From positions 186,001 through 250,000 of the forward strand of contig JAHLKF010000021.1 in the NCBI GenBank assembly GCA_025558075.1: a DNA stretch of 64,000 nucleotides, in the 5' to 3' direction. A program made the position numbers and the translations under genes. Of this stretch, positions 1 through 64,000 are shown one piece after another (within the stretch, counting starts at the first letter, position 1; each line of letters starts with the position of its first letter). Under the pieces are notes generated by a model. It was not told the origin of the DNA. It was given only the letters and a program-made list of their open reading frames with translations, and did not search any database. Source of the DNA: Gaertneriomyces semiglobifer (Eukaryota; Chytridiomycota; Chytridiomycetes; Spizellomycetales; Spizellomycetaceae).

Positions 1-1023
1 TGGGGGCATCCAGTTGTTGCACCTTCATTGTCGATTTGCCGTATGAAACTGTGTACGTATTATGAGAACTTGCTGATGGGAGCGGGATGATGGAAACTTC
101 CCAAAATGTTAAGATTGCTAACGTGCAAGTGGAGAGAAATCACAGAAACGTGTCCCCTTGTGCGCTTCTTGCTCTTGTGCTGGCTATATATATAATGTCA
201 TCAACGCGCGTGGGAATGCTAGCAAATATACATTTGATGGCTTAAGCTACGGATCGTCGTGGTTCCCTGTAAGCTGTACTCAAAAGTGCGGAATGATGGT
301 AGTAAATCAATCCGCGCTTTGCCCAGTCTCCTGCCACATCCCCAACACGGAATATCCCTGCGACAACATCCAAGGTGTTAGGCCTTCTGGCAAAAGGAAA
401 TCAAGCTGGCATTTCAATGCCGAGATGTGTTTATTTCGTCATAAAAACGGAAAGCTGCAGTATATGTCTTAAACTCAACCTTCCCTGACAAGACACTTTA
501 CCCACGGGAGATGCCCCCGCGAGCTAATTGTTCAATGCCATCTCGTGCTCCTGAACAGTAAGTCCGTTTTCTAAACTTCAGCCGTTGTAGCCAGGGTACC
601 GGAGACAATAGTATGGAACTTTTTGAAGTACAATCTTCAATGTCAAGAATCGTTGTCTATGCCGTGCATGTGGGTGGAACGAACAGGTTGACGCGGACGT
701 TGTGTCCGTCTGGGTGACAAGCACGGAACTTTGACTGCCAGTTTAGAAGCAACATCTAAGCGTATTGTGCGTACACCTAGGAGCAAGCATTCAATGGCGC
801 TTGGATTTCATGTTAAAGGTGATCAACTGCATGCTTCAGAGGCACCAAACATCGCCATCCGATGAGTTGCCACATCGAAACTATGGGAATTGTGCTTTGC
901 TGGAAGTGGGAAACAGGAGTACGAATGGGAATCCAGAGGTCGTGGTATCCAAAACTTATACGTAACATTTATTACATGAACAGCTACATTGATAACTACA
1001 GATATTCGGCCGGATAAGGACCA
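1..1023. other. Host sequence without a recognisable gene
   Basis: Only short open frames without ATG starts or family resemblance are present. No RNA gene or repeat was recognised in this stretch. Confidence 0.5.
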
Positions 1024-1692
1024 CTAAGCAATGGCTTTGCGATCAGACTCAAGTGCTTGCTTCAGGCTGCGATTCATCAACTCGAACCCGCGACGAAGCT
1101 GCTCGCTGTATGCCCACTGCGCCAAGTGGGCAAACGCACCGGTATACCGCTCAGAGTGGATGAGACGACACGAATGTCCGTCATTGATGCTTTGGAATTC
1201 GAAGCGCTGATGGCCCTCAAACAGCCAACTGGCGACACGAGAGTGTGACCAACTGAGTTCAGTAGGAGAATTGCACTCAATTTTGTTGCCGAAGGCGATC
1301 AGTCGTGGCCCGTCAGGGGTCGTTTGATATTCGATATCCAGCAGGGTAACTCCCGGGACGATGGGTTTTTCATGACTAGTCTCTGACACAGTGTCTTCTG
1401 TAAGGACTGGTTTCTCATCATTGCTATCGCTGTAAAAGAGACGTTGGGGAGTAGGCGATGGCAACGAACTGGATAGACTTTGCTCTTCCCGAGGTTCAGT
1501 TGTGGACACCTTTATTTTACCGTCATCGAAACGTAACGCCAGCCGGTTTCCCGTCGTGTTCGGGTCGACGGCCTTTACGGAGACCATAAACGGATTCCAT
1601 AACTTGTATGAGTCGAAATCGAGGAGAGCCGCCCGGACTCTTGACGGAGGGGCATTGATGATGACGGTTGATTTCAGAAGGGGCGTTGTCAG
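1024..1692 (-). CDS. SRPBCC (START/polyketide-cyclase-like) protein, last exon
   Basis: This 222-residue open segment reads as an almost complete SRPBCC domain, a helix-grip fold that binds lipids or other hydrophobic ligands. The N-terminal part has the usual pattern of an alanine-proline 'INAPPSRVRAAL' strand followed by 'FDSYKLWNPF'. The C-terminal part has the pattern 'HSERYTGAFAHL' and a long closing helix 'RRGFELMNRSLKQAL'. A low-complexity insert rich in Ser, Pro and Glu sits in the middle. There is no ATG at the front; the frame opens directly after a TAG that forms a plausible 3' splice site (AG at 1693-1694). I therefore take it as the final exon of a spliced host gene whose first exon was not located. 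The ligand is unknown. Confidence 0.7.
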   Translation of the reverse strand: MTTPLLKSTVIINAPPSRVRAALLDFDSYKLWNPFMVSVKAVDPNTTGNRLALRFDDGKIKVSTTEPREEQSLSSSLPSPTPQRLFYSDSNDEKPVLTEDTVSETSHEKPIVPGVTLLDIEYQTTPDGPRLIAFGNKIECNSPTELSWSHSRVASWLFEGHQRFEFQSINDGHSCRLIHSERYTGAFAHLAQWAYSEQLRRGFELMNRSLKQALESDRKAIA

Positions 1693-2987
1693 CTAGCATA
1701 ATTGCGGAATGGAGTTGGAACACGGATGAGATGCTGAGCAGACTAGAGGAGAACTTGCAATTCCAAGTGCCTTATCACACTCACTCTTTCTTAAATATGC
1801 ATCATCGAAGCTCTTGGCGTTCCCTGCCAAGATTTGGATAGCGAATGCCAAGAACGAAAGTGTGGATGCAGCAGCTATGGCAGACCGCAACGGACACTCG
1901 GATGTCCTTTTAACGCGCGCTTGTGCGCGTTGAATCGAAAGTCTGCAGAGACGTAAGTAGTGCTTGTGAATAGCAGGGCATCGCAATTGACAACTTGAAA
2001 GGATATTCTTGGCAGGCTGTTCTGGTATCAATTGATGCTGTGTTTCCCAACGGTTACGTTCTCTCTTATGCTGGAATGGAGCAGCCATCGCGTCCGATCT
2101 GGTGATTCCCTGCGAAGTTGCAGCATCCGATGCATTAGCCAACGACGGAAATATTCCGCCGGCGATGGTGAGGCCTCTGATACTGGTCATTGGGTGCTAA
2201 CTAGACCAATCGACAGGCGCGTGAACATTCAGTAAAACATTGTGGGGCCTCGCGACCTTGGTGCTTCCTATGAAGGAGAGGAGGGGGATGCGCCTAAGGG
2301 TTTCAAAGGCGTAGTCAGCGTTGCCTACGTGCGAAGCTCTTGCGCATTTAATTGCATGGCCAACTAAGACACCGAGGCTGTGTCCCAAGAAACATTGGCC
2401 AAAGTTCGAAACGATCAACCATGTACCACCGACAAGGAGCTCGCGGTAGCGTGAGCCTAGAGTGGACGGTTGACACGGAATCTCTTGTGCTTACGGGAGC
2501 CTCAGAACCTTTACGTGTTCGGCGCAAGGTTTCGAATGACCTTGGCCTTTAGATGGACACATCGGTTTTGTGCCGTCCACATAAGAAGCTGTGTTGATCT
2601 TGCTCCTTAGTGCACGCGCCGCGCAAATGGGTGGACGCTTCGAAAACTTGCATACTTCCGACCGCCTCAGTCCAAACACCTGCACGGGCGTGGCGGCGGG
2701 CGGCGAACTCGATTAAGCCGTACGCTCGCGTAGATGCAGGTGCCGGAGTAGTGTTCGGACGCCGAAGAATTGTATGTTTGGAAGATGGTATTCCAACTGT
2801 GTCGCACTGTAAATGTGCTTTTTCTGAGCTGAGGCTTCTTTATGCGCTTCTAGCGAGGGTGGACATGGTGGGAGTGAAATGTCAGGAGGAACGGAGAAAA
2901 TAATTGACTCGTCCGACGTTCCACGATTGGGAAGAGCATACCGATACACAAGGGCCATGGTTCAACAGAGCTCAGCGGATAGTATTC
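1693..2987. other. Host sequence, no supported gene
   Basis: The upstream exon of the SRPBCC gene may lie here on the minus strand, but none could be identified. Overlapping open frames on both strands lack family features. Confidence 0.4.
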
Positions 2988-4849
2988 CTACTTGTGACGT
3001 ACCCACGACCTTCTACTACAATCCCGAGACTCGATGATCTCCTTGTATTGGGGTGTTGTGATGGTAGGTCTCAGATGATCTAAAGCAACAGGTGTCCTAC
3101 CACGTCCTTCCAGCGCACGCTTAATGTGTACGCACGTGCGCCAAATTCCCATAAGTAACCCGATCTCATCGACGAAGCCCAGTAGGCTCTGTCGAGAAGT
3201 AGGGATGTTCCCAATGCAGCCGGTTTCCATCATCACGTACAATCCATCGGCCGCGTGAAAAAATGAGTATATCCACAGTTTCTCCCCAATGCACTGAAAG
3301 ATAGGCAGGGCCTTGACGAAAATCTTTTTCCGGTACAACTCATCGAGGGCTTGCTTTGCAAACCGTGACAAGCGTAGTAAGTCTAGATTGCATGCATACT
3401 TGTCGGTGCACTTTGACGCGGGCTTTACTTCCCCAAAGCCGCATTCGTAAGCTTCACGGTACTGGTTTATTGTAAACAATTTAAAGTCGGGTTGACGAGC
3501 GCGGGAGCCGTCCTTAAGAGCTTTCTTTTCCGCCGATGCCGCGGACGATGCGGTGTTCGGCCATGAGCCGTGGATCGATCCGGCAACGTCTACAAAACGG
3601 GCAAGGACCGGCCGCAGATACGACACGCATAAGTCCAGCTCTGACTGTCGCTCAGGTTCAATCCGGTGCAGTGGCAAGGTGGTGTACAAGTGATACATCG
3701 TGTCGATTATTCGAATGTCCTCCTCATTCGAATCCGCGTAGTTCGCAATATGTTTCGCAAACAATTTGCGAATCTCGTTATCGTTCTCACCGGTCTTGGC
3801 CATCTTGCACACTTTCCTCATTTCCAACTCCAACTCGTCTGGCGTGTCGTACGGTCGGAATTCCGTGAGATCTTTTCCCAAGCGGAAAAGCGATTCCAAG
3901 AGGTCAGCATTCATATGAGACAAAAGAATCGGTGAGTGTTCGTTCGGTTTCAAAAGAAGGGTTGAAGATAATGACATGATTTCGTGCACATGGGATTCGA
4001 GCGTGAGCGTATGACTGCGAGCCAGAGCCAACGCATGCTTCTGAAAGTGATAAAATAGCCCAGTAACGTCAGCGCCGCATGGTAAGAAGTAGGAATGTGG
4101 CTCCAAGAGCTTGAAGTTTCTGGGTATATCAACGAAAACCGGTGTGCTGGGGGGTTCCTGACTACGTTCATCTTCGTCATCGGTACTGATGTCGTCCGGC
4201 GCATTGATGATCTTGTCCTGCTTGATCGCCTTTGCCTTCTTTGAAACAACGAAAGGGGACGGGCTTACAGGACGAGTTACGGACGCGCGCTTTCGTGATC
4301 GTTCCCTCTCAAGCACTTTGTCGGCGAGGAGATCTGTTTTGGACCCCACCGCCGCTGCAGTCACTGTTGCGGCAAGCACCACGTTGTCTTCCTGCACACC
4401 GACGAACGCGTCAAAGAAGGTTGCATAATGCAAGCTCTGAGAAGTTTACCAAGCAAAAGAACGCATGAAAGACCATTATCAGTACTGAACTGGAAGAAAC
4501 TTTAATCCGCGCCCTTCCAACTTACCTCGTGAAAAGCCACAATCGCCTTCCGATGTCTCGCTTTTCTTTCATTAGACCAAGACTCGCTCGCAGACTGATA
4601 GGGCTTCGAATTTAAAACGGTGTGCACGATACCACTCAGCTGACGGAACACTGTTTGCGGCTCAAGCAAGCTCAATGCAACACTGCCGTACCCTAACGCA
4701 ACATGCTGGACCAAATGTGCCACGGAGAACGGCGGGTCCTGTAAAAGGTAGTCGTACACATGCCCTTTCAAGTTCCCTCTCGCCGTCCATCCTTGCTTTT
4801 TGACATTTAATTTTTTGGGAACACGCTTCGTGAATTGTAACTTGCACAC
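2988..4849 (-). CDS. Host protein of unknown function, two exons visible
   Basis: Two minus-strand exons join cleanly: 4849-4526 ends at a strong donor (GAG|GTAAGT) and 4436-2988 follows a CTTCTCAG| acceptor, giving an 89-nt intron (4437-4525) that keeps the frame. The downstream exon encodes about 480 residues: a basic, Ser/Pro-rich stretch, an acidic patch (STDDEDE), then a folded C-terminal region. That region contains 'FGEVKPASK', an E-x-K pattern of the sort found in restriction-like nuclease folds, followed by helices and 'LWIYSFFHAADGLYVMME'. It looks like the large uncharacterised families expanded in fungi, but I cannot name the family. No ATG is present in the upstream exon, so a further 5' exon is expected. 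The nuclease reading is weak. Confidence 0.6.
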
Positions 4850-4980
4850 ACGCGTTCGGAGTCTTCGGACATTTCTGACTTGAGTGACACGTGATCATGG
4901 ACGGACTATAAAAGAGCAGCGTGTCGTTGGGCGGCTGCGAAGCGCGACATGATCATGACCCACTGGATGGCATCCACTGT

Positions 4981-5259
4981 AAACAGACTGCAGGTAGCAG
5001 CTTCTGGCTGGGGGCAACTAGTTCTCCTGTGGCCATATAGTTTGGTATGGACTCCGAGGGCTAGCATGCCGTGGCTTCCTGGTTAGGCCACCGCGTCCCT
5101 GGTGAAGGTGGTGTCATGCAGGAAGGCGGTACGGCATATGGAAAACAGACTGCAGTTCGCAGCCCCTGGTTCGAGACAACTAGTCCTCCCGTGGCCATAT
5201 AGTTTGGTATGGACTCCGGGGGCTAGCATGCCGTGGCTTCCTGGTTAGGCCACCGCGTC
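4981..5259. repeat. Two-copy 117-bp direct repeat
   Basis: Copies at 4981-5097 and 5143-5259 (162-bp spacing) match closely except for a variable patch in the first third. Each ends with 'TTAGGCCACCGCGTC'. No coding function is visible. The remaining sequence to 6077 has no recognised gene. Confidence 0.85.
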
Positions 5260-6077
5260 TTGAGTAGACATTGCCCTACTGACGGTGGTCGTGTCGTGTT
5301 CGTGTCAGCCTTCTCGATGGCAGCAGATTACCATTTATATGTGGGTTGCTCGTCTCATGTACAATGAGTTGTCCATATATTCCCTAACAGCTCTCGCCTA
5401 CATCGGCAATAGCTGTTACGAAATATGTAAGAGGCCCAAGATGGTAGATGGACAGACGGGGTAGCTACGCAGTGTTCAACGGGAGAATAGCAACGACGGG
5501 ACGGTCGCTAGAGTGTTGGACAGGGCAGCTATTACTGGCACACCAGGGTAGGTTCATTCATCGGGCACACGCTAGTTTAAAGTGATGCTGCAGGCGAACG
5601 TGTTGAAGTCGCAATCTACTACTGTTTTCATTGTGTGTCGATTCCCAGAAGCTGACGATGTGTTAGGTGAGTAACAAGAAAACATGTGAACCCGGCCTGC
5701 GAAGGAAGAAAGGTTCCGCGCTTGATGATTTAGAATCCCGGATCAATCATGACGAACAAACATTGTTCATGCACCACCAACTGACGCTTGAGACGTATTT
5801 TCACTTGTAAATGTGTGTGTATTTGTGTAAATATTTGCACAACATCGTTATGGCTTCTTGAGTGATCGTTACTGTTTTAATAATCGGATATATCTACGGC
5901 ACGCCAGCCGTGGCGTGGCTAGAGACTGAGGTAGGACTTGCCACCCCGTCAGCACGATGGTCGGCACGGTATTCGTAGTTGTCTGCGCGTTTGCCTCTCC
6001 CACTGGCGGTGCAGGATCGGGAGCCTTGTAAGCAGGCGAAATCATATACTTGATGTCCAAAGCAACAAGCTCTCTCT

Positions 6078-7790
6078 TCAGGGAATTTGAACAATGAGCT
6101 CTGCTACCGGTTCGGTGGTTTTCCCTGGCTGTTCAGGATTTTTACCCTCCTCTTTAGCCTCTTTAATACTTTTTCCCTCCTTGTTGATGTTGACCTTTAC
6201 AGTTTTCGCCTTCACGGCTTTCATATAAAACGTTGCACCAACAGCTGCGGATATTCCAACGACTGGCGTCACCGCAGCTGCCGCAATTTTGCCTCCACTG
6301 AGCTTGCTTGATGACTTGAGAGTAGGCGGGTCTTCGTCTTCGTCGTCGCCGTCGTCGTCACCTTCGACTTCGTCGTCGACGTAAACGTAGACCATACCCT
6401 TCACGATGCCACCTGCTGCCGAGCAGCTCACTTTGCCGCCCATTTGACCGTCCTGGTAGAGGCACGAATCGGTCTGGCAGTCCCCAATGTCGATGCAGTC
6501 AGGGCTGGCACAGGCGAAGCTGGAGCTCACAACCCTTACAAGCTCATTGCCGCTGATCGCGTAGTCGCCTGCATTCAGACTGTCACAGGAGGCAGTCAAA
6601 TCGCCGAGGATAGTGGTTGCATCGACTGTCGGATTGGGGGCACACGAGGGGGAAGAGAAGAGGTTGAGAGTGGGGGTTGCCACACTGCCACTGAGCTTGT
6701 AATACGTGGTTCCACTTTCGAGACAAGTCTCAGCACTGATGTCGTCTGCGGTGGCGAAAAGTGTAAGGGGGCCGAAAGTGAAGTCGTACACCGGAGTCCC
6801 CGTGAGGGTGGAAGTGGTGTCCAACAGGCAGTTCCCAGAATTGTATACAGTGTAGGTATCCGGGGTCTTGAAGTATGTCCTGCCGTTGGCCAGACAGCCG
6901 GCGGTGTTAGTGACCAAGGTCCAACCCCCGACGGTCATTTCGTAAAGGTCGCCCGAGGCGCTCAGGTAGGCTATGGCATTATTGCTGGAGTCAATGAAGA
7001 CTCTAAAAGGCTGTATATAACGGTAGCTCCCACTCATGTTTAATAAAGCTGCTGGGCAGTCGTTACTTGAGACCAGCCACTGGTCGGATCCTCTCCAAAC
7101 CAATATGCTGAGCCCGGCGTATGTACTGAAACTCCCCTGAACGAAGCGGATGGCTTCGTTGCAAGTGTTTGCGTCCCGGGCAAAGTTGTCGGTATTGATA
7201 GGAGCGTAATTGTAGCTAGCAACGGACTGAGTAGCCGTGGATGCAAGAATTTCTTTGCCAGGATCTGTGAGGATGCCGAGAGACGGTGGATTGGATGTCG
7301 ACTTGTAGAATGTTGCACCATCGTCAGAGGTAACATACGCGTCAGTCCCCACGACAGCGTACGATACACCCGTTAGGGCGGTAGCTGTCAAGGTCTGGAT
7401 GCTTGTCCCTACTTTTAATTTCCCGGACGACGTCCCTTCCGACAACACATGCGTGCACCCATCATCGGGACACTGAGCGAGAGTAATGCCTGCTGAAACC
7501 TCGTATGCTTGGCCTTCGATAGTCAAGGGATCTCCACTGGATATTGCCTGTGTCGTCGCAGAGCACTCTGGGTATGTGCTGCACACTTTATCACTCGACA
7601 AGAAAAGCCGCGGCGGATCATTCTGGGCACATGTTCCTCCTATACCAGAGGGCAACTGGTCAATCCCCATACAGTTGGGTCCCGAGTAGGAATTGCAATC
7701 GCTGAGGGAAACAAAAGTGCAAACTCGAGGGGTTGAAGAGGCGGCGACGCCGGCCGACGAAACTAGCATGAGAAAAAGTGTTGACCGCAT
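6078..7790 (-). CDS. Secreted/type I membrane protein, unknown function
   Basis: The ATG at 7790 begins a 570-residue protein with a clear signal peptide (MRSTLFLMLVSSAGVAAS). A long Cys-, Thr- and Ser-rich extracellular region follows, with many spaced cysteines such as 'CASPDCIDIGDCQTDSC'. Near the C-terminus an acidic run (EGDDDGDDEDED) precedes a small-residue membrane segment (IAAAAVTPVVGISAAVGATFYM, ~505-526) and a Lys-rich cytoplasmic tail. The likely location is the plasma membrane or cell wall, as an adhesin- or sensor-like glycoprotein. No catalytic domain is seen. No intron is needed. A 199-codon open frame on the opposite strand is a shadow of this gene. Confidence 0.75.
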   Translation of the reverse strand: MRSTLFLMLVSSAGVAASSTPRVCTFVSLSDCNSYSGPNCMGIDQLPSGIGGTCAQNDPPRLFLSSDKVCSTYPECSATTQAISSGDPLTIEGQAYEVSAGITLAQCPDDGCTHVLSEGTSSGKLKVGTSIQTLTATALTGVSYAVVGTDAYVTSDDGATFYKSTSNPPSLGILTDPGKEILASTATQSVASYNYAPINTDNFARDANTCNEAIRFVQGSFSTYAGLSILVWRGSDQWLVSSNDCPAALLNMSGSYRYIQPFRVFIDSSNNAIAYLSASGDLYEMTVGGWTLVTNTAGCLANGRTYFKTPDTYTVYNSGNCLLDTTSTLTGTPVYDFTFGPLTLFATADDISAETCLESGTTYYKLSGSVATPTLNLFSSPSCAPNPTVDATTILGDLTASCDSLNAGDYAISGNELVRVVSSSFACASPDCIDIGDCQTDSCLYQDGQMGGKVSCSAAGGIVKGMVYVYVDDEVEGDDDGDDEDEDPPTLKSSSKLSGGKIAAAAVTPVVGISAAVGATFYMKAVKAKTVKVNINKEGKSIKEAKEEGKNPEQPGKTTEPVAELIVQIP

Positions 7791-10444
7791 GCCAATCGTT
7801 ATGATACACTAGCAGGTGGGGGAAACCGCTCAACAGAAACGGAAAATGGCCCGGTGGAAAACCTTTCAGGCGCTCGGTATCGAAATATCCTATAAAGTAG
7901 AGAGGGAGGATGGAGGCAGTGGACGGAGGTTCCTCTTTCATGCTTTTAAAGGGAAGATTGTGCAGCATCCCGTCTCATTTCCTAGCCGGTGCCGGTTCCG
8001 GAACGTAAAAGATGAAAGGACGCATTCTTAACGGGACGGAGCGTATTGGCTCCTATTGAAGACCGGTGGTATTGATCGAGGAAAGAGTCCGGGCGAAGTG
8101 TTCGAATGCACCAACTGAGGTTCAGGTTGATGGTTTCTTTTGTTGATCACTCAGCACGACCTAGATCTAGTCCGAGTTTCGAATACCCACAGGCACCGAG
8201 TTCCCGAAATACCGCGAGAGCGGAGTTTCATTGTTTGATAAGGCCAGCTTACGCAAGCAGAACATTCCAAGGAAAGATCGACACTTAGCCAAACAACCAC
8301 TCAAGTGGAATACCTGTATAGTAGTTGGTTCGATCTAGTACATTTGGGACGCCCCTACTTATGCTGTTGTGATGGATGTAATCAAATTCCGCGTGCGCGA
8401 AACCGCACTCGCACTTTTTGTTACGTCGAAGAACTTCGCACAAAACAAGAAAACATGCACGAAGGACAGATGATCAAGAGAGCGCGCCTGGCAAGCACGT
8501 TCCCGGTTCCCACACACTGGGTCAGGAGCGCTTTAAAGGTCCATCGGGATCAACTACGGACGCAGTCTTGCCGCAAGAGGCTTGTACCACATATACCGCC
8601 ATTGATGCGTACGCTGTCCTGGAGCTCCATCTTGAGTAGTTGTTCTTCTAAAGTGGGAGAAGGATGCGAGGCTTAATTACACAGTTTTCATGATATTCTT
8701 GATTAGTGTACCCCATGGACACAATTCCTTTCACCCCGGATGGTGCGTTCGGGATTCACATCATCCGCAACCTCCACCGCAACGTCACTAACAGACTCGT
8801 CAGTATACTCTGCTGCTGGCGCGATCGAAAAGTTCGTACAAGACGTAGAGACTGAGGCAGGAAACCGTATCTGATACTTCCACCCTTGAACCTTAATGAG
8901 GTTCCTTACGGCACTTCTTACGGCACATGATTACCATCCCGCTTAGTCGTAAGTTGGATCCCTAACATCCGTTGGACCCCGTTGAAATTCCGGGAATGAA
9001 TTTAGGAAGAACTCTTGAAATGGCTTACCGAGCCGATGGAGCTGCAGTTCCTGTGGAACATGAAGGTGGCCGCGGACAAGAATGAAGATGGCAGCTTCCT
9101 TTTGCATGTGGACGCGAATGGAGATATTCACTCTGCTACCAAGAGGGGCCGGTCGGCTGATGATGTTGTTATGTACGGTCGGAGGCAGTCCATCATGGTC
9201 TCGTTGAACTGATGGTAACTAGTGCTAAAATCAGTATCCTATTGAGGTGTGGGGCGCAACACTTGGAGGTGTGGGAAACCTCAGACTCTGGGTCCTGATC
9301 ATCGAAAGCATTGTGACGGTACAGAGTCCTCAAAACACTGCTTGTCCATGGCTCCAAGTTTTCGAACCACAGGTCATAGGCAACGGAACCCCTAACCACA
9401 TCCATTTCAAAGTCTCGACATGCTTCTGGAAATTCCGGACTAGGGGCCTGAGACAAACTTTGCGACATGTCGCAACCACTAGCCAACTTTGCGTAGAGCT
9501 CCGCTCACATGCTTTCAAGTAAGTAATCTGAATATGCGCGGGGAAGCTGTCTGCGCACCAAAATCAAAATGATGCCATTCATGCTGGCAGCATCAATGGG
9601 CCACAGAGTACCCAGTCAGTTAAGAAACCTTTATATGGCGCCATGGGAAAATGTGCAGGTTTGCACAGCAAAGCGCCAGATGTGACATTCATGAACAGAT
9701 ATGCCTAATGGAATCTAGCAGAGCAACAGAGAGGCCGCAAAAAGCTACCATATCTAAGACGGGCATTTTCGGGTAGTCGCTCAACTGCAGAAGGTATGCA
9801 GATGCACGACGACAAAAAGAAAGGGGCAGAATGCAGACCCGCCACTGCCAACCCGCATTCTACCCCTTTTTTCTTGTGACACTCGTCGGCGGGTGCCGAT
9901 CACTCCACAAAGGGGTCTGTTAGCCAAGGGTGAGTCGCCCACTGTTGCATACAACGCCATGTGTTGATGTGATCCGTGTGAATATGATACGTTGCAACTT
10001 CAAACGACCCCACTAGCGCGTTGCGGTATTTCTCTTTTGGGGCGCCAGCAGGCTTCAGTGGGCGCCAACAAAAAATCTGCAAGTCCAAGACGATCACCAT
10101 CCGTACAGGTTGGCAACGCACTGAACGCATCGGAATGAATCTCATTTGAGGTTGGGAGAGTTGGTATGGCCATGGTTGACATGGCAGTTCTTCAAAGGTG
10201 GGTGGCTGGGGGCAGGTAGGCGATGTTTAAGGGATACTATTACAGGCAAAGGAATCTTCAAAGTGAATCTTGACAGTCAAGGGGCCATCGGGGGCACGGG
10301 TAGTGAGGGCGGTGCCCTGACGGTGAACGGTCAAGGGCTTACTTCTACCCTTCTGCAAAATTGTCTCGGAAATTGTACACTCGAGTGATACCATCCTGCG
10401 GCGAAGCGAGCAGGTCCATCACGTCGACCGGGTTAGTAGGGTTT
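7791..10444. other. Gene-poor host sequence
   Basis: No supported gene. An imperfect inverted repeat lies around 9815-9885, with arms containing AAAGAAAGGGGCAGAATGC and its diverged complement. It could be a degenerate foldback element. Confidence 0.4.
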
Positions 10445-10513
10445 CTTTGTGTACTTGATAGACAACAACTGTTGGGCGGCGTCGAAAAGACGTTGTCTGT
10501 CAAGTACACAAAG
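10445..10513. repeat. 22-bp inverted repeat (foldback)
   Basis: CTTTGTGTACTTGATAGACA... at 10445-10466 is the complement, with one mismatch, of 10492-10513, across a 25-nt loop. It lies about 300 bp upstream of the kinase-like gene. Its role is unknown; a small non-autonomous element or a transcript hairpin are both possible. Confidence 0.7.
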
Positions 10514-10809
10514 ACGTATGCAAAACTGGAAAGTGCCCAAAGTCCTGTCTTATCGACTAAGACACGTATATATGTAGTCAATAAACACTGAACACTATCG
10601 ATAAATCTCATCCATCCTTGGGGAGCTCTTCTTTTTGACAGGCAAAGGCCGTCGACAGGCTAGGCTAAGGCAGGACAGACAAAGATGTCAGTGGCATATA
10701 TAACCTTGCATTTTCAGGAGCGTGTTGGCAATCCCCTCACCACACCGTACCGCACCACACCGCACCACACCACACTACACGCACGCACGCCTGCCCGCCC
10801 GCCCGCACG

Positions 10810-12120
10810 ATGGCTGGCCTTACCATTTTCGACATTCTCAAGGACATGCCTCCGCTGCCATTGATCAGGCCATTGCCAGAACATAGCTCAACACATACCA
10901 CTACCCCTGCGTACCCCCGCACTGACCTGCGAATGTTGAGAGCCTGGAACCTCTTTCCTGATGAGATCACGGCGGCCCGAATCAGCTTGAATGCGAGATG
11001 TCCCACTGCGCCCATAGATTTTCCGAGTCGCGCCCCTTCGAGACCGTACCTTGTTTCCAATGAAGCTCAAGTGCATAACTACTACCTGGCCTTGATTCTC
11101 GACCCTGTGATGGGCGTCGCGGCATCCTACTTTGATCAGTCTACCTTCACCAACATCAGCGGCAACAAGGATGTTATTGGGGATCCTGACTTCATCTACC
11201 GGTCGTCCCCCAGCGCGAAAGCAAAGATCGTCGGTGAAGTCAAGACCCCATGGGCCTTTGATATTGAAGACATTCTAGATGAATGGAGCAAGAACGGAAC
11301 TGATGACCAAAGCAAGATCTTCCGGGCCATCTCACAGCTCTACGGCTACATGATATTTAATTGTCTCCGCTACGGTATTCTCACGACCTACAACAGCACA
11401 TGGTTCTTTCAACGCTCCTTCACTCCACAAGGAGGAGTGCTTGAAGTTTCCGAACGCTTCACGCCGTTAAAAAATAACGGACGAGAGCTCATACAGGCAC
11501 TATTTACCATCGTTCGTTTAGCGGAGGCGGAATGGTTTTATGTGTCGCCGACCCATTCCCCTGCTCCTTCCCCTTCTCTATCGAGGAAGACACCGACAAC
11601 CATCGACCCATACGAGCTGCAGAAAGGGTTTCCATATTCCCATGTGAAGTTCGTGAAGGGCAAGGCCCGCAGTCGAGCAGGTGCCATAGTGGCGGGACTC
11701 TTCCGCGGCACGAACGCTATTATGAAAATCGTGGACATATCCAAGCACGACGATTTGGCACGGGAACTGGCCCATGAGGTGTCTGTGTATCAAACCCTTA
11801 GCGCTCTTCAAGGGACCACCCTAGTAAACGTTTTTGGATATGCTGAAGTATGGAACATGCTGAGGATGCTGGTACTTGAACCTTTCGGCGAGCCAGTCTC
11901 AAGTGCCAATGTCGTCGAAGCCAAGGATGGCTGCCTTCAAGCTCTACAAGCCCTCCATCAAGCTGGTTATTGCCACGGTGATATCAAGCTTGCCAATTTC
12001 TTGTTTAGCAATGGCGAAGTACGGATCATCGATTTCGGTTTCGCCGCTCCCCTCCAGTCCCAAGAACAGGCACAAAACGAAATGCGACAACTCCGGACCC
12101 TTTTGCCCCCAAGTCACTAA
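10810..12120 (+). CDS. Protein-kinase-like protein with fungal-specific N-terminal domain
   Basis: The 436-residue protein starts at an ATG directly after a C/A-rich low-complexity leader (CACACC repeats, 10738-10808). The N-terminal ~230 residues contain 'KIVGEVKTPWAF' and 'QLYGYMIFNCLRYGILTTYNSTWFF', a pattern that precedes kinase domains in many fungal proteins. The C-terminal part is a compact kinase fold: candidate ATP-binding lysine in 'AIMKIVD', catalytic loop 'CHGDIKLANFL' (HxDxxxxN) and metal loop 'IDFGFA' (DFG). The protein stops shortly after DFG, so the C-lobe is short. It may be truncated or belong to the minimal kinase types seen in fungi. The N-terminal E-x-K motif suggests a nuclease-like fold, but this is inference. 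Confidence 0.75.
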   Translation: MAGLTIFDILKDMPPLPLIRPLPEHSSTHTTTPAYPRTDLRMLRAWNLFPDEITAARISLNARCPTAPIDFPSRAPSRPYLVSNEAQVHNYYLALILDPVMGVAASYFDQSTFTNISGNKDVIGDPDFIYRSSPSAKAKIVGEVKTPWAFDIEDILDEWSKNGTDDQSKIFRAISQLYGYMIFNCLRYGILTTYNSTWFFQRSFTPQGGVLEVSERFTPLKNNGRELIQALFTIVRLAEAEWFYVSPTHSPAPSPSLSRKTPTTIDPYELQKGFPYSHVKFVKGKARSRAGAIVAGLFRGTNAIMKIVDISKHDDLARELAHEVSVYQTLSALQGTTLVNVFGYAEVWNMLRMLVLEPFGEPVSSANVVEAKDGCLQALQALHQAGYCHGDIKLANFLFSNGEVRIIDFGFAAPLQSQEQAQNEMRQLRTLLPPSH

Positions 12121-12397
12121 GATTTCTGTCATCTGTCAGCAACCCGCTTTTTTGCTTGCGTGAACCTTTGTGTACTTTGTAGTGGTCTGGGTCATGGCCA
12201 TAGTCGTAGTGCGCGTATGTTCGTCAGTCATCGGGCGCCAGGACAACGGAGTTGTTTTCTAATCGCGTTAACTTGCTCATTCCTTCTGTGCACTACGCTA
12301 CGATTTCGGCCGCGCATCTGGTTATATAATGGCAGATGTGGATGCTGCACATAGTATGCACGCGACAGTCACGGACTTAAACGCAAGCAAAAAATCT

Positions 12398-12945
12398 TTA
12401 GATGGTGACATACTGTCGCTGGGATTGAGGGGGTGCTTTAGGCCGGGCACCTTCAAAGTAAATGATGGGCAGACGATCACCGCCACAAATCAACCCGACT
12501 TTGTCTGCTTTCTGCCCGGAAATAAAGAACTCATTGGTAATCTCTCATACCTCCATGCTGTACGAGGCTCCGAATCGGTAACCCAGTGCCCCTTGCAACA
12601 TGGGGTGCATATACTCGTTCAATATCGTACACTCGTAGGTCTCGCAGCTGGTCAATGGGTTGAACGAAGCCGCGAAAGCTCGTCCAAAAGCTGGAACAGT
12701 TCGTTTCAACAACTGGTACGCTGCGAGTTTGACGTCTTCCGTTGGCTTGTCCTGGTTCTCTGTACTAGTTTCCCAGCTTGGCACAGGCACTTCCGCGAGT
12801 GCATCAAATACACCCTGCAAGTACAGGAGTACCCCATCCTGCAACCTCCTTTTGCAGTATTCTGCAAAAATCACGATGGTTGCTTCATGGTACGCCCAGC
12901 CCCACTTCTCGACATTTGAAAGCCGCAGATCTAGGATCCGCGACC
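12398..12945 (-). CDS. Fragment of an uncharacterised fungal protein, spliced
   Basis: An open segment from 12945 to 12550 encodes 'NVEKWGWAYHEATIVIFAEY...' and ends at a donor (GAG|GTATGA). It can join in frame to 12511 after a CCGGGCAG| acceptor, giving 'KADKVGLICGGDRLPIIYFEG' and a stop at 12398. The intron would be only 38 nt, unusually short. A second GTATGT donor lies just before the stop, so the last exon may differ. No ATG is visible, so the 5' end is missing or spliced. I do not recognise the family; 'LPIIYFEGARP' resembles motifs in repetitive fungal proteins. Confidence 0.45.
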
Positions 12946-15464
12946 TTCAAATGATCGACCGACTGATTCAACTGCGCCGCGCAGTGTGGCAAACAAGGTT
13001 GGGTCCCCTGACGTGGGAAGAAGAAGTTGCTTCCAAATCCCTCTGTTCAGCAAATCCGGGAGCTTTGCATGCCGGTGAGTCTTTGGCACGATGGCCTTGT
13101 CGCACTGATCGTCTTTGCAGGCATGCTTCGATTGGGCTTCCACCCCGCTCGTAAGGAAAAACGGTGTCATAGATGGGACATCTTTTCAGCCAGTTGGTGG
13201 TTAGGGATTGCATGCGGCAGGCAATGATATGCATATGGCAAACGGTCTAAAATTTGAAAAAAAAATGTGGTGCGAAAGTAGTTACTGGCCGCACGAGTTG
13301 GGGGCTCTGAGATGTCGAAAAGAAAACATAATTGGCAAACAAACAGTAGACGATTAGCATGGGTCTGCATATAAAAGAAGGGTGCGAAGTCACCTTCTAC
13401 AGGAGTACCACGACACGAAGGACTATTTTTCGGGGACCAATACTCGTTAATAGTCCCCAAGTAATAGCTCCGATCGTGTTGTCGGCGACAGATGTGGGCA
13501 AAGTGGCAAATAAGTTGCCTCCTATAAAACTGAACGCACAGAGTATGATATGATGTCTGATCCAATGTTAACTCCTACCAGCCGCAATAGTGAAGCTCCG
13601 CTTGAAACTTTGCCCGCCTGTTTATCTCCTCGAAGTCCTCCGAACGTGGCATTAATGAGTTATAGCACGCTTGTACAGGCTATTTACGACAATCAGTACC
13701 CTCGAGCTGCTGCTTGGTGGTCTCGTGCAGTGTAGAATAGCCCTCGAAAAGTCTCGGGCGATACACTCGGACCAATGCGTGATAACGCACAAGCTCATTG
13801 CTGATGTTACCGAGACGCTTCGAAATGAGGGCGGGATATGGCACCATGCGGTACAAAGTTCAAGGCGTTCGAATCTTCATGGCATGATCGTAGTGATCGA
13901 GCTCGGCACCGTTGTTCAGAAGGAAAGTTCCTGTAAACAGAGTACCTCAGCATCTGGAGCAAATCATCAACTGGTACATGATGTCGGCATGCTGTTATGA
14001 CCAATCAATATCACCCGCCGGAACTTTTACACCGGCATTTAGTAAGAGTTCGGGAACCTTCATGCTATATTATGGAATGCGTCGATTGGTTGTTTGTATT
14101 AAACCTATGATAGGTCTCAAAACAGTGGCTCGTGATTGAATCTGTGAATTCTAGACATAGTCGTGTTCTTGAGCTGCTGGAGGACCTTGCGAGCTGATTG
14201 GATGCATTTTGTGAATGCGCCCTTCATTGGGCAGCAGGGTCACGATAGCTGCGGTGGACATGCATCGCCTTCAATGCATCGGCAGCATAACAAGTCAAAA
14301 AACAATGACCGGGCCGTACAGACTTCGATTTAATCAATACTCAGGCTCGTTGTCGCTTTCGCTACGTCTGTCTCTCGTATGTCTATCCTCATTCACTCCG
14401 TCACTGTCCATTTCTTCATCATCTGTTACGTCGCTCTCTGGATTAAAAACAAAGACGTGACAAAAAATGCTACAATTCAATGAAGAATCCGATAATTAAC
14501 GTACCGTCACTTTCCAGCAAAGTTTGATAAAAACTCAAACGCGAATATTTAGTCCTTTGGCGAAGAGCATCAACTTCGGGTTCCATTAACATCTGCAGAA
14601 GAAATTGGCGAGGTTAGACATCCGCAGCCGAGACCATTCTTCAACGCGAGAAACCCACGATTTGAGATCATCGGGCGTCATTGAGGAAAATATCCATTCT
14701 AAGAACTTCCGAACAATTAGCAGTTTGTAACGGATTTTCTTCGCTTGTGCTGTGATGCGCCGAGCAAAATAAGATATGATTGGCGCTTCCGGGATGACCG
14801 TGGGCTTTGTTTATGTTTAATTTGGTTGCGACAGAGCGCGTGGGACTTAGCGTGTTTCGCATCCGTAAATGCAGGGACCCGTAACTAAATGCGGGGGCAC
14901 GAGAGTGCTGATAGGTGAACCAAGGAGCGATGTTGAGCCGGGTGATCAGTCCATTAACTGTGGCGCCGCCGAGCGTGGAAAAGCGGGATCGGACCCGTCG
15001 GACGCGGTTACTTAGCGTGCGTGTCCTTTTCTCACTGAGATTGTGTAGAGTGATCTGTATGGTTCAGCTCGTGTATTGAACTAGAACTATCGGACTCTAA
15101 GTTTCTACTGTTTCTTGCCCTCCTTTCCATCACCGCTGCTATCTTCTATTTATGGGAAGCTTTCTTTTCTTGTTTTTGCATCCTTGCGTTTTCATTTCAG
15201 GCGTCATTTTCTCACCCTCGGAAATTGTGCTGCGTTTTTCTGAACCTTACATGCGCCGCTCCCAACCTCCTAAGGTTTCGGGTACAGGTGGGCGTTGCTC
15301 CTTGGTGTCGGAACCCTGGCGATTGTTTCCGTAGGGTCTATTTTTAGTTGTTCAGCCTGCGGGTGTGTTTCGGAGGCACAGGTTTCATTTTCTTTTTTGC
15401 GTTTATTGTGTCAGGGGTTGAGACATGGTCTCGGAGCCGTCGTGATGAGGTTCTAAGATCGCGG
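12946..15464. other. Gene-poor host sequence
   Basis: Open frames are short and overlapping on both strands, without domain features. No RNA gene was recognised. Confidence 0.4.
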
Positions 15465-15821
15465 TCATTGGGTCCGCGACAAGTTTCTTCGAGTCAAACT
15501 TGCTATCCAACAATTCCCCCAAAGCCGGGCATTTGCTGGTTTATGCCCTGGTTTATGAACCACTGTGATCCAATCTTCCCAGTATTGGAGCGTTAAAGCC
15601 CAACGTTGGAGCATGCGATTATCCCCTTGGTACTGTGAAAGCCACAGCAATGGGCGATGATCTACGACGAGTGAAAAATGGGTGCCTTCAACATAAGAGC
15701 GGATCTTCCCCAAGCCCCAAATAACGCAACCAGCTTCCAGTTCCACAGGTGGAGCTCTTTTTTCAGTGCTCGGCTGTCTTGGGAGAAAGGCTTTGACGAG
15801 AATGGTTCGTCCGACGAATTG
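15465..15821 (-). mobile_element. Ty3/Gypsy retrotransposon fragment (RNase H region)
   Basis: The minus-strand translation contains the reverse-transcriptase-linked RNase H signature: 'STEKRAPPVELEAGCVIWGL', then 'YVEGTHFSLVVDHRPLLWL', then 'RWALTLQYW' and 'KPGHKPANA'. These match the order ELE / DHRPL / RWAL / PG-N-A of Ty3/Gypsy polyproteins. The reverse transcriptase, integrase and LTRs are absent and the frame is closed on both sides, so this is a dead remnant. The expected 'ADALSR' is degraded to 'NARLWG'. Confidence 0.8.
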
Positions 15822-16560
15822 CTAGTACATCAACACCGACCGTTAGCTCCGCGATTGTGTAAGACCTGTCACTTGTACGCACGCATGATATGGGGCAGCC
15901 TGACTTCATGTTATAAATCGTTAGGGGTTTTGGCTCGCATCACGGCCATGGAACGGCATCTTTAGGTGTCCATGGCAAAATGGCGTCCTGTGGGTTTCCC
16001 ACATCCACTTTCCGATGGACAGCTGAAAGGATACATCTGAATTTTACCGAGTACGATCGAGAGATGATGGTCAGTTGTAGTTACGTACCGTATGATGTAA
16101 AATGGGTTGACATCGACACTTCAATGCCGTTCTAATACGGTTCATGCTATCCGCACATAGTTGGACTTGGGACCTTCGCGGTGAGTGAGATTATCGCGGA
16201 GATGCAGGAAATCGTAGCTTCTGAGGTCGCCCGCTGTTGGCTTGCCAGTGGAGTTGGATAGACATTGACAGCTTGAAGGGGGGCCAGTCCCTGATGCTCA
16301 CTATGGCATGCTCAGGCGTGTTCATTGGCAGGGAAACGGCTATCCACGATGGCATCTTGGAGGACCGCGGGCCGTACGACATTTACTTACTACTTACTAC
16401 ATGTGCAACAACTGTTAATAAATAGTTATGATGCTTGCCGCAGCGATTGTGGATACAACTGTACCGATTACGTTGTCTTCATTATAGGGGAATTCCGGCC
16501 ACAATAGAAGCATTTTACCAACCCACAGTATCTTGCTGTCGCACTCGCCAATCCTTGTCA

Positions 16561-17057
16561 TGAATGGAGCAGACAGGATGGAGAAGCATCTGGCGACGCG
16601 AACCCCTCCTGCCGGACAAGTACTGCTGTCAACCGAGGTCGTGCAACAGCCATTGCCACAAGGATTCCAGGCTTCAACCTTATTTCAGGCTCGAAACCCC
16701 ATTCCCCTTTGCCGTGACTTCAGAGCATGAATGGAGCAGACAGGATGGAGAAGCATCTGGCGACGCGAACCCCTCCTGCCGGACAAGTACTGCTGTCAAC
16801 CGAGGTCGTGCAACAGCCATTGCCACAAGGATTCCAGGCTTCAACCTTATTTCAGGCTCGAAACCCCATTCCCCTTTGCCGTGACTTCAGAGCATGAATG
16901 GAGCAGACAGGATGGAGAAGCATCTGGCGACGCGAACCCCTCCTGCCGGACAAGTACTGCTGTCAACCGAAGTCGCGCAACAGCCATTGCCACGATGATT
17001 GCAGGCTTCTACCTTAGTTCAGGCTGGAAACCCCATTCCCCTTTGCCGTGACTCCAC
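16561..17057. repeat. Tandem repeat, three 167-bp units
   Basis: Units begin at 16561, 16728 and 16895 (each TGAATGGAGCAGACAGG...). The first two are nearly identical; the third diverges in its last third. Overlapping open frames here arise from the repeat and are not genes. Confidence 0.9.
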
Positions 17058-17860
17058 TATGCATGTCTTTCCTCAGCTGGTTTTAGAGGTGAGGTCGCGT
17101 TGGAGTCGGTTGGACGTGTGTGCTCGAATATGTACGTGGCGAGGCACGTGACCCGTCGAACTTGCATGCTTTCAAAAACTTGTGATCTTCAAACGGCGAT
17201 GGCATTGACGAGCAGTTGCTGTATTTACTGCTGCTGATCTTGGAGGATGATGTTTGAGAGGACATCAAGGTCTGAATGGAGGGGTGCTGCAGAGGCACTG
17301 TAAGAAGAAAGATTCGAGGGATGAAGTTGAGAGGGGAACGAGGCCTTATGTACACCCCCAACCCTGGGGATGTCCCACGGGAGTGCTTAGGTAATGGAGT
17401 ACGTCAGTACATGCGAAGTTTTGTCCCCCCGCATGATTTTGCTGGACACACAAAATGTATGCTTATGGAGCTCCTACGGAGATAAGCTGGATGTCCTGAC
17501 GGAGGTCAATGCTAGGAGGTTAGTTTTGCATTCGCCCGGAGCTCCCCAGGAGCGCCACTTTCTACATATCCTGCACACCTCCGTCCGGAGCTCCTGGGGA
17601 CAACCGGACCTACATATCCTATACATATACATGGGGAGCTCCTGGGGACATCTACATCTTCTATACAGTCTCTAACTTAGCGCGTGTTGCCTCTTTTTCT
17701 GCTTGCACGTTCAAGTTCCATATCACCTGCAGTAAGATCTACGGGGTCGACCGCTTCTCCTTTTCGGTGGTGTAGATGCCGTCGTAGACGTTATCGTCGT
17801 CGCCCTTCGTTTCGGCGGTGTAGATGCCGTCGTAGTTGTTGTCATCATCGCCTTTCTACA
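17058..17860. other. Host spacer with GGAGCTCC-type repeats
   Basis: Between ~17520 and 17660 the motif GGAGCTCCTGGGGACA and its complement recur several times with TACATATCC spacers. A direct repeat of GGTGTAGATGCCGTCGTAG lies near 17770 and 17817. These could be the end structure of the downstream transposon-like gene. Confidence 0.45.
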
Positions 17861-20800
17861 ATGCTATACCTTGACGCTTTCGAGATCCTCTCTACAGAGG
17901 CACGTTGCACGTTATGCGGCATCACTCTTAAGAACAAAATCCACATCTTACGTCGGCATTTGACCTCCACACGGCACATTCGTGAAGCGCATCGTCATCA
18001 GCGTCTGCTGCGAAATCAGAGCTCACAATCTGTCAGAAGAGGTACACCTACACCAAGTGATGCACCAACAGTACCGGCATTCGAAGGTTCAGACTTCCAA
18101 TCTGCGAATTCCAATCCAGAGGCATTTTCGTTTGTCCACGCTCAGAATTCATATACAGAAGAGAAATATTATGAGCACGTAAGCGAATGGAGATACACAG
18201 AACGTGAATTGATTGAACGTACCTTCGACAGAATTGCGGATGAAGTAGAAGTAGCACAAGTCGTCGATGTGTTCGATGACGCTGGGAGCTCCACAGGAGG
18301 TTCGACACAAGATGTTAGCTCGGATACCGACTCGGAATTCGACTTTGACAGTACCGACAGTGATGCGGAGAATGATTTTCCTTGTGATCTCGGTGGGTCG
18401 GCTGACTATGCTCCGTTCTCGAGCAAAGGAGTTGCTCTTTGCGCTTTCTTATTGACGCTTCCTCGACATCCAATCTCAGAGGGACTTGCGAAACTAATAT
18501 GGTGGTGGGCCCGGCAGCTCGGAGCGACATTGCCATCATACAAAAGCGTCAAGAATGAGATTGAAAAAATCAAATGTACTATCAGCATGCATACGCACCA
18601 AAGAACCACCGCTTCAGGTGATGTGCTCTTCGTAAACGACATCAACGATATCATCAAACAAGAGCTCGCCAATCCCCGGGTGATGCAGCACCTGTGTCTC
18701 TTTCCAGAAGATACCGGCAATGCCGTCGCCGAACTCTATCAATCCACACAGTGGAAAACAGATCCACATTTTGCGGCCCCAATGATCTCCCAGGGAATAT
18801 TCAGCTACTATGTTGGCGAGTTAGCTTGGTGTCAATCGGGTGGCGGTGATGTTGACCTGCTACTTATCGAAGGTTTCTGTGTGCGGCAGGGATATCTCCA
18901 TGTCAAGGGCAAATTTGTCTTCGAAGTTGACAATGGGTACTGGATCAGCAATGACGAAGGATTATTTCGAACGGAATGTCTTCTCGAACCTGGTCCAGAT
19001 ACGTCGGAGGTCCGTGGGAGGTACGAGATTGATTGTGAATCTTCCATTCGACGACGCATTCACTACAACAGAGAGTATGCATTAGCGATCAGCGACAGAG
19101 CCAGGTTTCTGCGAGAAAAGGCCCAAGGCAAGCGTATCGTCATGGTTCCATTGATTCTCTTTTGCGATGATGTCTCCGGGAATGTCTCTAAGAAATGGAA
19201 TGCCCATTACAATTGGTATTTCCAGCTTGCCGGCCTTCCGTTTGAGTATACTCAACTCGATTATAATGTTCACTTTCTTGCAACGTCGGACACTCTTTCT
19301 CCTTTGCAAATCGGCCGCGAAGTGCTCCAAGACGTTGTATCTGGGTTGGAAAAGGGCATCAATGCATACGACGTGATGCAAAGGGAAGAGATACTTGCCG
19401 TAGGTGGTGTATTTCTCATCGAATGCAATAATCCAATGGCCAATGAGCTTGCAGCAGGTATTGACATTCGACGAGGTCTTCGGTTTTGTCGCTTCTGTGA
19501 AGTAAAAAGGGATGCAACGACAGTTGATGGTTTATACGGAATGACAACGACAGAAACCCACCAGAGAAGGCAATGGGGAGGTACGCAGGAGGTCCTGCGT
19601 CACAGGTTGCTTGTCGCATTAGATCCTCGTACAACGAAGGCAGCTCTTGACCGCAATAAGAAGTCGACCGGCATTAATTGTAAGTACGGTGCATTCTTCA
19701 TATTCAAAATGCGAGAATTCATCGATCGAAATCCTGGATGTACGCGCGAGGATGTGCAGGGTCATATGCAGGTGTCATTTCCGGCGATTTCTGTTGAAGA
19801 TATGATCAGTCCAATGTTTCGACTTGGATATGGGTTCAGCGGACATCGACACATCCCTGTGGAAATCCTTCATACGTTGTCGCTCGGTTTGATCGAGTAT
19901 CTCATGGTCGCATCTATAAAAGAACTTTCAGATAAGGATCAGAAAGTGTTGACAGTGCGCATCGATGCATTGTCATCAGTGGGATTTCCAAGACGATTGC
20001 GTGGCAATCAGCTTGTTCGGTACGTTGGGTCATTGCAGGGAAAAGATCGCCGAGCATTTGTCCAAGTGGCTGTACCGGTGTTCCAAGGCCTGTTGTCGCA
20101 GAAATGGCTGAAAGCATGGCAATATTTAGCGACGGTGTCAGTACAGTTGTTCAGTCGCAGGATCTCCGACGTCGATACTTATCTCGATGTTCTTCAACGG
20201 TCTCTACAAGCAATGATGGCAACCATTGCAGATATCAATGTGTCATGGCTCTCTGCCCATGCGAAGTACCACACCCTTGCACATGTCATTGAAAATATCT
20301 GCGAGTTTGGCCCGGCAGTGTTGTACATGTCAGAGAAGTTTGAGTCATTCAACAAAGTAAAGAGAAACCATGTTGTGCATACCAACAGGCATGGGCCTTC
20401 TGTGGATGTTGCTAGGAGGTTCGCTCGATATGCCGTCGTTCGACACCTATTGTCGGGTGGAATGTTCAAATCAGAAGGCCGCTGGAGCTCCCCAGGAGAT
20501 GGGCTACGTCAGACCTTCTATGATCCGATAGTACAGCGAGTTCTTGGCTATAAGGAAGAAGGTAAACCTGCATTAAAACTCAAACAACACATAGATAGCA
20601 TACCTGTCGATTTCCAGGCGACGCGCACAGCGCATAAGCTACCGCTACCGGGTCCTGATAAGATGTTGCGTCTTTGGAAACGTATCATTCTTGATGAGAA
20701 ACGGGTATGCAATTCTGGTTCGTTTGTTCAGGTTCAGTATCAAGAGGGGGAGGAATCGACGATTGCGATTGCACGTATCTGTGAAATCATCCAGATCGAA

Positions 20801-21466
20801 CCCACAAAAAAGATCCATGTGTCTGTCGATCTGTTTGCCTTTGAAAAGAATGGTGATAGCGTGAGCGGTTGGTATGGGCACCCAATCCTCCAATCAATCA
20901 ACGTTTACCGATGGGTCAATGTCGAAGAAATTGTCGGGCCGGTGAATGTTCAACACTACTGTGCCGTGTCCGGATATCGACAGGGAACCACCCAGGGCAT
21001 TCTACAAGAAAGAGTGCATTTAACCAAGGAGGTACTAGCGGTAATCCATACTCACCAGGTTCGGGATAGATTCCTGGTGAACCTTTTCTGTCACAACACA
21101 CCCTGGCTTCGTGATATCCTGGAGTTTGAGGTTGAGGAGCTCAATGTCCGTGAGAAGATTGCCGTCGCAATAGGCCAACGGAATGAGGCAACTGTGCAGC
21201 GCACAGACCGTCAGGTTGCTCTAGCGCAGAGGAGGTCAGTAAGAGCAAATACGGCAGCAGGAACTCACCAATCGCAATCGCAAGAACAATCTCCATCTCT
21301 CCAAATGAATGCTGACCGAGATAACGTCGAAATCGGCAGTGAATCGGTGTTCTCCTTAAGACCATGGGTCAACGTCGGTACGGGACTTGCAGGAGTCGCA
21401 GGACTCGGTTTCGACATGGCAGGAGGAGGAGGAGGTGCTCCAGGTAGGCCCAGGTATCCAGGTTGA
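17861..21466 (+). CDS. Large fungal transposon-type protein
   Basis: I take the first in-frame ATG (17861), giving 1,201 residues; the frame is open further upstream only through a repeat. The N-terminus has a zinc-finger-like pattern (CTLCG...HILRRHLTSTRH). An acidic, Asp/Ser-rich linker follows (~residues 130-180). The core holds 'LILFCDDVSGNVSKKWNAHYNWY' split by 'LDYNVHFLATS', a signature I know from a large repetitive protein family in fungal genomes, generally thought transposon-derived and possibly near the KDZ group. The C-terminal tail is Gln-rich and Gly/Pro-rich. The frame is intact. The catalytic residues are not assigned, so transposase activity is inferred from family behaviour only. 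Confidence 0.65.
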   Translation: MLYLDAFEILSTEARCTLCGITLKNKIHILRRHLTSTRHIREAHRHQRLLRNQSSQSVRRGTPTPSDAPTVPAFEGSDFQSANSNPEAFSFVHAQNSYTEEKYYEHVSEWRYTERELIERTFDRIADEVEVAQVVDVFDDAGSSTGGSTQDVSSDTDSEFDFDSTDSDAENDFPCDLGGSADYAPFSSKGVALCAFLLTLPRHPISEGLAKLIWWWARQLGATLPSYKSVKNEIEKIKCTISMHTHQRTTASGDVLFVNDINDIIKQELANPRVMQHLCLFPEDTGNAVAELYQSTQWKTDPHFAAPMISQGIFSYYVGELAWCQSGGGDVDLLLIEGFCVRQGYLHVKGKFVFEVDNGYWISNDEGLFRTECLLEPGPDTSEVRGRYEIDCESSIRRRIHYNREYALAISDRARFLREKAQGKRIVMVPLILFCDDVSGNVSKKWNAHYNWYFQLAGLPFEYTQLDYNVHFLATSDTLSPLQIGREVLQDVVSGLEKGINAYDVMQREEILAVGGVFLIECNNPMANELAAGIDIRRGLRFCRFCEVKRDATTVDGLYGMTTTETHQRRQWGGTQEVLRHRLLVALDPRTTKAALDRNKKSTGINCKYGAFFIFKMREFIDRNPGCTREDVQGHMQVSFPAISVEDMISPMFRLGYGFSGHRHIPVEILHTLSLGLIEYLMVASIKELSDKDQKVLTVRIDALSSVGFPRRLRGNQLVRYVGSLQGKDRRAFVQVAVPVFQGLLSQKWLKAWQYLATVSVQLFSRRISDVDTYLDVLQRSLQAMMATIADINVSWLSAHAKYHTLAHVIENICEFGPAVLYMSEKFESFNKVKRNHVVHTNRHGPSVDVARRFARYAVVRHLLSGGMFKSEGRWSSPGDGLRQTFYDPIVQRVLGYKEEGKPALKLKQHIDSIPVDFQATRTAHKLPLPGPDKMLRLWKRIILDEKRVCNSGSFVQVQYQEGEESTIAIARICEIIQIEPTKKIHVSVDLFAFEKNGDSVSGWYGHPILQSINVYRWVNVEEIVGPVNVQHYCAVSGYRQGTTQGILQERVHLTKEVLAVIHTHQVRDRFLVNLFCHNTPWLRDILEFEVEELNVREKIAVAIGQRNEATVQRTDRQVALAQRRSVRANTAAGTHQSQSQEQSPSLQMNADRDNVEIGSESVFSLRPWVNVGTGLAGVAGLGFDMAGGGGGAPGRPRYPG

Positions 21467-21809
21467 CGAATAACGACACCACCAGCATCAGAAAATGCAA
21501 AATCGACGAATGTGCAGTTCAAGAAGGTGTAAGAAAATGCAGAAGATGGAGGATGCGCAGTTCCAGGAGGTGTCGAGGGGGTGCCTTGGGGGAAGCTTTT
21601 GCAAGGGTCCTTGGCCCGTTGACGCGTACATTTAGCTATCAATAACTTAAATATTACGCGTTTATTGCAATCAATACAGGTTTGTAACCGTGTCAGATTT
21701 TGTCCTCCCCCGGGTTTCAGGCACGGGACCTCCCGGGGAGGTCCAGGGAGCAATAAAGCCTTTTTCTTCACCCCTTCGGCGCCGCAACTGCATAGTAACC
21801 TCTTAATAG

Positions 21810-21902
21810 GAGCTGTCGAAAATGCGGCAACCTCTTGTTCAGCATCTGCGACATGGTATTTTTCCATTGCGAAACGACAGGCAGCCGCATTTTCGACAGC
21901 TC
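21810..21902. repeat. 19-bp perfect inverted repeat
   Basis: GAGCTGTCGAAAATGCGGC (21810-21828) and its exact complement (21884-21902) bracket 55 bp just upstream of the host gene that both elements interrupt. It may be a promoter foldback or part of a small mobile element. Confidence 0.8.
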
Positions 21903-21907
21903 TTAAC

Positions 21908-22584
21908 ATGCGTCCAATCATGGCGTCAAAATCTCCTGCTCGGGCCGCAAGGCGGGTGAACATTGACCTTTCTCTTTCGTCTGCTTACCCTCCATCAATT
22001 CCGTTTTCAGAGCTGCAAGCATCGAACAAGGAGAATCATCCCGATACGAGGAACGTCAACAACAAACGTCCATCTTCTGAACCAGCTGCTGCAATGCCTC
22101 CAAGACGTACACCTTGCCCGCCAGCCTGCCACCGGCCCATCAACCTCTCTGACAAGGGCTCAAGCTATAGCTGTGATCGAGGCAAAAGGTCTTGAAGGTG
22201 ACGACAAGGAAGAAGCGGTCACCTTTTCGCAAAAAGGGTTTGCGGAGCAGCTTTTGGGCCTCAAGTGTGATCTCTTAGAGCTCAAAAAGATGTCATCACA
22301 GAGCTCCAAGATGGTGGTGCAGAACTTTGAATTGTCGGAGAGCGGAAAGGTGAAAGCTTCTTGTTCATTGTTGACGTCGCTGTAGCTGACAACCCTCCAG
22401 AAAAGCATCAGGGCTGCCGCAAGGAAGCTTGTTCACAATCCCAAGGCACGACGATACATCAATGAAGCTGAAGGATTGACTGCTCTTGCCTTCAAGAAGC
22501 AGTGGGGTGTTACCCGCACCATGGAGAGCAATGCCGCAATTGTCGCCAAGGTCCGCAAGGTCGCCTCCAACTCATTGACCCGTG
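21908..22584 (+). pseudogene. Host gene, 5' part, interrupted by element A
   Basis: The ATG at 21908 (or 21920) opens a basic N-terminus ('MASKSPARAARRVNIDLSLSS'). Two short introns are inferred: 22107-22170 (GTACAC...CTATAG, branch-like CTGAC) and 22350-22400 (GTGAAA...CCTCCAG). Removing both gives one continuous frame containing 'LRAAARKL'-like basic helices, 'EAEGLTALAFKKQWGVTRTM' and 'VAKVRKVASNSLTRV'. The frame is cut after CCGTG at 22584 by element A and resumes at 46818. The encoded protein looks basic and helical and its function is unknown. It could itself belong to a repeated host family. Confidence 0.65.
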
Positions 22585-22633
22585 TGTCACAGTGCAGGGA
22601 GATACTTGTCAAGTATCTCCCTGCACTGTGACA
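22585..22633. repeat. Perfect 49-nt terminal palindrome, left end of element A
   Basis: Two 24-nt arms (TGTCACAGTGCAGGGAGATA... and its exact complement) flank a single central T. It sits exactly at the element tip, so each end could fold into a hairpin with a one-base loop. The identical structure in inverse orientation lies at 46764-46812. Confidence 0.95.
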
Positions 22634-23429
22634 ATGCCCGTTATCGGTAACGGTCCCTGTATAGCGGCCGTTACCGATAACGGGCCGTAGCGGCCGTTTT
22701 CGCTCACCGTAGTGTGGCGGCCGGTATTGATAACGGCCCCTGTGTAGCGGCCGTTACTGATAACCGCCACAACGGCCCTTACCATAGTTTACCGAGCCCC
22801 ACTTCCCCATTGACTCCACTTCGCTCCATAATTTATCGAGTGCGCCGCTGTGAAGTCTTTGACACTTGTCCCACTCCTGGAGCGTCTTCCCTGCTCATGC
22901 TCCTGGAGCAACGCACCCCAACCGCGTACCCCATCTTCTTATATAGACCTTTTCATTATCGATAATTCCCTATGCTTGCCGCGTATTCAACACATTCACC
23001 TTATCGACCAAACGCGCGCGTTTATCCATCTATTTCAACTGGCCCGTCGTATATATCTATACTTCTAGCCTTGTAGCCCTTGTAGCACCCGGTTTCCTTC
23101 CCTTTCAATTTCAATTTTCAAAAATGATTTTCAAAATTCAAATTTTAAAACAAATATATAAAATACTCTGAAATATAGGGCTACAACGGCTACACTTCTT
23201 CTCTTCATGTTTTTCTCTTCTTATCCCTATTCAAATGTTCCTTCCTTCTCTACATGTATCGAGTGTAGCCACCCAATGGCTACACTGGGCTACACAAGGC
23301 TACAATACAAAAATTGAAATGCCTACTGACAATTCTCAATCGCGCAACATGTTCTCAGTCAACGCTTATTACTATTAATGAAGTACAGTACATCTCACAT
23401 TCAGCCTCCTACTATTAATAAACTACCCC
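22585..23429 (+). repeat. Element A left terminal inverted repeat (845 bp)
   Basis: It pairs with 45968-46812 base for base in length, with only scattered substitutions. From the tip inward it holds the 49-nt palindrome, a block of GGCCGTTACCGATAACGG-like palindromic subrepeats (22634-22785), two CTCCTGGAG palindromes (~22872-22912), a TATATAG box near 22937, and the 240-bp GTAGCC-rich module (23066-23304). No gene is coded in it. Confidence 0.95.
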
Positions 23430-23500
23430 CACTTTTTGTCGATAAACTATATATTCATACACTTTATCGATTAATTACATTCTGTCTCCTTAGACTTTAC

Positions 23501-26500
23501 TTAGGCCAATGGCGCAATACGATATATGATCAACCGAGATGCTTGAGAGCCAGTAATCCCGCCCGATGAACTTGCGGATATAAAGCGAAGAATCATCTTG
23601 GTATCTGCTTCTACCACACAACATATAGAAGATCCTGTTACTTTCTGGCCGGCTACCATACTGTGTTTTCTTACATGATAACCATCCTCATAGTACACGG
23701 TGGCACCAGGGCTCATAAAACCAAAGTAACTATTGACAGATCCGGAACCTGATTGAAAACAATCTAGATCGAATTCAACCTTGTATATTCCCGGTAACTT
23801 AATGACGATGTCTTGCGAATTCGTTGAACAGTAAATGGTCTCACTCTCCATACCAAACGATGGTGTCCATTTGGTTATTAACTGATAGGCAGTACCATTC
23901 ACAGAGAACGATTGACTCGAATGTAATTGAAACATTCCATACGCTGGAGCGGTCAAACTGAGACCATTCACCTTTGCAGATGGAGCATCTATGATTTTAC
24001 GTGTGGTATTGGATCCATAGAATGTCAGTTTACCAATATGGGCATATGTTGAAGAAATAAGGTTACGGGCGATGAACCTAAATACTTTGAACATCTTCAT
24101 AGTGTAATTCTTGATCGGCACATATCGGTCTACTGAAGTGGAATTTTGATATATCGTATATGTCATTGTTCCAGAGGAGATCTCTGTCCAGTTGCTGCGG
24201 TCATCCGATCCACATATGGTGTAATTCTTAGGAAACATTGGCATTTCAGGTGTTCTGGCGGCAAATGAAAATGCATTGATAGCGATTGCTTCAGGCATCT
24301 CAATTTCAACCCATTCGCCTTTGATATTAGAACCATCTACAACAGTAATAACTGTACCTTGATACATATTCTGTTCTCCTCCGGAATATGTTGATGCAGA
24401 CCAATAAGAGTCATTAATCTCTAAGGAATTAGTGAAAGCCTTCCAGCCTGCGGACGTTCCATTCAAGTAACTACTTGCATTTGCAATATATCCTGCTGTA
24501 GTTGCACCGGTCAACTGTATCTGAGGGTATTTGATTGGATCCACAATATCATCTTTGAATGTGACATCGTTGTCGATTGAAAGGTCACCAGAACATATCA
24601 AGTTCTCGGTCAGGATCTCCTTTGTAGATAGCGTACCGTTGATCTGCACTGCTGTAGGAACACCATTGAAAATCAATCTATAAACGTCTGAGAACCCTCC
24701 ATTGTGGTCGACGGATTGCACAATGAGTCGAAGTATTTTGAATGACTTGTTTGATGAAACTGTAAAAGATAAGGTTTGTTCTGCATCGGCACCCCATATC
24801 GCTGTTGAAGACATCAGCATTGTGAACGTGGTTCCATCGTTAGATCCGGCAAGTACAATGTCTTTGATAAAACGTGATTGTCGAATAGAAATGTCAAAAG
24901 AGGTCAATTTCACATCAAGAGGCATTTCCAACTGCAACCACTCTCCACTTACACTTGTTGCATCAACTACCGTAACAGCAGACCCAATGTAGTTATATGG
25001 TGCAGTTGTGTTGTATTTTGAGTTTGCCGACATCCATGCCCAGTTGGTAGCATTGACATTGGTAAAAGCCATATAAGGTAAATATCCATTATTTGAACTA
25101 GCACTGGCTGTATACACACCATTCCCATATGGTCGAGCGGAAACTGTAGTCGCATTGCTTGTCAAATTTACAGGAGGAAATGCAACAATATCACTGTTGG
25201 TTCCAACGGACAGACATTGAGAAATATCGACGCAACCTGAATCATCAATCACAATACCGCCAGTTTCGGTCTTGGTTAGCAACCTCAATGCCCCTGCATA
25301 ACACTGAATCGTTCCAGTATTAATCCCACCATACACTCCTCGACCAGCGCTGTTAATATGCAGGTATAAGCCCTGCGTACCACCAGCACGCAGGTGCAAA
25401 GAAGTACATGAATTGGATGCTGCCGACTGGTTGTTCAACACATGGGCGAACGCAGTGTTGGAATTCTTTGTTGCCGTAAACGTGCCTCCTATCGAAATAT
25501 TCCCTGTTCCGGACATATTTCCCCCAACCGAAATTCCGCCTACAGTTGTCAAAGTATCAACGCTCACTGCAGGATCCAAGGAAAGAGTGTTATTACTGAA
25601 TAGTAGACCGCTTCCATAAGTAAGGGATGCTGGGGCATTAATTACATCAGTCGTATAATCAACCTTGTCCTTGTAAGCCAATCCTTTAAGTGCGGTTTTT
25701 GTTTCATAGATGGTCAGATCCGGTTTTTCTGAGACTTCAGTGATCCATGACACTGACGATTTTGAAGCGAGGGCGCCCAATGTTGGTTTTGATAGAATGT
25801 CATTCCAACTCAAAGTGTCCTTGTAAGCAAGAGCCTTGAGATTGGTTTTGACTTCAAAAGCGCTGAGATCTGACCCCAGAGATATTGTGCCTCCTGCTTT
25901 AACCAAACCAGTTCCAACCGTGAGGTACGATAAACTGTCAACATAAGTCTTGGTGGTCAAATCCGTCGGTTTATTTAGAATATCTGTTCCATTCCAATCC
26001 ACTGTATTCTTTGTCGATAAGGTTCCAAGAGAAGGTCGAGAGGTCACTTCTGTCCAGGCAATGCTGTTTTTTGCTGCCAATGTCCCAAGTGTAGGGCGTC
26101 CTGTTAACTCTGAATAGGACAAGGTATCTTTGAATCCCAATGCTTTGATGCTGCTTGTTTTTGCAAATGTCGTAAGATCGTCATTTAAGGACAACGTATT
26201 GCCCGTTTTGACAAGTCCTTGTCCGACATTGACGTAGTTGATGCTCTCTATATACGGAAGAATGTAGGACTCGTACGCTTGATAGATCATTGCAAGGTTC
26301 GGAACAGTTGAAGGGTGTTCTTGAAGGATCCCGCCTTGATTGATGAATCCGCTTTGCAGATGTCTATCATGCGTGAGGATAGCACTAGAAACGCGATCAT
26401 CATCTGTCCGTCGTAGTATGATATCTAGGTGACCCGGTGTTGTGATAGGGATTCCATTCTGGTCCCTTTCCAATATAGATCGTGTGAATCCTTCCTCGGT

Positions 26501-28771
26501 AACCTCAGTTTGAATTTCCTCTGATCAACGACGTCCCCACGAGTCGACGAAGGTCGTACGTTCCCCCCTGGAATCCCGGTTCTTAAAGATTGGAGGAACA
26601 CCGTTAAGGCATAGTCCACCACCACCACCACCACCTCCTCCACCACCTCCACCACCTCCACCACCTCCATCAATTTTCCCAGTATTTGTGAGATTGGTCG
26701 GGTCGATGGGGTCTGTGGGTGGTAATATCGGGTCTTCAAGGTCAGGTAGTCCTCCTGTCAATTCACCAGTTGTCCCTCCTCCTCCTCCGCCTCCTCCTCC
26801 ACCGCCACCTTCATCATCTCCTCCCCCTCCTCCCCCTTCTTCATCATCTCCACCATTGTACGTATCCTTCAAGGTACCCTCTGTTCCTTTGTTGGTCGGA
26901 TTGACTGGTGCAGTAGGTTTGGTCATGAGTGGACCGGTACCGTTGGTAATTGTAATTATGCCTGTAATCGGATCGGGCGGGCCAACAATTAGCCCGATTC
27001 CGATGACCCCACGAACAACTGGGAGAGACGTATAGGCTGTCAACGCAGCGTCAAGCCCAGTGACCTGCCCAGCCAATGATGTAGCGATTCCTTGCAACGA
27101 AGTAACATCTCCCTTCATCACGGCATTAGCAACCTGTATCGCCGATTGAGCAGTCTGGATTGTTCCAAGTAACTCGGTGGTTCCTGTCAAATCGGCTGCA
27201 AGGTTGATTAGATCACCCTGCATTTGCTGTTTTGCTGAGTCCAAGTTGTTGATGTTCCCTTTGTTCGTGTTGATATCACTCTCAAAGAGATCGCTCTTGG
27301 TTTCTTGCTCTGTCAATCGATTCTCAACCGCATCAATTTTGTTATCGAGTCGTACATCCTCATTCTCCAAGTCATTCAGTTTGTTATCCGTTTCTGTCTT
27401 GTTCTGATCAGTTTTTTCGTTAAGATCCGTCACTTTGTCATCCAGATTGTCAATTTGACTCTGAGGATTCAACACGGACACTTCATAACTGAAAGGATTG
27501 GTCTGAACAACAGTAACATTAGATGAACCCGAGATCACTGTTTTTCCAATGACTTGGTCGCCTTCTCTTCGAAGACTGCCTCCATATGTCAGTGTAGAAG
27601 ACACCACGTTGTTCGCAATAGATATCCCATCTCCTGAGGTATAGGGATCGACTGTCAACTTGCCATTCACCGCCTTCACCGAAGTGCCGTCCACGATGTT
27701 GGAAACATTCACTTCGAGTTGGTTCGACTCATTGATGTTGAGTGTCGTGTCATGATTCACCTTGATCAGTTTCCTCCCATTCGCGACTTCGGAGATATCT
27801 ATCGCTGAACCGGCTTGGGATTGATAAAGTTGATGCACATAGCCGGCAGTTGGTAATTGCCGTGGCTCGGTAATACTATAGTCAACCACTTCGGACTCGA
27901 ATTTTGGTGCTGTTAAGGTCTGCAATGTTTCGTTATAAGTAAAACGGTTCGAACTGTTCAAACCGCTCAATCCTCCATAATAAGGTATCTCATTCATACC
28001 TTTACTTCTTATCGCTAGTCTTGAACCCGTCTGCTGAAAATCATCACTGCAATTTAACTTTACTAACGTTCCATTCCCGATATACTCCTCCATGTCTCCA
28101 GGCAAATCCGGAATGTCGATCCAATCCCCCACACCTGGGAGGATCTCGTCCATTGCAGAGTACACTGAAATGGCTCCAATGCCTTTCGATAATTCTTTTT
28201 GATCGACTCCTAGTTTGCCATCCTTTACAACCAGTGGAGTCTCAATGTTCAAACGCACCCCGCCATCAACTTCTTCAAGAGGGGTCTCAAAGTTCTTATC
28301 GAAAGATTTTAGTTTTCCTTCGCTATCTATAGTAATAGTCGTATCGTCTGTCATCAATGACAACCCATGTTCCGAAGTATAGAACGGCGCGCCGTAATGC
28401 AGTCCAACTAGAGTCTCTTCCATCTGTTTATCGATCCACAGAGGTGCCTCGGCTACCAGAGGACCATTCTTTGATTGAAGATCATTCTCTGGACCAATCT
28501 CGAAATCCCTACTCGAAAACTTTAGGGAAACGTTTGCAGTCCCGTTTTCTACAATTGAAGAAATGGGTGCTTCGCTTGATATCGCGTTAACCTCGAGTGG
28601 ACCATATTTATTCTCGATCTGTTCCGCTCTCGCCACTTGGAATCCCTCTAGATTAACATTTTCGCCCATTGCAACGAGGCCATCCCCTGAAACAACTGCA
28701 CTTACAATATTGGTGTTTTGAAGCGTCCTTAAACCGCTTGCCGTTCTTGAATTTAATCCTGCCCCACTCAT
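23501..28771 (-). CDS. Giant receptor-binding fibre protein, split by one TGA
   Basis: Starting at the ATG at 28771 the frame runs 748 codons, meets one TGA (26525-26527), then continues in the same frame for 1,007 more codons to 23501. The N-terminal part carries a coiled coil ('DDKVTDLNEKTDQNK', ~430-530) and Gly runs separated by acidic patches just before the stop. Beyond it come shaft repeats ('LSYSELTGRPTLGTLAAKN', 'VTSRPSLGTLSTKN'), as in tail-fibre shafts. Then come two discoidin (F5/8C)-like domains (about nt 25170-24655 and 24530-24010) and a C-terminal C1q-like beta domain. Such domains bind sugars or surface proteins, so this is the likely host-attachment protein. A homologue starts in element B at 62613. 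Whether the TGA kills the gene or is read through is unknown. Confidence 0.85.
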
Positions 28772-28848
28772 GTTTATGTAAAAGGCTCTTCTTTACATAA
28801 CCAATGATATATTTTTTGTTGTAATTATGAACATCGAATGCTACCTTA

Positions 28849-28921
28849 TGCTCCCGGAATATGCTCCCGGAGTATGCTCCCGGAGTATGCTACCTTATAC
28901 TCCCGGAGTATGCTCCCCGAG
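28849..28921. promoter_or_regulatory. Cluster of CTCC[CG]GGAG palindromes between divergent genes
   Basis: Five near copies of ATGCTCCCGGAGT lie between the fibre gene (minus) and the receiver gene (plus). Related palindromes (CTCCTGGAG/CTCCAGGAG) recur in both terminal repeats, at 34925-34978 and at 40250-40323. A regulator-binding or boundary role is inferred. Confidence 0.5.
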
Positions 28922-28956
28922 AATTGTTATCCAATTATTTTTCTCCTCTTGAACAA

Positions 28957-29631
28957 ATGGAAGCCAGACGTCTTGATAATATCTTTAAACAACGCTATGA
29001 AGTCGCCGAGAGAAAGCGGTTAGACTTGGAAAAGCGTCTGGCTGCTCTAGAACAATACGTTTTACTTAGCACAAAAGAACAAGAACCGAATGTCGTTGAT
29101 CAAGACATTCTCGATGAACTAGAAAATGTTATCGACACGCTGACTACTATCTATGATAAGTTGAAAGGCAACCCGAGTGACATCCAGGAGGACTTGGAGC
29201 CGCCGATTGAAGCGACACAGGAGCCCCTCGAGAAAACACTCGACGGTAAGATACTTAACATTCTACTCGTTGAAGATTCGAAAATGTTGCAAGAGATCTT
29301 TAAAAGATGGTGGCAGAAAAAGGGCCACAATGTGTTTGTCGCCTCAAACGGGCAGGAGGCCGTTGAGGCGGTCAAAACCAGAAACTTCTCCATCATTTTT
29401 CTGGATATCGAAATGCCAATCAAAGATGGTTTAACTACCGCAAGGGAGATTCGAGCATACGAAATAGAAAAGGGTTCGATAACATCTGTTCCTATAATAG
29501 CCGTCTCAGGATACACACAAAAACAATATAAGGAAAAAGCACTCGAAAGCGGCTGCAACGCCTTTATTTCAAAAGACCAAGGTTACCAGTTCAATGACAT
29601 TTACAAGATTGTTCTAGACTACTGTGGCTAA
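28957..29631 (+). CDS. Response-regulator receiver protein with coiled-coil N-terminus
   Basis: I choose the ATG at 28957 because the open frame before it is made of the palindrome repeats. The 224-residue product has an N-terminal coiled coil (1-40), an acidic linker, and a full receiver domain (~99-224). Receiver landmarks are present: acidic pair E106-D107 ('LLVEDS'), phospho-acceptor D150 ('IIFLDIEMPIKDG'), the conserved Ser in 'AVSGYT' (184) and K206 ('FISKD'). Receivers accept phosphate from a histidine kinase; in fungi these kinases sense osmotic and oxidative stress. No output domain or kinase is encoded nearby, so it may tap or block the host phosphorelay. Capture from a host hybrid kinase is the likely origin. 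Confidence 0.9.
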   Translation: MEARRLDNIFKQRYEVAERKRLDLEKRLAALEQYVLLSTKEQEPNVVDQDILDELENVIDTLTTIYDKLKGNPSDIQEDLEPPIEATQEPLEKTLDGKILNILLVEDSKMLQEIFKRWWQKKGHNVFVASNGQEAVEAVKTRNFSIIFLDIEMPIKDGLTTAREIRAYEIEKGSITSVPIIAVSGYTQKQYKEKALESGCNAFISKDQGYQFNDIYKIVLDYCG

Positions 29632-29704
29632 AGCCGCATCCGTCCGCTTGTCAGTGACTCATCGATAAATTTCCTGTGCCCGGTGACTCATCGATAAGTT
29701 TCGG

Positions 29705-30097
29705 TTACTGCACTTCCTCTAATAACTCTACAGTTTTTGACAAGATCTCGATCTTATCTTTTGTGGCCCGGGACATCGTATCATAAAAATCACGGTCTTC
29801 ATATAAACGATCTATTTCATCTTCTGTTGGGTCACAATCGCAAAACTCGTCTCCGCAGTTCTCGGCATGAATGATTCCACCGGCACTTCCCTGTGCTTCG
29901 CTATCGAAGTTGTCAAACATATCCTTGTAGTTCACTAAATCACTTTTCAGTTTCTTTAAGTACTGATGTTTCACCGCACTCAAAACCTCCTTATCCGCCT
30001 TTGTCAATAGATTCAGGAGATCTTGCAGCATTTCAATGCCGCTAAAACACCACTCTGAGTGTTCGAGTTCTACAATTTTTGCTTTTATGGCATCCAT
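29705..30097 (-). CDS. Small acidic helical protein, unknown
   Basis: The 130-residue protein has an ATG at 30097. It is mostly helical with heptad-like Leu spacing ('LQDLLNLLTKADKEVLSAVKHQYLKKLKSDL'). A short Cys/His patch ('GIIHAENCGDEFCDCDPTED') could bind metal. A TATATAAG box lies upstream in the motif shared with the next gene. No homologue was seen in the visible part of element B. Confidence 0.6.
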   Translation of the reverse strand: MDAIKAKIVELEHSEWCFSGIEMLQDLLNLLTKADKEVLSAVKHQYLKKLKSDLVNYKDMFDNFDSEAQGSAGGIIHAENCGDEFCDCDPTEDEIDRLYEDRDFYDTMSRATKDKIEILSKTVELLEEVQ

Positions 30098-30137
30098 TCC
30101 TTATGTTCTTGTCTTTTCTGGATATGATATCCCCTTT

Positions 30138-30151
30138 GTCCTTATATAGGC
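30138..30151 (-). promoter_or_regulatory. TATA-type promoter of the 130-residue gene
   Basis: Read on the minus strand it is GCCTATATAAGGAC, preceded by ATTACATAACATGAAGT. The same arrangement recurs at 30581-30594 before the next minus-strand gene, so the two genes probably share timing. Confidence 0.6.
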
Positions 30152-30241
30152 ACTTCATGTTATGTAATTAGTTACATCTTATTACATCGTTTTTACATCG
30201 GTCTAGTTTTTGTATTTGTATTTTGAGGAATGAATCTATCC

Positions 30242-30273
30242 CAGTTCTCTGACATTTACAAAATCGTTCTAGA
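30242..30273 (+). other. 32-bp echo of the receiver gene's 3' end
   Basis: This stretch matches 29587-29618, the region coding 'QFNDIYKIVLD', at 28 of 32 positions and would encode 'QFSDIYKIVLD'. It is probably the stub of a second receiver gene, or of a recombination event that moved the small genes here. Confidence 0.6.
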
Positions 30274-30278
30274 TTTGC

Positions 30279-30521
30279 TTAATAAGGCTTCTGTACGTTC
30301 ATCTTAACCGCCTCTTTAACCAATTTGGCTTCCATGGTACGAATGTTTGTCACGTAAATGGAACTACAATGCTTGCAATCTTTGATGCAATCCAACATCT
30401 CCCTCTTGAAGTTTTCGATCGTGTTCCAATAGTAGTCCAAAACTTTCGTGTTCTCCTCAATAACTATTTTCCATATATCGTCCACAATTGCTCTAGGCAC
30501 GCTTGTTGATGATCCTGCCAT
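30279..30521 (-). CDS. Small helical protein, unknown
   Basis: I choose the ATG at 30521 ('MAGSSTSVPRAIVDDIWKIV'), giving 80 residues; the open frame begins three codons earlier with GTG. The protein is helical with three cysteines ('DCIKDCKHC'). The upstream box GCCTATATAAGGAC (30581-30594) matches that of the neighbouring minus-strand gene. Function unknown. Confidence 0.5.
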   Translation of the reverse strand: MAGSSTSVPRAIVDDIWKIVIEENTKVLDYYWNTIENFKREMLDCIKDCKHCSSIYVTNIRTMEAKLVKEAVKMNVQKPY

Positions 30522-30580
30522 CTTCTCCACGATGTTCCTTGTTACTTGATGAAAAACGCCCCCCCAGCAGTCTTCGGCAT

Positions 30581-30594
30581 GTCCTTATATAGGC
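30581..30594 (-). promoter_or_regulatory. TATA-type promoter of the 80-residue gene
   Basis: It has the same GCCTATATAAGGAC core and the same upstream ACATAACAT as at 30138. It lies about 60 bp before the ATG at 30521. Confidence 0.6.
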
Positions 30595-30623
30595 GGTTTA
30601 TGTTATGTAATGTTCCACATCGG

Positions 30624-30866
30624 TTGTAGCCTTGTAGCCCTTGTAGCGGCTGATTTCCTTCTCTTTCAATTTCAATTTTCAAAAACGATTTTCAAAATTG
30701 AAATTTTAAAACAAATATATAAAAAATACTCTGAAATAGGGGCTACAAGGGCTACACTTCTTCTCTTCATGTTTTTGTCTATATATCCGTATTAAATGTT
30801 CCTTTGTTCTCTCCATGTATGGAGTGTAGCCACCAAAAGGCTACAACAGGCTACAGAGGGCTACAG
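30624..30866 (+). repeat. Internal copy of the 240-bp GTAGCC module
   Basis: It matches the module in the left terminal repeat (23066-23304) in the same orientation: iterated TTGTAGCC, then an AT-rich core of nested AATTTCAATTTTCAAAA-type palindromes, then iterated GGCTACA. It lies just before the primase-helicase gene; an inverted copy lies at 34480-34722. Confidence 0.9.
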
Positions 30867-30960
30867 TTTAGATGCAAAATTTGCATCAATTTGATCCAAA
30901 AAAAAACATATATAAACAGTAGAGCCCCGGTAGTAAATATATATATCATCAGAAAAAAAC

Positions 30961-33456
30961 ATGCCTCAATCAGAACTATTTCGCTTGGCCAAAAAGATCA
31001 AACGCCACAATCCTTCTTTCAATCCGATCCCGGCTTATGTGGAGACGAAGCGCCCTATCGGTAAATGGAGTGGCAGCACTTATCAATTCGAAAGTGACTT
31101 TCCCAAACGTGAATGGCTTGATCCTGAATGTAATCTCGGTTTACTAGTCGCAAACGACTTTATCATTATCGATGTTGATGCTAAACCTCCCGCTTCGAAA
31201 ACTAATAAGAAAATATACTCTGTGAATACTGGTGTCGCCGACTTTGCAGCCCTTGTTGCATTAAACGAACCTCTTCCACCTACTTTGACTGTGAACACAC
31301 CTTCTGGTGGTAAACATTATTACTTTGCGTTTACTGGCCGCGAGGGAGAACAATCCATTAAGAACTGGACATTGTGCATGACATACAATGGCAGACTCAT
31401 CGCTGTTGATGTCCGTGTTAAAGGTGGTTACGTGATGATTCCTCCTTCTAAAAAGGGAGTCAAGCGGTACTCGTGGGAAACCAACGATGATTATAGAACC
31501 GCAATGGCACCCTTGCCCCAATGGATTATGAACAATATCCACGCAACGCTTGAAAAACATCCTTTTAAGCCCAATTTCGAAGCACAAGAATTTACTTGCA
31601 ACCCCAGTGTCAACGAAGATATATCTGATGCTGATGTTGCTCTCTTCAAGGATAGCGAGTATTGGCAACCGTGTTTTTCAATTAAGGCTTCACCGGACCC
31701 CTATGGACGGTACATTGTAACGGCATCGCAACCTTACAATTGCGGTATCTGTGAACGCGAACATGTCAATAACACCAACCATCCTTTCCTTGTAAGAAAC
31801 AATGGTACACTCAGATTTGTATGCCGTCCTGGTAAAGGCTTTAACAGAGTGATCGACCGTGACTATTTAAAGATGTGGAACGATTTCAAGCCCGCGTATA
31901 TCAAGAATCTTGTCACTAATGGGGACATCACTAATCGTGCTGTGTCTGCAAGCCTTCAACAAGAATTAAAGGACAACATGTTTCCGACCTTGAAACCAAA
32001 CATGTGGTTGATGTTTGATGAGGAAACCGGTATCTGGAGAGAAGAACACAAAGATGTGCTTTTACGCCCTCTTTTCGACAAGTATGTCAAACACTTGAGT
32101 AACTTATCCTTTATCTGCTCTGGACTCAATTCAGAGGACGATGATATCTGGGATCAACACCTCAGCACTTGCAAATCGTTGATGTATTCATGTTCCATGG
32201 TTTCAAAGAAAAAGGATCACAGCCAGGCACTATTTGAATTGATTCGAGATAATCGCAAAGAAAGGTTTTTCAACAAGAGTAAGCATTTGCTCCATTGTTC
32301 CAATGGCGTTGTGGATCTTAACACCGGTGAATTTAGAAAGCCAAAGGCGACTGATTATTCTACCATGTCTACCAATATCCCCTATCTGGAGTACGATAAG
32401 CACCCACAGGAGAAGAGAGACCTTGTCGATAAGTTTCTAGACGACTTTACTGTAGGCGATCAAGAGGTCAAGCACTATCTTCTCAAGGTCCTTGCATCTG
32501 TTCTCAGTGGTAACAATTTCGACCAACAGTTTTACATGTTACATGGAGAGGGGGCTAATGCAAAATCCTTGCTCATTCGCATGCTCAAGGCTGCGTTAGG
32601 CAACTATGCTGCTCCTATTCCTTCTGCTCAAGTCACTAAGCCTTCAATGGACGCACAAAGCGCATCCCCTGCATTGGTGGCACTTCAATACATTCGGGCA
32701 GCGTGTTTGACAGAACTTAACGACCGTGTGCTCTTCCCAGAATTTCTCAAAATGTTGGCAGGAGGTGACTCCATTGCTGGAAGGCAATTATTTCAAGAAC
32801 AAAAGACGTTGGACTTGTGGTGTAAGATCATCATTGCAGTGAACGATCTACCAGAGATTAGGGATAGGACTCCCGGGTTCTGGCGGAAACTTGTTTTCAT
32901 TCCATGCAGAGCATCTTTCAGTATGAATCCGGATCCCAGCAAGCCTGAACAGAAACAAATTGTGGAGGGCTTTGAGGAACACCTTCTCCAGTGTGCTGAT
33001 ACCTTTCTTGCTTTATTAGTCAAGGTATATCTTACCTCTTACCAGACGGAAGGTGTCAAGGACAACGCAAAGCCAGAATGCATCAAGCGACTTGTTCTTG
33101 AGTATCAAGAATCTCAGGATATTCCTTTAGCGTTCATGAATACTATGATCGCTGAAGGGACTGACGATGCTGTTTTGACAACAAAGGCACTAGATACAGC
33201 GTTCAATGAATACCTTCGCGACAAAGGTATCACTAAAAACGTTGCACTTGTGCGGCATTTGTATGAAAAAATCGATAAGAAGTATCCACCTTCAAACAGT
33301 CGTAGACAGATTAGATTGGGTGAGAAAAACATCAGAGGTTGGAGAGGTATCTATATCTGGCCAGATTATGAAGGGTTTGAAGAGGAAGAAGAACATGTAG
33401 CAGAAGAGGTAGATCGTGAGTTCTTAAGGGGCCAGTGGGTGTCTCGGGTATTATAA
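30961..33456 (+). CDS. Prim-Pol / SF3 (D5-like) helicase replication protein
   Basis: The ATG at 30961 starts an 831-residue protein. The N-terminal primase-polymerase domain shows 'IIIDVDAKP' (metal-binding D71, D73), 'TPSGGKHYYF' (114-120, the S-x-H type motif) and 'GGYVMIPPS'. A linker follows, with Cys-containing 'CGICEREH' and 'CRPGKGF'. The C-terminal SF3 helicase has a P-loop 'LHGEGANAKSLL' (~525-536), Walker B 'ACLTELND' and motif C 'WCKIIIAVNDLPEIRDRTPGFWRK'. The family unwinds and primes DNA in many viruses and plasmids. The residue before the P-loop lysine is Ala, not Gly. With no PolB in the element, this is the central replication enzyme. It is bracketed by inverted 240-bp modules. 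Confidence 0.92.
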   Translation: MPQSELFRLAKKIKRHNPSFNPIPAYVETKRPIGKWSGSTYQFESDFPKREWLDPECNLGLLVANDFIIIDVDAKPPASKTNKKIYSVNTGVADFAALVALNEPLPPTLTVNTPSGGKHYYFAFTGREGEQSIKNWTLCMTYNGRLIAVDVRVKGGYVMIPPSKKGVKRYSWETNDDYRTAMAPLPQWIMNNIHATLEKHPFKPNFEAQEFTCNPSVNEDISDADVALFKDSEYWQPCFSIKASPDPYGRYIVTASQPYNCGICEREHVNNTNHPFLVRNNGTLRFVCRPGKGFNRVIDRDYLKMWNDFKPAYIKNLVTNGDITNRAVSASLQQELKDNMFPTLKPNMWLMFDEETGIWREEHKDVLLRPLFDKYVKHLSNLSFICSGLNSEDDDIWDQHLSTCKSLMYSCSMVSKKKDHSQALFELIRDNRKERFFNKSKHLLHCSNGVVDLNTGEFRKPKATDYSTMSTNIPYLEYDKHPQEKRDLVDKFLDDFTVGDQEVKHYLLKVLASVLSGNNFDQQFYMLHGEGANAKSLLIRMLKAALGNYAAPIPSAQVTKPSMDAQSASPALVALQYIRAACLTELNDRVLFPEFLKMLAGGDSIAGRQLFQEQKTLDLWCKIIIAVNDLPEIRDRTPGFWRKLVFIPCRASFSMNPDPSKPEQKQIVEGFEEHLLQCADTFLALLVKVYLTSYQTEGVKDNAKPECIKRLVLEYQESQDIPLAFMNTMIAEGTDDAVLTTKALDTAFNEYLRDKGITKNVALVRHLYEKIDKKYPPSNSRRQIRLGEKNIRGWRGIYIWPDYEGFEEEEEHVAEEVDREFLRGQWVSRVL

Positions 33457-33586
33457 AACATGTTGCATAACTATGAAAACGTTTTTACGTAATAGCACTC
33501 TACTTTAACTGTAACTGATTAATATTTAAACTATATAAAATACTATATTTAAAGATAAGTGTAGTATTTTTGTATATCACTGTAGA

Positions 33587-33787
33587 ATGCATAGTGAGTA
33601 CGAGTACACTGCTACTGTCAATCGCTTTGGAACTATCAATACTGTTCAAGCACCATCTATACGTGCTTTGGCTAAAAAGTTGGATCTCTCCCATTTAACC
33701 GTAAGGAAATTAGTATATAACGACGCCAATAGTCACTGGAGCCCGTACATTTCTGTTGAACGAAAACCGAAACAAAAAAGTATTTAA
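33587..33787 (+). CDS. Small helix-turn-helix protein
   Basis: The 66-residue product from the ATG at 33587 contains 'SIRALAKKLDLSHLTVRKLVYND' (25-47), which fits a helix-turn-helix with a Lys/Arg-rich recognition helix, then a basic tail. It ends 47 bp before the next gene's ATG, and both lie inside the replication cassette. A role as a transcription or origin-binding regulator is inferred. Confidence 0.55.
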   Translation: MHSEYEYTATVNRFGTINTVQAPSIRALAKKLDLSHLTVRKLVYNDANSHWSPYISVERKPKQKSI

Positions 33788-33833
33788 ACGGATATCGAAT
33801 ATCAAATATAGAAGAGTAGTAAATAAACATACT

Positions 33834-34460
33834 ATGGGCTATCCAGAAATATTCATTGAAGAACTTACCAAGGCTTCAGTGGCTGATAACTATGACGATG
33901 CTATAATGGAATGGAAAGTCGAGAGTTATGAGCATAGCAAAGCAAATCGCTGTATTTGTTCACACGAGATAGTCCATAACTGCTATGTCACAAGCGTGTT
34001 GACGGGAAAACAACTGATCATAGGGAACTGTTGTATTAACAAGTTCTTTCCGGAAGAGGAAGTTGCAGAAGCACTACGACTTCGGCGTGAATGTCATAAC
34101 AAAACCCGACAGTGTTTGCTTTGTAACAAACGGTATAGAAAGGAGGGTGCTTTGAACGACACCATGTGCGACTATTGTTTTTCTAATAATTTGCAATGCA
34201 TTGATTGTAACCAGTATTACGATTGTTCCGATGTCAAAAAACGAACATGGTGTGACCGCTGTCCACCATGTTGGCAAAAATTCAAGGGGCTACCTGTTAC
34301 GTATCGCCGCTTTGTCATGTTACCGTCTAGAAGAAAAACCAAGGATTGCGAAATATGTAACAAACAAATACCGCGTTTGCCTTTATGGAGTACATATTGT
34401 GGAAATTGTTACAGCAAGTCTCGGAGGAAGGCAAATGCAAACAAAATGTTTGCGGACTAG
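33834..34460 (+). CDS. Multi-zinc-finger protein
   Basis: I choose the ATG at 33834 (208 residues). The first finger-like block reads 'CICSHEIVHNCYVTSVLTGKQLIIGNCCINKFF', a pattern found in phage and large-DNA-virus proteins. Then come four CxxC pairs ('CLLCNKR', 'CDYC', 'CIDC', 'CDRCPPC') and a last pair of pairs ('CEICNKQ', 'CGNC'). The very basic C-terminus suggests nucleic-acid binding. It is the last gene of the cassette and is followed directly by the inverted module at 34480. Confidence 0.75.
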   Translation: MGYPEIFIEELTKASVADNYDDAIMEWKVESYEHSKANRCICSHEIVHNCYVTSVLTGKQLIIGNCCINKFFPEEEVAEALRLRRECHNKTRQCLLCNKRYRKEGALNDTMCDYCFSNNLQCIDCNQYYDCSDVKKRTWCDRCPPCWQKFKGLPVTYRRFVMLPSRRKTKDCEICNKQIPRLPLWSTYCGNCYSKSRRKANANKMFAD

Positions 34461-34479
34461 AAGAGTTCTTCAAAGTCAT

Positions 34480-34722
34480 TTGTAGCCTTGTGTAGCCCTG
34501 TGTAGCCTTTTCGTGGCTACACTCCATAACTGGAGTGAGGAATCGTCTTTAAATAACATGTTATATAGATAATTTTATGGAAAGAAAAAGTGTAGCCCTT
34601 GTAGCCATCATTTCAGAGTGTTTTATATATTTTGAAAAAAATTTCAATTTTGAAAATCGTTTTTGAAAATTGAAATTGAAAGAGAAGGAAAACGGGTGCT
34701 ACAAGGGCTACAAGGCTACAAA
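34480..34722 (-). repeat. Inverted internal copy of the 240-bp GTAGCC module
   Basis: This is the complement of the copy at 30624-30866. Together they enclose the primase-helicase, the HTH protein and the zinc protein. The matching copy in the right terminal repeat is at 46093-46332. Confidence 0.9.
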
Positions 34723-34924
34723 ACACACTGAGGCATTTTTCCGGTAAGCGCTAAAAAGTATTTTTAGACGATGAATGGAATCGGAGGGCGGCGGCGGTTT
34801 CTTTTCTTTTTTTGAAAAGGAAAGTTTTTTCTGAAGGACATTGAGTTCACGCAAAAATATAAAAGGGTGGTGTTATCGATGTCTTCCCTCCTCTGTTATC
34901 AATTCAAAAACACTTTCTTCGACC

Positions 34925-34978
34925 ACTCCTGGAGCATCTTCCCTGCACTCCTGGAGCATCTTCCCTGCACTCTGGAGC
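34925..34978. promoter_or_regulatory. CTCCTGGAG palindrome cluster
   Basis: Three copies of CACTCCTGGAGCATCTTCCCTG (the last shortened to TCTGGAG) lie between a TATAAAAG box (34858) and the start codon at 35028, probably in the 5' leader. Their likely role is regulatory. Confidence 0.5.
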
Positions 34979-35027
34979 AAGTTATCTCAACAATCTTTTT
35001 CTGCGACCATCTTACGCCTTTTCACAA

Positions 35028-35825
35028 ATGGCAGACAAAAAACCCTTAGCCCGTCTTGCCAGCCAACAGGTTTTACTCATGACCGGTAAAGGCACTAAGG
35101 AAGACACTGCCATTTCTAGACGTATTGCAACCAACGGCTACACGGACAAGGACCTTTTGTGGGAGATGGTAGAATTCGTCAAAGTGGAAGACAAGGTGAA
35201 CGCCGAACTTGCTAGTAGTGCTCGCGCTCTCAACGATCGCATTGCCTTGCATAATTTCAGACTTGACAACATTCCGACTGATGAATTCATAGAGATGTAT
35301 GTAAGCGACGACGGCTTTAAAAAATTCACCGACCGTTATCATCATCCTGGTGTCGTGCATAAACTTGGAAATATGTACGGACTCAAGAATTTAATCCGGA
35401 ACTCGGGCTACAGTCAGTTCCCCCAAGGTGCCCCAGGCAACAGTGGCGGGTACCACACACCTTCCCAACGCCCATTACTTCCGGACCCGATCAACAGTGG
35501 CTCCTACAACACCGTCCAACCCAGAGCATTGCTTCCGCCTCCTGTAGAGGGGGCATCCACGGTTGAAATTCCAACTTCCCCTGTGTCACCGGATTCAACA
35601 TCTTCAACACCTTCAACACCTCAAAGTGCAAGACGCAGATCCGAGAATGATGCTGGTCAGCCTCCTGCTAAACGGAGGCAAACGAAGTGTGGAAATTGCA
35701 ATAAAGAGGGACATAGGAAGAACCGTTGCGAAGACCCGTGTTCCAAATGTAATCAAAAACATCCGGGAAAACCGTGCCCACCATCGGAAATGAACCAAGC
35801 GTCCGCATCAACAGACGCTGAGTAG
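35028..35825 (+). CDS. Zinc-knuckle (CCHC) protein with disordered linker
   Basis: The ATG at 35028 gives 265 residues. A helical N-terminal domain (1-130) is followed by a Pro/Ser/Thr-rich linker, a basic stretch 'PPAKRRQTK' that could be a nuclear signal, and a retroviral-type zinc knuckle 'CGNCNKEGHRKNRC' (CX2CX4HX4C). A further 'CSKCNQKHPGKPC' follows. The order helical domain, linker, knuckle recalls Gag-like nucleocapsid proteins. It likely binds single-stranded nucleic acid, either as a genome-packaging or a replication accessory protein. No homologue was recognised in element B. Confidence 0.75.
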   Translation: MADKKPLARLASQQVLLMTGKGTKEDTAISRRIATNGYTDKDLLWEMVEFVKVEDKVNAELASSARALNDRIALHNFRLDNIPTDEFIEMYVSDDGFKKFTDRYHHPGVVHKLGNMYGLKNLIRNSGYSQFPQGAPGNSGGYHTPSQRPLLPDPINSGSYNTVQPRALLPPPVEGASTVEIPTSPVSPDSTSSTPSTPQSARRRSENDAGQPPAKRRQTKCGNCNKEGHRKNRCEDPCSKCNQKHPGKPCPPSEMNQASASTDAE

Positions 35826-35880
35826 TGTAGTTATCATGTGTTGCATTATCATGTGTTGTGTGTTTCATGTGTTGTGTTTT

Positions 35881-36114
35881 TCATGCATGTGTTGCATTGT
35901 ATTTTTCAATACAATTCTCATCGTCCGAGTCAGGTAGCAGTACGAAATCTTTGACTTCGCGGCGTCTATTCCAGCATTCGAGGCAATACGGTCTAGATCT
36001 TAATTTTGGAATAATCGTTCCGCAATCCTTGCATGTTGTGCAGCGTTCAGGGATAATAAGGTTTCCTTCAGAGTCATACTGCGGTGTATAAACGGGAAAT
36101 GTTTCTTTGGCCAT
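35881..36114 (-). CDS. Small zinc-ribbon protein
   Basis: The 77-residue protein from the ATG at 36114 has 'CTTCKDCG' and 'YCLECWNRRR', giving two CxxC-type pairs spaced 17 residues apart, then an acidic tail ('PDSDDENC'). This fits a treble-clef or ribbon finger. It may regulate transcription. Confidence 0.65.
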   Translation of the reverse strand: MAKETFPVYTPQYDSEGNLIIPERCTTCKDCGTIIPKLRSRPYCLECWNRRREVKDFVLLPDSDDENCIEKYNATHA

Positions 36115-36220
36115 GTTGTGATATCTTTAATTAGGAAACAAGGGAATAAATTGGTTGTGCGGTTGAACCAGAATGTATAAGTTCTGTGCCAATGTTTAAA
36201 TAGAGTTATTTGTATTAGAA

Positions 36221-36547
36221 ATGGCTTCGAAATGGTGTTCGCGTCCTCAGAACATGGGGATATCTGACATTGCAGATAATATAATTCGATATGCTATGCG
36301 GTTAACTCCAGCGAAACGAAAAGAGTTCTCCGCAGATATCGAACAGCATAGCGAAGCGTTTGGAGAAGAAGTCATAAAGGCACTTAAGGCTTGCGTTTTA
36401 CTTGATGAGTTATCTGAAAAGCACCCTGCTACAAAGAAGAGGGAAGTCACAAAGAAGAAAGCCTCGAAACCGATACCAAAGGAAACGAGCACACCGAGCG
36501 GACCACCGAGCATTGTATTTGACAAGGAGGATGAGTCAGACGATTAA
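36221..36547 (+). CDS. Small protein with basic/acidic tail, unknown
   Basis: The 108-residue protein from the ATG at 36221 has a helical N-terminal half ('SDIADNIIRYAMRLTPAKRKEFSADIEQH'), then a Lys-rich segment ('KKREVTKKKASKP') and an acidic end ('DKEDESDD'). A charged tail of this kind suggests DNA or chromatin contact. Function unknown. Confidence 0.6.
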   Translation: MASKWCSRPQNMGISDIADNIIRYAMRLTPAKRKEFSADIEQHSEAFGEEVIKALKACVLLDELSEKHPATKKREVTKKKASKPIPKETSTPSGPPSIVFDKEDESDD

Positions 36548-36870
36548 GTGGAGTGCGTATAAATAAAAGTGTTTAGATTTCTATGACGGATTGAGTATTC
36601 GTCACAGAAATCTCTGTGGAGCCTGCTTATTAGTCGGAAGTGCTCATAGCCGGTTACTTGTTGGTTTATGGTCGGCTTAACGTAGTAACAAAAACATGCC
36701 GAGAGAAAACAATCTGTTAGTAAAAAAGCATCAAAGATGTCCTTGATGACAAGGACCACAGATTGCAAATCCTTTATCAGCACGAGCATACTGATTTTGG
36801 GATCTGGGGGAGCACTGAAGGTGCTCCCCAATCATATGCTTCGAAAAAAAGATTTGTCCCTAAACGCAAC
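36548..36870. other. Spacer before the capsid gene
   Basis: No supported gene. A plus-strand frame at 36718-36880 reads protein-like ('HTDFGIWGSTEGAPQSY') but has no start codon and runs into the capsid gene's antisense strand. It may be a decayed small gene. A short AAATCTCTGTG-type inverted repeat lies near 36580-36625. Confidence 0.35.
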
Positions 36871-38106
36871 CTATATAACAGCAACGACCCCACCAATGGA
36901 GAGAGTAACATTCTCGCTGTAATTAACAAGAAGTCTCACCGATACCGGCACTGGGTTTTCATGAATTGTGGCAATACGCAGGAGACTGTCTGTCCCTACG
37001 AACGACAAAGCGGCACTCGAAGACTCGGTGCGGTCTTGAAAACTCCAGCCAAATGAGAACTGCTTCGAGTCATAATCAGCGAATGCGATATCCATATCGC
37101 CGAGTCTGTCAAAGTTATTCTGGGATAGTTGGGATACCAGCAATGTCTGATTATCGGTTGGTGAATGTGTAAAGCCGGTTGTCCCACTGGGGATTGTCAA
37201 AGCACCAATAAGTAGACGCCATTCCCTGAGATCCCAAGAGGAATAGTTCAAAGCAGCATCTTTGGTAGTGTCCGTGTTTGCTGTATCGACAAACATGGCA
37301 TCGAACGCTTGAAGGGAGCGCACTCCTGACATGTGGAGAATGAAAGTGTTCCGCTTGCCACGCGAAGCCGCCACCTCAGTTTGGGTTGTTCTGGTGTAAT
37401 CGTAGTAGATGCTCTTGCCGTCAGCAATGGCTCGAGTGACATTCACGACCCTCTGCGGGTTCGGAGTGACATATGGCATTAGGAGACGAATGTTGGTAAC
37501 ACGGATTTCGTTCACATTGCCACTGGGGAATACGGAGGCAGGATCAGCAAGGACGATGCTGAACTCGAGGGCCTGATTCGGAAGGGACCAAACATGGAAA
37601 TACTGATCAGTGTTGGGATGACAGAATCCTACCCACGGGTGTGTGTTCATAGAAACAGTTGCTCGAGTGCCGAATACATTATCGTTCGAGTAACCGCTAA
37701 GTTGTCTCAGCAATTTCTTCTGGCCGACCGGCAGGTTCTTGTAGACACTGTTCAAGTACGCCGGGTAGTTATCAATCTTCTCAACGATCTCACCACCGGC
37801 TCTGATAGTCAAAGACTGAATGATGGATTCGAGGCCGAGATAAGTGTTCTTAATACCAGCACCAGGAGTCACAGCGGTTCCGTTGTTATAAGCGGAGATA
37901 TCCATAGACAGGACCATTCTCTTAAGGTCAAAAGAGGTCTGGTTGGAATCACATACAATACGGATGGGTGTCAGATTGCGGTTCTTTGAAGTATAGTCGG
38001 CTTGACCGATTGGAGAGAAGGAATGTACACCTTCTCCTCTAGGGTCAGTGAATGGCCGAGCAAACGTTTGAGTATTTACCAACCAATTCTTAGGGATTTC
38101 AGACAT
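36871..38106 (-). CDS. Major capsid protein (double-jelly-roll type)
   Basis: The ATG at 38106 gives 411 residues. The sequence is beta-rich and shares ordered landmarks with the element B capsid protein: 'GGEIVEKIDNY' against 'SGKIAESIDNY', 'DYTRTTQT' against 'YDYVATTQT', 'LREWRLLIGAL' against 'LKSWRYQLGGW', and 'FSFGWSFQ...ALSFVGTD' against 'FTLRYSFQ...ALNLIGTD'. Length and position beside the penton-like gene and ATPase fit Polinton-like virus capsid proteins, whose trimers form the icosahedral shell. The fold assignment rests on these cues; a structure prediction would settle it. Confidence 0.82.
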   Translation of the reverse strand: MSEIPKNWLVNTQTFARPFTDPRGEGVHSFSPIGQADYTSKNRNLTPIRIVCDSNQTSFDLKRMVLSMDISAYNNGTAVTPGAGIKNTYLGLESIIQSLTIRAGGEIVEKIDNYPAYLNSVYKNLPVGQKKLLRQLSGYSNDNVFGTRATVSMNTHPWVGFCHPNTDQYFHVWSLPNQALEFSIVLADPASVFPSGNVNEIRVTNIRLLMPYVTPNPQRVVNVTRAIADGKSIYYDYTRTTQTEVAASRGKRNTFILHMSGVRSLQAFDAMFVDTANTDTTKDAALNYSSWDLREWRLLIGALTIPSGTTGFTHSPTDNQTLLVSQLSQNNFDRLGDMDIAFADYDSKQFSFGWSFQDRTESSSAALSFVGTDSLLRIATIHENPVPVSVRLLVNYSENVTLSIGGVVAVI

Positions 38107-38153
38107 TATGTGAGATTCAAGTATGGTTTAAGAACTTGTATATAAAAAAAAAT

Positions 38154-38726
38154 TCATCCGAATATGCCCCCATAATCATCAGTTTCATTATTCGTATATT
38201 CGGATGTGTCGAAATTCACAAATGTATTCTTAAGCGCTCTGGCACATGGTTCATTAGAAGCAACTTTCTTTGGCTGTTGTTTTGGTTTGTTCCTTGCTTT
38301 TTCCGTTACTTCTCTCCAGTAAGTCTCGTCTGCCTTTTTCTTTTCCAATGCCAGCCGTTTCTTCTCTTCACGAAGAGCGCGTTTCTTTTCGCGTTCCTCT
38401 TTAAGTATCTTTTTGGCATCTTCGACACGCTGCTTTTCTGCTGCTATCCGACGCTCCTCAGCCCTCTTCTGTTGCATGGAGCGGAGTTGTTCTGCACGTG
38501 CCTTTTGTGCCTTGGTGATGGCTTTTTGCTGCTTTTCAGAGAGAACCTTTCGTGGCTTATTTTTTGCTGGTTCAGGTGCAGGTGGTGCAGGTTCAGGTGT
38601 AGGCTGTGGTGCAGGCCTTTGACCAGCATCTTGAACCGGTTGTTGAACAGGCTGTTGTTCAACGACAGGAACCTGTACAATTTCAGGTTCCGCACTCGAA
38701 ATATGTTCGACTTCTTCTGCTGACAT
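38154..38726 (-). CDS. Putative scaffold or internal capsid protein
   Basis: The 190-residue protein has a Pro/Gln-rich N-terminus ('QPVQQPVQDAGQRPAPQPTPEP'), a long Lys/Glu-rich single helix ('KQQKAITKAQKARAEQ' to 'KKADETYWREV'), and a short tail ending 'YGGIFG'. It lies directly upstream of the capsid gene on the same strand. Element B has the same layout (57849-58352), including a 'EKQKAALQKAQAAR' match and an 'VIFG' tail. Conserved position and coiled-coil character fit a scaffolding protein whose tail binds the capsid; this is inference. Confidence 0.65.
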   Translation of the reverse strand: MSAEEVEHISSAEPEIVQVPVVEQQPVQQPVQDAGQRPAPQPTPEPAPPAPEPAKNKPRKVLSEKQQKAITKAQKARAEQLRSMQQKRAEERRIAAEKQRVEDAKKILKEEREKKRALREEKKRLALEKKKADETYWREVTEKARNKPKQQPKKVASNEPCARALKNTFVNFDTSEYTNNETDDYGGIFG

Positions 38727-38755
38727 GTTGGTTTATATGATAGTTTATAAAATTT

Positions 38756-39481
38756 TCAATCCAAATTGTCGTTGATATCGTCAGAAATGACAAAACGCAC
38801 AGTTAATGGACTATTTAAGGACAATTCATTGCCGGATATACTGTCGATAAGGTGGAACTCTATCTTGGAAATCACATCGTCGACTGGAAGATACGGACCT
38901 GCGCTATTATCAAAGACAACAACGTCTCCAAAGTTATCGGGTATCATGGTTGCCACCACCAATTGCTCTCCCTCATTAAAGTCGCTGAGGAACTGCACAC
39001 CGCGTACAGAAATGTTGGATGTCAAGAGAATGGGATATGATCCTGATAGATCTACAGGATTCTTCATTGTTATCGACTTGTAGTAACCGGAATCCTGAGT
39101 TCTAGAGGAACCCATCAAGCGATATGCAGATGTTCCTCTTCCGGCGTGAAGAATTTTGAATGTCTTGGTGCCAGTGGTCGATATGGTTAGCCTTCTTGTT
39201 ACGTAGTTGTAGGTCACATCATATGTTTGTGATCCAGCCGAGTTCAGAGCATCTCGAATAGCGGCCGGAAAGTTTGATATCGTGTAGTTACCTGCAGGCA
39301 AGGAGGCAATCTTTGGAGTAGTGTCCGATTCTTCGATAATTGCAACCTTGTTATTGGTTTCATTGATGAGATCATAGTCTTGAATGAAGGAAACACTTAG
39401 GATCTTGAGATACTCGACCTTTCTTGGAGGTATGGCAAAGGATCTTGATTTCAGGCTGCAGTATGTGTATTCGTAGAGCAT
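38756..39481 (-). CDS. Minor capsid (penton-like, single jelly roll) protein
   Basis: I choose the ATG at 39481 (241 residues). It aligns along its length with 55728-56477 of element B: 'KILSVSFIQDYDLINETNNKVAIIEE' against 'RIVSVSFLQNWDSTNETNNQIAFVEQ', then 'PAGNYTISNF' against 'PGSYTVVSI', 'TYNYVTRRLTISTTGTKTFKIL' against 'SYDDVSKRLRIYTTGSKDFKIL'. Size and all-beta pattern fit the penton protein at fivefold vertices. It diverges from the ATPase gene across only 44 bp. Confidence 0.78.
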   Translation of the reverse strand: MLYEYTYCSLKSRSFAIPPRKVEYLKILSVSFIQDYDLINETNNKVAIIEESDTTPKIASLPAGNYTISNFPAAIRDALNSAGSQTYDVTYNYVTRRLTISTTGTKTFKILHAGRGTSAYRLMGSSRTQDSGYYKSITMKNPVDLSGSYPILLTSNISVRGVQFLSDFNEGEQLVVATMIPDNFGDVVVFDNSAGPYLPVDDVISKIEFHLIDSISGNELSLNSPLTVRFVISDDINDNLD

Positions 39482-39525
39482 CACTTGATTTCTTCTATAC
39501 TTAATGGTAATAAGGAGAGAAAAAA

Positions 39526-40239
39526 ATGAAGAACTTCAAGCCCAAAGCAATATATCCCAAGAATGGGAGCAAAGACGATCCTCGAGTGCCCGTGCAATTA
39601 GCAAGTCCGCCGTTATGTACTACATTAGTCGCTCCACGGAAAAGTGGCAAAAGTGCCCTTGTTTGTGGTTTGATAGATGATGTATATGGCAAAGTGTTCG
39701 ACGAGGTTATCATCATGTCGGATACTGTTCTCTTTGACAAATCCATTCAAGAACTTGCACGAATAACGAAGCACAAGCACATCTACTTTACTGACGACGT
39801 TTCCAATGATTCCATCAAGGAAATCGTAGAGAAACAGAAAGCGACAGGCTCACAGAAAAGCGTTCTCCTCTACATAGACAATGCAGCAGACTCTGCACGT
39901 TCAAAGGATCTCAGTCGAGAGTTGGATCGTTTATACACAAAGGCACGACACTTTAACATTTCGATAATTGTATGTTGTCAAAGTATCACGTCGCAACTCA
40001 GTCGCAAGCAAAAGAATTGCTCGACAGAATGGATTGTTTTCAATAACAATGCAGAGGACATGAAACAATTGGCCAAAGTCCTGTCAACAGCCTATGCGAA
40101 TGAAAAACAAGTTCATGAGTATCTGGTTGAATGCACAAAGGAGCGATACGCATTCTGCTACATCAATCTGGCAAAGTCGACCGCGAAGGAGATTTATCGA
40201 TATGCAACTAATGCGGACGGCTTTCAGGATTATTTCTAA
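39526..40239 (+). CDS. Genome-packaging ATPase (FtsK/HerA-A32 type)
   Basis: The 237-residue enzyme from the ATG at 39526 has a P-loop 'APRKSGKSAL' (36-45) and Walker B 'VLLYIDNAAD' (113-122), followed by 'SIIVCCQSITSQL', the sensor strand with Gln typical of A32-like packaging ATPases. It would pump DNA into the capsid. The homologue in element B (54978-55691) keeps all motifs. The pair of divergent penton and ATPase genes is kept in both elements. Confidence 0.9.
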   Translation: MKNFKPKAIYPKNGSKDDPRVPVQLASPPLCTTLVAPRKSGKSALVCGLIDDVYGKVFDEVIIMSDTVLFDKSIQELARITKHKHIYFTDDVSNDSIKEIVEKQKATGSQKSVLLYIDNAADSARSKDLSRELDRLYTKARHFNISIIVCCQSITSQLSRKQKNCSTEWIVFNNNAEDMKQLAKVLSTAYANEKQVHEYLVECTKERYAFCYINLAKSTAKEIYRYATNADGFQDYF

Positions 40240-40249
40240 TTGTTGACGA

Positions 40250-40323
40250 CATGCTCCAGGAGTATGCTCCAGGAGTATGAGGAGTTTTGCTCCAGGAGCA
40301 TGTTCCCTGCTCATACTCCGGAA
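40250..40323. promoter_or_regulatory. CTCCAGGAG palindrome cluster between convergent genes
   Basis: Three CTCCAGGAG copies and a CTCCGGA half copy lie between the 3' ends of the ATPase gene and the 105-residue gene. Because no promoter is needed here, the motif could act in transcription termination or as a boundary site instead. Confidence 0.45.
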
Positions 40324-40337
40324 ACGAAGGTCTTAAC

Positions 40338-40655
40338 TCAAGTCGCCTGGTTGCGAAGATTCCCTTCAACCTTGTCGATAAACTTGTCGCCTTCTTGTTG
40401 AAGTTTGGAGAGTTTTCGAACAGCGGAGCCGCTTTTCTCTGTTAGCCCTGCGGTGAACCCTCTTGCTTTCTCGTTGAAAAGGCCTGGGGAATCATTAACA
40501 GCCTTGTTCACACCTTCGATGGCCTTTTGGGCTTTGTTCAGACCGGACACGGCTCTTCCAGCAAAGGTCCGACCTTTTGCAAGGAAGGAGGGTGCGTTAT
40601 TCCAAAAAGTCTTTAAGCGGGATTTTCCGCTGTTGATAAACTTGGCAAATGGCAT
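40338..40655 (-). CDS. Small basic helical virion-type protein
   Basis: The 105-residue protein (ATG at 40655) is Lys/Ala/Gly-rich with amphipathic helices ('KFINSGKSRLKTFWNN', 'GRAVSGLNKAQKAIEGVNKAV'). A similar product sits in the same relative place in element B (60246-60554: 'FFGKPKARVSNFFQKM', 'FLEHMARYGADAGN'). Small amphipathic proteins of this type in adenovirus-like capsids help break membranes or bind DNA; the assignment is speculative. Confidence 0.6.
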   Translation of the reverse strand: MPFAKFINSGKSRLKTFWNNAPSFLAKGRTFAGRAVSGLNKAQKAIEGVNKAVNDSPGLFNEKARGFTAGLTEKSGSAVRKLSKLQQEGDKFIDKVEGNLRNQAT

Positions 40656-40726
40656 TTAGCAAAGAATAAAGGTATGCTAGTTTACTTGTAGACAAAGAGG
40701 ATTTTTTTGATCTCGATAAAGTAAAC

Positions 40727-42229
40727 ATGTCTACTTACAGGGCAAATGCACTCGAGTTTGCCGGGATCAATAGAACCCAGTCAATTGCAAACGTTCAGAA
40801 ACACCAAGTGGGATATGCAGTTGATTATGACAAGTTGGATGAATTTGGCAAACCATCAGTGGTCTTTGCTTGGAACAGAAATATTCATGGAACAGACCTT
40901 GCCACAAAGAAGAACTATGTAGCGCCGGAACAAGTTTCATCAATCTCATCCAAAGAGGCGCTGCGAATATCAGCGGCTAAACATCTCACACAAGCCTACA
41001 AGGATGGCCTTGAGTATGTTCAAGCGGAAAAGGATTACCGAGCCAAACAAGAATACCTCGATAGGATTACACCGGGACGATCAGGTGGGCCAGGAAAGAA
41101 TCGTGTTTCCATCGGAACCAACACCTCAACGTCAGGTCTTCCAGTTCCAGATGGTAATGGGGTGGTCGCACATTACGCTCCCGAGGTGACTGCGATGACA
41201 GGACTTATGTTTTCGGCTCCAGTTGGTGGTAAGGAGGCAATGCCCCAGCCAACAGGAGTTGGATCGAGTGGCGGTCTTGTGATTGCAACCAAGGAGACAG
41301 AGGTGTGAAAAGATCCGACTACAGGTCTTGGAGTGGTAAACGGCGCGACAGGATCAACGACTCCGCTTGATCCGATGGTGATTTCTCCACAGGAACCGCC
41401 GATGCCAGGGCTTTTCCCCAACTTTCCAAGTCCTACTTCATCTACTACTTCCGAAGAGCCAGATGTTGCTGAAGTGCCAAAACAACGAATCAACCCAGAT
41501 GACCTTGTCATCGCTTCTACTGTGAGGAACCCTCAAGATGTGGAGGATATTCTCGAGTCGAATATAATCGATAATCGCTTTGTGCCGACTCCCGCCATGA
41601 CACCATTCCGCTTTAGAGGCCGTCAAAGCGAGTCCTTAGCAGGTCAGAAGCGCAAAGGAACTCCGCTGCCCCGTATGGATAAGAAGCGACAGAGAACAGA
41701 TGTACCGCTTGATGGGATGCAGCCATTGGATGAGATTGGTTTTGTAACAAGTGTTACTATACCAGGTGGAACAGGAACGCGTGTTCCTCATAACGCGGCG
41801 GTGTTGACAACGGTCATACCCGAGCCATTGAAACCGGGTGTGAAGCGTCCGGCATTCCGACAACCAGAGGAACGGCAAATCAAGAAAAGAACTCGACTCA
41901 ACGATGCGGATGAAGATATCATCCGTCTCGAGCCGGTAGAGGTGGTGGAACAGGCACAGAAGCGGAGAAAAGCGACACGCAATGTCAATTACGCCTCTGC
42001 TCCTGGTGTGGAGCACCCGTTCGATGAGGAGCCATGGGAAAGAACGACAGGTGCACCAAGGAATCTTCGGCCTATTGCGGCGCTTAGAGGGAAGAAGGAC
42101 ATAGATTATGCTATGGAACGCCCTGATCCTTTAATATCCGAGGTTGTCATTCCGACTGTGCAACTGCGTCGCAGGAAGGCAGGGCCTTCCTCTACAGAAC
42201 CTGCTCGAAAGAAACAAAGAATTATCTAA
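40727..42229 (+). CDS. Large virion-associated protein, disordered C-terminus, split by TGA
   Basis: From the ATG at 40727 the frame runs to a TGA at 41306-41308, then continues in the same frame to 42229 (499 residues apart from the stop). The N-terminal third is ordered, with 'YAVDYDKLDEFGKPSVVFAWN' and a helix 'KEALRISAAKHLTQAYKDGLEYVQAEKDYRAKQEYLDR'. The rest is Gly/Pro/Thr- and Arg-rich with patches such as 'KKRQRTD' and 'AQKRRKATRN'. Element B has a like-sized, like-built gene beside its small basic protein (58600-60192), whose helix 'EAVEGFLAIEKEKANQAYFDEL' resembles this one. A core protein or capsid cement is possible. The stop would remove the whole basic region. Confidence 0.65.
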
Positions 42230-42265
42230 GATGCGACCGTTTTATATTGGGTGTTTCTTAACAAA

Positions 42266-43501
42266 ATGGATGAACCGCCAAAGAACTATTTTCGAGAAGT
42301 GTCTCCAGAAGATGCTGAACGACTAAAAGAATTATATTATCGAGACAAAGCGATAATGGGAAGAGATAGGTTGTACTTTCTGTTCAAGTCTAAATATCCG
42401 GACTCGACAATAAGCCAACGTGCTGTACTTGACTGGCTGAAGAAACAGCCTCTGCATCAACAATTTACAAAACCTGTGGTGTCGAAAGGGTCGATTCGAC
42501 CGATTGTATCGAGGTCGGTTGGAAATTTGCAACTTGATACGGTGAATATGTCAGCGGTAAGTTACAATGGGTTCTCATATATTGTGAATGCGGTTGATAT
42601 ATTGACGAAACGTATCTATAGCAAAGCATTAAGGGCGAACACACAGGCCAATGTCAAAGACTTTTTAGAAGAACTTATTGACGATGGTGTTGAAATACAC
42701 TCGATCATGTCCGACAATGGATCGGAAAATCAAGGGATTGTACAACAATGGGCTCGGACTTATGGAGTGCAGTGGCGTTTCTCAAAACCTGGCTCACCGC
42801 AAACAAACAGAATTGTAGAAAAAATGAATCAAAGTGTCCGCCGCATGTTGTATGCAGCGATGCGACTCGATAGAAATTGGGTTGCTGCGTTACCGCAAAT
42901 TGTGAAAAACATAAACGGAACGGTCAGTTTCGGAGCGGGACGCAAACTTCTCACACCGGATCAGATGGAGGCAAATCCAGAAGAAGCGTACGCTGCTCAA
43001 GTAGCGCAGCGAAGGAAAGGTCGCGGGGTTAAACTCTTGCCAAGATTCAAAGTCGGGGATGAAGTGAGACTCTTGATACAAGAGAGCACGGACATTCGAC
43101 GAAGGGCAAAGCGCGGATATTTCGGCGACGAAATTTATACTATCGAAGGAATTGTCCCTAGTTCTCACCCCAACTACATGGACAGTTACAAGTTATCGGG
43201 GCAACAAGGACTCTTTGCCGCTTATCGACTCAGATGAGTGCCGGAGGGTACTGTAACTACCACACCAGCAAATCCAACGGTCGACGACGATGTCAGCGAT
43301 GAAGACACTGGCAGTGAAGGAGATTATGAGGTGGAAACCATCCTCGATAAACGCACTCGAAGACGCCGAAGAGGACAGCCAGCCATTACAGAGTATCTTG
43401 TTCTATGGCGCGGTTTTCCTCGATCTCAAGCATCATGGGAACCCTTGGAGAATTTACAAAACGCTAGAGAAGCGATTTACGAGTTTGAAAATACTCATTA
43501 A
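42266..43501 (+). CDS. DDE integrase with C-terminal chromodomain, split by TGA
   Basis: I choose the ATG at 42266. An N-terminal helical region ('EDAERLKELYYRDKAIMGRDRLYFLFKSKYP') leads to a retroviral-type core with D91 ('LQLDTVNMS'), D150 ('SDNGSEN') and E185 ('NRIVEKMNQ'). After 'LFAAYRLR' a TGA (43235-43237) interrupts the frame, which then encodes 'VPEGTVTT' and a chromodomain ('YEVETILDKR', 'EYLVLWRGFPRSQASWEP'). Element B's integrase is continuous here with Lys at the TGA position. The enzyme would insert DNA with short target duplications, matching the 5-bp duplication. The chromodomain probably steers it to methylated histone. Truncation at the TGA would leave catalysis but lose targeting. 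Confidence 0.92.
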
Positions 43502-43578
43502 GATATTAGTGAAAATGAATTATATTAAAGTATCGCCATGATAATTACATGCGATTAGGTTTAATGATCATTTTCCCT

Positions 43579-44040
43579 CTACAAAGTGTCTAGTTCAACA
43601 CGTGCTTTCTCCAGCATATGGTAAATGAGATCAATCTCAAAGCGTCCTTGATTGTCGTTCTCTTCGTCATCATCATCGGAGTAATGAATAAAACGAAACG
43701 CACCTAACGCGTGTTGTGCCGCCGAGAGATGAGAATCGATAAGACGAACCACTTTCATATATAGTTCATGCGACATGTGGTGTAGTTGCTCACGTGCATT
43801 TTTCACCATATACTTGACGAAATGTATTTGCATAGCCTGTTCTTCATACTGACGCTGCATGAAAGCCAATGCATTCAATGCAGTCAACGCCCGTTTGACC
43901 GCAGCCAGATGATTGTCGGCAAAGCCTGTGATTTTCTTAACGTATTCGTCGTTTTGCTCGATGATTTGCTCGTTCATTTGCTCGTTGACTTGCTCGTCGA
44001 TTTCCTTGTAGGTTTGCTTGTTGACTTGTTCGTTCGACAT
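43579..44040 (-). CDS. Helical protein with internal duplication
   Basis: The 153-residue protein (ATG at 44040) begins with a Gln/Asn/Glu-rich repeat ('EQVNEQMNEQIIEQNDE'). Two related halves follow: 'DNHLAAVKRALTALNALAFM...KYMVKNAREQL' and 'DSHLSAAQHALGAFRFIHYS...IYHMLEKARVEL', separated by ~55 residues. No family is recognised. It could form a four-helix bundle. Confidence 0.6.
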   Translation of the reverse strand: MSNEQVNKQTYKEIDEQVNEQMNEQIIEQNDEYVKKITGFADNHLAAVKRALTALNALAFMQRQYEEQAMQIHFVKYMVKNAREQLHHMSHELYMKVVRLIDSHLSAAQHALGAFRFIHYSDDDDEENDNQGRFEIDLIYHMLEKARVELDTL

Positions 44041-44314
44041 GGTTGGTTGGTTAAGGAAAACCCTACGGGGCCGGTTGCTGATGCTTTTATACTTTTTCGA
44101 AGAACAGGTTCCGATATTGAAAATTTTGCCTTTTTAATATCGGATTCCATCGAAAACAATATGATACAACCTTTGACTTTTTCAATATCGGATTCCATCG
44201 AAAACAATAATGAAACGATGATAATGACATCCGTAATAATTTTGAACGCCGAATATATAAAGGCCGTCTAAAGGATTGGACGTTAAGCATAAGTAGATAG
44301 GAAATAACGCCAAG

Positions 44315-45961
44315 ATGGACCCAACCGTTATCATGACCATCCTTGAGAAAGGCTCGAATGAGCAAGTATTGATGCTCAAGGAACTCCATAACGCGCAACT
44401 GAGCAAGCGGAACGATGAGATGTTTATAGGGATTGCGAATCATCTCGCAGGTACCCCCCATCTCTCTTCCTTTGTGGAACTGTACACACAATTGGCGTTG
44501 GCTGTTCCTGAGGCTACTCCTGCGACTTCCGAAGCAGTTTCCATTAGTCCTGAAGAGGCTCCTGAAGAAACCTTCGAAGATGAAGATGAAGATGTACCCG
44601 ACGAGGAGGTCATCGAGCCCCAAGCCATAGAAGTTGAGGATATGAAAGTAATTCTCCGCACTCGACACACCACAGCGGTAAAAGACGGAGGTGCGATCAA
44701 GGACCACCGTCAGGATCCGGATTGGAAAAATGCAGCATTGCAATATGCTAATCGTCTCGAAAGTCGTATGAATGCTCGTATAGAAATGAGAGAACTGCAT
44801 AACATGAAAGACATTGTGTCCACAGTTATGCAGTCGACTGACAATACGGCAAGCGCTGTTTTGACCGCTTATTCCGTTCTAATGCAGAAACTCAATAATG
44901 ATGAACGTGTAAAATACTTTGGATCGTTGGAAAAGTATTCTAATTGCTTGCAGGTGTTGAACCAGGCGCAGAAGGCAGTAAAGAACATTCTTGATCTGAA
45001 ACGCGATGAACAGAAAATCTCTGAGCGTGAGAAACCGATTCTGGAAAACTGGGATTGGCCTCGTCTTGAAAACAAGGTGAAGGAATATCTTGAACAGAGC
45101 CCTGCTCCCGATTCTATCGAGAATGTGGAACAGTTCAGATTTGTAAGGCGCTTATGTCTTCTGCGTCTTACTGTTCTTGATCATCCGCCAAGACGTCTCG
45201 AGTATTTTTTATTAAAAAGAGTGCCAGGAGGAGAAGAAGACAACTACTATGAGGGCAACACGATAACTTTGAACGATTACAAGACCTCTTCCACAATGGG
45301 ACAGTATTCGTTCGAGATTTCAGATGAAACACGCATTCTGCTTGATAAGATGTGTGACTATTGGGAAAGAACTACTAATTTTTCTGAGAACATGTACATC
45401 TTTGGATTGGAGAATCAAGTGTGTTCCGACAGTTTCTGCACAAAAGTTCTCCAAGCCACATTTTATGCCGCATGCAAGGAAAAGATATCTTGCATCATCC
45501 TGAGACAGTTGATGGTTGATCATCTAGCAAAAACAGGTGCTATCCGATATACTACGGACCCGAAAGAAAAGGCTCGACAAATGGCACACTCTCCTAAAAT
45601 GCAACAGACTGTATATTTGAAGCGAGATGTTGGTTCAATGCTTGAAGACGAGGAACCTGCGGAAGAGGACTTATCAGTTGCTGGTCCTTCAGTGCCTCCG
45701 CCTACGCCAAAGAAGCGTAAAATCCCACTTGCGACAGAGCCAACGGAGGCAAAGAACCGTGTTTGTAAGACCTATTGTTCCGAAGAACAGCAAGAGGAGT
45801 TGAAGAGATTGATTAACAACTATGAAGCGACTGAAACATTCAAACAAAAGAAGACCATTCCTTGGACACAGTTGAGAAACGAAAGTGAAATCTTGAAAGA
45901 CGTGAAACCTGGAACGCTAGAAGCATGGGGAAGAAGAATACGCAAGAATAGACAAGCGTAG
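44315..45961 (+). CDS. Tyrosine recombinase
   Basis: The 548-residue protein (ATG at 44315; TATATAAA at 44254) has an acidic Pro/Glu-rich N-terminal insertion. The catalytic set appears in order: Arg in 'HPPRRLEYFL' (~292), Lys in 'LNDYKTSS' (~323), Arg in 'CIILRQLM' (~395), His in 'MAHSPKMQQTV' (~425) and Tyr in 'TVYLKR' (~434). Beyond this lies a C-terminal DNA-binding-like tail. Element B's protein (51656-53185) keeps the same residues. Such enzymes join DNA at short homologous sites and could circularise or resolve genomes. Its co-occurrence with a DDE integrase is unusual. Confidence 0.85.
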   Translation: MDPTVIMTILEKGSNEQVLMLKELHNAQLSKRNDEMFIGIANHLAGTPHLSSFVELYTQLALAVPEATPATSEAVSISPEEAPEETFEDEDEDVPDEEVIEPQAIEVEDMKVILRTRHTTAVKDGGAIKDHRQDPDWKNAALQYANRLESRMNARIEMRELHNMKDIVSTVMQSTDNTASAVLTAYSVLMQKLNNDERVKYFGSLEKYSNCLQVLNQAQKAVKNILDLKRDEQKISEREKPILENWDWPRLENKVKEYLEQSPAPDSIENVEQFRFVRRLCLLRLTVLDHPPRRLEYFLLKRVPGGEEDNYYEGNTITLNDYKTSSTMGQYSFEISDETRILLDKMCDYWERTTNFSENMYIFGLENQVCSDSFCTKVLQATFYAACKEKISCIILRQLMVDHLAKTGAIRYTTDPKEKARQMAHSPKMQQTVYLKRDVGSMLEDEEPAEEDLSVAGPSVPPPTPKKRKIPLATEPTEAKNRVCKTYCSEEQQEELKRLINNYEATETFKQKKTIPWTQLRNESEILKDVKPGTLEAWGRRIRKNRQA

Positions 45962-45967
45962 GGGAGA

Positions 45968-46812
45968 GGGGTAGTTTATTAATAGTAGGAGGCTGAATGT
46001 GAGATGTACTGTACTTCATTAATAGTAATAAGCGTTGACTGAGAACATGTTGCGCGATTGAGAATTGTCAGTAGGCATTTCAATTTTTGTATTGTAGCCT
46101 TGTGTAGCCCAGTGTAGCCATTGGGTGGCTACACTCGATACATGTAAAGAAGGAAGGAACATTTGAATAGGGATAAGAAGGGAAAAACATGAAGAGAAGA
46201 AGTGTAGCCGTTGTAGCCCTATATTTCAGAGTATTTTATATATTTGTTTTAAAATTTAAATTTTGAAAATCATTTTTGAAAATTGAAATTGAAAGGGAAG
46301 GAAACCGGGTGCTACAAGGGCTACAAGGCTACAAGTATAGATATATACGACGGGCCAGTTGAAATAGATGGATAAACGCGCGCGTTTGGTCGATAAGGTG
46401 AATGTGTTGAATACGCGGCAAGCATAGGGAATTATCGATAATGAAAAGGTCTATATAAGAAGATGGGGTACGCGGTTGGGGTGCGTTGCTCCAGGAGCAT
46501 GAGCAGGGAAGACGCTCCAGGAGTGGGACAAGTGTCAAAGACTTCACAGCGGCGCACTCGATAAATCATGGAGCGAAGTGGAGTCAATGGGAAAGTGGCG
46601 CTCGGTAAACTATGGTAAGGGCCGTTGTGGCGGTTATCAGTAACGGCCGCTACACAGGGGCCGTTATCAATACCGGCCGCCACACTACGGTGAGCGAAAA
46701 CGGCCGCTACGGCCCGTTATCGGTAACGGCCGCTATACAGGGACCGTTACCGATAACGGGCATTGTCACAGTGCAGGGAGATACTTGACAAGTATCTCCC
46801 TGCACTGTGACA
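45968..46812 (-). repeat. Element A right terminal inverted repeat (845 bp)
   Basis: It is the complement of 22585-23429 with no net length change and few substitutions; for example CCCCACTTCCCC on the left is CGCCACTTTCCC on the right. It includes the 240-bp module (46093-46332), the CTCCAGGAG pair (~46485-46525), GTTATCGGTAACG subrepeats and the tip palindrome. Confidence 0.95.
46764..46812. repeat. Perfect 49-nt terminal palindrome, right end of element A
   Basis: The arms are identical to those of the left tip, with A at the centre, which is the expected complement of the left-end T. Both ends are therefore in the same state when read inward. Confidence 0.95.
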
Positions 46813-46948
46813 CCGTGTGAAGAGCGACATGAAGGCTGTTTTGGTTGTTGGAACTCCTGGTCACAAGAAGGTGAATGACCTTCATTTGCTTTCCTTTGCT
46901 GAGCTTCTCTTCTGCACGAAAACAGTAACAGATGCCCATCTTAAACGG
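46813..46948 (+). pseudogene. Host gene fragment between the two elements
   Basis: This 136-bp piece begins with the second CCGTG. When that is set aside, the frame from 22584 continues without a break through 'KSDMKAVLVVGTPGHKKVND' to 'VTDAHLKR', where element B starts. The remaining 3' part would lie beyond element B's unseen right end. The last five bases before element B (AACGG, 46944-46948) predict its target duplication. Confidence 0.75.
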
Positions 46949-47014
46949 TGTCACAGTCCATATATAAGTCAATTTTTTGCATGCAAAAAATTGCCTTATA
47001 TATGGACTGTGACA
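46949..47014. repeat. 66-nt near-perfect terminal palindrome, left end of element B
   Basis: The arms TGTCACAGTCCATATATAAG and complement pair perfectly. Inside, ...CAATTTTTTGCA|TGCAAAAAATTG... pairs except for one T/C position. Only the outer TGTCACAGT is shared with element A's palindrome. From 47015 to ~47340 the sequence is AT-rich with repeated GACTTAA/TTAAGTC and ATCGAT-type motifs. Confidence 0.92.
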
Positions 47015-47387
47015 ATGACTTAATTAGTAGATATTAATTAAGTTGACTATTTGACTTAAGTCTCATAAATAGACTCAATTAACGACCATTGGTTACTAGT
47101 TAAGTCAATCGTTTCTGACTGAATTAAGGGACATTAGGCAACCTTTAGATTCCATGTCAAGGGACGAAACACTTGACAAGTTTGGAATGTCTGCTCCATT
47201 GTCGAGACACCTTGCAGCGCAATGTCGTCAAACTTCACCACGCAGCGACTATCGATAGTTCTGTATCGTCGATATAGTTCATGGTATATCGATATGCGGA
47301 CCGCAAAAGGTTAAGGGACTCATCCGCTGAAGAGGATTGTAGCATGTCCTACATATTGACGTAGTGGAACATAGTTGATTAGAACCA

Positions 47388-47542
47388 AGACCTAGTGCTC
47401 CCTCTAGTCACCTTGAAAAGGTTGCAAGTCCTCAACAGTGGGGGGTCTACTATAAGAATCTGTGACTGTTGAGGACTTGCAACCTTTTTTGCCGTCTAAT
47501 CCCGTTCGATTTTCAGCAACGATACGAACATCAACTAGGTCT
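47388..47542. repeat. ~150-bp hairpin unit, copy 1
   Basis: An outer 8-bp inverted repeat (AGACCTAG...CTAGGTCT) encloses a perfect 24-bp stem (arms 47416-47439 and 47465-47488, AAAAGGTTGCAAGTCCTCAA...). The 25-nt loop is GGGGGGTCTACTATAAGAATCTGTG apart from small changes between copies. The 3' flank (CGATTTTCAGCAACGATACGAA) is also conserved. Confidence 0.9.
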
Positions 47543-47739
47543 CGGTTATCGAGTCATTAGCTTGCGAATATCAATGGAGTCTTGTTTAGATTCTGAGTAG
47601 GAATGACAATGTGATTAGCTCGCGTCTTCCCCTCCATTGCCGGCCTTCAAGTCAACTCATACTTTCCCCTCTAACAGACGTAGACACCTAAGTGTATCTC
47701 CTCCATATCATCTAGCGACCCTTTCGTCACCTTAAACAA

Positions 47740-47890
47740 CGACCTAGTAAACGCCTAGTCACCTTGAAAAAGGTTGCAAGTCCCCAACAGTGGGGGGTCT
47801 ACTATAGGAATCTGCGACTGTTGAGGACTTGCAACCTTTTTTATGATTGTGACCCGTGCGAGTTTCGGCGACGACCGAACATCTACTAGG
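47740..47890. repeat. ~150-bp hairpin unit, copy 2
   Basis: The stem arms are 47767-47791 and 47817-47841 with one mismatch; the 25-nt loop is nearly the same as in copy 1. The outer repeat is GACCTAGT...ACTAGG. It lies ~200 bp upstream of the replication gene and ahead of a TATATAAA box (47977). Confidence 0.9.
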
Positions 47891-48087
47891 GATGATACCT
47901 ACCACAATTGGTTTTGATGCATCGAACTTAGCTCTTGATACATCAAACTTACGATTCTCGATGCATAGTGAAGCTCTATATAAACAAACGGGTTGTTGTT
48001 ACATTCCAATCGACAGTGCGTCTGGCAACATCATCATTTTTTTCTTTCCTGACTATCAAAAAGAACCACCTATTTGAATAATCAGAT

Positions 48088-51058
48088 ATGAGCCAACTGC
48101 GTGATATTCGTTACCTCAAGATTGACTGGAAAGGCAATAGCAATCCTGATCCATCGGGTGCCATGGACTATATCATCAATAATCTACAACCCGGACAGTT
48201 TCCCATCCTGTCTTACACGATAAAGTATGGTCGATTGTGGGGAGCCCTTACTCTAGAAGAAATCACAAGGATCATTCAAACGAACCATGGGATCCATGAG
48301 ATACTTCATCCGGATATGAAGAGGAAGGTGTACTTTGACGTTGACAAAAGCACCTTGCCTTCAAATGAGATAAAAGAAATCATTCTCAAACGCTTCCCTA
48401 ATGCGAACATGCAGATTTCGGGGCGAGAAGGTTCGTGGCATATTACCCTATCGAACTACTATGCTCAAAATTTATCTGCTACATTGAACACTCTTCGTCC
48501 ATTTGCAGTGGAACATGGGTTTGACAGAAAGGTGTACAATAGGAATCAAAACTATAAATGCATTCGACAGAGCAAACGCGGTGAACCTGTCCAGGAATAT
48601 GTTGAAGGAAGCCACACATTATCTAAGCATCTTGTTCTACATGATTTTGATGATGATGCTATTGACATTGCCACGATGGATTTTGGTTATGACGAAGTAA
48701 CAACATGCCCTAGCAAAAAAAAGCAGAAAACTACAAATCTTGACATTCTTGCCATTCCTCAGGAGGACTTACCGGTTCCTGATCATTACGATTGTCTTCA
48801 TGCTAAGCCTCTGGAAAAACTCGCCATTTTGCCTAATCCTCAACGCGGTAAGAAAGATGCTTTGGATCACCAGTTGTCATGGCAAGTCATGCTCTGGTCT
48901 AAAGGTATCGGTTTGAGTTTTAAGGAGTTCTGGTCTTGGTGTAGAAGGAAGGACAGTTCTGCTATTCGCTATATGAAGTACATGCAAGCATGGAACTCTG
49001 ACAAATACAACATATCGCCAAAGTTCATGGACGCTTTGCTTCAGCGCTTCTATCCTGAGATCAATGTCTCATCATCTACACAACACTTCCAACATCAGTT
49101 TGACATTATGAAGGCGACACATTCGACAATCACAAATGGGGACTATTTACGGAATGCTGACATTTCGTCACCTATTAAGAAGAGGCAGCGTGACTCTGAA
49201 GCAACAGACATGCCGGGCGCGGAGCGACCAATCCCGGCAGGGATGCCTGAGATTAGTTCATATTTTCACAAAACACGGAGTAAGCCACCTTTTATCAAGT
49301 ATTCCTTCCTCACTTCGCCCATGGGACGGAACAAGACCGGAGCCGTGGTTGACTTTATCACACGATATGGTATGGATTGGTGTATCTTGTGGCTCACACC
49401 ACGCATCACCTTGTCTGAGAGCACAATGTGGCGTTTGCGGCAGGCAGGATAGTGTGTCGACAATTACAACATTACAGTAAGGAGCAGAAGGACGAGGGTA
49501 AACTTGATGAATGCAAGTTCCTCATTTGCTCCATCCAGTTGTTACACTACACCACGAAAGCCTTTGATATGGTGGTGATTGACGAACCTGAAACGGTCTT
49601 TACTACATTCATTGGGAACGCACCTACTCACAATGGCCATATGATCACCAATTGGAACGTTCTCTTAGGACATCTTGAATCCGCACAAAAGGTCATCCTG
49701 ATGGATGCGTTCACTACAAAACTATCAGTCAACTTTATCAAGGGGGTCATTCGACGAAGCACTGAACATATTGGTGAGCATTATGAAATTGTTGATACGA
49801 AGAGTGGAGCCAGCCCACGCCAGTTCATTGAAATGGAGACATTCGATGCCTGGATGACACACATTATGCAGGCCGTTGAAAGAGGAGAGAAACTCTACAT
49901 TTTCACACCTTACAAGTCTGGTTCGAAAGGTGTCACTGCCATAGTCCAGACACTTCAAAAACTCATGAAGTGGGAAGAAAACAAACACATCTTTGGCTAC
50001 TATGCCGAGAAAGAAAAGGAGAAGAAGCGTTTGTGTGATGCGGAAAAGGTATGGGGGGATCCTGAGTGTCGATGTGTTGTCACTAATGGCACAATATCAG
50101 TCGGTGTCAACTTTGATTCCAAAGACGTGTTTGACAAAATCTACGGCTTTTACGCTCCGTTCATTCCTGTTCGTGATTTCATTCAATCATTGTATCGTGT
50201 TCGACATCCCAAGTCCACCAGTATGGTCTTGTATCGCGAAAAAACCAGGACATTTGGCTTTGAACGCAAACATTTCATTCGTCATCCTGATTGTGAGATC
50301 TATCAACAATTGCAAAAGGATCTGCAAATCGAGTTGAATGCTTACGACAATACAAAGAACTGGGAAACCTTCAACATGTTCTGTCAGAAAGCCAACATTA
50401 CCATCTATCCAATCCACATTTCCATGTCTCATGTGGATAATCAAAGGTACCTCGACTGTTATGCAGACATGTGTGAATTGGCTTTCGCCTGGCAATTGAT
50501 TCAAGACATTGATGAAGAGAAGGCAAAAGAACTCAGACTCAAGACGTACAACACAACAGCCACTTTAGATGATCGACTTCAACTAGAGAAATACTTCTTC
50601 AAGTCTAAATTCATTGACAATGCACCGGAAGAGGATTTGGAAAAGGTCTGGCAACAAAAAAAGATTTCATCGACAAGATTACCGAGTTGCGTTGGCGTGC
50701 AGATGAGGCCAAACACACTTCTGGCGATCTCATTATACAGGTTCTCCGTGATAACAAGGTTCAACTAGGCGAACCACTCCCCAAGACAATGGTCAATCAC
50801 ATTCCACTTGATGAGATCCGCAAGCGATTTCACTTTGATCGACCCATCAAGAATACTCAAAGTGGAGTCATTGCACAGATGCTCAATGCCTTCTTCGGTA
50901 TGAAGGTCTACTCATGGAAGAAGCAAAAGCAGGACAAGCGTGAACGTCATTATGAGTATGAGACGGACAAGTTGTACTTAGGTCTATCTCAGATTTGCTT
51001 AGAATTCGGGAAGACAGTTGAAACTGTGCGATGGGAGGATGTCGAGTGCTTAATGTAG
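48088..51058 (+). pseudogene. AEP primase / herpes-origin-binding-like helicase, in three frames
   Basis: The ATG at 48088 starts a primase half with 'RKVYFDVDKS' (metal site) and 'GSWHITLSNYY' (S-x-H), then a helicase start 'FLTSPMGRNKTGAVVDF' (P-loop, ~411). This frame closes at 49452. The helicase continues one frame back (open across ~49428-50768) with 'MVVIDEPETV', 'TNGTISVGVNFDS' and 'RDFIQSLYRVRHPK', matching motifs II, V and VI of the Herpes_ori_bp family. A second -1 shift in a run of seven A (~50663) leads to a third piece ending at 51058. The first break is probably an indel. The second is exactly an A AAA AAG slippery heptamer in phase, so programmed frameshifting is possible there. 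The copy is probably dead. Confidence 0.8.
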
Positions 51059-51080
51059 TGTAAAGGATTGAATTGAATAA

Positions 51081-51234
51081 AGACCTAGTGTCCATGTAAA
51101 CACCTGGGAAAAGGTTGCAAGTCCTCAACAGTGGGGGGTCTACTATAGGAATCTGCGACTGTTGAGGACTTGCAACCTTTTTAGAGATATAGACCCGTTT
51201 CGATTTTGGGCAACGATCCAAACATCAAACTAGG
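51081..51234. repeat. ~150-bp hairpin unit, copy 3
   Basis: A perfect 24-bp stem (51109-51132 and 51158-51181) has the same 25-nt loop as copy 2. It starts 22 bp after the replication gene, in the same orientation as copies 1 and 2, so direct copies bracket that gene. Confidence 0.9.
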
Positions 51235-51287
51235 GCGAATTCGAGGTCTAACGCACTCGAAAATTATTTTCTGCCTCCACATACAAG

Positions 51288-51533
51288 ATGAATCAGATAA
51301 GCGAAGCAGAGATTGAAGAAGGGTTGTTCAAGCAAGAGATATTTTCTGATATTATGGGATTGTTCGACGCAGGTTTACTCACCTATAGAGGTAAAGGAGG
51401 TGTTGACACACAGGTAACAAATCCTAAGCAGGCGTATGCAATGGCTATAGCCATTTCAGACAGAAAATGGAAGCGCCACATAAAGGGAAGCAATGTAGTG
51501 ACACAAGGCTTTCAGCCAGTTGAGGTCAAGTAG
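51288..51533 (+). CDS. Small protein with KQA-helix motif, unknown
   Basis: The 81-residue product (ATG at 51288) has 'VTNPKQAYAMAIAISDRKWKRH', which resembles the 'KQAIAIALSEA' helix of small phage and large-virus proteins of unknown role. A helical N-terminus ('EEGLFKQEIFSDIMGLFDAG') precedes it. It is a single gene between the replication gene and the recombinase. Confidence 0.6.
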   Translation: MNQISEAEIEEGLFKQEIFSDIMGLFDAGLLTYRGKGGVDTQVTNPKQAYAMAIAISDRKWKRHIKGSNVVTQGFQPVEVK

Positions 51534-51655
51534 TCACTATCAATAGTGAACGCAGTTCGATGCAAAGCTGGAAGTCGATGGAAATTTAAAAATGGCATAT
51601 AAAGAGTAACCTATCTTCAGTCAACACTCAGTCAACGCTCAGTCAAAATCTAATC

Positions 51656-53185
51656 ATGTCGGAGTTCTTCACACACATCTTGCTACAATACAATATCCCT
51701 GTTGAACTTGATATTCCGTTGTTGAATTTGTGTAGAAACAAACCACTTAGTCCTGACGATGTTCTAACTATCATTAGAACCATTCCAAATGATGCACTTG
51801 ACATTATTCGAGGTCACTCAAACGCGTCGCCACCCACTGAGTCACAGACACCAAAGCCAGTCCCAATCACATTAGACGAGATTGATTCCATTCTTCAACA
51901 TCGATATGTAACGAGTAGGAAAGGTGAGGAAGTCAACGACTCAAAAAACAAACCTGGTTGGAAAGACTACGCCTGGAAGAGCCGTCAGGCGCTAAGACGG
52001 CTATCAAGTGAATTTCGTGATACATTTAGATTATGGAAACTGAATGACCTAGTAGACTACATCATGACGAAGAGGCGATGTGGACATGAATGGAAGGCAA
52101 CATCAGCGCAGACCAATCTCTGCCATATCTCAACCTTGTTAAGATTGATGACAGATGAAGAGAAAACTAAGTATGGAGTTGACCATGATCACCTCGAGTG
52201 CATAAAGGAACACGAACTCGTTTGTAGAGAGATCATTGCAGAGGTTTACGAAGACCAACAACTCACGCCGACAGAACAAGAATTGATAATACCTCAAGAG
52301 GAACTGGTGAGTGCTGTCAACCAATATGCCAGTCAAAATCCTATTACTCGAATCAACAACCGTAAGGAATTTGTTGTGGCGCGGAACGTCTTCATAGGAA
52401 GAGTACACACAGAACAGCCGCCAAGACGTTTAGATGTTCTCAAAACCAAGATCTTGAATATCACCGACAGAGACAACTACATTAACTGGGAGACGGGTTG
52501 TTTAGTTCTGAACGACTACAAAACAAAAAACATATACGGATCGTACACCATGAAATTAAGCGATGAGACGCTTAGAATTGCGAGATTGATGCGAGACTTT
52601 TGTATGGAACAAGGTCGCTGCCATCTAATGGGATGCAATGATCGGATCACGGACTATACACCTATCCTACAGGATGCGTTTGAAACGATTTGTGGGAAGC
52701 GACTATCGTGTAACATTCTCAGAAAGATGTACATTGACCACGCATGGAATGAAGGTTCCTTAAAGTATGCGAAAGAACGAATTCAACTTGCTACAATGAT
52801 GGGTCATACGGTGAGTACACAACAACTCATCTATACAAAGCGTAGCCCCTTTGAGGTGCCTAAGAAGCGTCCTTGTGAAGATGAAGAAGACGAAGAGGAG
52901 GAATTAGAAGAACGGCATGCCGAAGTGCTCGCTTCCACAAGCGGCTCAGTGGAGCCAACCAAACGACGTATGACAGAGTCTCAGAAACAGATTATTAAGA
53001 ACGCAATTGAACAGTGGCAGAAATCAGATGAATATGTTGGCCTTGTTCGAGAGGGGAGGAAACCGGTCTTCTCTTGGAAAAGGTTGCAGAGTCAGTTTGT
53101 AAACGAGTTTGGCAATGTCTCTGAGAGAACCATGCAGGCCTATGGACGTCATCATATAGCCGCCTTGCGGCGCCTAGCGCGCTAA
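51656..53185 (+). CDS. Tyrosine recombinase (element B)
   Basis: The 509-residue protein (ATG at 51656; TATAAA at 51598) shows Arg in 'QPPRRLDVL' (~255), Lys in 'LNDYKTKN' (~288), Arg in 'CNILRKMYIDHAW' (~356), His in 'MMGHTVSTQQL' (~383) and Tyr in 'IYTKRS' (~393). A Glu-rich linker (DEEDEEEELEE) precedes a C-terminal helical module ('TESQKQIIKNAIEQW...SWKRLQSQF'). The frame is intact and ends inside a GCCGCCTTGCGGC palindrome. It shares motif spacing with the element A enzyme, so both elements inherited it from a common source. Confidence 0.85.
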   Translation: MSEFFTHILLQYNIPVELDIPLLNLCRNKPLSPDDVLTIIRTIPNDALDIIRGHSNASPPTESQTPKPVPITLDEIDSILQHRYVTSRKGEEVNDSKNKPGWKDYAWKSRQALRRLSSEFRDTFRLWKLNDLVDYIMTKRRCGHEWKATSAQTNLCHISTLLRLMTDEEKTKYGVDHDHLECIKEHELVCREIIAEVYEDQQLTPTEQELIIPQEELVSAVNQYASQNPITRINNRKEFVVARNVFIGRVHTEQPPRRLDVLKTKILNITDRDNYINWETGCLVLNDYKTKNIYGSYTMKLSDETLRIARLMRDFCMEQGRCHLMGCNDRITDYTPILQDAFETICGKRLSCNILRKMYIDHAWNEGSLKYAKERIQLATMMGHTVSTQQLIYTKRSPFEVPKKRPCEDEEDEEEELEERHAEVLASTSGSVEPTKRRMTESQKQIIKNAIEQWQKSDEYVGLVREGRKPVFSWKRLQSQFVNEFGNVSERTMQAYGRHHIAALRRLAR

Positions 53186-53404
53186 AGCGCTATGAAGCAT
53201 TCAAAGCGGTAGCGAGCGGAAGACAGGACATGTAGTGAAGACCCCATGGGGTGGGAAGTTTTTGAGTGGTAAAGTGCAATGGCTCGTATAGAGTTGAATA
53301 TGAAGGAAATCAGCTCTTATATAAACCCTGCTATAAAGGGAAGAGGAGAATGGGTTTGCTTTTATACCCCTGCCATCAATCGATCAACCGGAGCCATTAT
53401 ACCG

Positions 53405-53616
53405 TTATTAATAAAGCCACTCCATATTCAGAATGGCTTGTGGTAATACATTAACCTTTATTAATAAAGCCACTCCATATTAAGAATGGCTTGTGGTAAT
53501 ACATTAACCTTTATTAATAAAGCCACTCCATATTAAGAATGGCTTGTGGTAATACATTAACTCTTATTAATAAAGCCACTCCATATTAAGAATGGCTTGT
53601 GGTAACACAAGCGCAG
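53405..53616. repeat. Four tandem 53-bp units
   Basis: Units start at 53405, 53458, 53511 and 53564 (TTATTAATAAAGCCACTCCA...). Each carries an inverted AGCCA...TGGCT pair and an AATAAAG. The block lies between the recombinase and the next gene and could be a regulatory or polyadenylation-rich spacer. A CCATGGGGTGGGAA motif recurs at 53243 and, similarly, at 53770. Confidence 0.92.
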
Positions 53617-53741
53617 GCTTTCTCGATAGAAGGAAAGATAAAAGTGCTCTTGACGAATATATAAGGAGGGAGCCCTTGACGTCCCTCCCCCCCTCTAACG
53701 ACCTATAGGCAAAATAGGCGAAATGTTGATAAAGCTTTTCA

Positions 53742-54899
53742 ATGTCCACAACACCACGCAGCAAGACCCCAGGGGGTGGGAACTCCCTTCAAGAATCTGC
53801 AAAACGAGCTTCAACTAGCCCTGGAAGCAGATCCCCAAAACGCAGGAAGTCTGTCGCACCAGATACGGTTGACTTGTTGAAATACAAGTCACCTTTTGAG
53901 GGATACCTTCAGGCAAATATAGATCCTGCCCTCTCTACTCTTCTGAAGGATTTTCTACGCGACCTGGATTCAATGATGAAAGGCACCGATGAACCTGAGC
54001 CTGAACGTCCTAGCACATTAGAGTCCAAAGCTACACGTCTTGCACGCACACTTCTTATGGGCAAAAAGCATTTGAAGACGGCTGCACCTATTGATGGTGG
54101 TTTCAAACCTGACATATCAGATATGGTGGCTGAGAAGCGCCAGAAAAAGCTCAACATATCGCAATGTATCCAAATCGAAAACACTGGTTTAAAAGCCATC
54201 GAAGCTCACCAGCTTTCAGGACTAGATGTAAAGCGTTACCTCCTCCATACTTGGTATTACACTGCCGTGGATCTCCCTCGTAAGAAAGATGGTAGTCCAC
54301 GTATCAACCGTCAGAAGGTTGTAGATGAAAATCGCTTGTACGACAAAAAGCAGGCCGATCATTTGCTAAGTAAACTGAAAAACCTTAAGCATTTAGTGGA
54401 TGGGATAGGAAAGGACGGAAAGAATATTCTGTACCTGACTGACTTAGCAGGCGATGGCGGCGGGAGCTTTCTACGTAACTTGACTAGTCCTCAGATTGAG
54501 CTTGGACTTCAGTTGCTACAACAGTATGAGACGGAGGGTATTCCATCGAAAGACGATCCTTCCAAATATATCTGGCTTCCCCAAAAGAAAGCTTTGTTTC
54601 GCAACATGTACGTGGATGACTATGCGTCGGATGATGACGATTACTGTGACGATGAGGACAATGAGGACGCCGAGAATAATAGGCTCGATGATGTGGAAAT
54701 TGACAAAAGGTTCCATGCTGCAGAGGTTGAAGTAAATAGGGAAGGAAACCACGAACAGAATGCGGAGGATGAAGTAAATAGGGAAGGAAACCACGAAAAG
54801 AATGCGGAGGATGAAGTAAATAGGGAAGGAAACCACGAGAAGAATGCGGAGGATGAAGCGGAGGATGAAGAAGAGGTTTTTTCTGATATTGATGGCTAG
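53742..54899 (+). CDS. Unknown protein with acidic 16-residue repeats
   Basis: The 385-residue protein (ATG at 53742; TATATAAG near 53660) starts with a basic Ser/Pro-rich tail ('SPGSRSPKRRKS'), then a folded middle ('LDVKRYLLHTWYYTAVDLPRKKDG', 'LLSKLKNLKHLVDGIG'). The C-terminus is strongly acidic with 'EVNREGNHE(K/Q)NAED' three times in tandem, the last two identical. The fold is not recognised. Basic head and acidic tail suggest DNA or histone contact, but this is a guess. Confidence 0.65.
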   Translation: MSTTPRSKTPGGGNSLQESAKRASTSPGSRSPKRRKSVAPDTVDLLKYKSPFEGYLQANIDPALSTLLKDFLRDLDSMMKGTDEPEPERPSTLESKATRLARTLLMGKKHLKTAAPIDGGFKPDISDMVAEKRQKKLNISQCIQIENTGLKAIEAHQLSGLDVKRYLLHTWYYTAVDLPRKKDGSPRINRQKVVDENRLYDKKQADHLLSKLKNLKHLVDGIGKDGKNILYLTDLAGDGGGSFLRNLTSPQIELGLQLLQQYETEGIPSKDDPSKYIWLPQKKALFRNMYVDDYASDDDDYCDDEDNEDAENNRLDDVEIDKRFHAAEVEVNREGNHEQNAEDEVNREGNHEKNAEDEVNREGNHEKNAEDEAEDEEEVFSDIDG

Positions 54900-54913
54900 A
54901 ATGTATAGCGCAT

Positions 54914-54927
54914 AGGTGCCGCAAGGC
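54914..54927. terminator. GCCGCAAGGCGGC palindrome between convergent genes
   Basis: A 5-bp stem with a three-base loop lies between the 3' ends of the 385-residue gene and the ATPase gene. Equal or near copies lie at ~53159-53171, ~58386-58399 and ~62490-62503, mostly at gene ends. A transcript-end role is inferred. Confidence 0.4.
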
Positions 54928-54977
54928 GGCTATGCAAGTAGCTGGTTTAACAATGTAAATAAAGGGCAATTTAAGGA

Positions 54978-55691
54978 CTATGAAATTTTGAACACATCTT
55001 CATTCTTGGGTGCACGTAGATCCACGTAGAGAAACTTGTAAGGTTGCGATGTCGCCTCTTCAGCCATGGAGACAAACTCTTTCTCTGTGAGATGACATCG
55101 TAACTCTGGTGCAATCTTCTCGTATTGTTTGCTGTTCAGTCTATACAATATGTAGTGTGTTGCATTTACTCGTTGTAGAGGTGTACATTGCAAGGTGTCA
55201 TGGAAACTACACATCAGCGAGATACCGAAATGCCGCCCTCGTGAATAGAGGAGATCAAGCATTTCCTTGATACCACTAGATATCTCCTCAATTGAACTCT
55301 TTTTCACGTCTTTACCACTTTGCTTGGCTAGGAGGCCGTAATTGTCTATCACGATCAAGAGATGATTGGTTTTCTTGTCGGCGATATAAAGACCTTTTTG
55401 TCTCTCGAATAGATCGTAGAGGACTTTATTCGAAATGGTTGGACTGATGTAGATGTTGTCCTTGCGTTTGAGGGATGTCCAGATAGGATCAGATATGCTT
55501 GGGGTGAAAATGGCCACTGCAGAATATGAAGAGGCTAACTTTTCAATGAGATTCACTTGACATGTTGTCTTGCCGCTTCTAGACGAACCGATAATCGACA
55601 TTACGAAGAATTTCTTGGGATACCCATCTGGAGTATTATCCTTGATCTTGATGTCGTGCTCTTTGGGTATTTTGACCTTTTTGATCTCCAT
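54978..55691 (-). CDS. Genome-packaging ATPase (element B)
   Basis: The 237-residue enzyme (ATG at 55691) has a P-loop 'IIGSSRSGKTTCQ' (34-46), Walker B 'HLLIVIDNYG' (110-119) and 'ISLMCSFHDTLQ' as the sensor strand. It has the same length as the element A protein. It diverges from the penton gene over 36 bp, the same head-to-head layout as in A. Confidence 0.9.
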   Translation of the reverse strand: MEIKKVKIPKEHDIKIKDNTPDGYPKKFFVMSIIGSSRSGKTTCQVNLIEKLASSYSAVAIFTPSISDPIWTSLKRKDNIYISPTISNKVLYDLFERQKGLYIADKKTNHLLIVIDNYGLLAKQSGKDVKKSSIEEISSGIKEMLDLLYSRGRHFGISLMCSFHDTLQCTPLQRVNATHYILYRLNSKQYEKIAPELRCHLTEKEFVSMAEEATSQPYKFLYVDLRAPKNEDVFKIS

Positions 55692-55727
55692 GAATTATTT
55701 TCCTTTAACATGTAAAGCATAGGAAAA

Positions 55728-56477
55728 ATGTTAAGAGAGTACATACTTAACACGGCTGTTCTAGGAACGGATAATGCCGTTTTCCAAATCACTCCTTCAC
55801 AAATCATGTATGCATTTCGTATCGTAAGTGTATCGTTCCTTCAAAATTGGGACAGTACAAATGAGACTAACAACCAAATTGCATTTGTGGAACAAGGTGA
55901 TGTAGCGCCAAGGATTGCAAAGATAGTTCCAGGCTCCTACACTGTTGTCTCCATCACGGATGCGATTAAGACGGCGATGGAAAAGGCAGGCACCCAATCG
56001 TATGCCGCTTCGTATGATGATGTGTCAAAGCGGTTGAGGATCTACACGACCGGCAGCAAAGACTTTAAGATACTCGAGTCGACTAGAGGAACAACGTCAT
56101 ATCTCCAGATAGGCTCAAGTAAAGAAGCAGAGACCGGTTATGGGAAGACATTCACAATGCCGATGCCCATCAATCTCAGCGCTAGTCAACCGTTGTTGTT
56201 GACGAGCAGAACACTCTACGCTGGAGGAAGGCTGCAGTACATTGCTGGCATCAACTCGGGGATCAACGTTCTTGCATGTATAACACCTGACAATTTTTCA
56301 GATGTCGTCACATGGACAAATCCAAGTGACCGGTTTTTCGAGACCGGCAAGCAGAGTTTGTCATCCATTGATCTACAATTGCTCGACAGCGCAACGCTGA
56401 ATCGAATCGTCACAAACGCACCTATCGTAGTGATCCTCGACGTCTTGGATGATCCGGCAGATCTACTTAATTTGTGA
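55728..56477 (+). CDS. Minor capsid (penton-like) protein (element B)
   Basis: The 249-residue product (ATG at 55728) aligns with 38756-39481 over its length, including 'NETNNQIAF', 'RLRIYTTGSKDFKIL' and 'CITPDNFSDVVTW'. It is all-beta in character, fitting a single jelly roll at capsid vertices. The frame is intact. Confidence 0.78.
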   Translation: MLREYILNTAVLGTDNAVFQITPSQIMYAFRIVSVSFLQNWDSTNETNNQIAFVEQGDVAPRIAKIVPGSYTVVSITDAIKTAMEKAGTQSYAASYDDVSKRLRIYTTGSKDFKILESTRGTTSYLQIGSSKEAETGYGKTFTMPMPINLSASQPLLLTSRTLYAGGRLQYIAGINSGINVLACITPDNFSDVVTWTNPSDRFFETGKQSLSSIDLQLLDSATLNRIVTNAPIVVILDVLDDPADLLNL

Positions 56478-56538
56478 TTTCATGGAAAGACAATTTTTCA
56501 GCTTTAAACATTTTCACTTGATATCATTGTAGAGAAAT

Positions 56539-57684
56539 TCAAATGATATCCACGGTCGCGCCTATTAGGAGTGTCCTGTGTGTGAAGACACTGGTAATCA
56601 ATGCGGTAGTAGTTGGCAGTGGAGCAGAAAACTCACTGACGAATCGAAGGTTTCCGTCAGTACCGATGAGGTTCAATGCAGACGCCACATCTTCGTCACT
56701 CGATTGGAATGAGTATCTCAAGGTAAACTTCTTTGTCATGTAATTGTCTAGGTCTACATCTTCGGCTGCATAAGAGGCATTGTCGTTGACACTCAATGCA
56801 CCGGAAATCATAGCATCCTCGATCTTAAAATCCTCGGTTAAAGGCAACCTCCAGCCTCCTAACTGATACCTCCAAGATTTGAGATTTGCAGTGTCATAGA
56901 TGAGAGATTTGTCTCCAGTGTTTGCCTGATACTTACTGTCGTCTCTAAAGCGATGAGTTAAGCCTACCACGCGAGAATTGGCCAGAGGAATGATAAATTG
57001 GTTGATCGTTGCGCCATTTCCATTGTTGAAAGTCTGTGTTGTGGCGACGTAGTCGTACTCATCATAATGACCTTTACGGATACCTTCCCATGCAGATGCG
57101 AGGAAATCAGCATGGGGTGTAACGAGTTGGGCTACATATCTAATGTCACTCACAGTAAAGTACGCACCGGTTGCAGCATTGGTTGCTGCCATATGAAGAC
57201 TGTTCAGAGTGAAGGACAACTCGATCGCTTGACCGGGAAGTAGACACAGAGGCATCGGATTGCCGTTTGTTGGCTGCATGACACCAAACTCGAGGTGATG
57301 CCGGAAAGTAAACGATCCATTGGTATGGAAGATGTCATCCCTACCTACTCCTTCAAGATGAGAAAGGTACTTGCGTCTTGCAGCGGATTCAAAAGCATAT
57401 TGTTGGGAAACATGTTCTCCATAGTTGTCTATTGATTCGGCTATTTTTCCAGATACTCGCACCGTCGCACCTAAAAAGTGCATCATCGCGCCGGCATCAG
57501 CATTGTCTACCGTTGAGTTCACGGAACCATCTGCGTTATACCAGGTTATTTTCGCGGACAAGTAGGATCTCTGAGGTCTGAGGAATGACGAAGGGGAATC
57601 GACGACAATCTTGATAACATCGCCCGTAGTCTTGGAGGAAAAGGTTTCCTTCATGGGTCGGTAGATGACAATGTTTTCATTCAT
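56539..57684 (-). CDS. Major capsid protein (element B)
   Basis: The 381-residue protein (ATG at 57684) is a divergent homologue of the element A capsid protein, sharing 'ESIDNYG', 'DYVATTQT', 'LKSWRYQLGGWRLP' and 'ALNLIGTDGNLRF' in order. It is ~30 residues shorter, mostly at the N-terminus. It is convergent with the penton gene and followed on the same strand by the scaffold-like gene, as in A. Confidence 0.82.
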   Translation of the reverse strand: MNENIVIYRPMKETFSSKTTGDVIKIVVDSPSSFLRPQRSYLSAKITWYNADGSVNSTVDNADAGAMMHFLGATVRVSGKIAESIDNYGEHVSQQYAFESAARRKYLSHLEGVGRDDIFHTNGSFTFRHHLEFGVMQPTNGNPMPLCLLPGQAIELSFTLNSLHMAATNAATGAYFTVSDIRYVAQLVTPHADFLASAWEGIRKGHYDEYDYVATTQTFNNGNGATINQFIIPLANSRVVGLTHRFRDDSKYQANTGDKSLIYDTANLKSWRYQLGGWRLPLTEDFKIEDAMISGALSVNDNASYAAEDVDLDNYMTKKFTLRYSFQSSDEDVASALNLIGTDGNLRFVSEFSAPLPTTTALITSVFTHRTLLIGATVDII

Positions 57685-57848
57685 TGCATCGGAATGAGTG
57701 CTAAACTACTTCGTTGCATAGATCCAATTGCTTGGAATAGTGGGATGGGCACTTCCACTTACTTGATGGGCAATACTCATTTTTATACTTTCAAGTTCTT
57801 AAGCTTCTACATAGAAAAAAGATTTCATTGTCCCTGCCGGGATTGGGC

Positions 57849-58352
57849 TCAGTGCCCATGCCGTCTTCCGAAAATGACACTATATGGGTTATCGTCGTCG
57901 AATACAGCAAAGACATGTCCAGGTCTTGGCTCCTCTTCTTCAATCCGTCCTACAAGTTTACTAGGCTGTGGTACTTCAACTTGAACGGCTGGGGGCACCT
58001 TCTTCTCTTTCATCTGCTTATTAGATTCCTTTGCAAGTTTCTTTGCTTCACGCTCCTTTTTTAAGTAGTCTTTGTGTTTTTGAAGTAATTCCTTGGCTTC
58101 TTGAATCCGTTTTTGCTCATCTTGTTCTTTTTGTGTCTTAGCAAGATCTCATAAGCGCTGACCACGAGCAGCCTGTGCTTTCTGTAGAGCAGCCTTCTGT
58201 TTTTCTGTCATAGGACGTTTCTTCTTTTCTTCTTTAGGGGCACCGATTGAACTCGACGCGTCTGGCGCACTAGTGGGCGCTTCTGCAGAAACCTCTTGTA
58301 CTGAAGCAGTTACTGTATCATCCACTGGCTTGTTTTCAATCACTTCAGTCAT
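57849..58352 (-). pseudogene. Scaffold-like protein (element B), split by TGA
   Basis: From the ATG at 58352 the frame meets TGA at 58149-58151 after 67 codons, then stays open for another 99 codons. The continuation is a Lys/Glu helix ('QKEQDEQKRIQEAKELLQKH') and a tail with 'NPYSVIFGRRHGH'. This reproduces the architecture of the element A protein at 38154-38726. The TGA could come from CGA by one C-to-T change. Confidence 0.7.
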
Positions 58353-58401
58353 CTTTTAGCTTTATTGAAAATAAAAAAGTCTCATAGCCGCCTTGCGGCG
58401 C

Positions 58402-58578
58402 CTACCGTCTAATTCGCAATGTACGAAGCAACTCTTCTAATGATCCATTCATTCGAGGAGCAAATGGCTTAACCTTTTGTGCTTTTCTGGTAGGATGAGC
58501 AATAACTCTCCTCCATGGATCGTTTCTTATTTCTGTAGCCGTCAGGCCAACTTTGTTCGCTTTCTTTTTCTTTGCCAT
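58402..58578 (-). CDS. Short basic protein (58 residues)
   Basis: The ATG at 58578 opens a 58-residue frame with a Lys cluster ('MAKKKKANKVG'), 'IRNDPWRRVIAHPTRKAQK' and an Arg-rich end ('LLRTLRIRR'), and a TAG at 58402. It lies tightly between the scaffold-like and large virion genes on the same strand, with 21 bp to the next. Small basic virion proteins that condense DNA occur in this place in adenovirus-like genomes; the function is inferred from charge and position. Confidence 0.65.
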   Translation of the reverse strand: MAKKKKANKVGLTATEIRNDPWRRVIAHPTRKAQKVKPFAPRMNGSLEELLRTLRIRR

Positions 58579-58599
58579 CTTCCTATCCTTTAAGTGCGA

Positions 58600-60192
58600 T
58601 TATTTTTTCTTACCTTTAGGATCGCCTGGTGAGTACCTTTCCGGTGCCTTTTTTGCCCTTGTTGAACGTGTAGGTTGAACTGGAGATGCTGGCGGTGCTA
58701 CTGATGACCCTGCAACGGCCGTTGAAGGGTCATATCTGTCAGGTGCCTTACCTTTGTTAGCCCGATTTGACCGCCGTAGAGGAACTGGAGCGGTCGGCGC
58801 AGGGCTATGTGTAATTGGTGCTGCGACGGTTACTGTAGGTACACTCGGGCTGTACCTTTCAGGTGGTCTGGTTGAACGGGTAGAACGTCTTACTTCACGC
58901 TCCGCTACAATAGGCGTTGTGATGACACCATTGCCTACCATTGCAGGGACAACTGGTGTACCACCGGATGTCTCAACTGACGCCGATTGAACTGGCTGAG
59001 TTAGAGATATCGGGGTGCTTGTATAGGGGCGTGTCCTTGTTCTTTCTAACTCGGTCGAGGCTCTACGCTTTCTTTCATTAGTAGCCGGTGCAATTGGCGT
59101 TCGCTCGTTGAACATGCTTTGCGTAGTTGTCACCGTCCCACTTGAACGAGATGAAGCAACAGATGTCATGGGTGCTATATAAGAAGGTGGTGGAGTGGCC
59201 GTATGACTGTAGCCAGGCAACGTGCTTGAAGGAACCTGTGAGGGGCTTCCTAATGCGGTTGTAATGATCGGTGCCGGTCTGTTATGTCTCCAACCTAAAG
59301 TCGTTTCTGTAGGGGCTTGTGGGAGATGTGCAGTCGGGCTCGGGTACATACCTGAGCGTTGTCTAGGTGGTGGCGAAACCTGCATTGGTTCAGGTGGTGT
59401 ACTCGGGACATGAGGCCTTGGTGCCGTGACGAAGCGATTTTCCGCGGGAGAGGTCGAGCGTTCAACGGAGGATCGTTGATTCGTCTGAGTGGTAAAGTCT
59501 CGAACAATCGTGTCTCGTCTCATTTCCAAAGGAGGCTCGGTTTGTGTAGAGAAGTTGATGCGCTCCATTTCGCCGACCACTCCATGGGATTCGCCTACCT
59601 GAGTACCAACGCTAGTTAAGTTCAAACTGGGTGTCTGGGTATTAATAGTAGGTCCACGACGAGGATTTGCTTGAGATGTAGTAGGAAGATGGGTGTCGTC
59701 TGCACGATGGGCAACCCGTTGTGTAGTGTCTCCGATCAATTGATTTTGCTGTTGCCTGATGTAGCCGGGCTGATGAAAAACGGTATAGGATCCATCATCA
59801 TTCTCTCGGTAAGAGATTGATTTGGGCATGGCGACCTCACGACCTCTTCTAGGAAAGAGGTTGTCTGCATCAAGTTCATCAAAGTAGGCTTGATTTGCCT
59901 TTTCCTTTTCAATCGCCAGGAAGCCTTCTACAGCCTCCTTTGCAACTTTGGTTTGTCGTTCCTGCTCTTTAAACTTTGGATTGGAATTGTAGGTGAGATC
60001 GGATGTAATGGGATGTAGTTTGTTATGAGGAGGAATGTAAAACGGGGTTCGAAACTCTCTGTTTACGGCGAATCCAGGTAAGTCTCTAATGAATCCGTAT
60101 TGTCGCGCTTGGATGTTAGGTACACCAGCCCTTCGGTCTCCGAAGGCAGAGACTGTTGGCAGAGTGAGGTTCTCATCATATATTGCTGCCAT
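58600..60192 (-). CDS. Large virion-associated protein with disordered tail (element B)
   Basis: The 530-residue protein (ATG at 60192) has an ordered N-terminus ('YGFIRDLPGFAVNREFRTPFYIPPHNKLHPITSDL') and a helix 'KEAVEGFLAIEKEKANQAYFDELDADNLFPRRG'. After this come ~370 residues rich in Pro, Thr, Ser and Arg, with several 'RSTR/RSNR...PERYSP/PDRYDP' repeats near the C-terminus. It is the positional match of 40727-42229, with an intact frame. A core or cement protein is likely. The repeated 'RYSP' units may be binding sites for a partner. Confidence 0.65.
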   Translation of the reverse strand: MAAIYDENLTLPTVSAFGDRRAGVPNIQARQYGFIRDLPGFAVNREFRTPFYIPPHNKLHPITSDLTYNSNPKFKEQERQTKVAKEAVEGFLAIEKEKANQAYFDELDADNLFPRRGREVAMPKSISYRENDDGSYTVFHQPGYIRQQQNQLIGDTTQRVAHRADDTHLPTTSQANPRRGPTINTQTPSLNLTSVGTQVGESHGVVGEMERINFSTQTEPPLEMRRDTIVRDFTTQTNQRSSVERSTSPAENRFVTAPRPHVPSTPPEPMQVSPPPRQRSGMYPSPTAHLPQAPTETTLGWRHNRPAPIITTALGSPSQVPSSTLPGYSHTATPPPSYIAPMTSVASSRSSGTVTTTQSMFNERTPIAPATNERKRRASTELERTRTRPYTSTPISLTQPVQSASVETSGGTPVVPAMVGNGVITTPIVAEREVRRSTRSTRPPERYSPSVPTVTVAAPITHSPAPTAPVPLRRSNRANKGKAPDRYDPSTAVAGSSVAPPASPVQPTRSTRAKKAPERYSPGDPKGKKK

Positions 60193-60245
60193 GATGATGA
60201 TGATGATTAAATATTCTTGCTTTAGATCAAGATATTATTATTGCA

Positions 60246-60554
60246 ATGGCAGGATTCTTTGGAAAGCCGAAAGCGCGTGTCAGCAATTTCTTTCAAAAGA
60301 TGCCCTCGAACATCACAAAGGCCAGGAGTATGTTTAATACTGCTCGAGGTGTTGCTGGAAAGGCAAATCGCTTCATACAGTATACGAATGAAGGAGTCCA
60401 GCAGAATGACCTATTTGGTAGAAAGGTCAAGGATGTAGCGAAGAAAGGAGCAGACCTTTCCGGCCTAGGCTTGAAGAAGATAGATGATGTGCATAAAGGC
60501 GGAGATCGCTTTTTAGAACATATGGCTCGATACGGTGCTGACGCCGGCAATTAA
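60246..60554 (+). CDS. Small basic helical virion-type protein (element B)
   Basis: The 102-residue protein (ATG at 60246) is Lys/Gly/Ala-rich with 'GKPKARVSNFFQKMPSNITKARSMFNTARGVAGKANRF'. It resembles the 105-residue protein of element A in size, charge and place beside the large virion protein. It diverges from the large virion gene by 53 bp. Confidence 0.6.
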   Translation: MAGFFGKPKARVSNFFQKMPSNITKARSMFNTARGVAGKANRFIQYTNEGVQQNDLFGRKVKDVAKKGADLSGLGLKKIDDVHKGGDRFLEHMARYGADAGN

Positions 60555-60585
60555 AAAAGTCGGTAGTATTTAATAGAGGTGTAGA

Positions 60586-61833
60586 ATGGAGTCAATGGAC
60601 ACCGAAGAACGTGCACCTAAGGAATACTTCACACCACTCACTGACGAAGACGAGTCGTGTTTGAAAAGCCTCTACTATAATGACAAGGCATTTGTGGGCC
60701 GCGATAGATTGTACCATTTGTTCAAAAGTCGTTATCCACAAAGTGATGCCAGCCGAAGGGCGGTGATGGAATTTTTAACTCGCCAAGAAGTCTGGCAGAA
60801 AATGAGCCGTCCAATAACGAGTCGAGGTGGAATTCGTCCTATTTTGAGTTCACGGCCGGGTTCCTTACAACTCGATAGTATTAACATGAGTGCTGTGTCA
60901 TTCGGCGGCTACCGATACATTACGAACTGCATTGATATCCTGACAAAAAGAGTATATTCGAAAGCACTTCGAAGCCTCACTGCAAGCAATGTACGGGACT
61001 TCTTAGAGGAGATAAGGCAGAGTGGTGCTCCGATCACAAGCGTCCAAGCAGACCGTGGCAGCGAAAACCTCGGTGAGGTTCTTGAATGGAGTCAGATTCA
61101 TAATATTCCAGTGCGCTATAGTAAACCAAATAGACCAGAAACAAACGGCCAGGTGGAGAGAGTCAATGGCACTATTAAACGCATGCTCTACGGAAGCATG
61201 AAGACAGGAGACCGTGATTGGCCAGCAGCACTTCCGAAAATCATCGATGTGATCAATTCTTCCGTGTCATTTGGGGCAGGTAAAAAACTCCTTACCCCAT
61301 CAGAAATAGAACAAAACGTGGAGACAGCGTTCCAGGCACAAAAAGCCCACAAGATGAAAGGTCGAGGTTCAAAACTGTTACCAAGATTAAAGGTCGGTGA
61401 CTCTGTTCGTCTTTTGTACAAGGAAAACACAGATATTCGTAGGAGAGCCCGGGGCTACTTTGGTGATCAAGTGTACACAATCGAGGAAATAGTACCTAGT
61501 ACCCACCCCGGGTACATGGATAGTTACAGGTTAGTCGGAGAAGAAGGTCTGTTCGCGGCGTATCGTCTGCGAAAGGTTCCTGTGGGGACAATGAGTGGAA
61601 CCACTGCTACTAATGATGCGGAGACAGAAAGCGAAGATGATCTTTCAGAAGATGAGTTCGTTGTTGAGTCTATTTTGGATAAACGCGTACGGCGACTTCG
61701 TCGTGGTCAACCGTCAGTCACAGAATACCTCGTCTTATGGCGTGGGTTTCCTAGATCTGAAGCGACATGGGAACCTGTCTCTAATCTTGAGAGTTCACGG
61801 GAGGCGATATATGATTATGAAAATACACATTAA
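60586..61833 (+). CDS. DDE integrase with chromodomain (element B), intact
   Basis: The 415-residue protein (ATG at 60586) has D97 ('LQLDSINMS'), D156 ('VQADRGSEN') and E191 ('NGQVERVNG'), followed by 'LLPRLKVGDSVRLLYKENTDIRRRARGYFG', an SH3-like tail found in retroviral-type integrases. An acidic linker ('ETESEDDLSEDE') joins the chromodomain ('VVESILDKRVRRLRRG', 'EYLVLWRGFPRSEATWEP'). It is unbroken where element A has TGA. It would give TG...CA ends and a short target duplication. Confidence 0.93.
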   Translation: MESMDTEERAPKEYFTPLTDEDESCLKSLYYNDKAFVGRDRLYHLFKSRYPQSDASRRAVMEFLTRQEVWQKMSRPITSRGGIRPILSSRPGSLQLDSINMSAVSFGGYRYITNCIDILTKRVYSKALRSLTASNVRDFLEEIRQSGAPITSVQADRGSENLGEVLEWSQIHNIPVRYSKPNRPETNGQVERVNGTIKRMLYGSMKTGDRDWPAALPKIIDVINSSVSFGAGKKLLTPSEIEQNVETAFQAQKAHKMKGRGSKLLPRLKVGDSVRLLYKENTDIRRRARGYFGDQVYTIEEIVPSTHPGYMDSYRLVGEEGLFAAYRLRKVPVGTMSGTTATNDAETESEDDLSEDEFVVESILDKRVRRLRRGQPSVTEYLVLWRGFPRSEATWEPVSNLESSREAIYDYENTH

Positions 61834-61882
61834 TGACCGCATTTAAACGCACAGATTTTTAGAGCTAATATTAAGCAGTACC

Positions 61883-62119
61883 ATGACTGACACAGATCTT
61901 GTAGAAACCTTGTGTGGACATTTCTATGTCCCTCCAACTAGAATCAAATTGTGTCTGGGTAGAAAGACACCAGACGGCATTCGTTCTCCTTGCCCGGATG
62001 AAGCGAACATACCTGTTTGTCGAGGATACCATCGGTGCTTGACTTGTCATTTGAAAAATCAGCAGCCAGTCGAACAAGAGAAGTTCGACATCCTTAAGGA
62101 CGATGTTGACAGCGACTAG
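61883..62119 (+). CDS. Small cysteine/histidine-rich protein
   Basis: The 78-residue product (ATG at 61883) has Cys/His in the order 'CGHFYVPPTRIKLC', 'SPCPDEANIPVCRGYHRCLTCHL', then an acidic tail. It probably binds zinc. It takes the place that small zinc-ribbon proteins hold in element A but shows no clear sequence match. Confidence 0.6.
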   Translation: MTDTDLVETLCGHFYVPPTRIKLCLGRKTPDGIRSPCPDEANIPVCRGYHRCLTCHLKNQQPVEQEKFDILKDDVDSD

Positions 62120-62182
62120 TTGCAAACGCACTTGTTGAATTATCAAGGTTTATTTTCCAAGCTTCTTATAAGGATCTCCTCC

Positions 62183-62461
62183 ATGTATTTCATCACTGAT
62201 TTATTTATTGTGCTTCTAATTACCATTGTCACCATTGGTTTTGGTGCTGTCCAATTGTTAGAGTGGCATTCAAGTAGAGAAGGGAATCTCTACCGTAGCG
62301 CAGTTTACCATGTATCTCGTGCACTTGTACACGATGTTCAGAAAACATTGGACGATAGCCTTGACGACATCGCTGACGAAGTTCATTTCCAATTGAACAA
62401 GAAGAGAGATGTAGAGACAGATGCAGAGGACACAGAGAATGAATGGAATGAAACTAAATAG
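62183..62461 (+). CDS. Single-pass membrane protein
   Basis: I choose the ATG at 62183 (92 residues). A membrane segment 'LFIVLLITIVTIGFGAVQLL' (7-26) is followed by a soluble helical, acidic region ('HDVQKTLDDSLDDIADEV'). It is the only obvious membrane protein in the visible part of either element. It could act in envelope contact, entry or egress. Confidence 0.65.
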   Translation: MYFITDLFIVLLITIVTIGFGAVQLLEWHSSREGNLYRSAVYHVSRALVHDVQKTLDDSLDDIADEVHFQLNKKRDVETDAEDTENEWNETK

Positions 62462-62612
62462 ATGTAGCGTCTAGCGTGCTAAACGCCGCAAGGCAGCTAT
62501 CCTTGAGTGACCCACAGCTTGTTCGCTACACGAACCGTTCGGCGGAGCCGAACAATGGAGCGCAAAAGTGCTGTTATATAAAATTCTCTCCATACCTAAG
62601 TAAACGCACGTC

Positions 62613-64000
62613 ATGTCAGGCCTCAACTCTAGAACATTCAACGGTCTACGCGTTCCTGACAATACTAAACTACTATCGCCACTTGTGAGTGGTGAGTTAA
62701 ATGGCAGTGGAGAGGCTAACATTGAAGGATTCGATTCAGCCGCTTTTAACCATGTCTCTAATCAGCATGGTGAACTATTAGTTAATAGTATTACTGCGCA
62801 GGCGCCCCTTGAAAACAGGCTCGAAAACGGGCTTTCACACGTTTCCATAAAGATAGACGATTCGACGATGCTGATAAAGGAGGATGGCGCGCTTGCCTCG
62901 AAACGTATGGAGGCAGAATTCCCTCTGGGTGTCCAGGAAAATGAAGAGGGGGAGGGTGTTCTCTCATTACAAACTGCTTATCCTTTGGGGGTGACGGAGG
63001 ACGGTCTGACATTGTTCACAGATGATTCGCTTGTTGTTACAAGCGAAGGAATTCTTTCTTCAGTTAGAGATTCGTTCGAAACTCCTTTGGAACGGAATGA
63101 AGCAAACCAGGTGCGTTTGAAATTCAAAGAGCCACTTGTTGTTGAGGATGACCAATTGACAGTTGATACCAAGGAGATTGCAAAAGGGGCTGGGGCTATC
63201 CGTATTTTTACGGCGAACGATATTGGTGGTATAGCACCTGATATGCCTGATTGGCTGGACATCGAGTTACCACTCGGACTGGATGATTATCTTCAAAACG
63301 GCATGTTGGTCAAACTCCAAGTCAGTGACGACTTTCAACAAACTGGAGGGCGGTTGGCTTTGAGGTCGAGTGGCTTATACCGTATCCCTTTCTACAGTGC
63401 TCTGTCAGGTTTCGACTCCGATGCGAATTTCACGTACAATAACACTCTGAATGTACTGACCGCTCCAACGATACATAGCAACATTGACTAAAATATCACC
63501 GAGCCGAAGCAGTTAGTGACTTCAGCATATGCGCACCAGTTATATCAATCACAAGCCGGCTCTGCTATTGACATAAGTGACGTAGTCAACGGACGCAAGC
63601 ATGTAAAAGTCAACCATGATGATACTCTTGTAGTAGATGAAACCAATCGCCTCGGTGTCGATGTGTCGAATATTGTGGACAGCACTTCCGTCAAGGCGAT
63701 GAATGGCAAGTTGAGTGTGGATCCTTATCTACCGGGAGACGGTATTACAATCGCCGACAATGTGGTGTCCTCTACTTTGACATATGGAGGCTCTCTTAGA
63801 CGAGAAGGCGACCAAGTCATTGGCAAGACTGATGTTTCGGCAAGTAGCAACATCACTGTTGTCCAAACAAATCCTTTCAGTTACGAAGTGTCCGTGCTGA
63901 ATCCTCAGAGTCAGATCGACAACCTGGAGGACAAGGTGGATGATTTGAACGAAAAAACGGATCAGAACAAAGTGGAGACGGACAACAAACTGAATGACTT
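62613..64000 (+). CDS. Fibre protein (element B), partial, broken by TAA
   Basis: The ATG at 62613 (TATATAAA at 62575) starts a close homologue of the element A fibre: 'MSGLNSRTFNGLRVPDNTK' against 'MSGAGLNSRTASGLRTLQN'. A TAA at 63489-63491 falls where the homologue has Tyr; the frame then stays open to the window edge, reaching the coiled coil. From 'NNVVSSTLTYGGSLRREGDQ' (here DNVVSS...) the two proteins are almost identical, much closer than the capsid proteins. The receptor-binding end lies outside the window. Confidence 0.85.

Follow-up and report, generated by a model that had tools for sequence, protein, structure and literature searches.

The window, that is, the whole stretch of 64,000 nucleotides analyzed here, corresponds to positions 186001-250000 of contig C21 in a genome of 20.86 Mb and 66 contigs, and it holds an integrated element of virus type (element 1) in which a gene for a stand-alone receiver (response-regulator) protein lies between a fibre-like gene and the replication gene (Table 1). 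The first-pass annotation had placed the receiver gene in such an element, and the terminal inverted repeats, the target duplication, the A32-type ATPase, the rve integrase and the Prim-Pol/D5 gene bear this out. The last of these is the replication gene of element 1, whereas Pfam showed no protein-primed PolB among 11 of its proteins and five smaller ones, so that the element is not a Polinton proper; its gene content points instead to a Polinton-like element, in which the capsid genes are candidates only. The major capsid candidate has no family match and a poor AlphaFold (AF2) model (pLDDT 36), the penton candidate has no family match and only chance-level matches in the PDB, and the possible tyrosine recombinase has no family match and a best PDB match at E 0.3. 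The fibre-like protein next to the receiver gene matches no Pfam family of its own above cut-off; its paralogue shows a sub-threshold Adeno_shaft match. Rfam at gathering thresholds gave no match in 20-64 kb of the window. On the right, element 1 is directly adjoined by a second element of another type (about 46800-64000), the integrase of which (60586-61833) bears a C-terminal chromodomain. Also beside element 1, at 17684-21466, is an open frame of 1260 aa that may be a transposon; its start resembles a zinc finger by eye, and Pfam gave no match.

Table 1. Features of the receiver locus and of element 1, in window coordinates unless a contig is named
Feature	Position	Strand	Basis or remark
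Stand-alone receiver (response-regulator) gene	28957..29631	+	224 aa; PF00072, landmarks, C35 copy supporting start, AF2 model
Receiver domain, residues 100-224, D150 as phosphorylation site	29254..29628	+	Pfam, landmarks, AF2 model
N-terminal predicted helices, residues 2-41 and 49-70	28960..29166	+	AF2 model
Polinton-like element 1, 24.2 kb	22585..46812	.	TG..CA ends, terminal inverted repeats, target duplication
Left terminal inverted repeat	about 22585..23429	+	845 bp; 99% complementary to right repeat
Right terminal inverted repeat	about 45968..46812	-	845 bp; 99% complementary to left repeat
5-bp target duplication CCGTG	22580-22584 and 46813-46817		Both element flanks
Large protein with F5/8 type C (sugar-binding) domains, probable fibre/adhesin	23501..26473	-	PF00754 E 8e-13
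Fibre-like protein, divergent from receiver gene	26525..28771	-	Paralogue of 62613-63491
Prim-Pol / D5 primase-helicase	30961..33456	+	PF09250 E 7e-19, PF08706 E 9e-11
Major capsid protein candidate	36871..38106	-	Inferred from gene order and size
Minor capsid (penton) candidate	38756..39484	-	Inferred from position
A32-type packaging ATPase	39526..40239	+	PF04665 E 2e-7, over cut-off
rve-type integrase	42251..43237	+	PF00665 E 1e-11
Possible tyrosine recombinase, by eye only	44315..45961	+	26% identical to 51656-53185 of element 2
TGCTCCCGGAGTA-type dyad array between fibre and receiver genes	28849..28923	.
Dyads, TGCTCCNGGAGYA and near forms	22872-22910, 28849-28923, 34924-34958, 40252-40300, 46487-46525
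Cut receiver gene and C5 cytosine DNA methylase in sister element	L042:1-1524 (L042 = C6:694053-697235)

The receiver protein and its active site

The receiver gene is part of an open frame of 256 aa (28861-29631), residues 134-240 of which match the Response_reg profile (PF00072) with 79.3 bits (E 3e-22), above the curated cut-off of 30.2 bits. Most of the upstream extension, which reaches back to 28861, falls in a 13-bp tandem repeat (28847-28921), and the alignment with the divergent copy on C35 begins at the Met at 28957, which is therefore the likely start. In the 224-aa numbering from this Met, the landmarks E106-D107, D150, S184 and K206 are where the first-pass annotation had put them, and all five conserved PF00072 residues (two acids, Asp, Ser/Thr, Lys) are present. 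Its description of the receiver as complete goes slightly too far: in C21, C24, C45 and C35 alike, K206 is followed by Asp207, the usual Pro with its cis peptide being absent, and two extra residues lengthen the beta5-alpha5 loop relative to four aligned host receivers. The Lys-Pro cis bond is presented as a hallmark of the receiver fold, in which Pro keeps Lys positioned (available text of PMC9981736). Catalysis could thus be weakened, and this is the main chemical doubt. With this reservation the protein is still classed as a receiver, because the profile and the five catalytic residues define the family and the Pro is usual, not required. The C35 copy is identical at the 15 active-site and neighbor positions checked, the five catalytic residues being unchanged even there. 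In the residue-position logic set out in the accessible part of PMC8510515, the neighbors are D+2 Glu, T+1 Gly, T+2 Tyr, K-3 Phe and K+1 Asp, all of which C35 retains. Between C21 and C35, 3 of 33 positions of the HPt-facing surface have changed versus 17 of 93 elsewhere, a greater conservation that is not significant (p 0.28).

The AF2 model, built on an alignment of the window protein with 4 of the 5 prokaryotic receivers found, places a (beta-alpha)5 receiver behind two helices (mean pLDDT 76; blocks of 72-94 from residue 101 onward, and ten-residue blocks of 59-79 in the helices). Foldseek matched this model to GacS D1, SLN1 and SSK1. The coiled-coil label for the N-terminal part is a prediction; a count found no His in residues 1-97, and basic-zipper spacing was not seen by eye in the helices when a DNA-binding role was considered. 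By Pfam the receiver protein has no kinase, HPt or known output domain, in agreement with the earlier description as regards kinase and output domain.

Sister copies, selection and origin

A protein search of the same genome gave 18 matches, of which those on C21, C45 and C24 are full-length, intact frames, the C35 copy (74% identity) contains one TGA stop, and a remnant on C6 retains residues 1-61 only; the 13 weaker matches (27-41% identity) are other receivers. The receiver gene occupies the same place in sister elements. C21 and C6 have terminal inverted repeats of the element-1 type at both ends, C45 and C24 at one end, C24 beginning inside the element and the C45 copy ending within the last gene. 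On C6, a C5 cytosine DNA methylase (PF00145, E 7e-41) takes the receiver slot next to the fibre gene, and no Prim-Pol/D5 gene of the element-1 type was found in that element. The C35 element is a mosaic: the arm with the F5/8, fibre and receiver genes shares its stretch with genes for ATPase, penton, capsid and integrase that are more similar to those of element 2, and there is additionally a capsid candidate closer to element 1. Conservation in sister elements had been named in advance as support for a functional viral gene, and it is found in part: D150 and K206 are kept under purifying selection, but a stop codon interrupts one of the five copies and the domain is missing from another. The receiver can thus be dispensed with, at least as far as persistence in the genome is concerned.

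Our estimates of selection come from single pairs compared by a simple method, the copies being mosaic with unequal divergence, and they suggest strong constraint on the receiver without ranking it among genes. Between C21 and C24, the 224 codons carry 25 synonymous and 3 non-synonymous changes (dN/dS 0.028), with 19 and 2, respectively, in the receiver part alone. Such a ratio of changes, together with three intact frames, argues that the gene is not there by chance. The C45 and C24 genes differ by 26 synonymous and 2 non-synonymous changes, and those of C21 and C45 by a single non-synonymous change, for which no ratio is obtainable. The receiver part has a dN/dS of 0.064 between C21 and C35 (bootstrap 0.026-0.136, stop codon left out), the silent sites of the N-terminal part being too diverged for a ratio; the fibre gene of the same pair gave 0.195. 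For other genes of C21 and C24, dN/dS was 0.111 in the integrase, 0.156 in helicase residues 113-831, 0.159 in the capsid candidate, 0.19 in the ATPase, 0.209 in the penton candidate and 0.216 in ORF 33756, and the receiver differs from the first five of these, pooled, with a Fisher p of 0.002. On the other hand, the ATPase reaches 0.02 between C21 and C45 (saturated dS, 2.4), an equally low ratio, so that the receiver is not uniquely constrained; in this pair the capsid candidate gave no ratio and a 130-aa ORF gave 0.69 on four changes.

The closest host receiver is the second receiver of a kinase gene on C9, at 40% identity over 105 aligned positions. Two trees of 22 rows each (viral copies, host receivers and bacterial receivers) group the viral copies with most host receivers, apart from two first-position host receivers and two bacterial ones, with support of 93/91 in one tree and 60/57 in the other; neither gives the viral receiver a supported sister. 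Close host capture was rejected on the identity of the best host receiver and the lack of a supported sister, and a recent bacterial origin is not supported, the five prokaryotic loci found being 27-37% identical. Receivers of hybrid kinases rank first in NCBIfam (top three) and in the PDB by sequence and by structure, and among predicted viral proteins (BFVD) the best matches are kinases and receivers of giant viruses and phaeoviruses. Scans of IMG/VR with the receiver, the capsid candidate, capsid, integrase and penton alignments and the helicase found no relatives by a pattern method that detects close ones only, and 60 of 50,697 phage records had a weak receiver match, all below 60% identity. 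No close relative was thus seen outside this genome in IMG/VR or the phage records, a weak test of absence elsewhere.

Host phosphorelay and possible roles of the receiver

The host is a fungus by its gene content, which includes a Ypd1-type HPt, Ssk1 and hybrid kinases, so that a phosphate donor for the viral receiver exists. The genome contains one HPt match (best matches Chaetomium HPt and yeast Ypd1), 18 HisKA matches and 31 receiver matches, exons and four element copies counted. A receiver on C54 has SSK1 as its best PDB match (2.4e-25), and a frame on C17 reads as the end of a kinase followed by a receiver, Rim15-like by eye. No HisKA or HPt match lies within about 20 kb of the capsid-candidate matches in genome coordinates. 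According to the available text of PMC11224324, a fungal receiver uses alpha1 and the loops surrounding its active site to contact HPt, and a fungal HPt takes phosphate from several receivers with low affinity, yet with some specificity, RcsB having given no transfer. Phosphorylation of the viral receiver by the host HPt is likely by inference.

We consider it about evenly balanced whether the gene functions for a Polinton-like virus as a stand-alone response regulator that receives its phosphate from the host phosphorelay. Such a mechanism would start from what the sequence shows, a receiver whose phosphorylation site is retained, under strong purifying selection, wherever the copy is intact. 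As neither a kinase nor an HPt was recognized in element 1, its phosphate would be drawn from the host Ypd1-type HPt, which in fungi of this kind would serve many hybrid kinases and accept varied receivers. The N-terminal helices may dimerize the protein or dock it on a partner, and the phosphorylation state would be read through protein contact rather than through a DNA-binding or enzyme domain. The effect could be competition with host Ssk1 for phosphate or, alternatively, a report of host stress to the virus; decoy and sensor or switch agree equally well with the sequence.

The placement of palindromic motifs bears on this choice. The window contains 12 copies of the dyad core CTCCNGGAG, against an expected 0.74, and every one of them lies within element 1. 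The longer dyad TGCTCCNGGAGYA was located at 37 genomic places (46 strand rows), and its reversed-sequence control gave 0 and 1 matches. The dyads stand in both inverted repeats, in the gap that separates the receiver gene from the fibre gene, and in front of the genes at 35028 and 40727, and on C45 and C24 additionally before the integrase; in this arrangement they look like an operator set. Of the 37 places, 30 are in the C21, C24, C45 and C6 elements, and two more adjoin a capsid-candidate fragment on C20. Because dyads mostly of this element type adjoin the receiver gene and others, we lean slightly to a viral switch, in which phosphorylation by the host HPt would alter pairing or partner binding of the receiver and gate viral expression or reactivation under stress. 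The hybrid histidine kinases of phaeoviruses have likewise been suggested to be possible players in viral activation (available text of PMC12993054). The link between dyads and receiver appears to be one of position, however, and the C35 element has a receiver with no exact dyad core in 30 kb; taken by itself, the switch is only a tentative possibility. Its fuller form, in which phosphorylation of the receiver by the host's only HPt would decide, together with virus-specific palindromic operators, when the element wakes, is speculative and distinctly improbable.

The first-pass annotation had proposed a signaling decoy that could draw phosphate from the host stress phosphorelay or redirect it. 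As a decoy only, the receiver would be a phosphate sink that rivals host Ssk1 for HPt~P and shifts HOG output during infection, its own phosphorylation state being uninformative. The lack of an output domain agrees with this, as do the presence of a host Ssk1-type receiver, the Sln1 and Ssk1 receivers among the best PDB matches of the viral one, and the single host HPt match, which is the donor that a decoy would need and a bottleneck at which it could act. A pure sink would, however, require high expression and would leave the N-terminal helices unexplained, and these have changed less than the linker between C21 and C35 (18 of 70 versus 18 of 27 positions, gaps counted as changes). A decoy and nothing else is doubtful.

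The receiver fold might also serve as a docking module, for example on a particle or fibre, with its Asp chemistry unused. The missing Pro after K206 would suit such a role, as would the fact that in C35 the gene has moved, together with the fibre genes, to another core. All five catalytic residues are unchanged even in C35, however, although a mere scaffold would have no use for them, and independence from phosphorylation appears unlikely. That a host gene foreign to the element was caught by chance in one insertion is scarcely credible, since many receivers in the host genome could have been its source but none is close, and the gene keeps the same place in sister elements as one uninterrupted frame under strong purifying selection.

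A phosphorelay-fed regulator of the kind preferred here would have partial counterparts. The claim that receivers lie outside Polinton-like gene sets agrees with the literature text searched, in which, preprints and most subscription papers aside, no receiver is described for Polinton-like elements. The receiver is real, conserved, virus-borne and unusual for such elements. Receivers in eukaryotic DNA viruses are not new, being found in giant viruses and phaeoviruses, and they are known in phages too. Giant viruses and phaeoviruses are far larger than element 1. Some of their receiver folds are in short proteins: the 26 BFVD matches at E <=0.001, with 16-26% identity over the aligned part, include proteins of Fadolivirus (206 aa), Tupanvirus (174 aa), Klosneuvirus (192 aa) and Hokovirus (122 aa), as well as of EsV-1 and Feldmannia virus; unlike the present protein, most of the eukaryotic-virus matches are named histidine kinases. 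A sensor histidine kinase is also named for mirusviruses (available text of PMC10132985). A Polinton-like virus integrated in Spizellomyces punctatus and others in oomycetes are reported in PMC7805220, where some integrated elements, as far as its main text goes, resemble element 1 in that they are bounded by inverted repeats, have 5-7 bp of target sequence duplicated, and carry tyrosine recombinase or rve integrases; "response regulator" and "kinase" each occur 0 times in that main text. The Rec-only proteins Spo0F, CpdR, MrrA and SdrG similarly use a single receiver as an intermediary or contact switch, but they are bacterial, and no comparable N-terminal helices are mentioned in the available text of PMC9981736. 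Closest in design are the unclassified fungal response regulators, lone receivers for which action via protein contact or a phosphorelay has been suggested; in the accessible part of PMC8510515 they are counted as host genes, whereas the present receiver is inside a Polinton-like element. Some of them might be viral, and if the stress-gated switch is true, those without output domains would in part be viral genes.

That the receiver is nearly unchanged in sister copies is a hint that the element either monitors host stress signaling or disturbs it. Should the host HPt phosphorylate the receiver, a virus of about 24 kb would plug directly into a fungal stress pathway, HOG, which is the target of the fungicide fludioxonil (available text of PMC10512271). 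In that case the gene would also offer a direct route to asking how Polinton-like viruses, once integrated, time their exit, with D150 as a single testable residue.

Polinton-like elements across the genome

The genome holds 41 capsid-candidate and 31 fibre matches, fragments included, a heavy Polinton-like load. The receiver gene or its remnant is found at 5 places, compared with these 41 capsid-candidate matches, and upstream of 8 other fibre matches a stretch of 2.3-2.5 kb holds no receiver; most elements in the genome appear to be without the gene. The receiver was accordingly rejected as a marker of all elements, as the gene or remnant stands beside 5 of the 31 fibre matches. Two different capsid candidates with starts about 3.4 kb apart occur at C35:96558-111137 and likewise on C19, C30, C34, C39 and C47; the copies on the latter five contigs have identical scores, and their first candidate contains one in-frame TAG.
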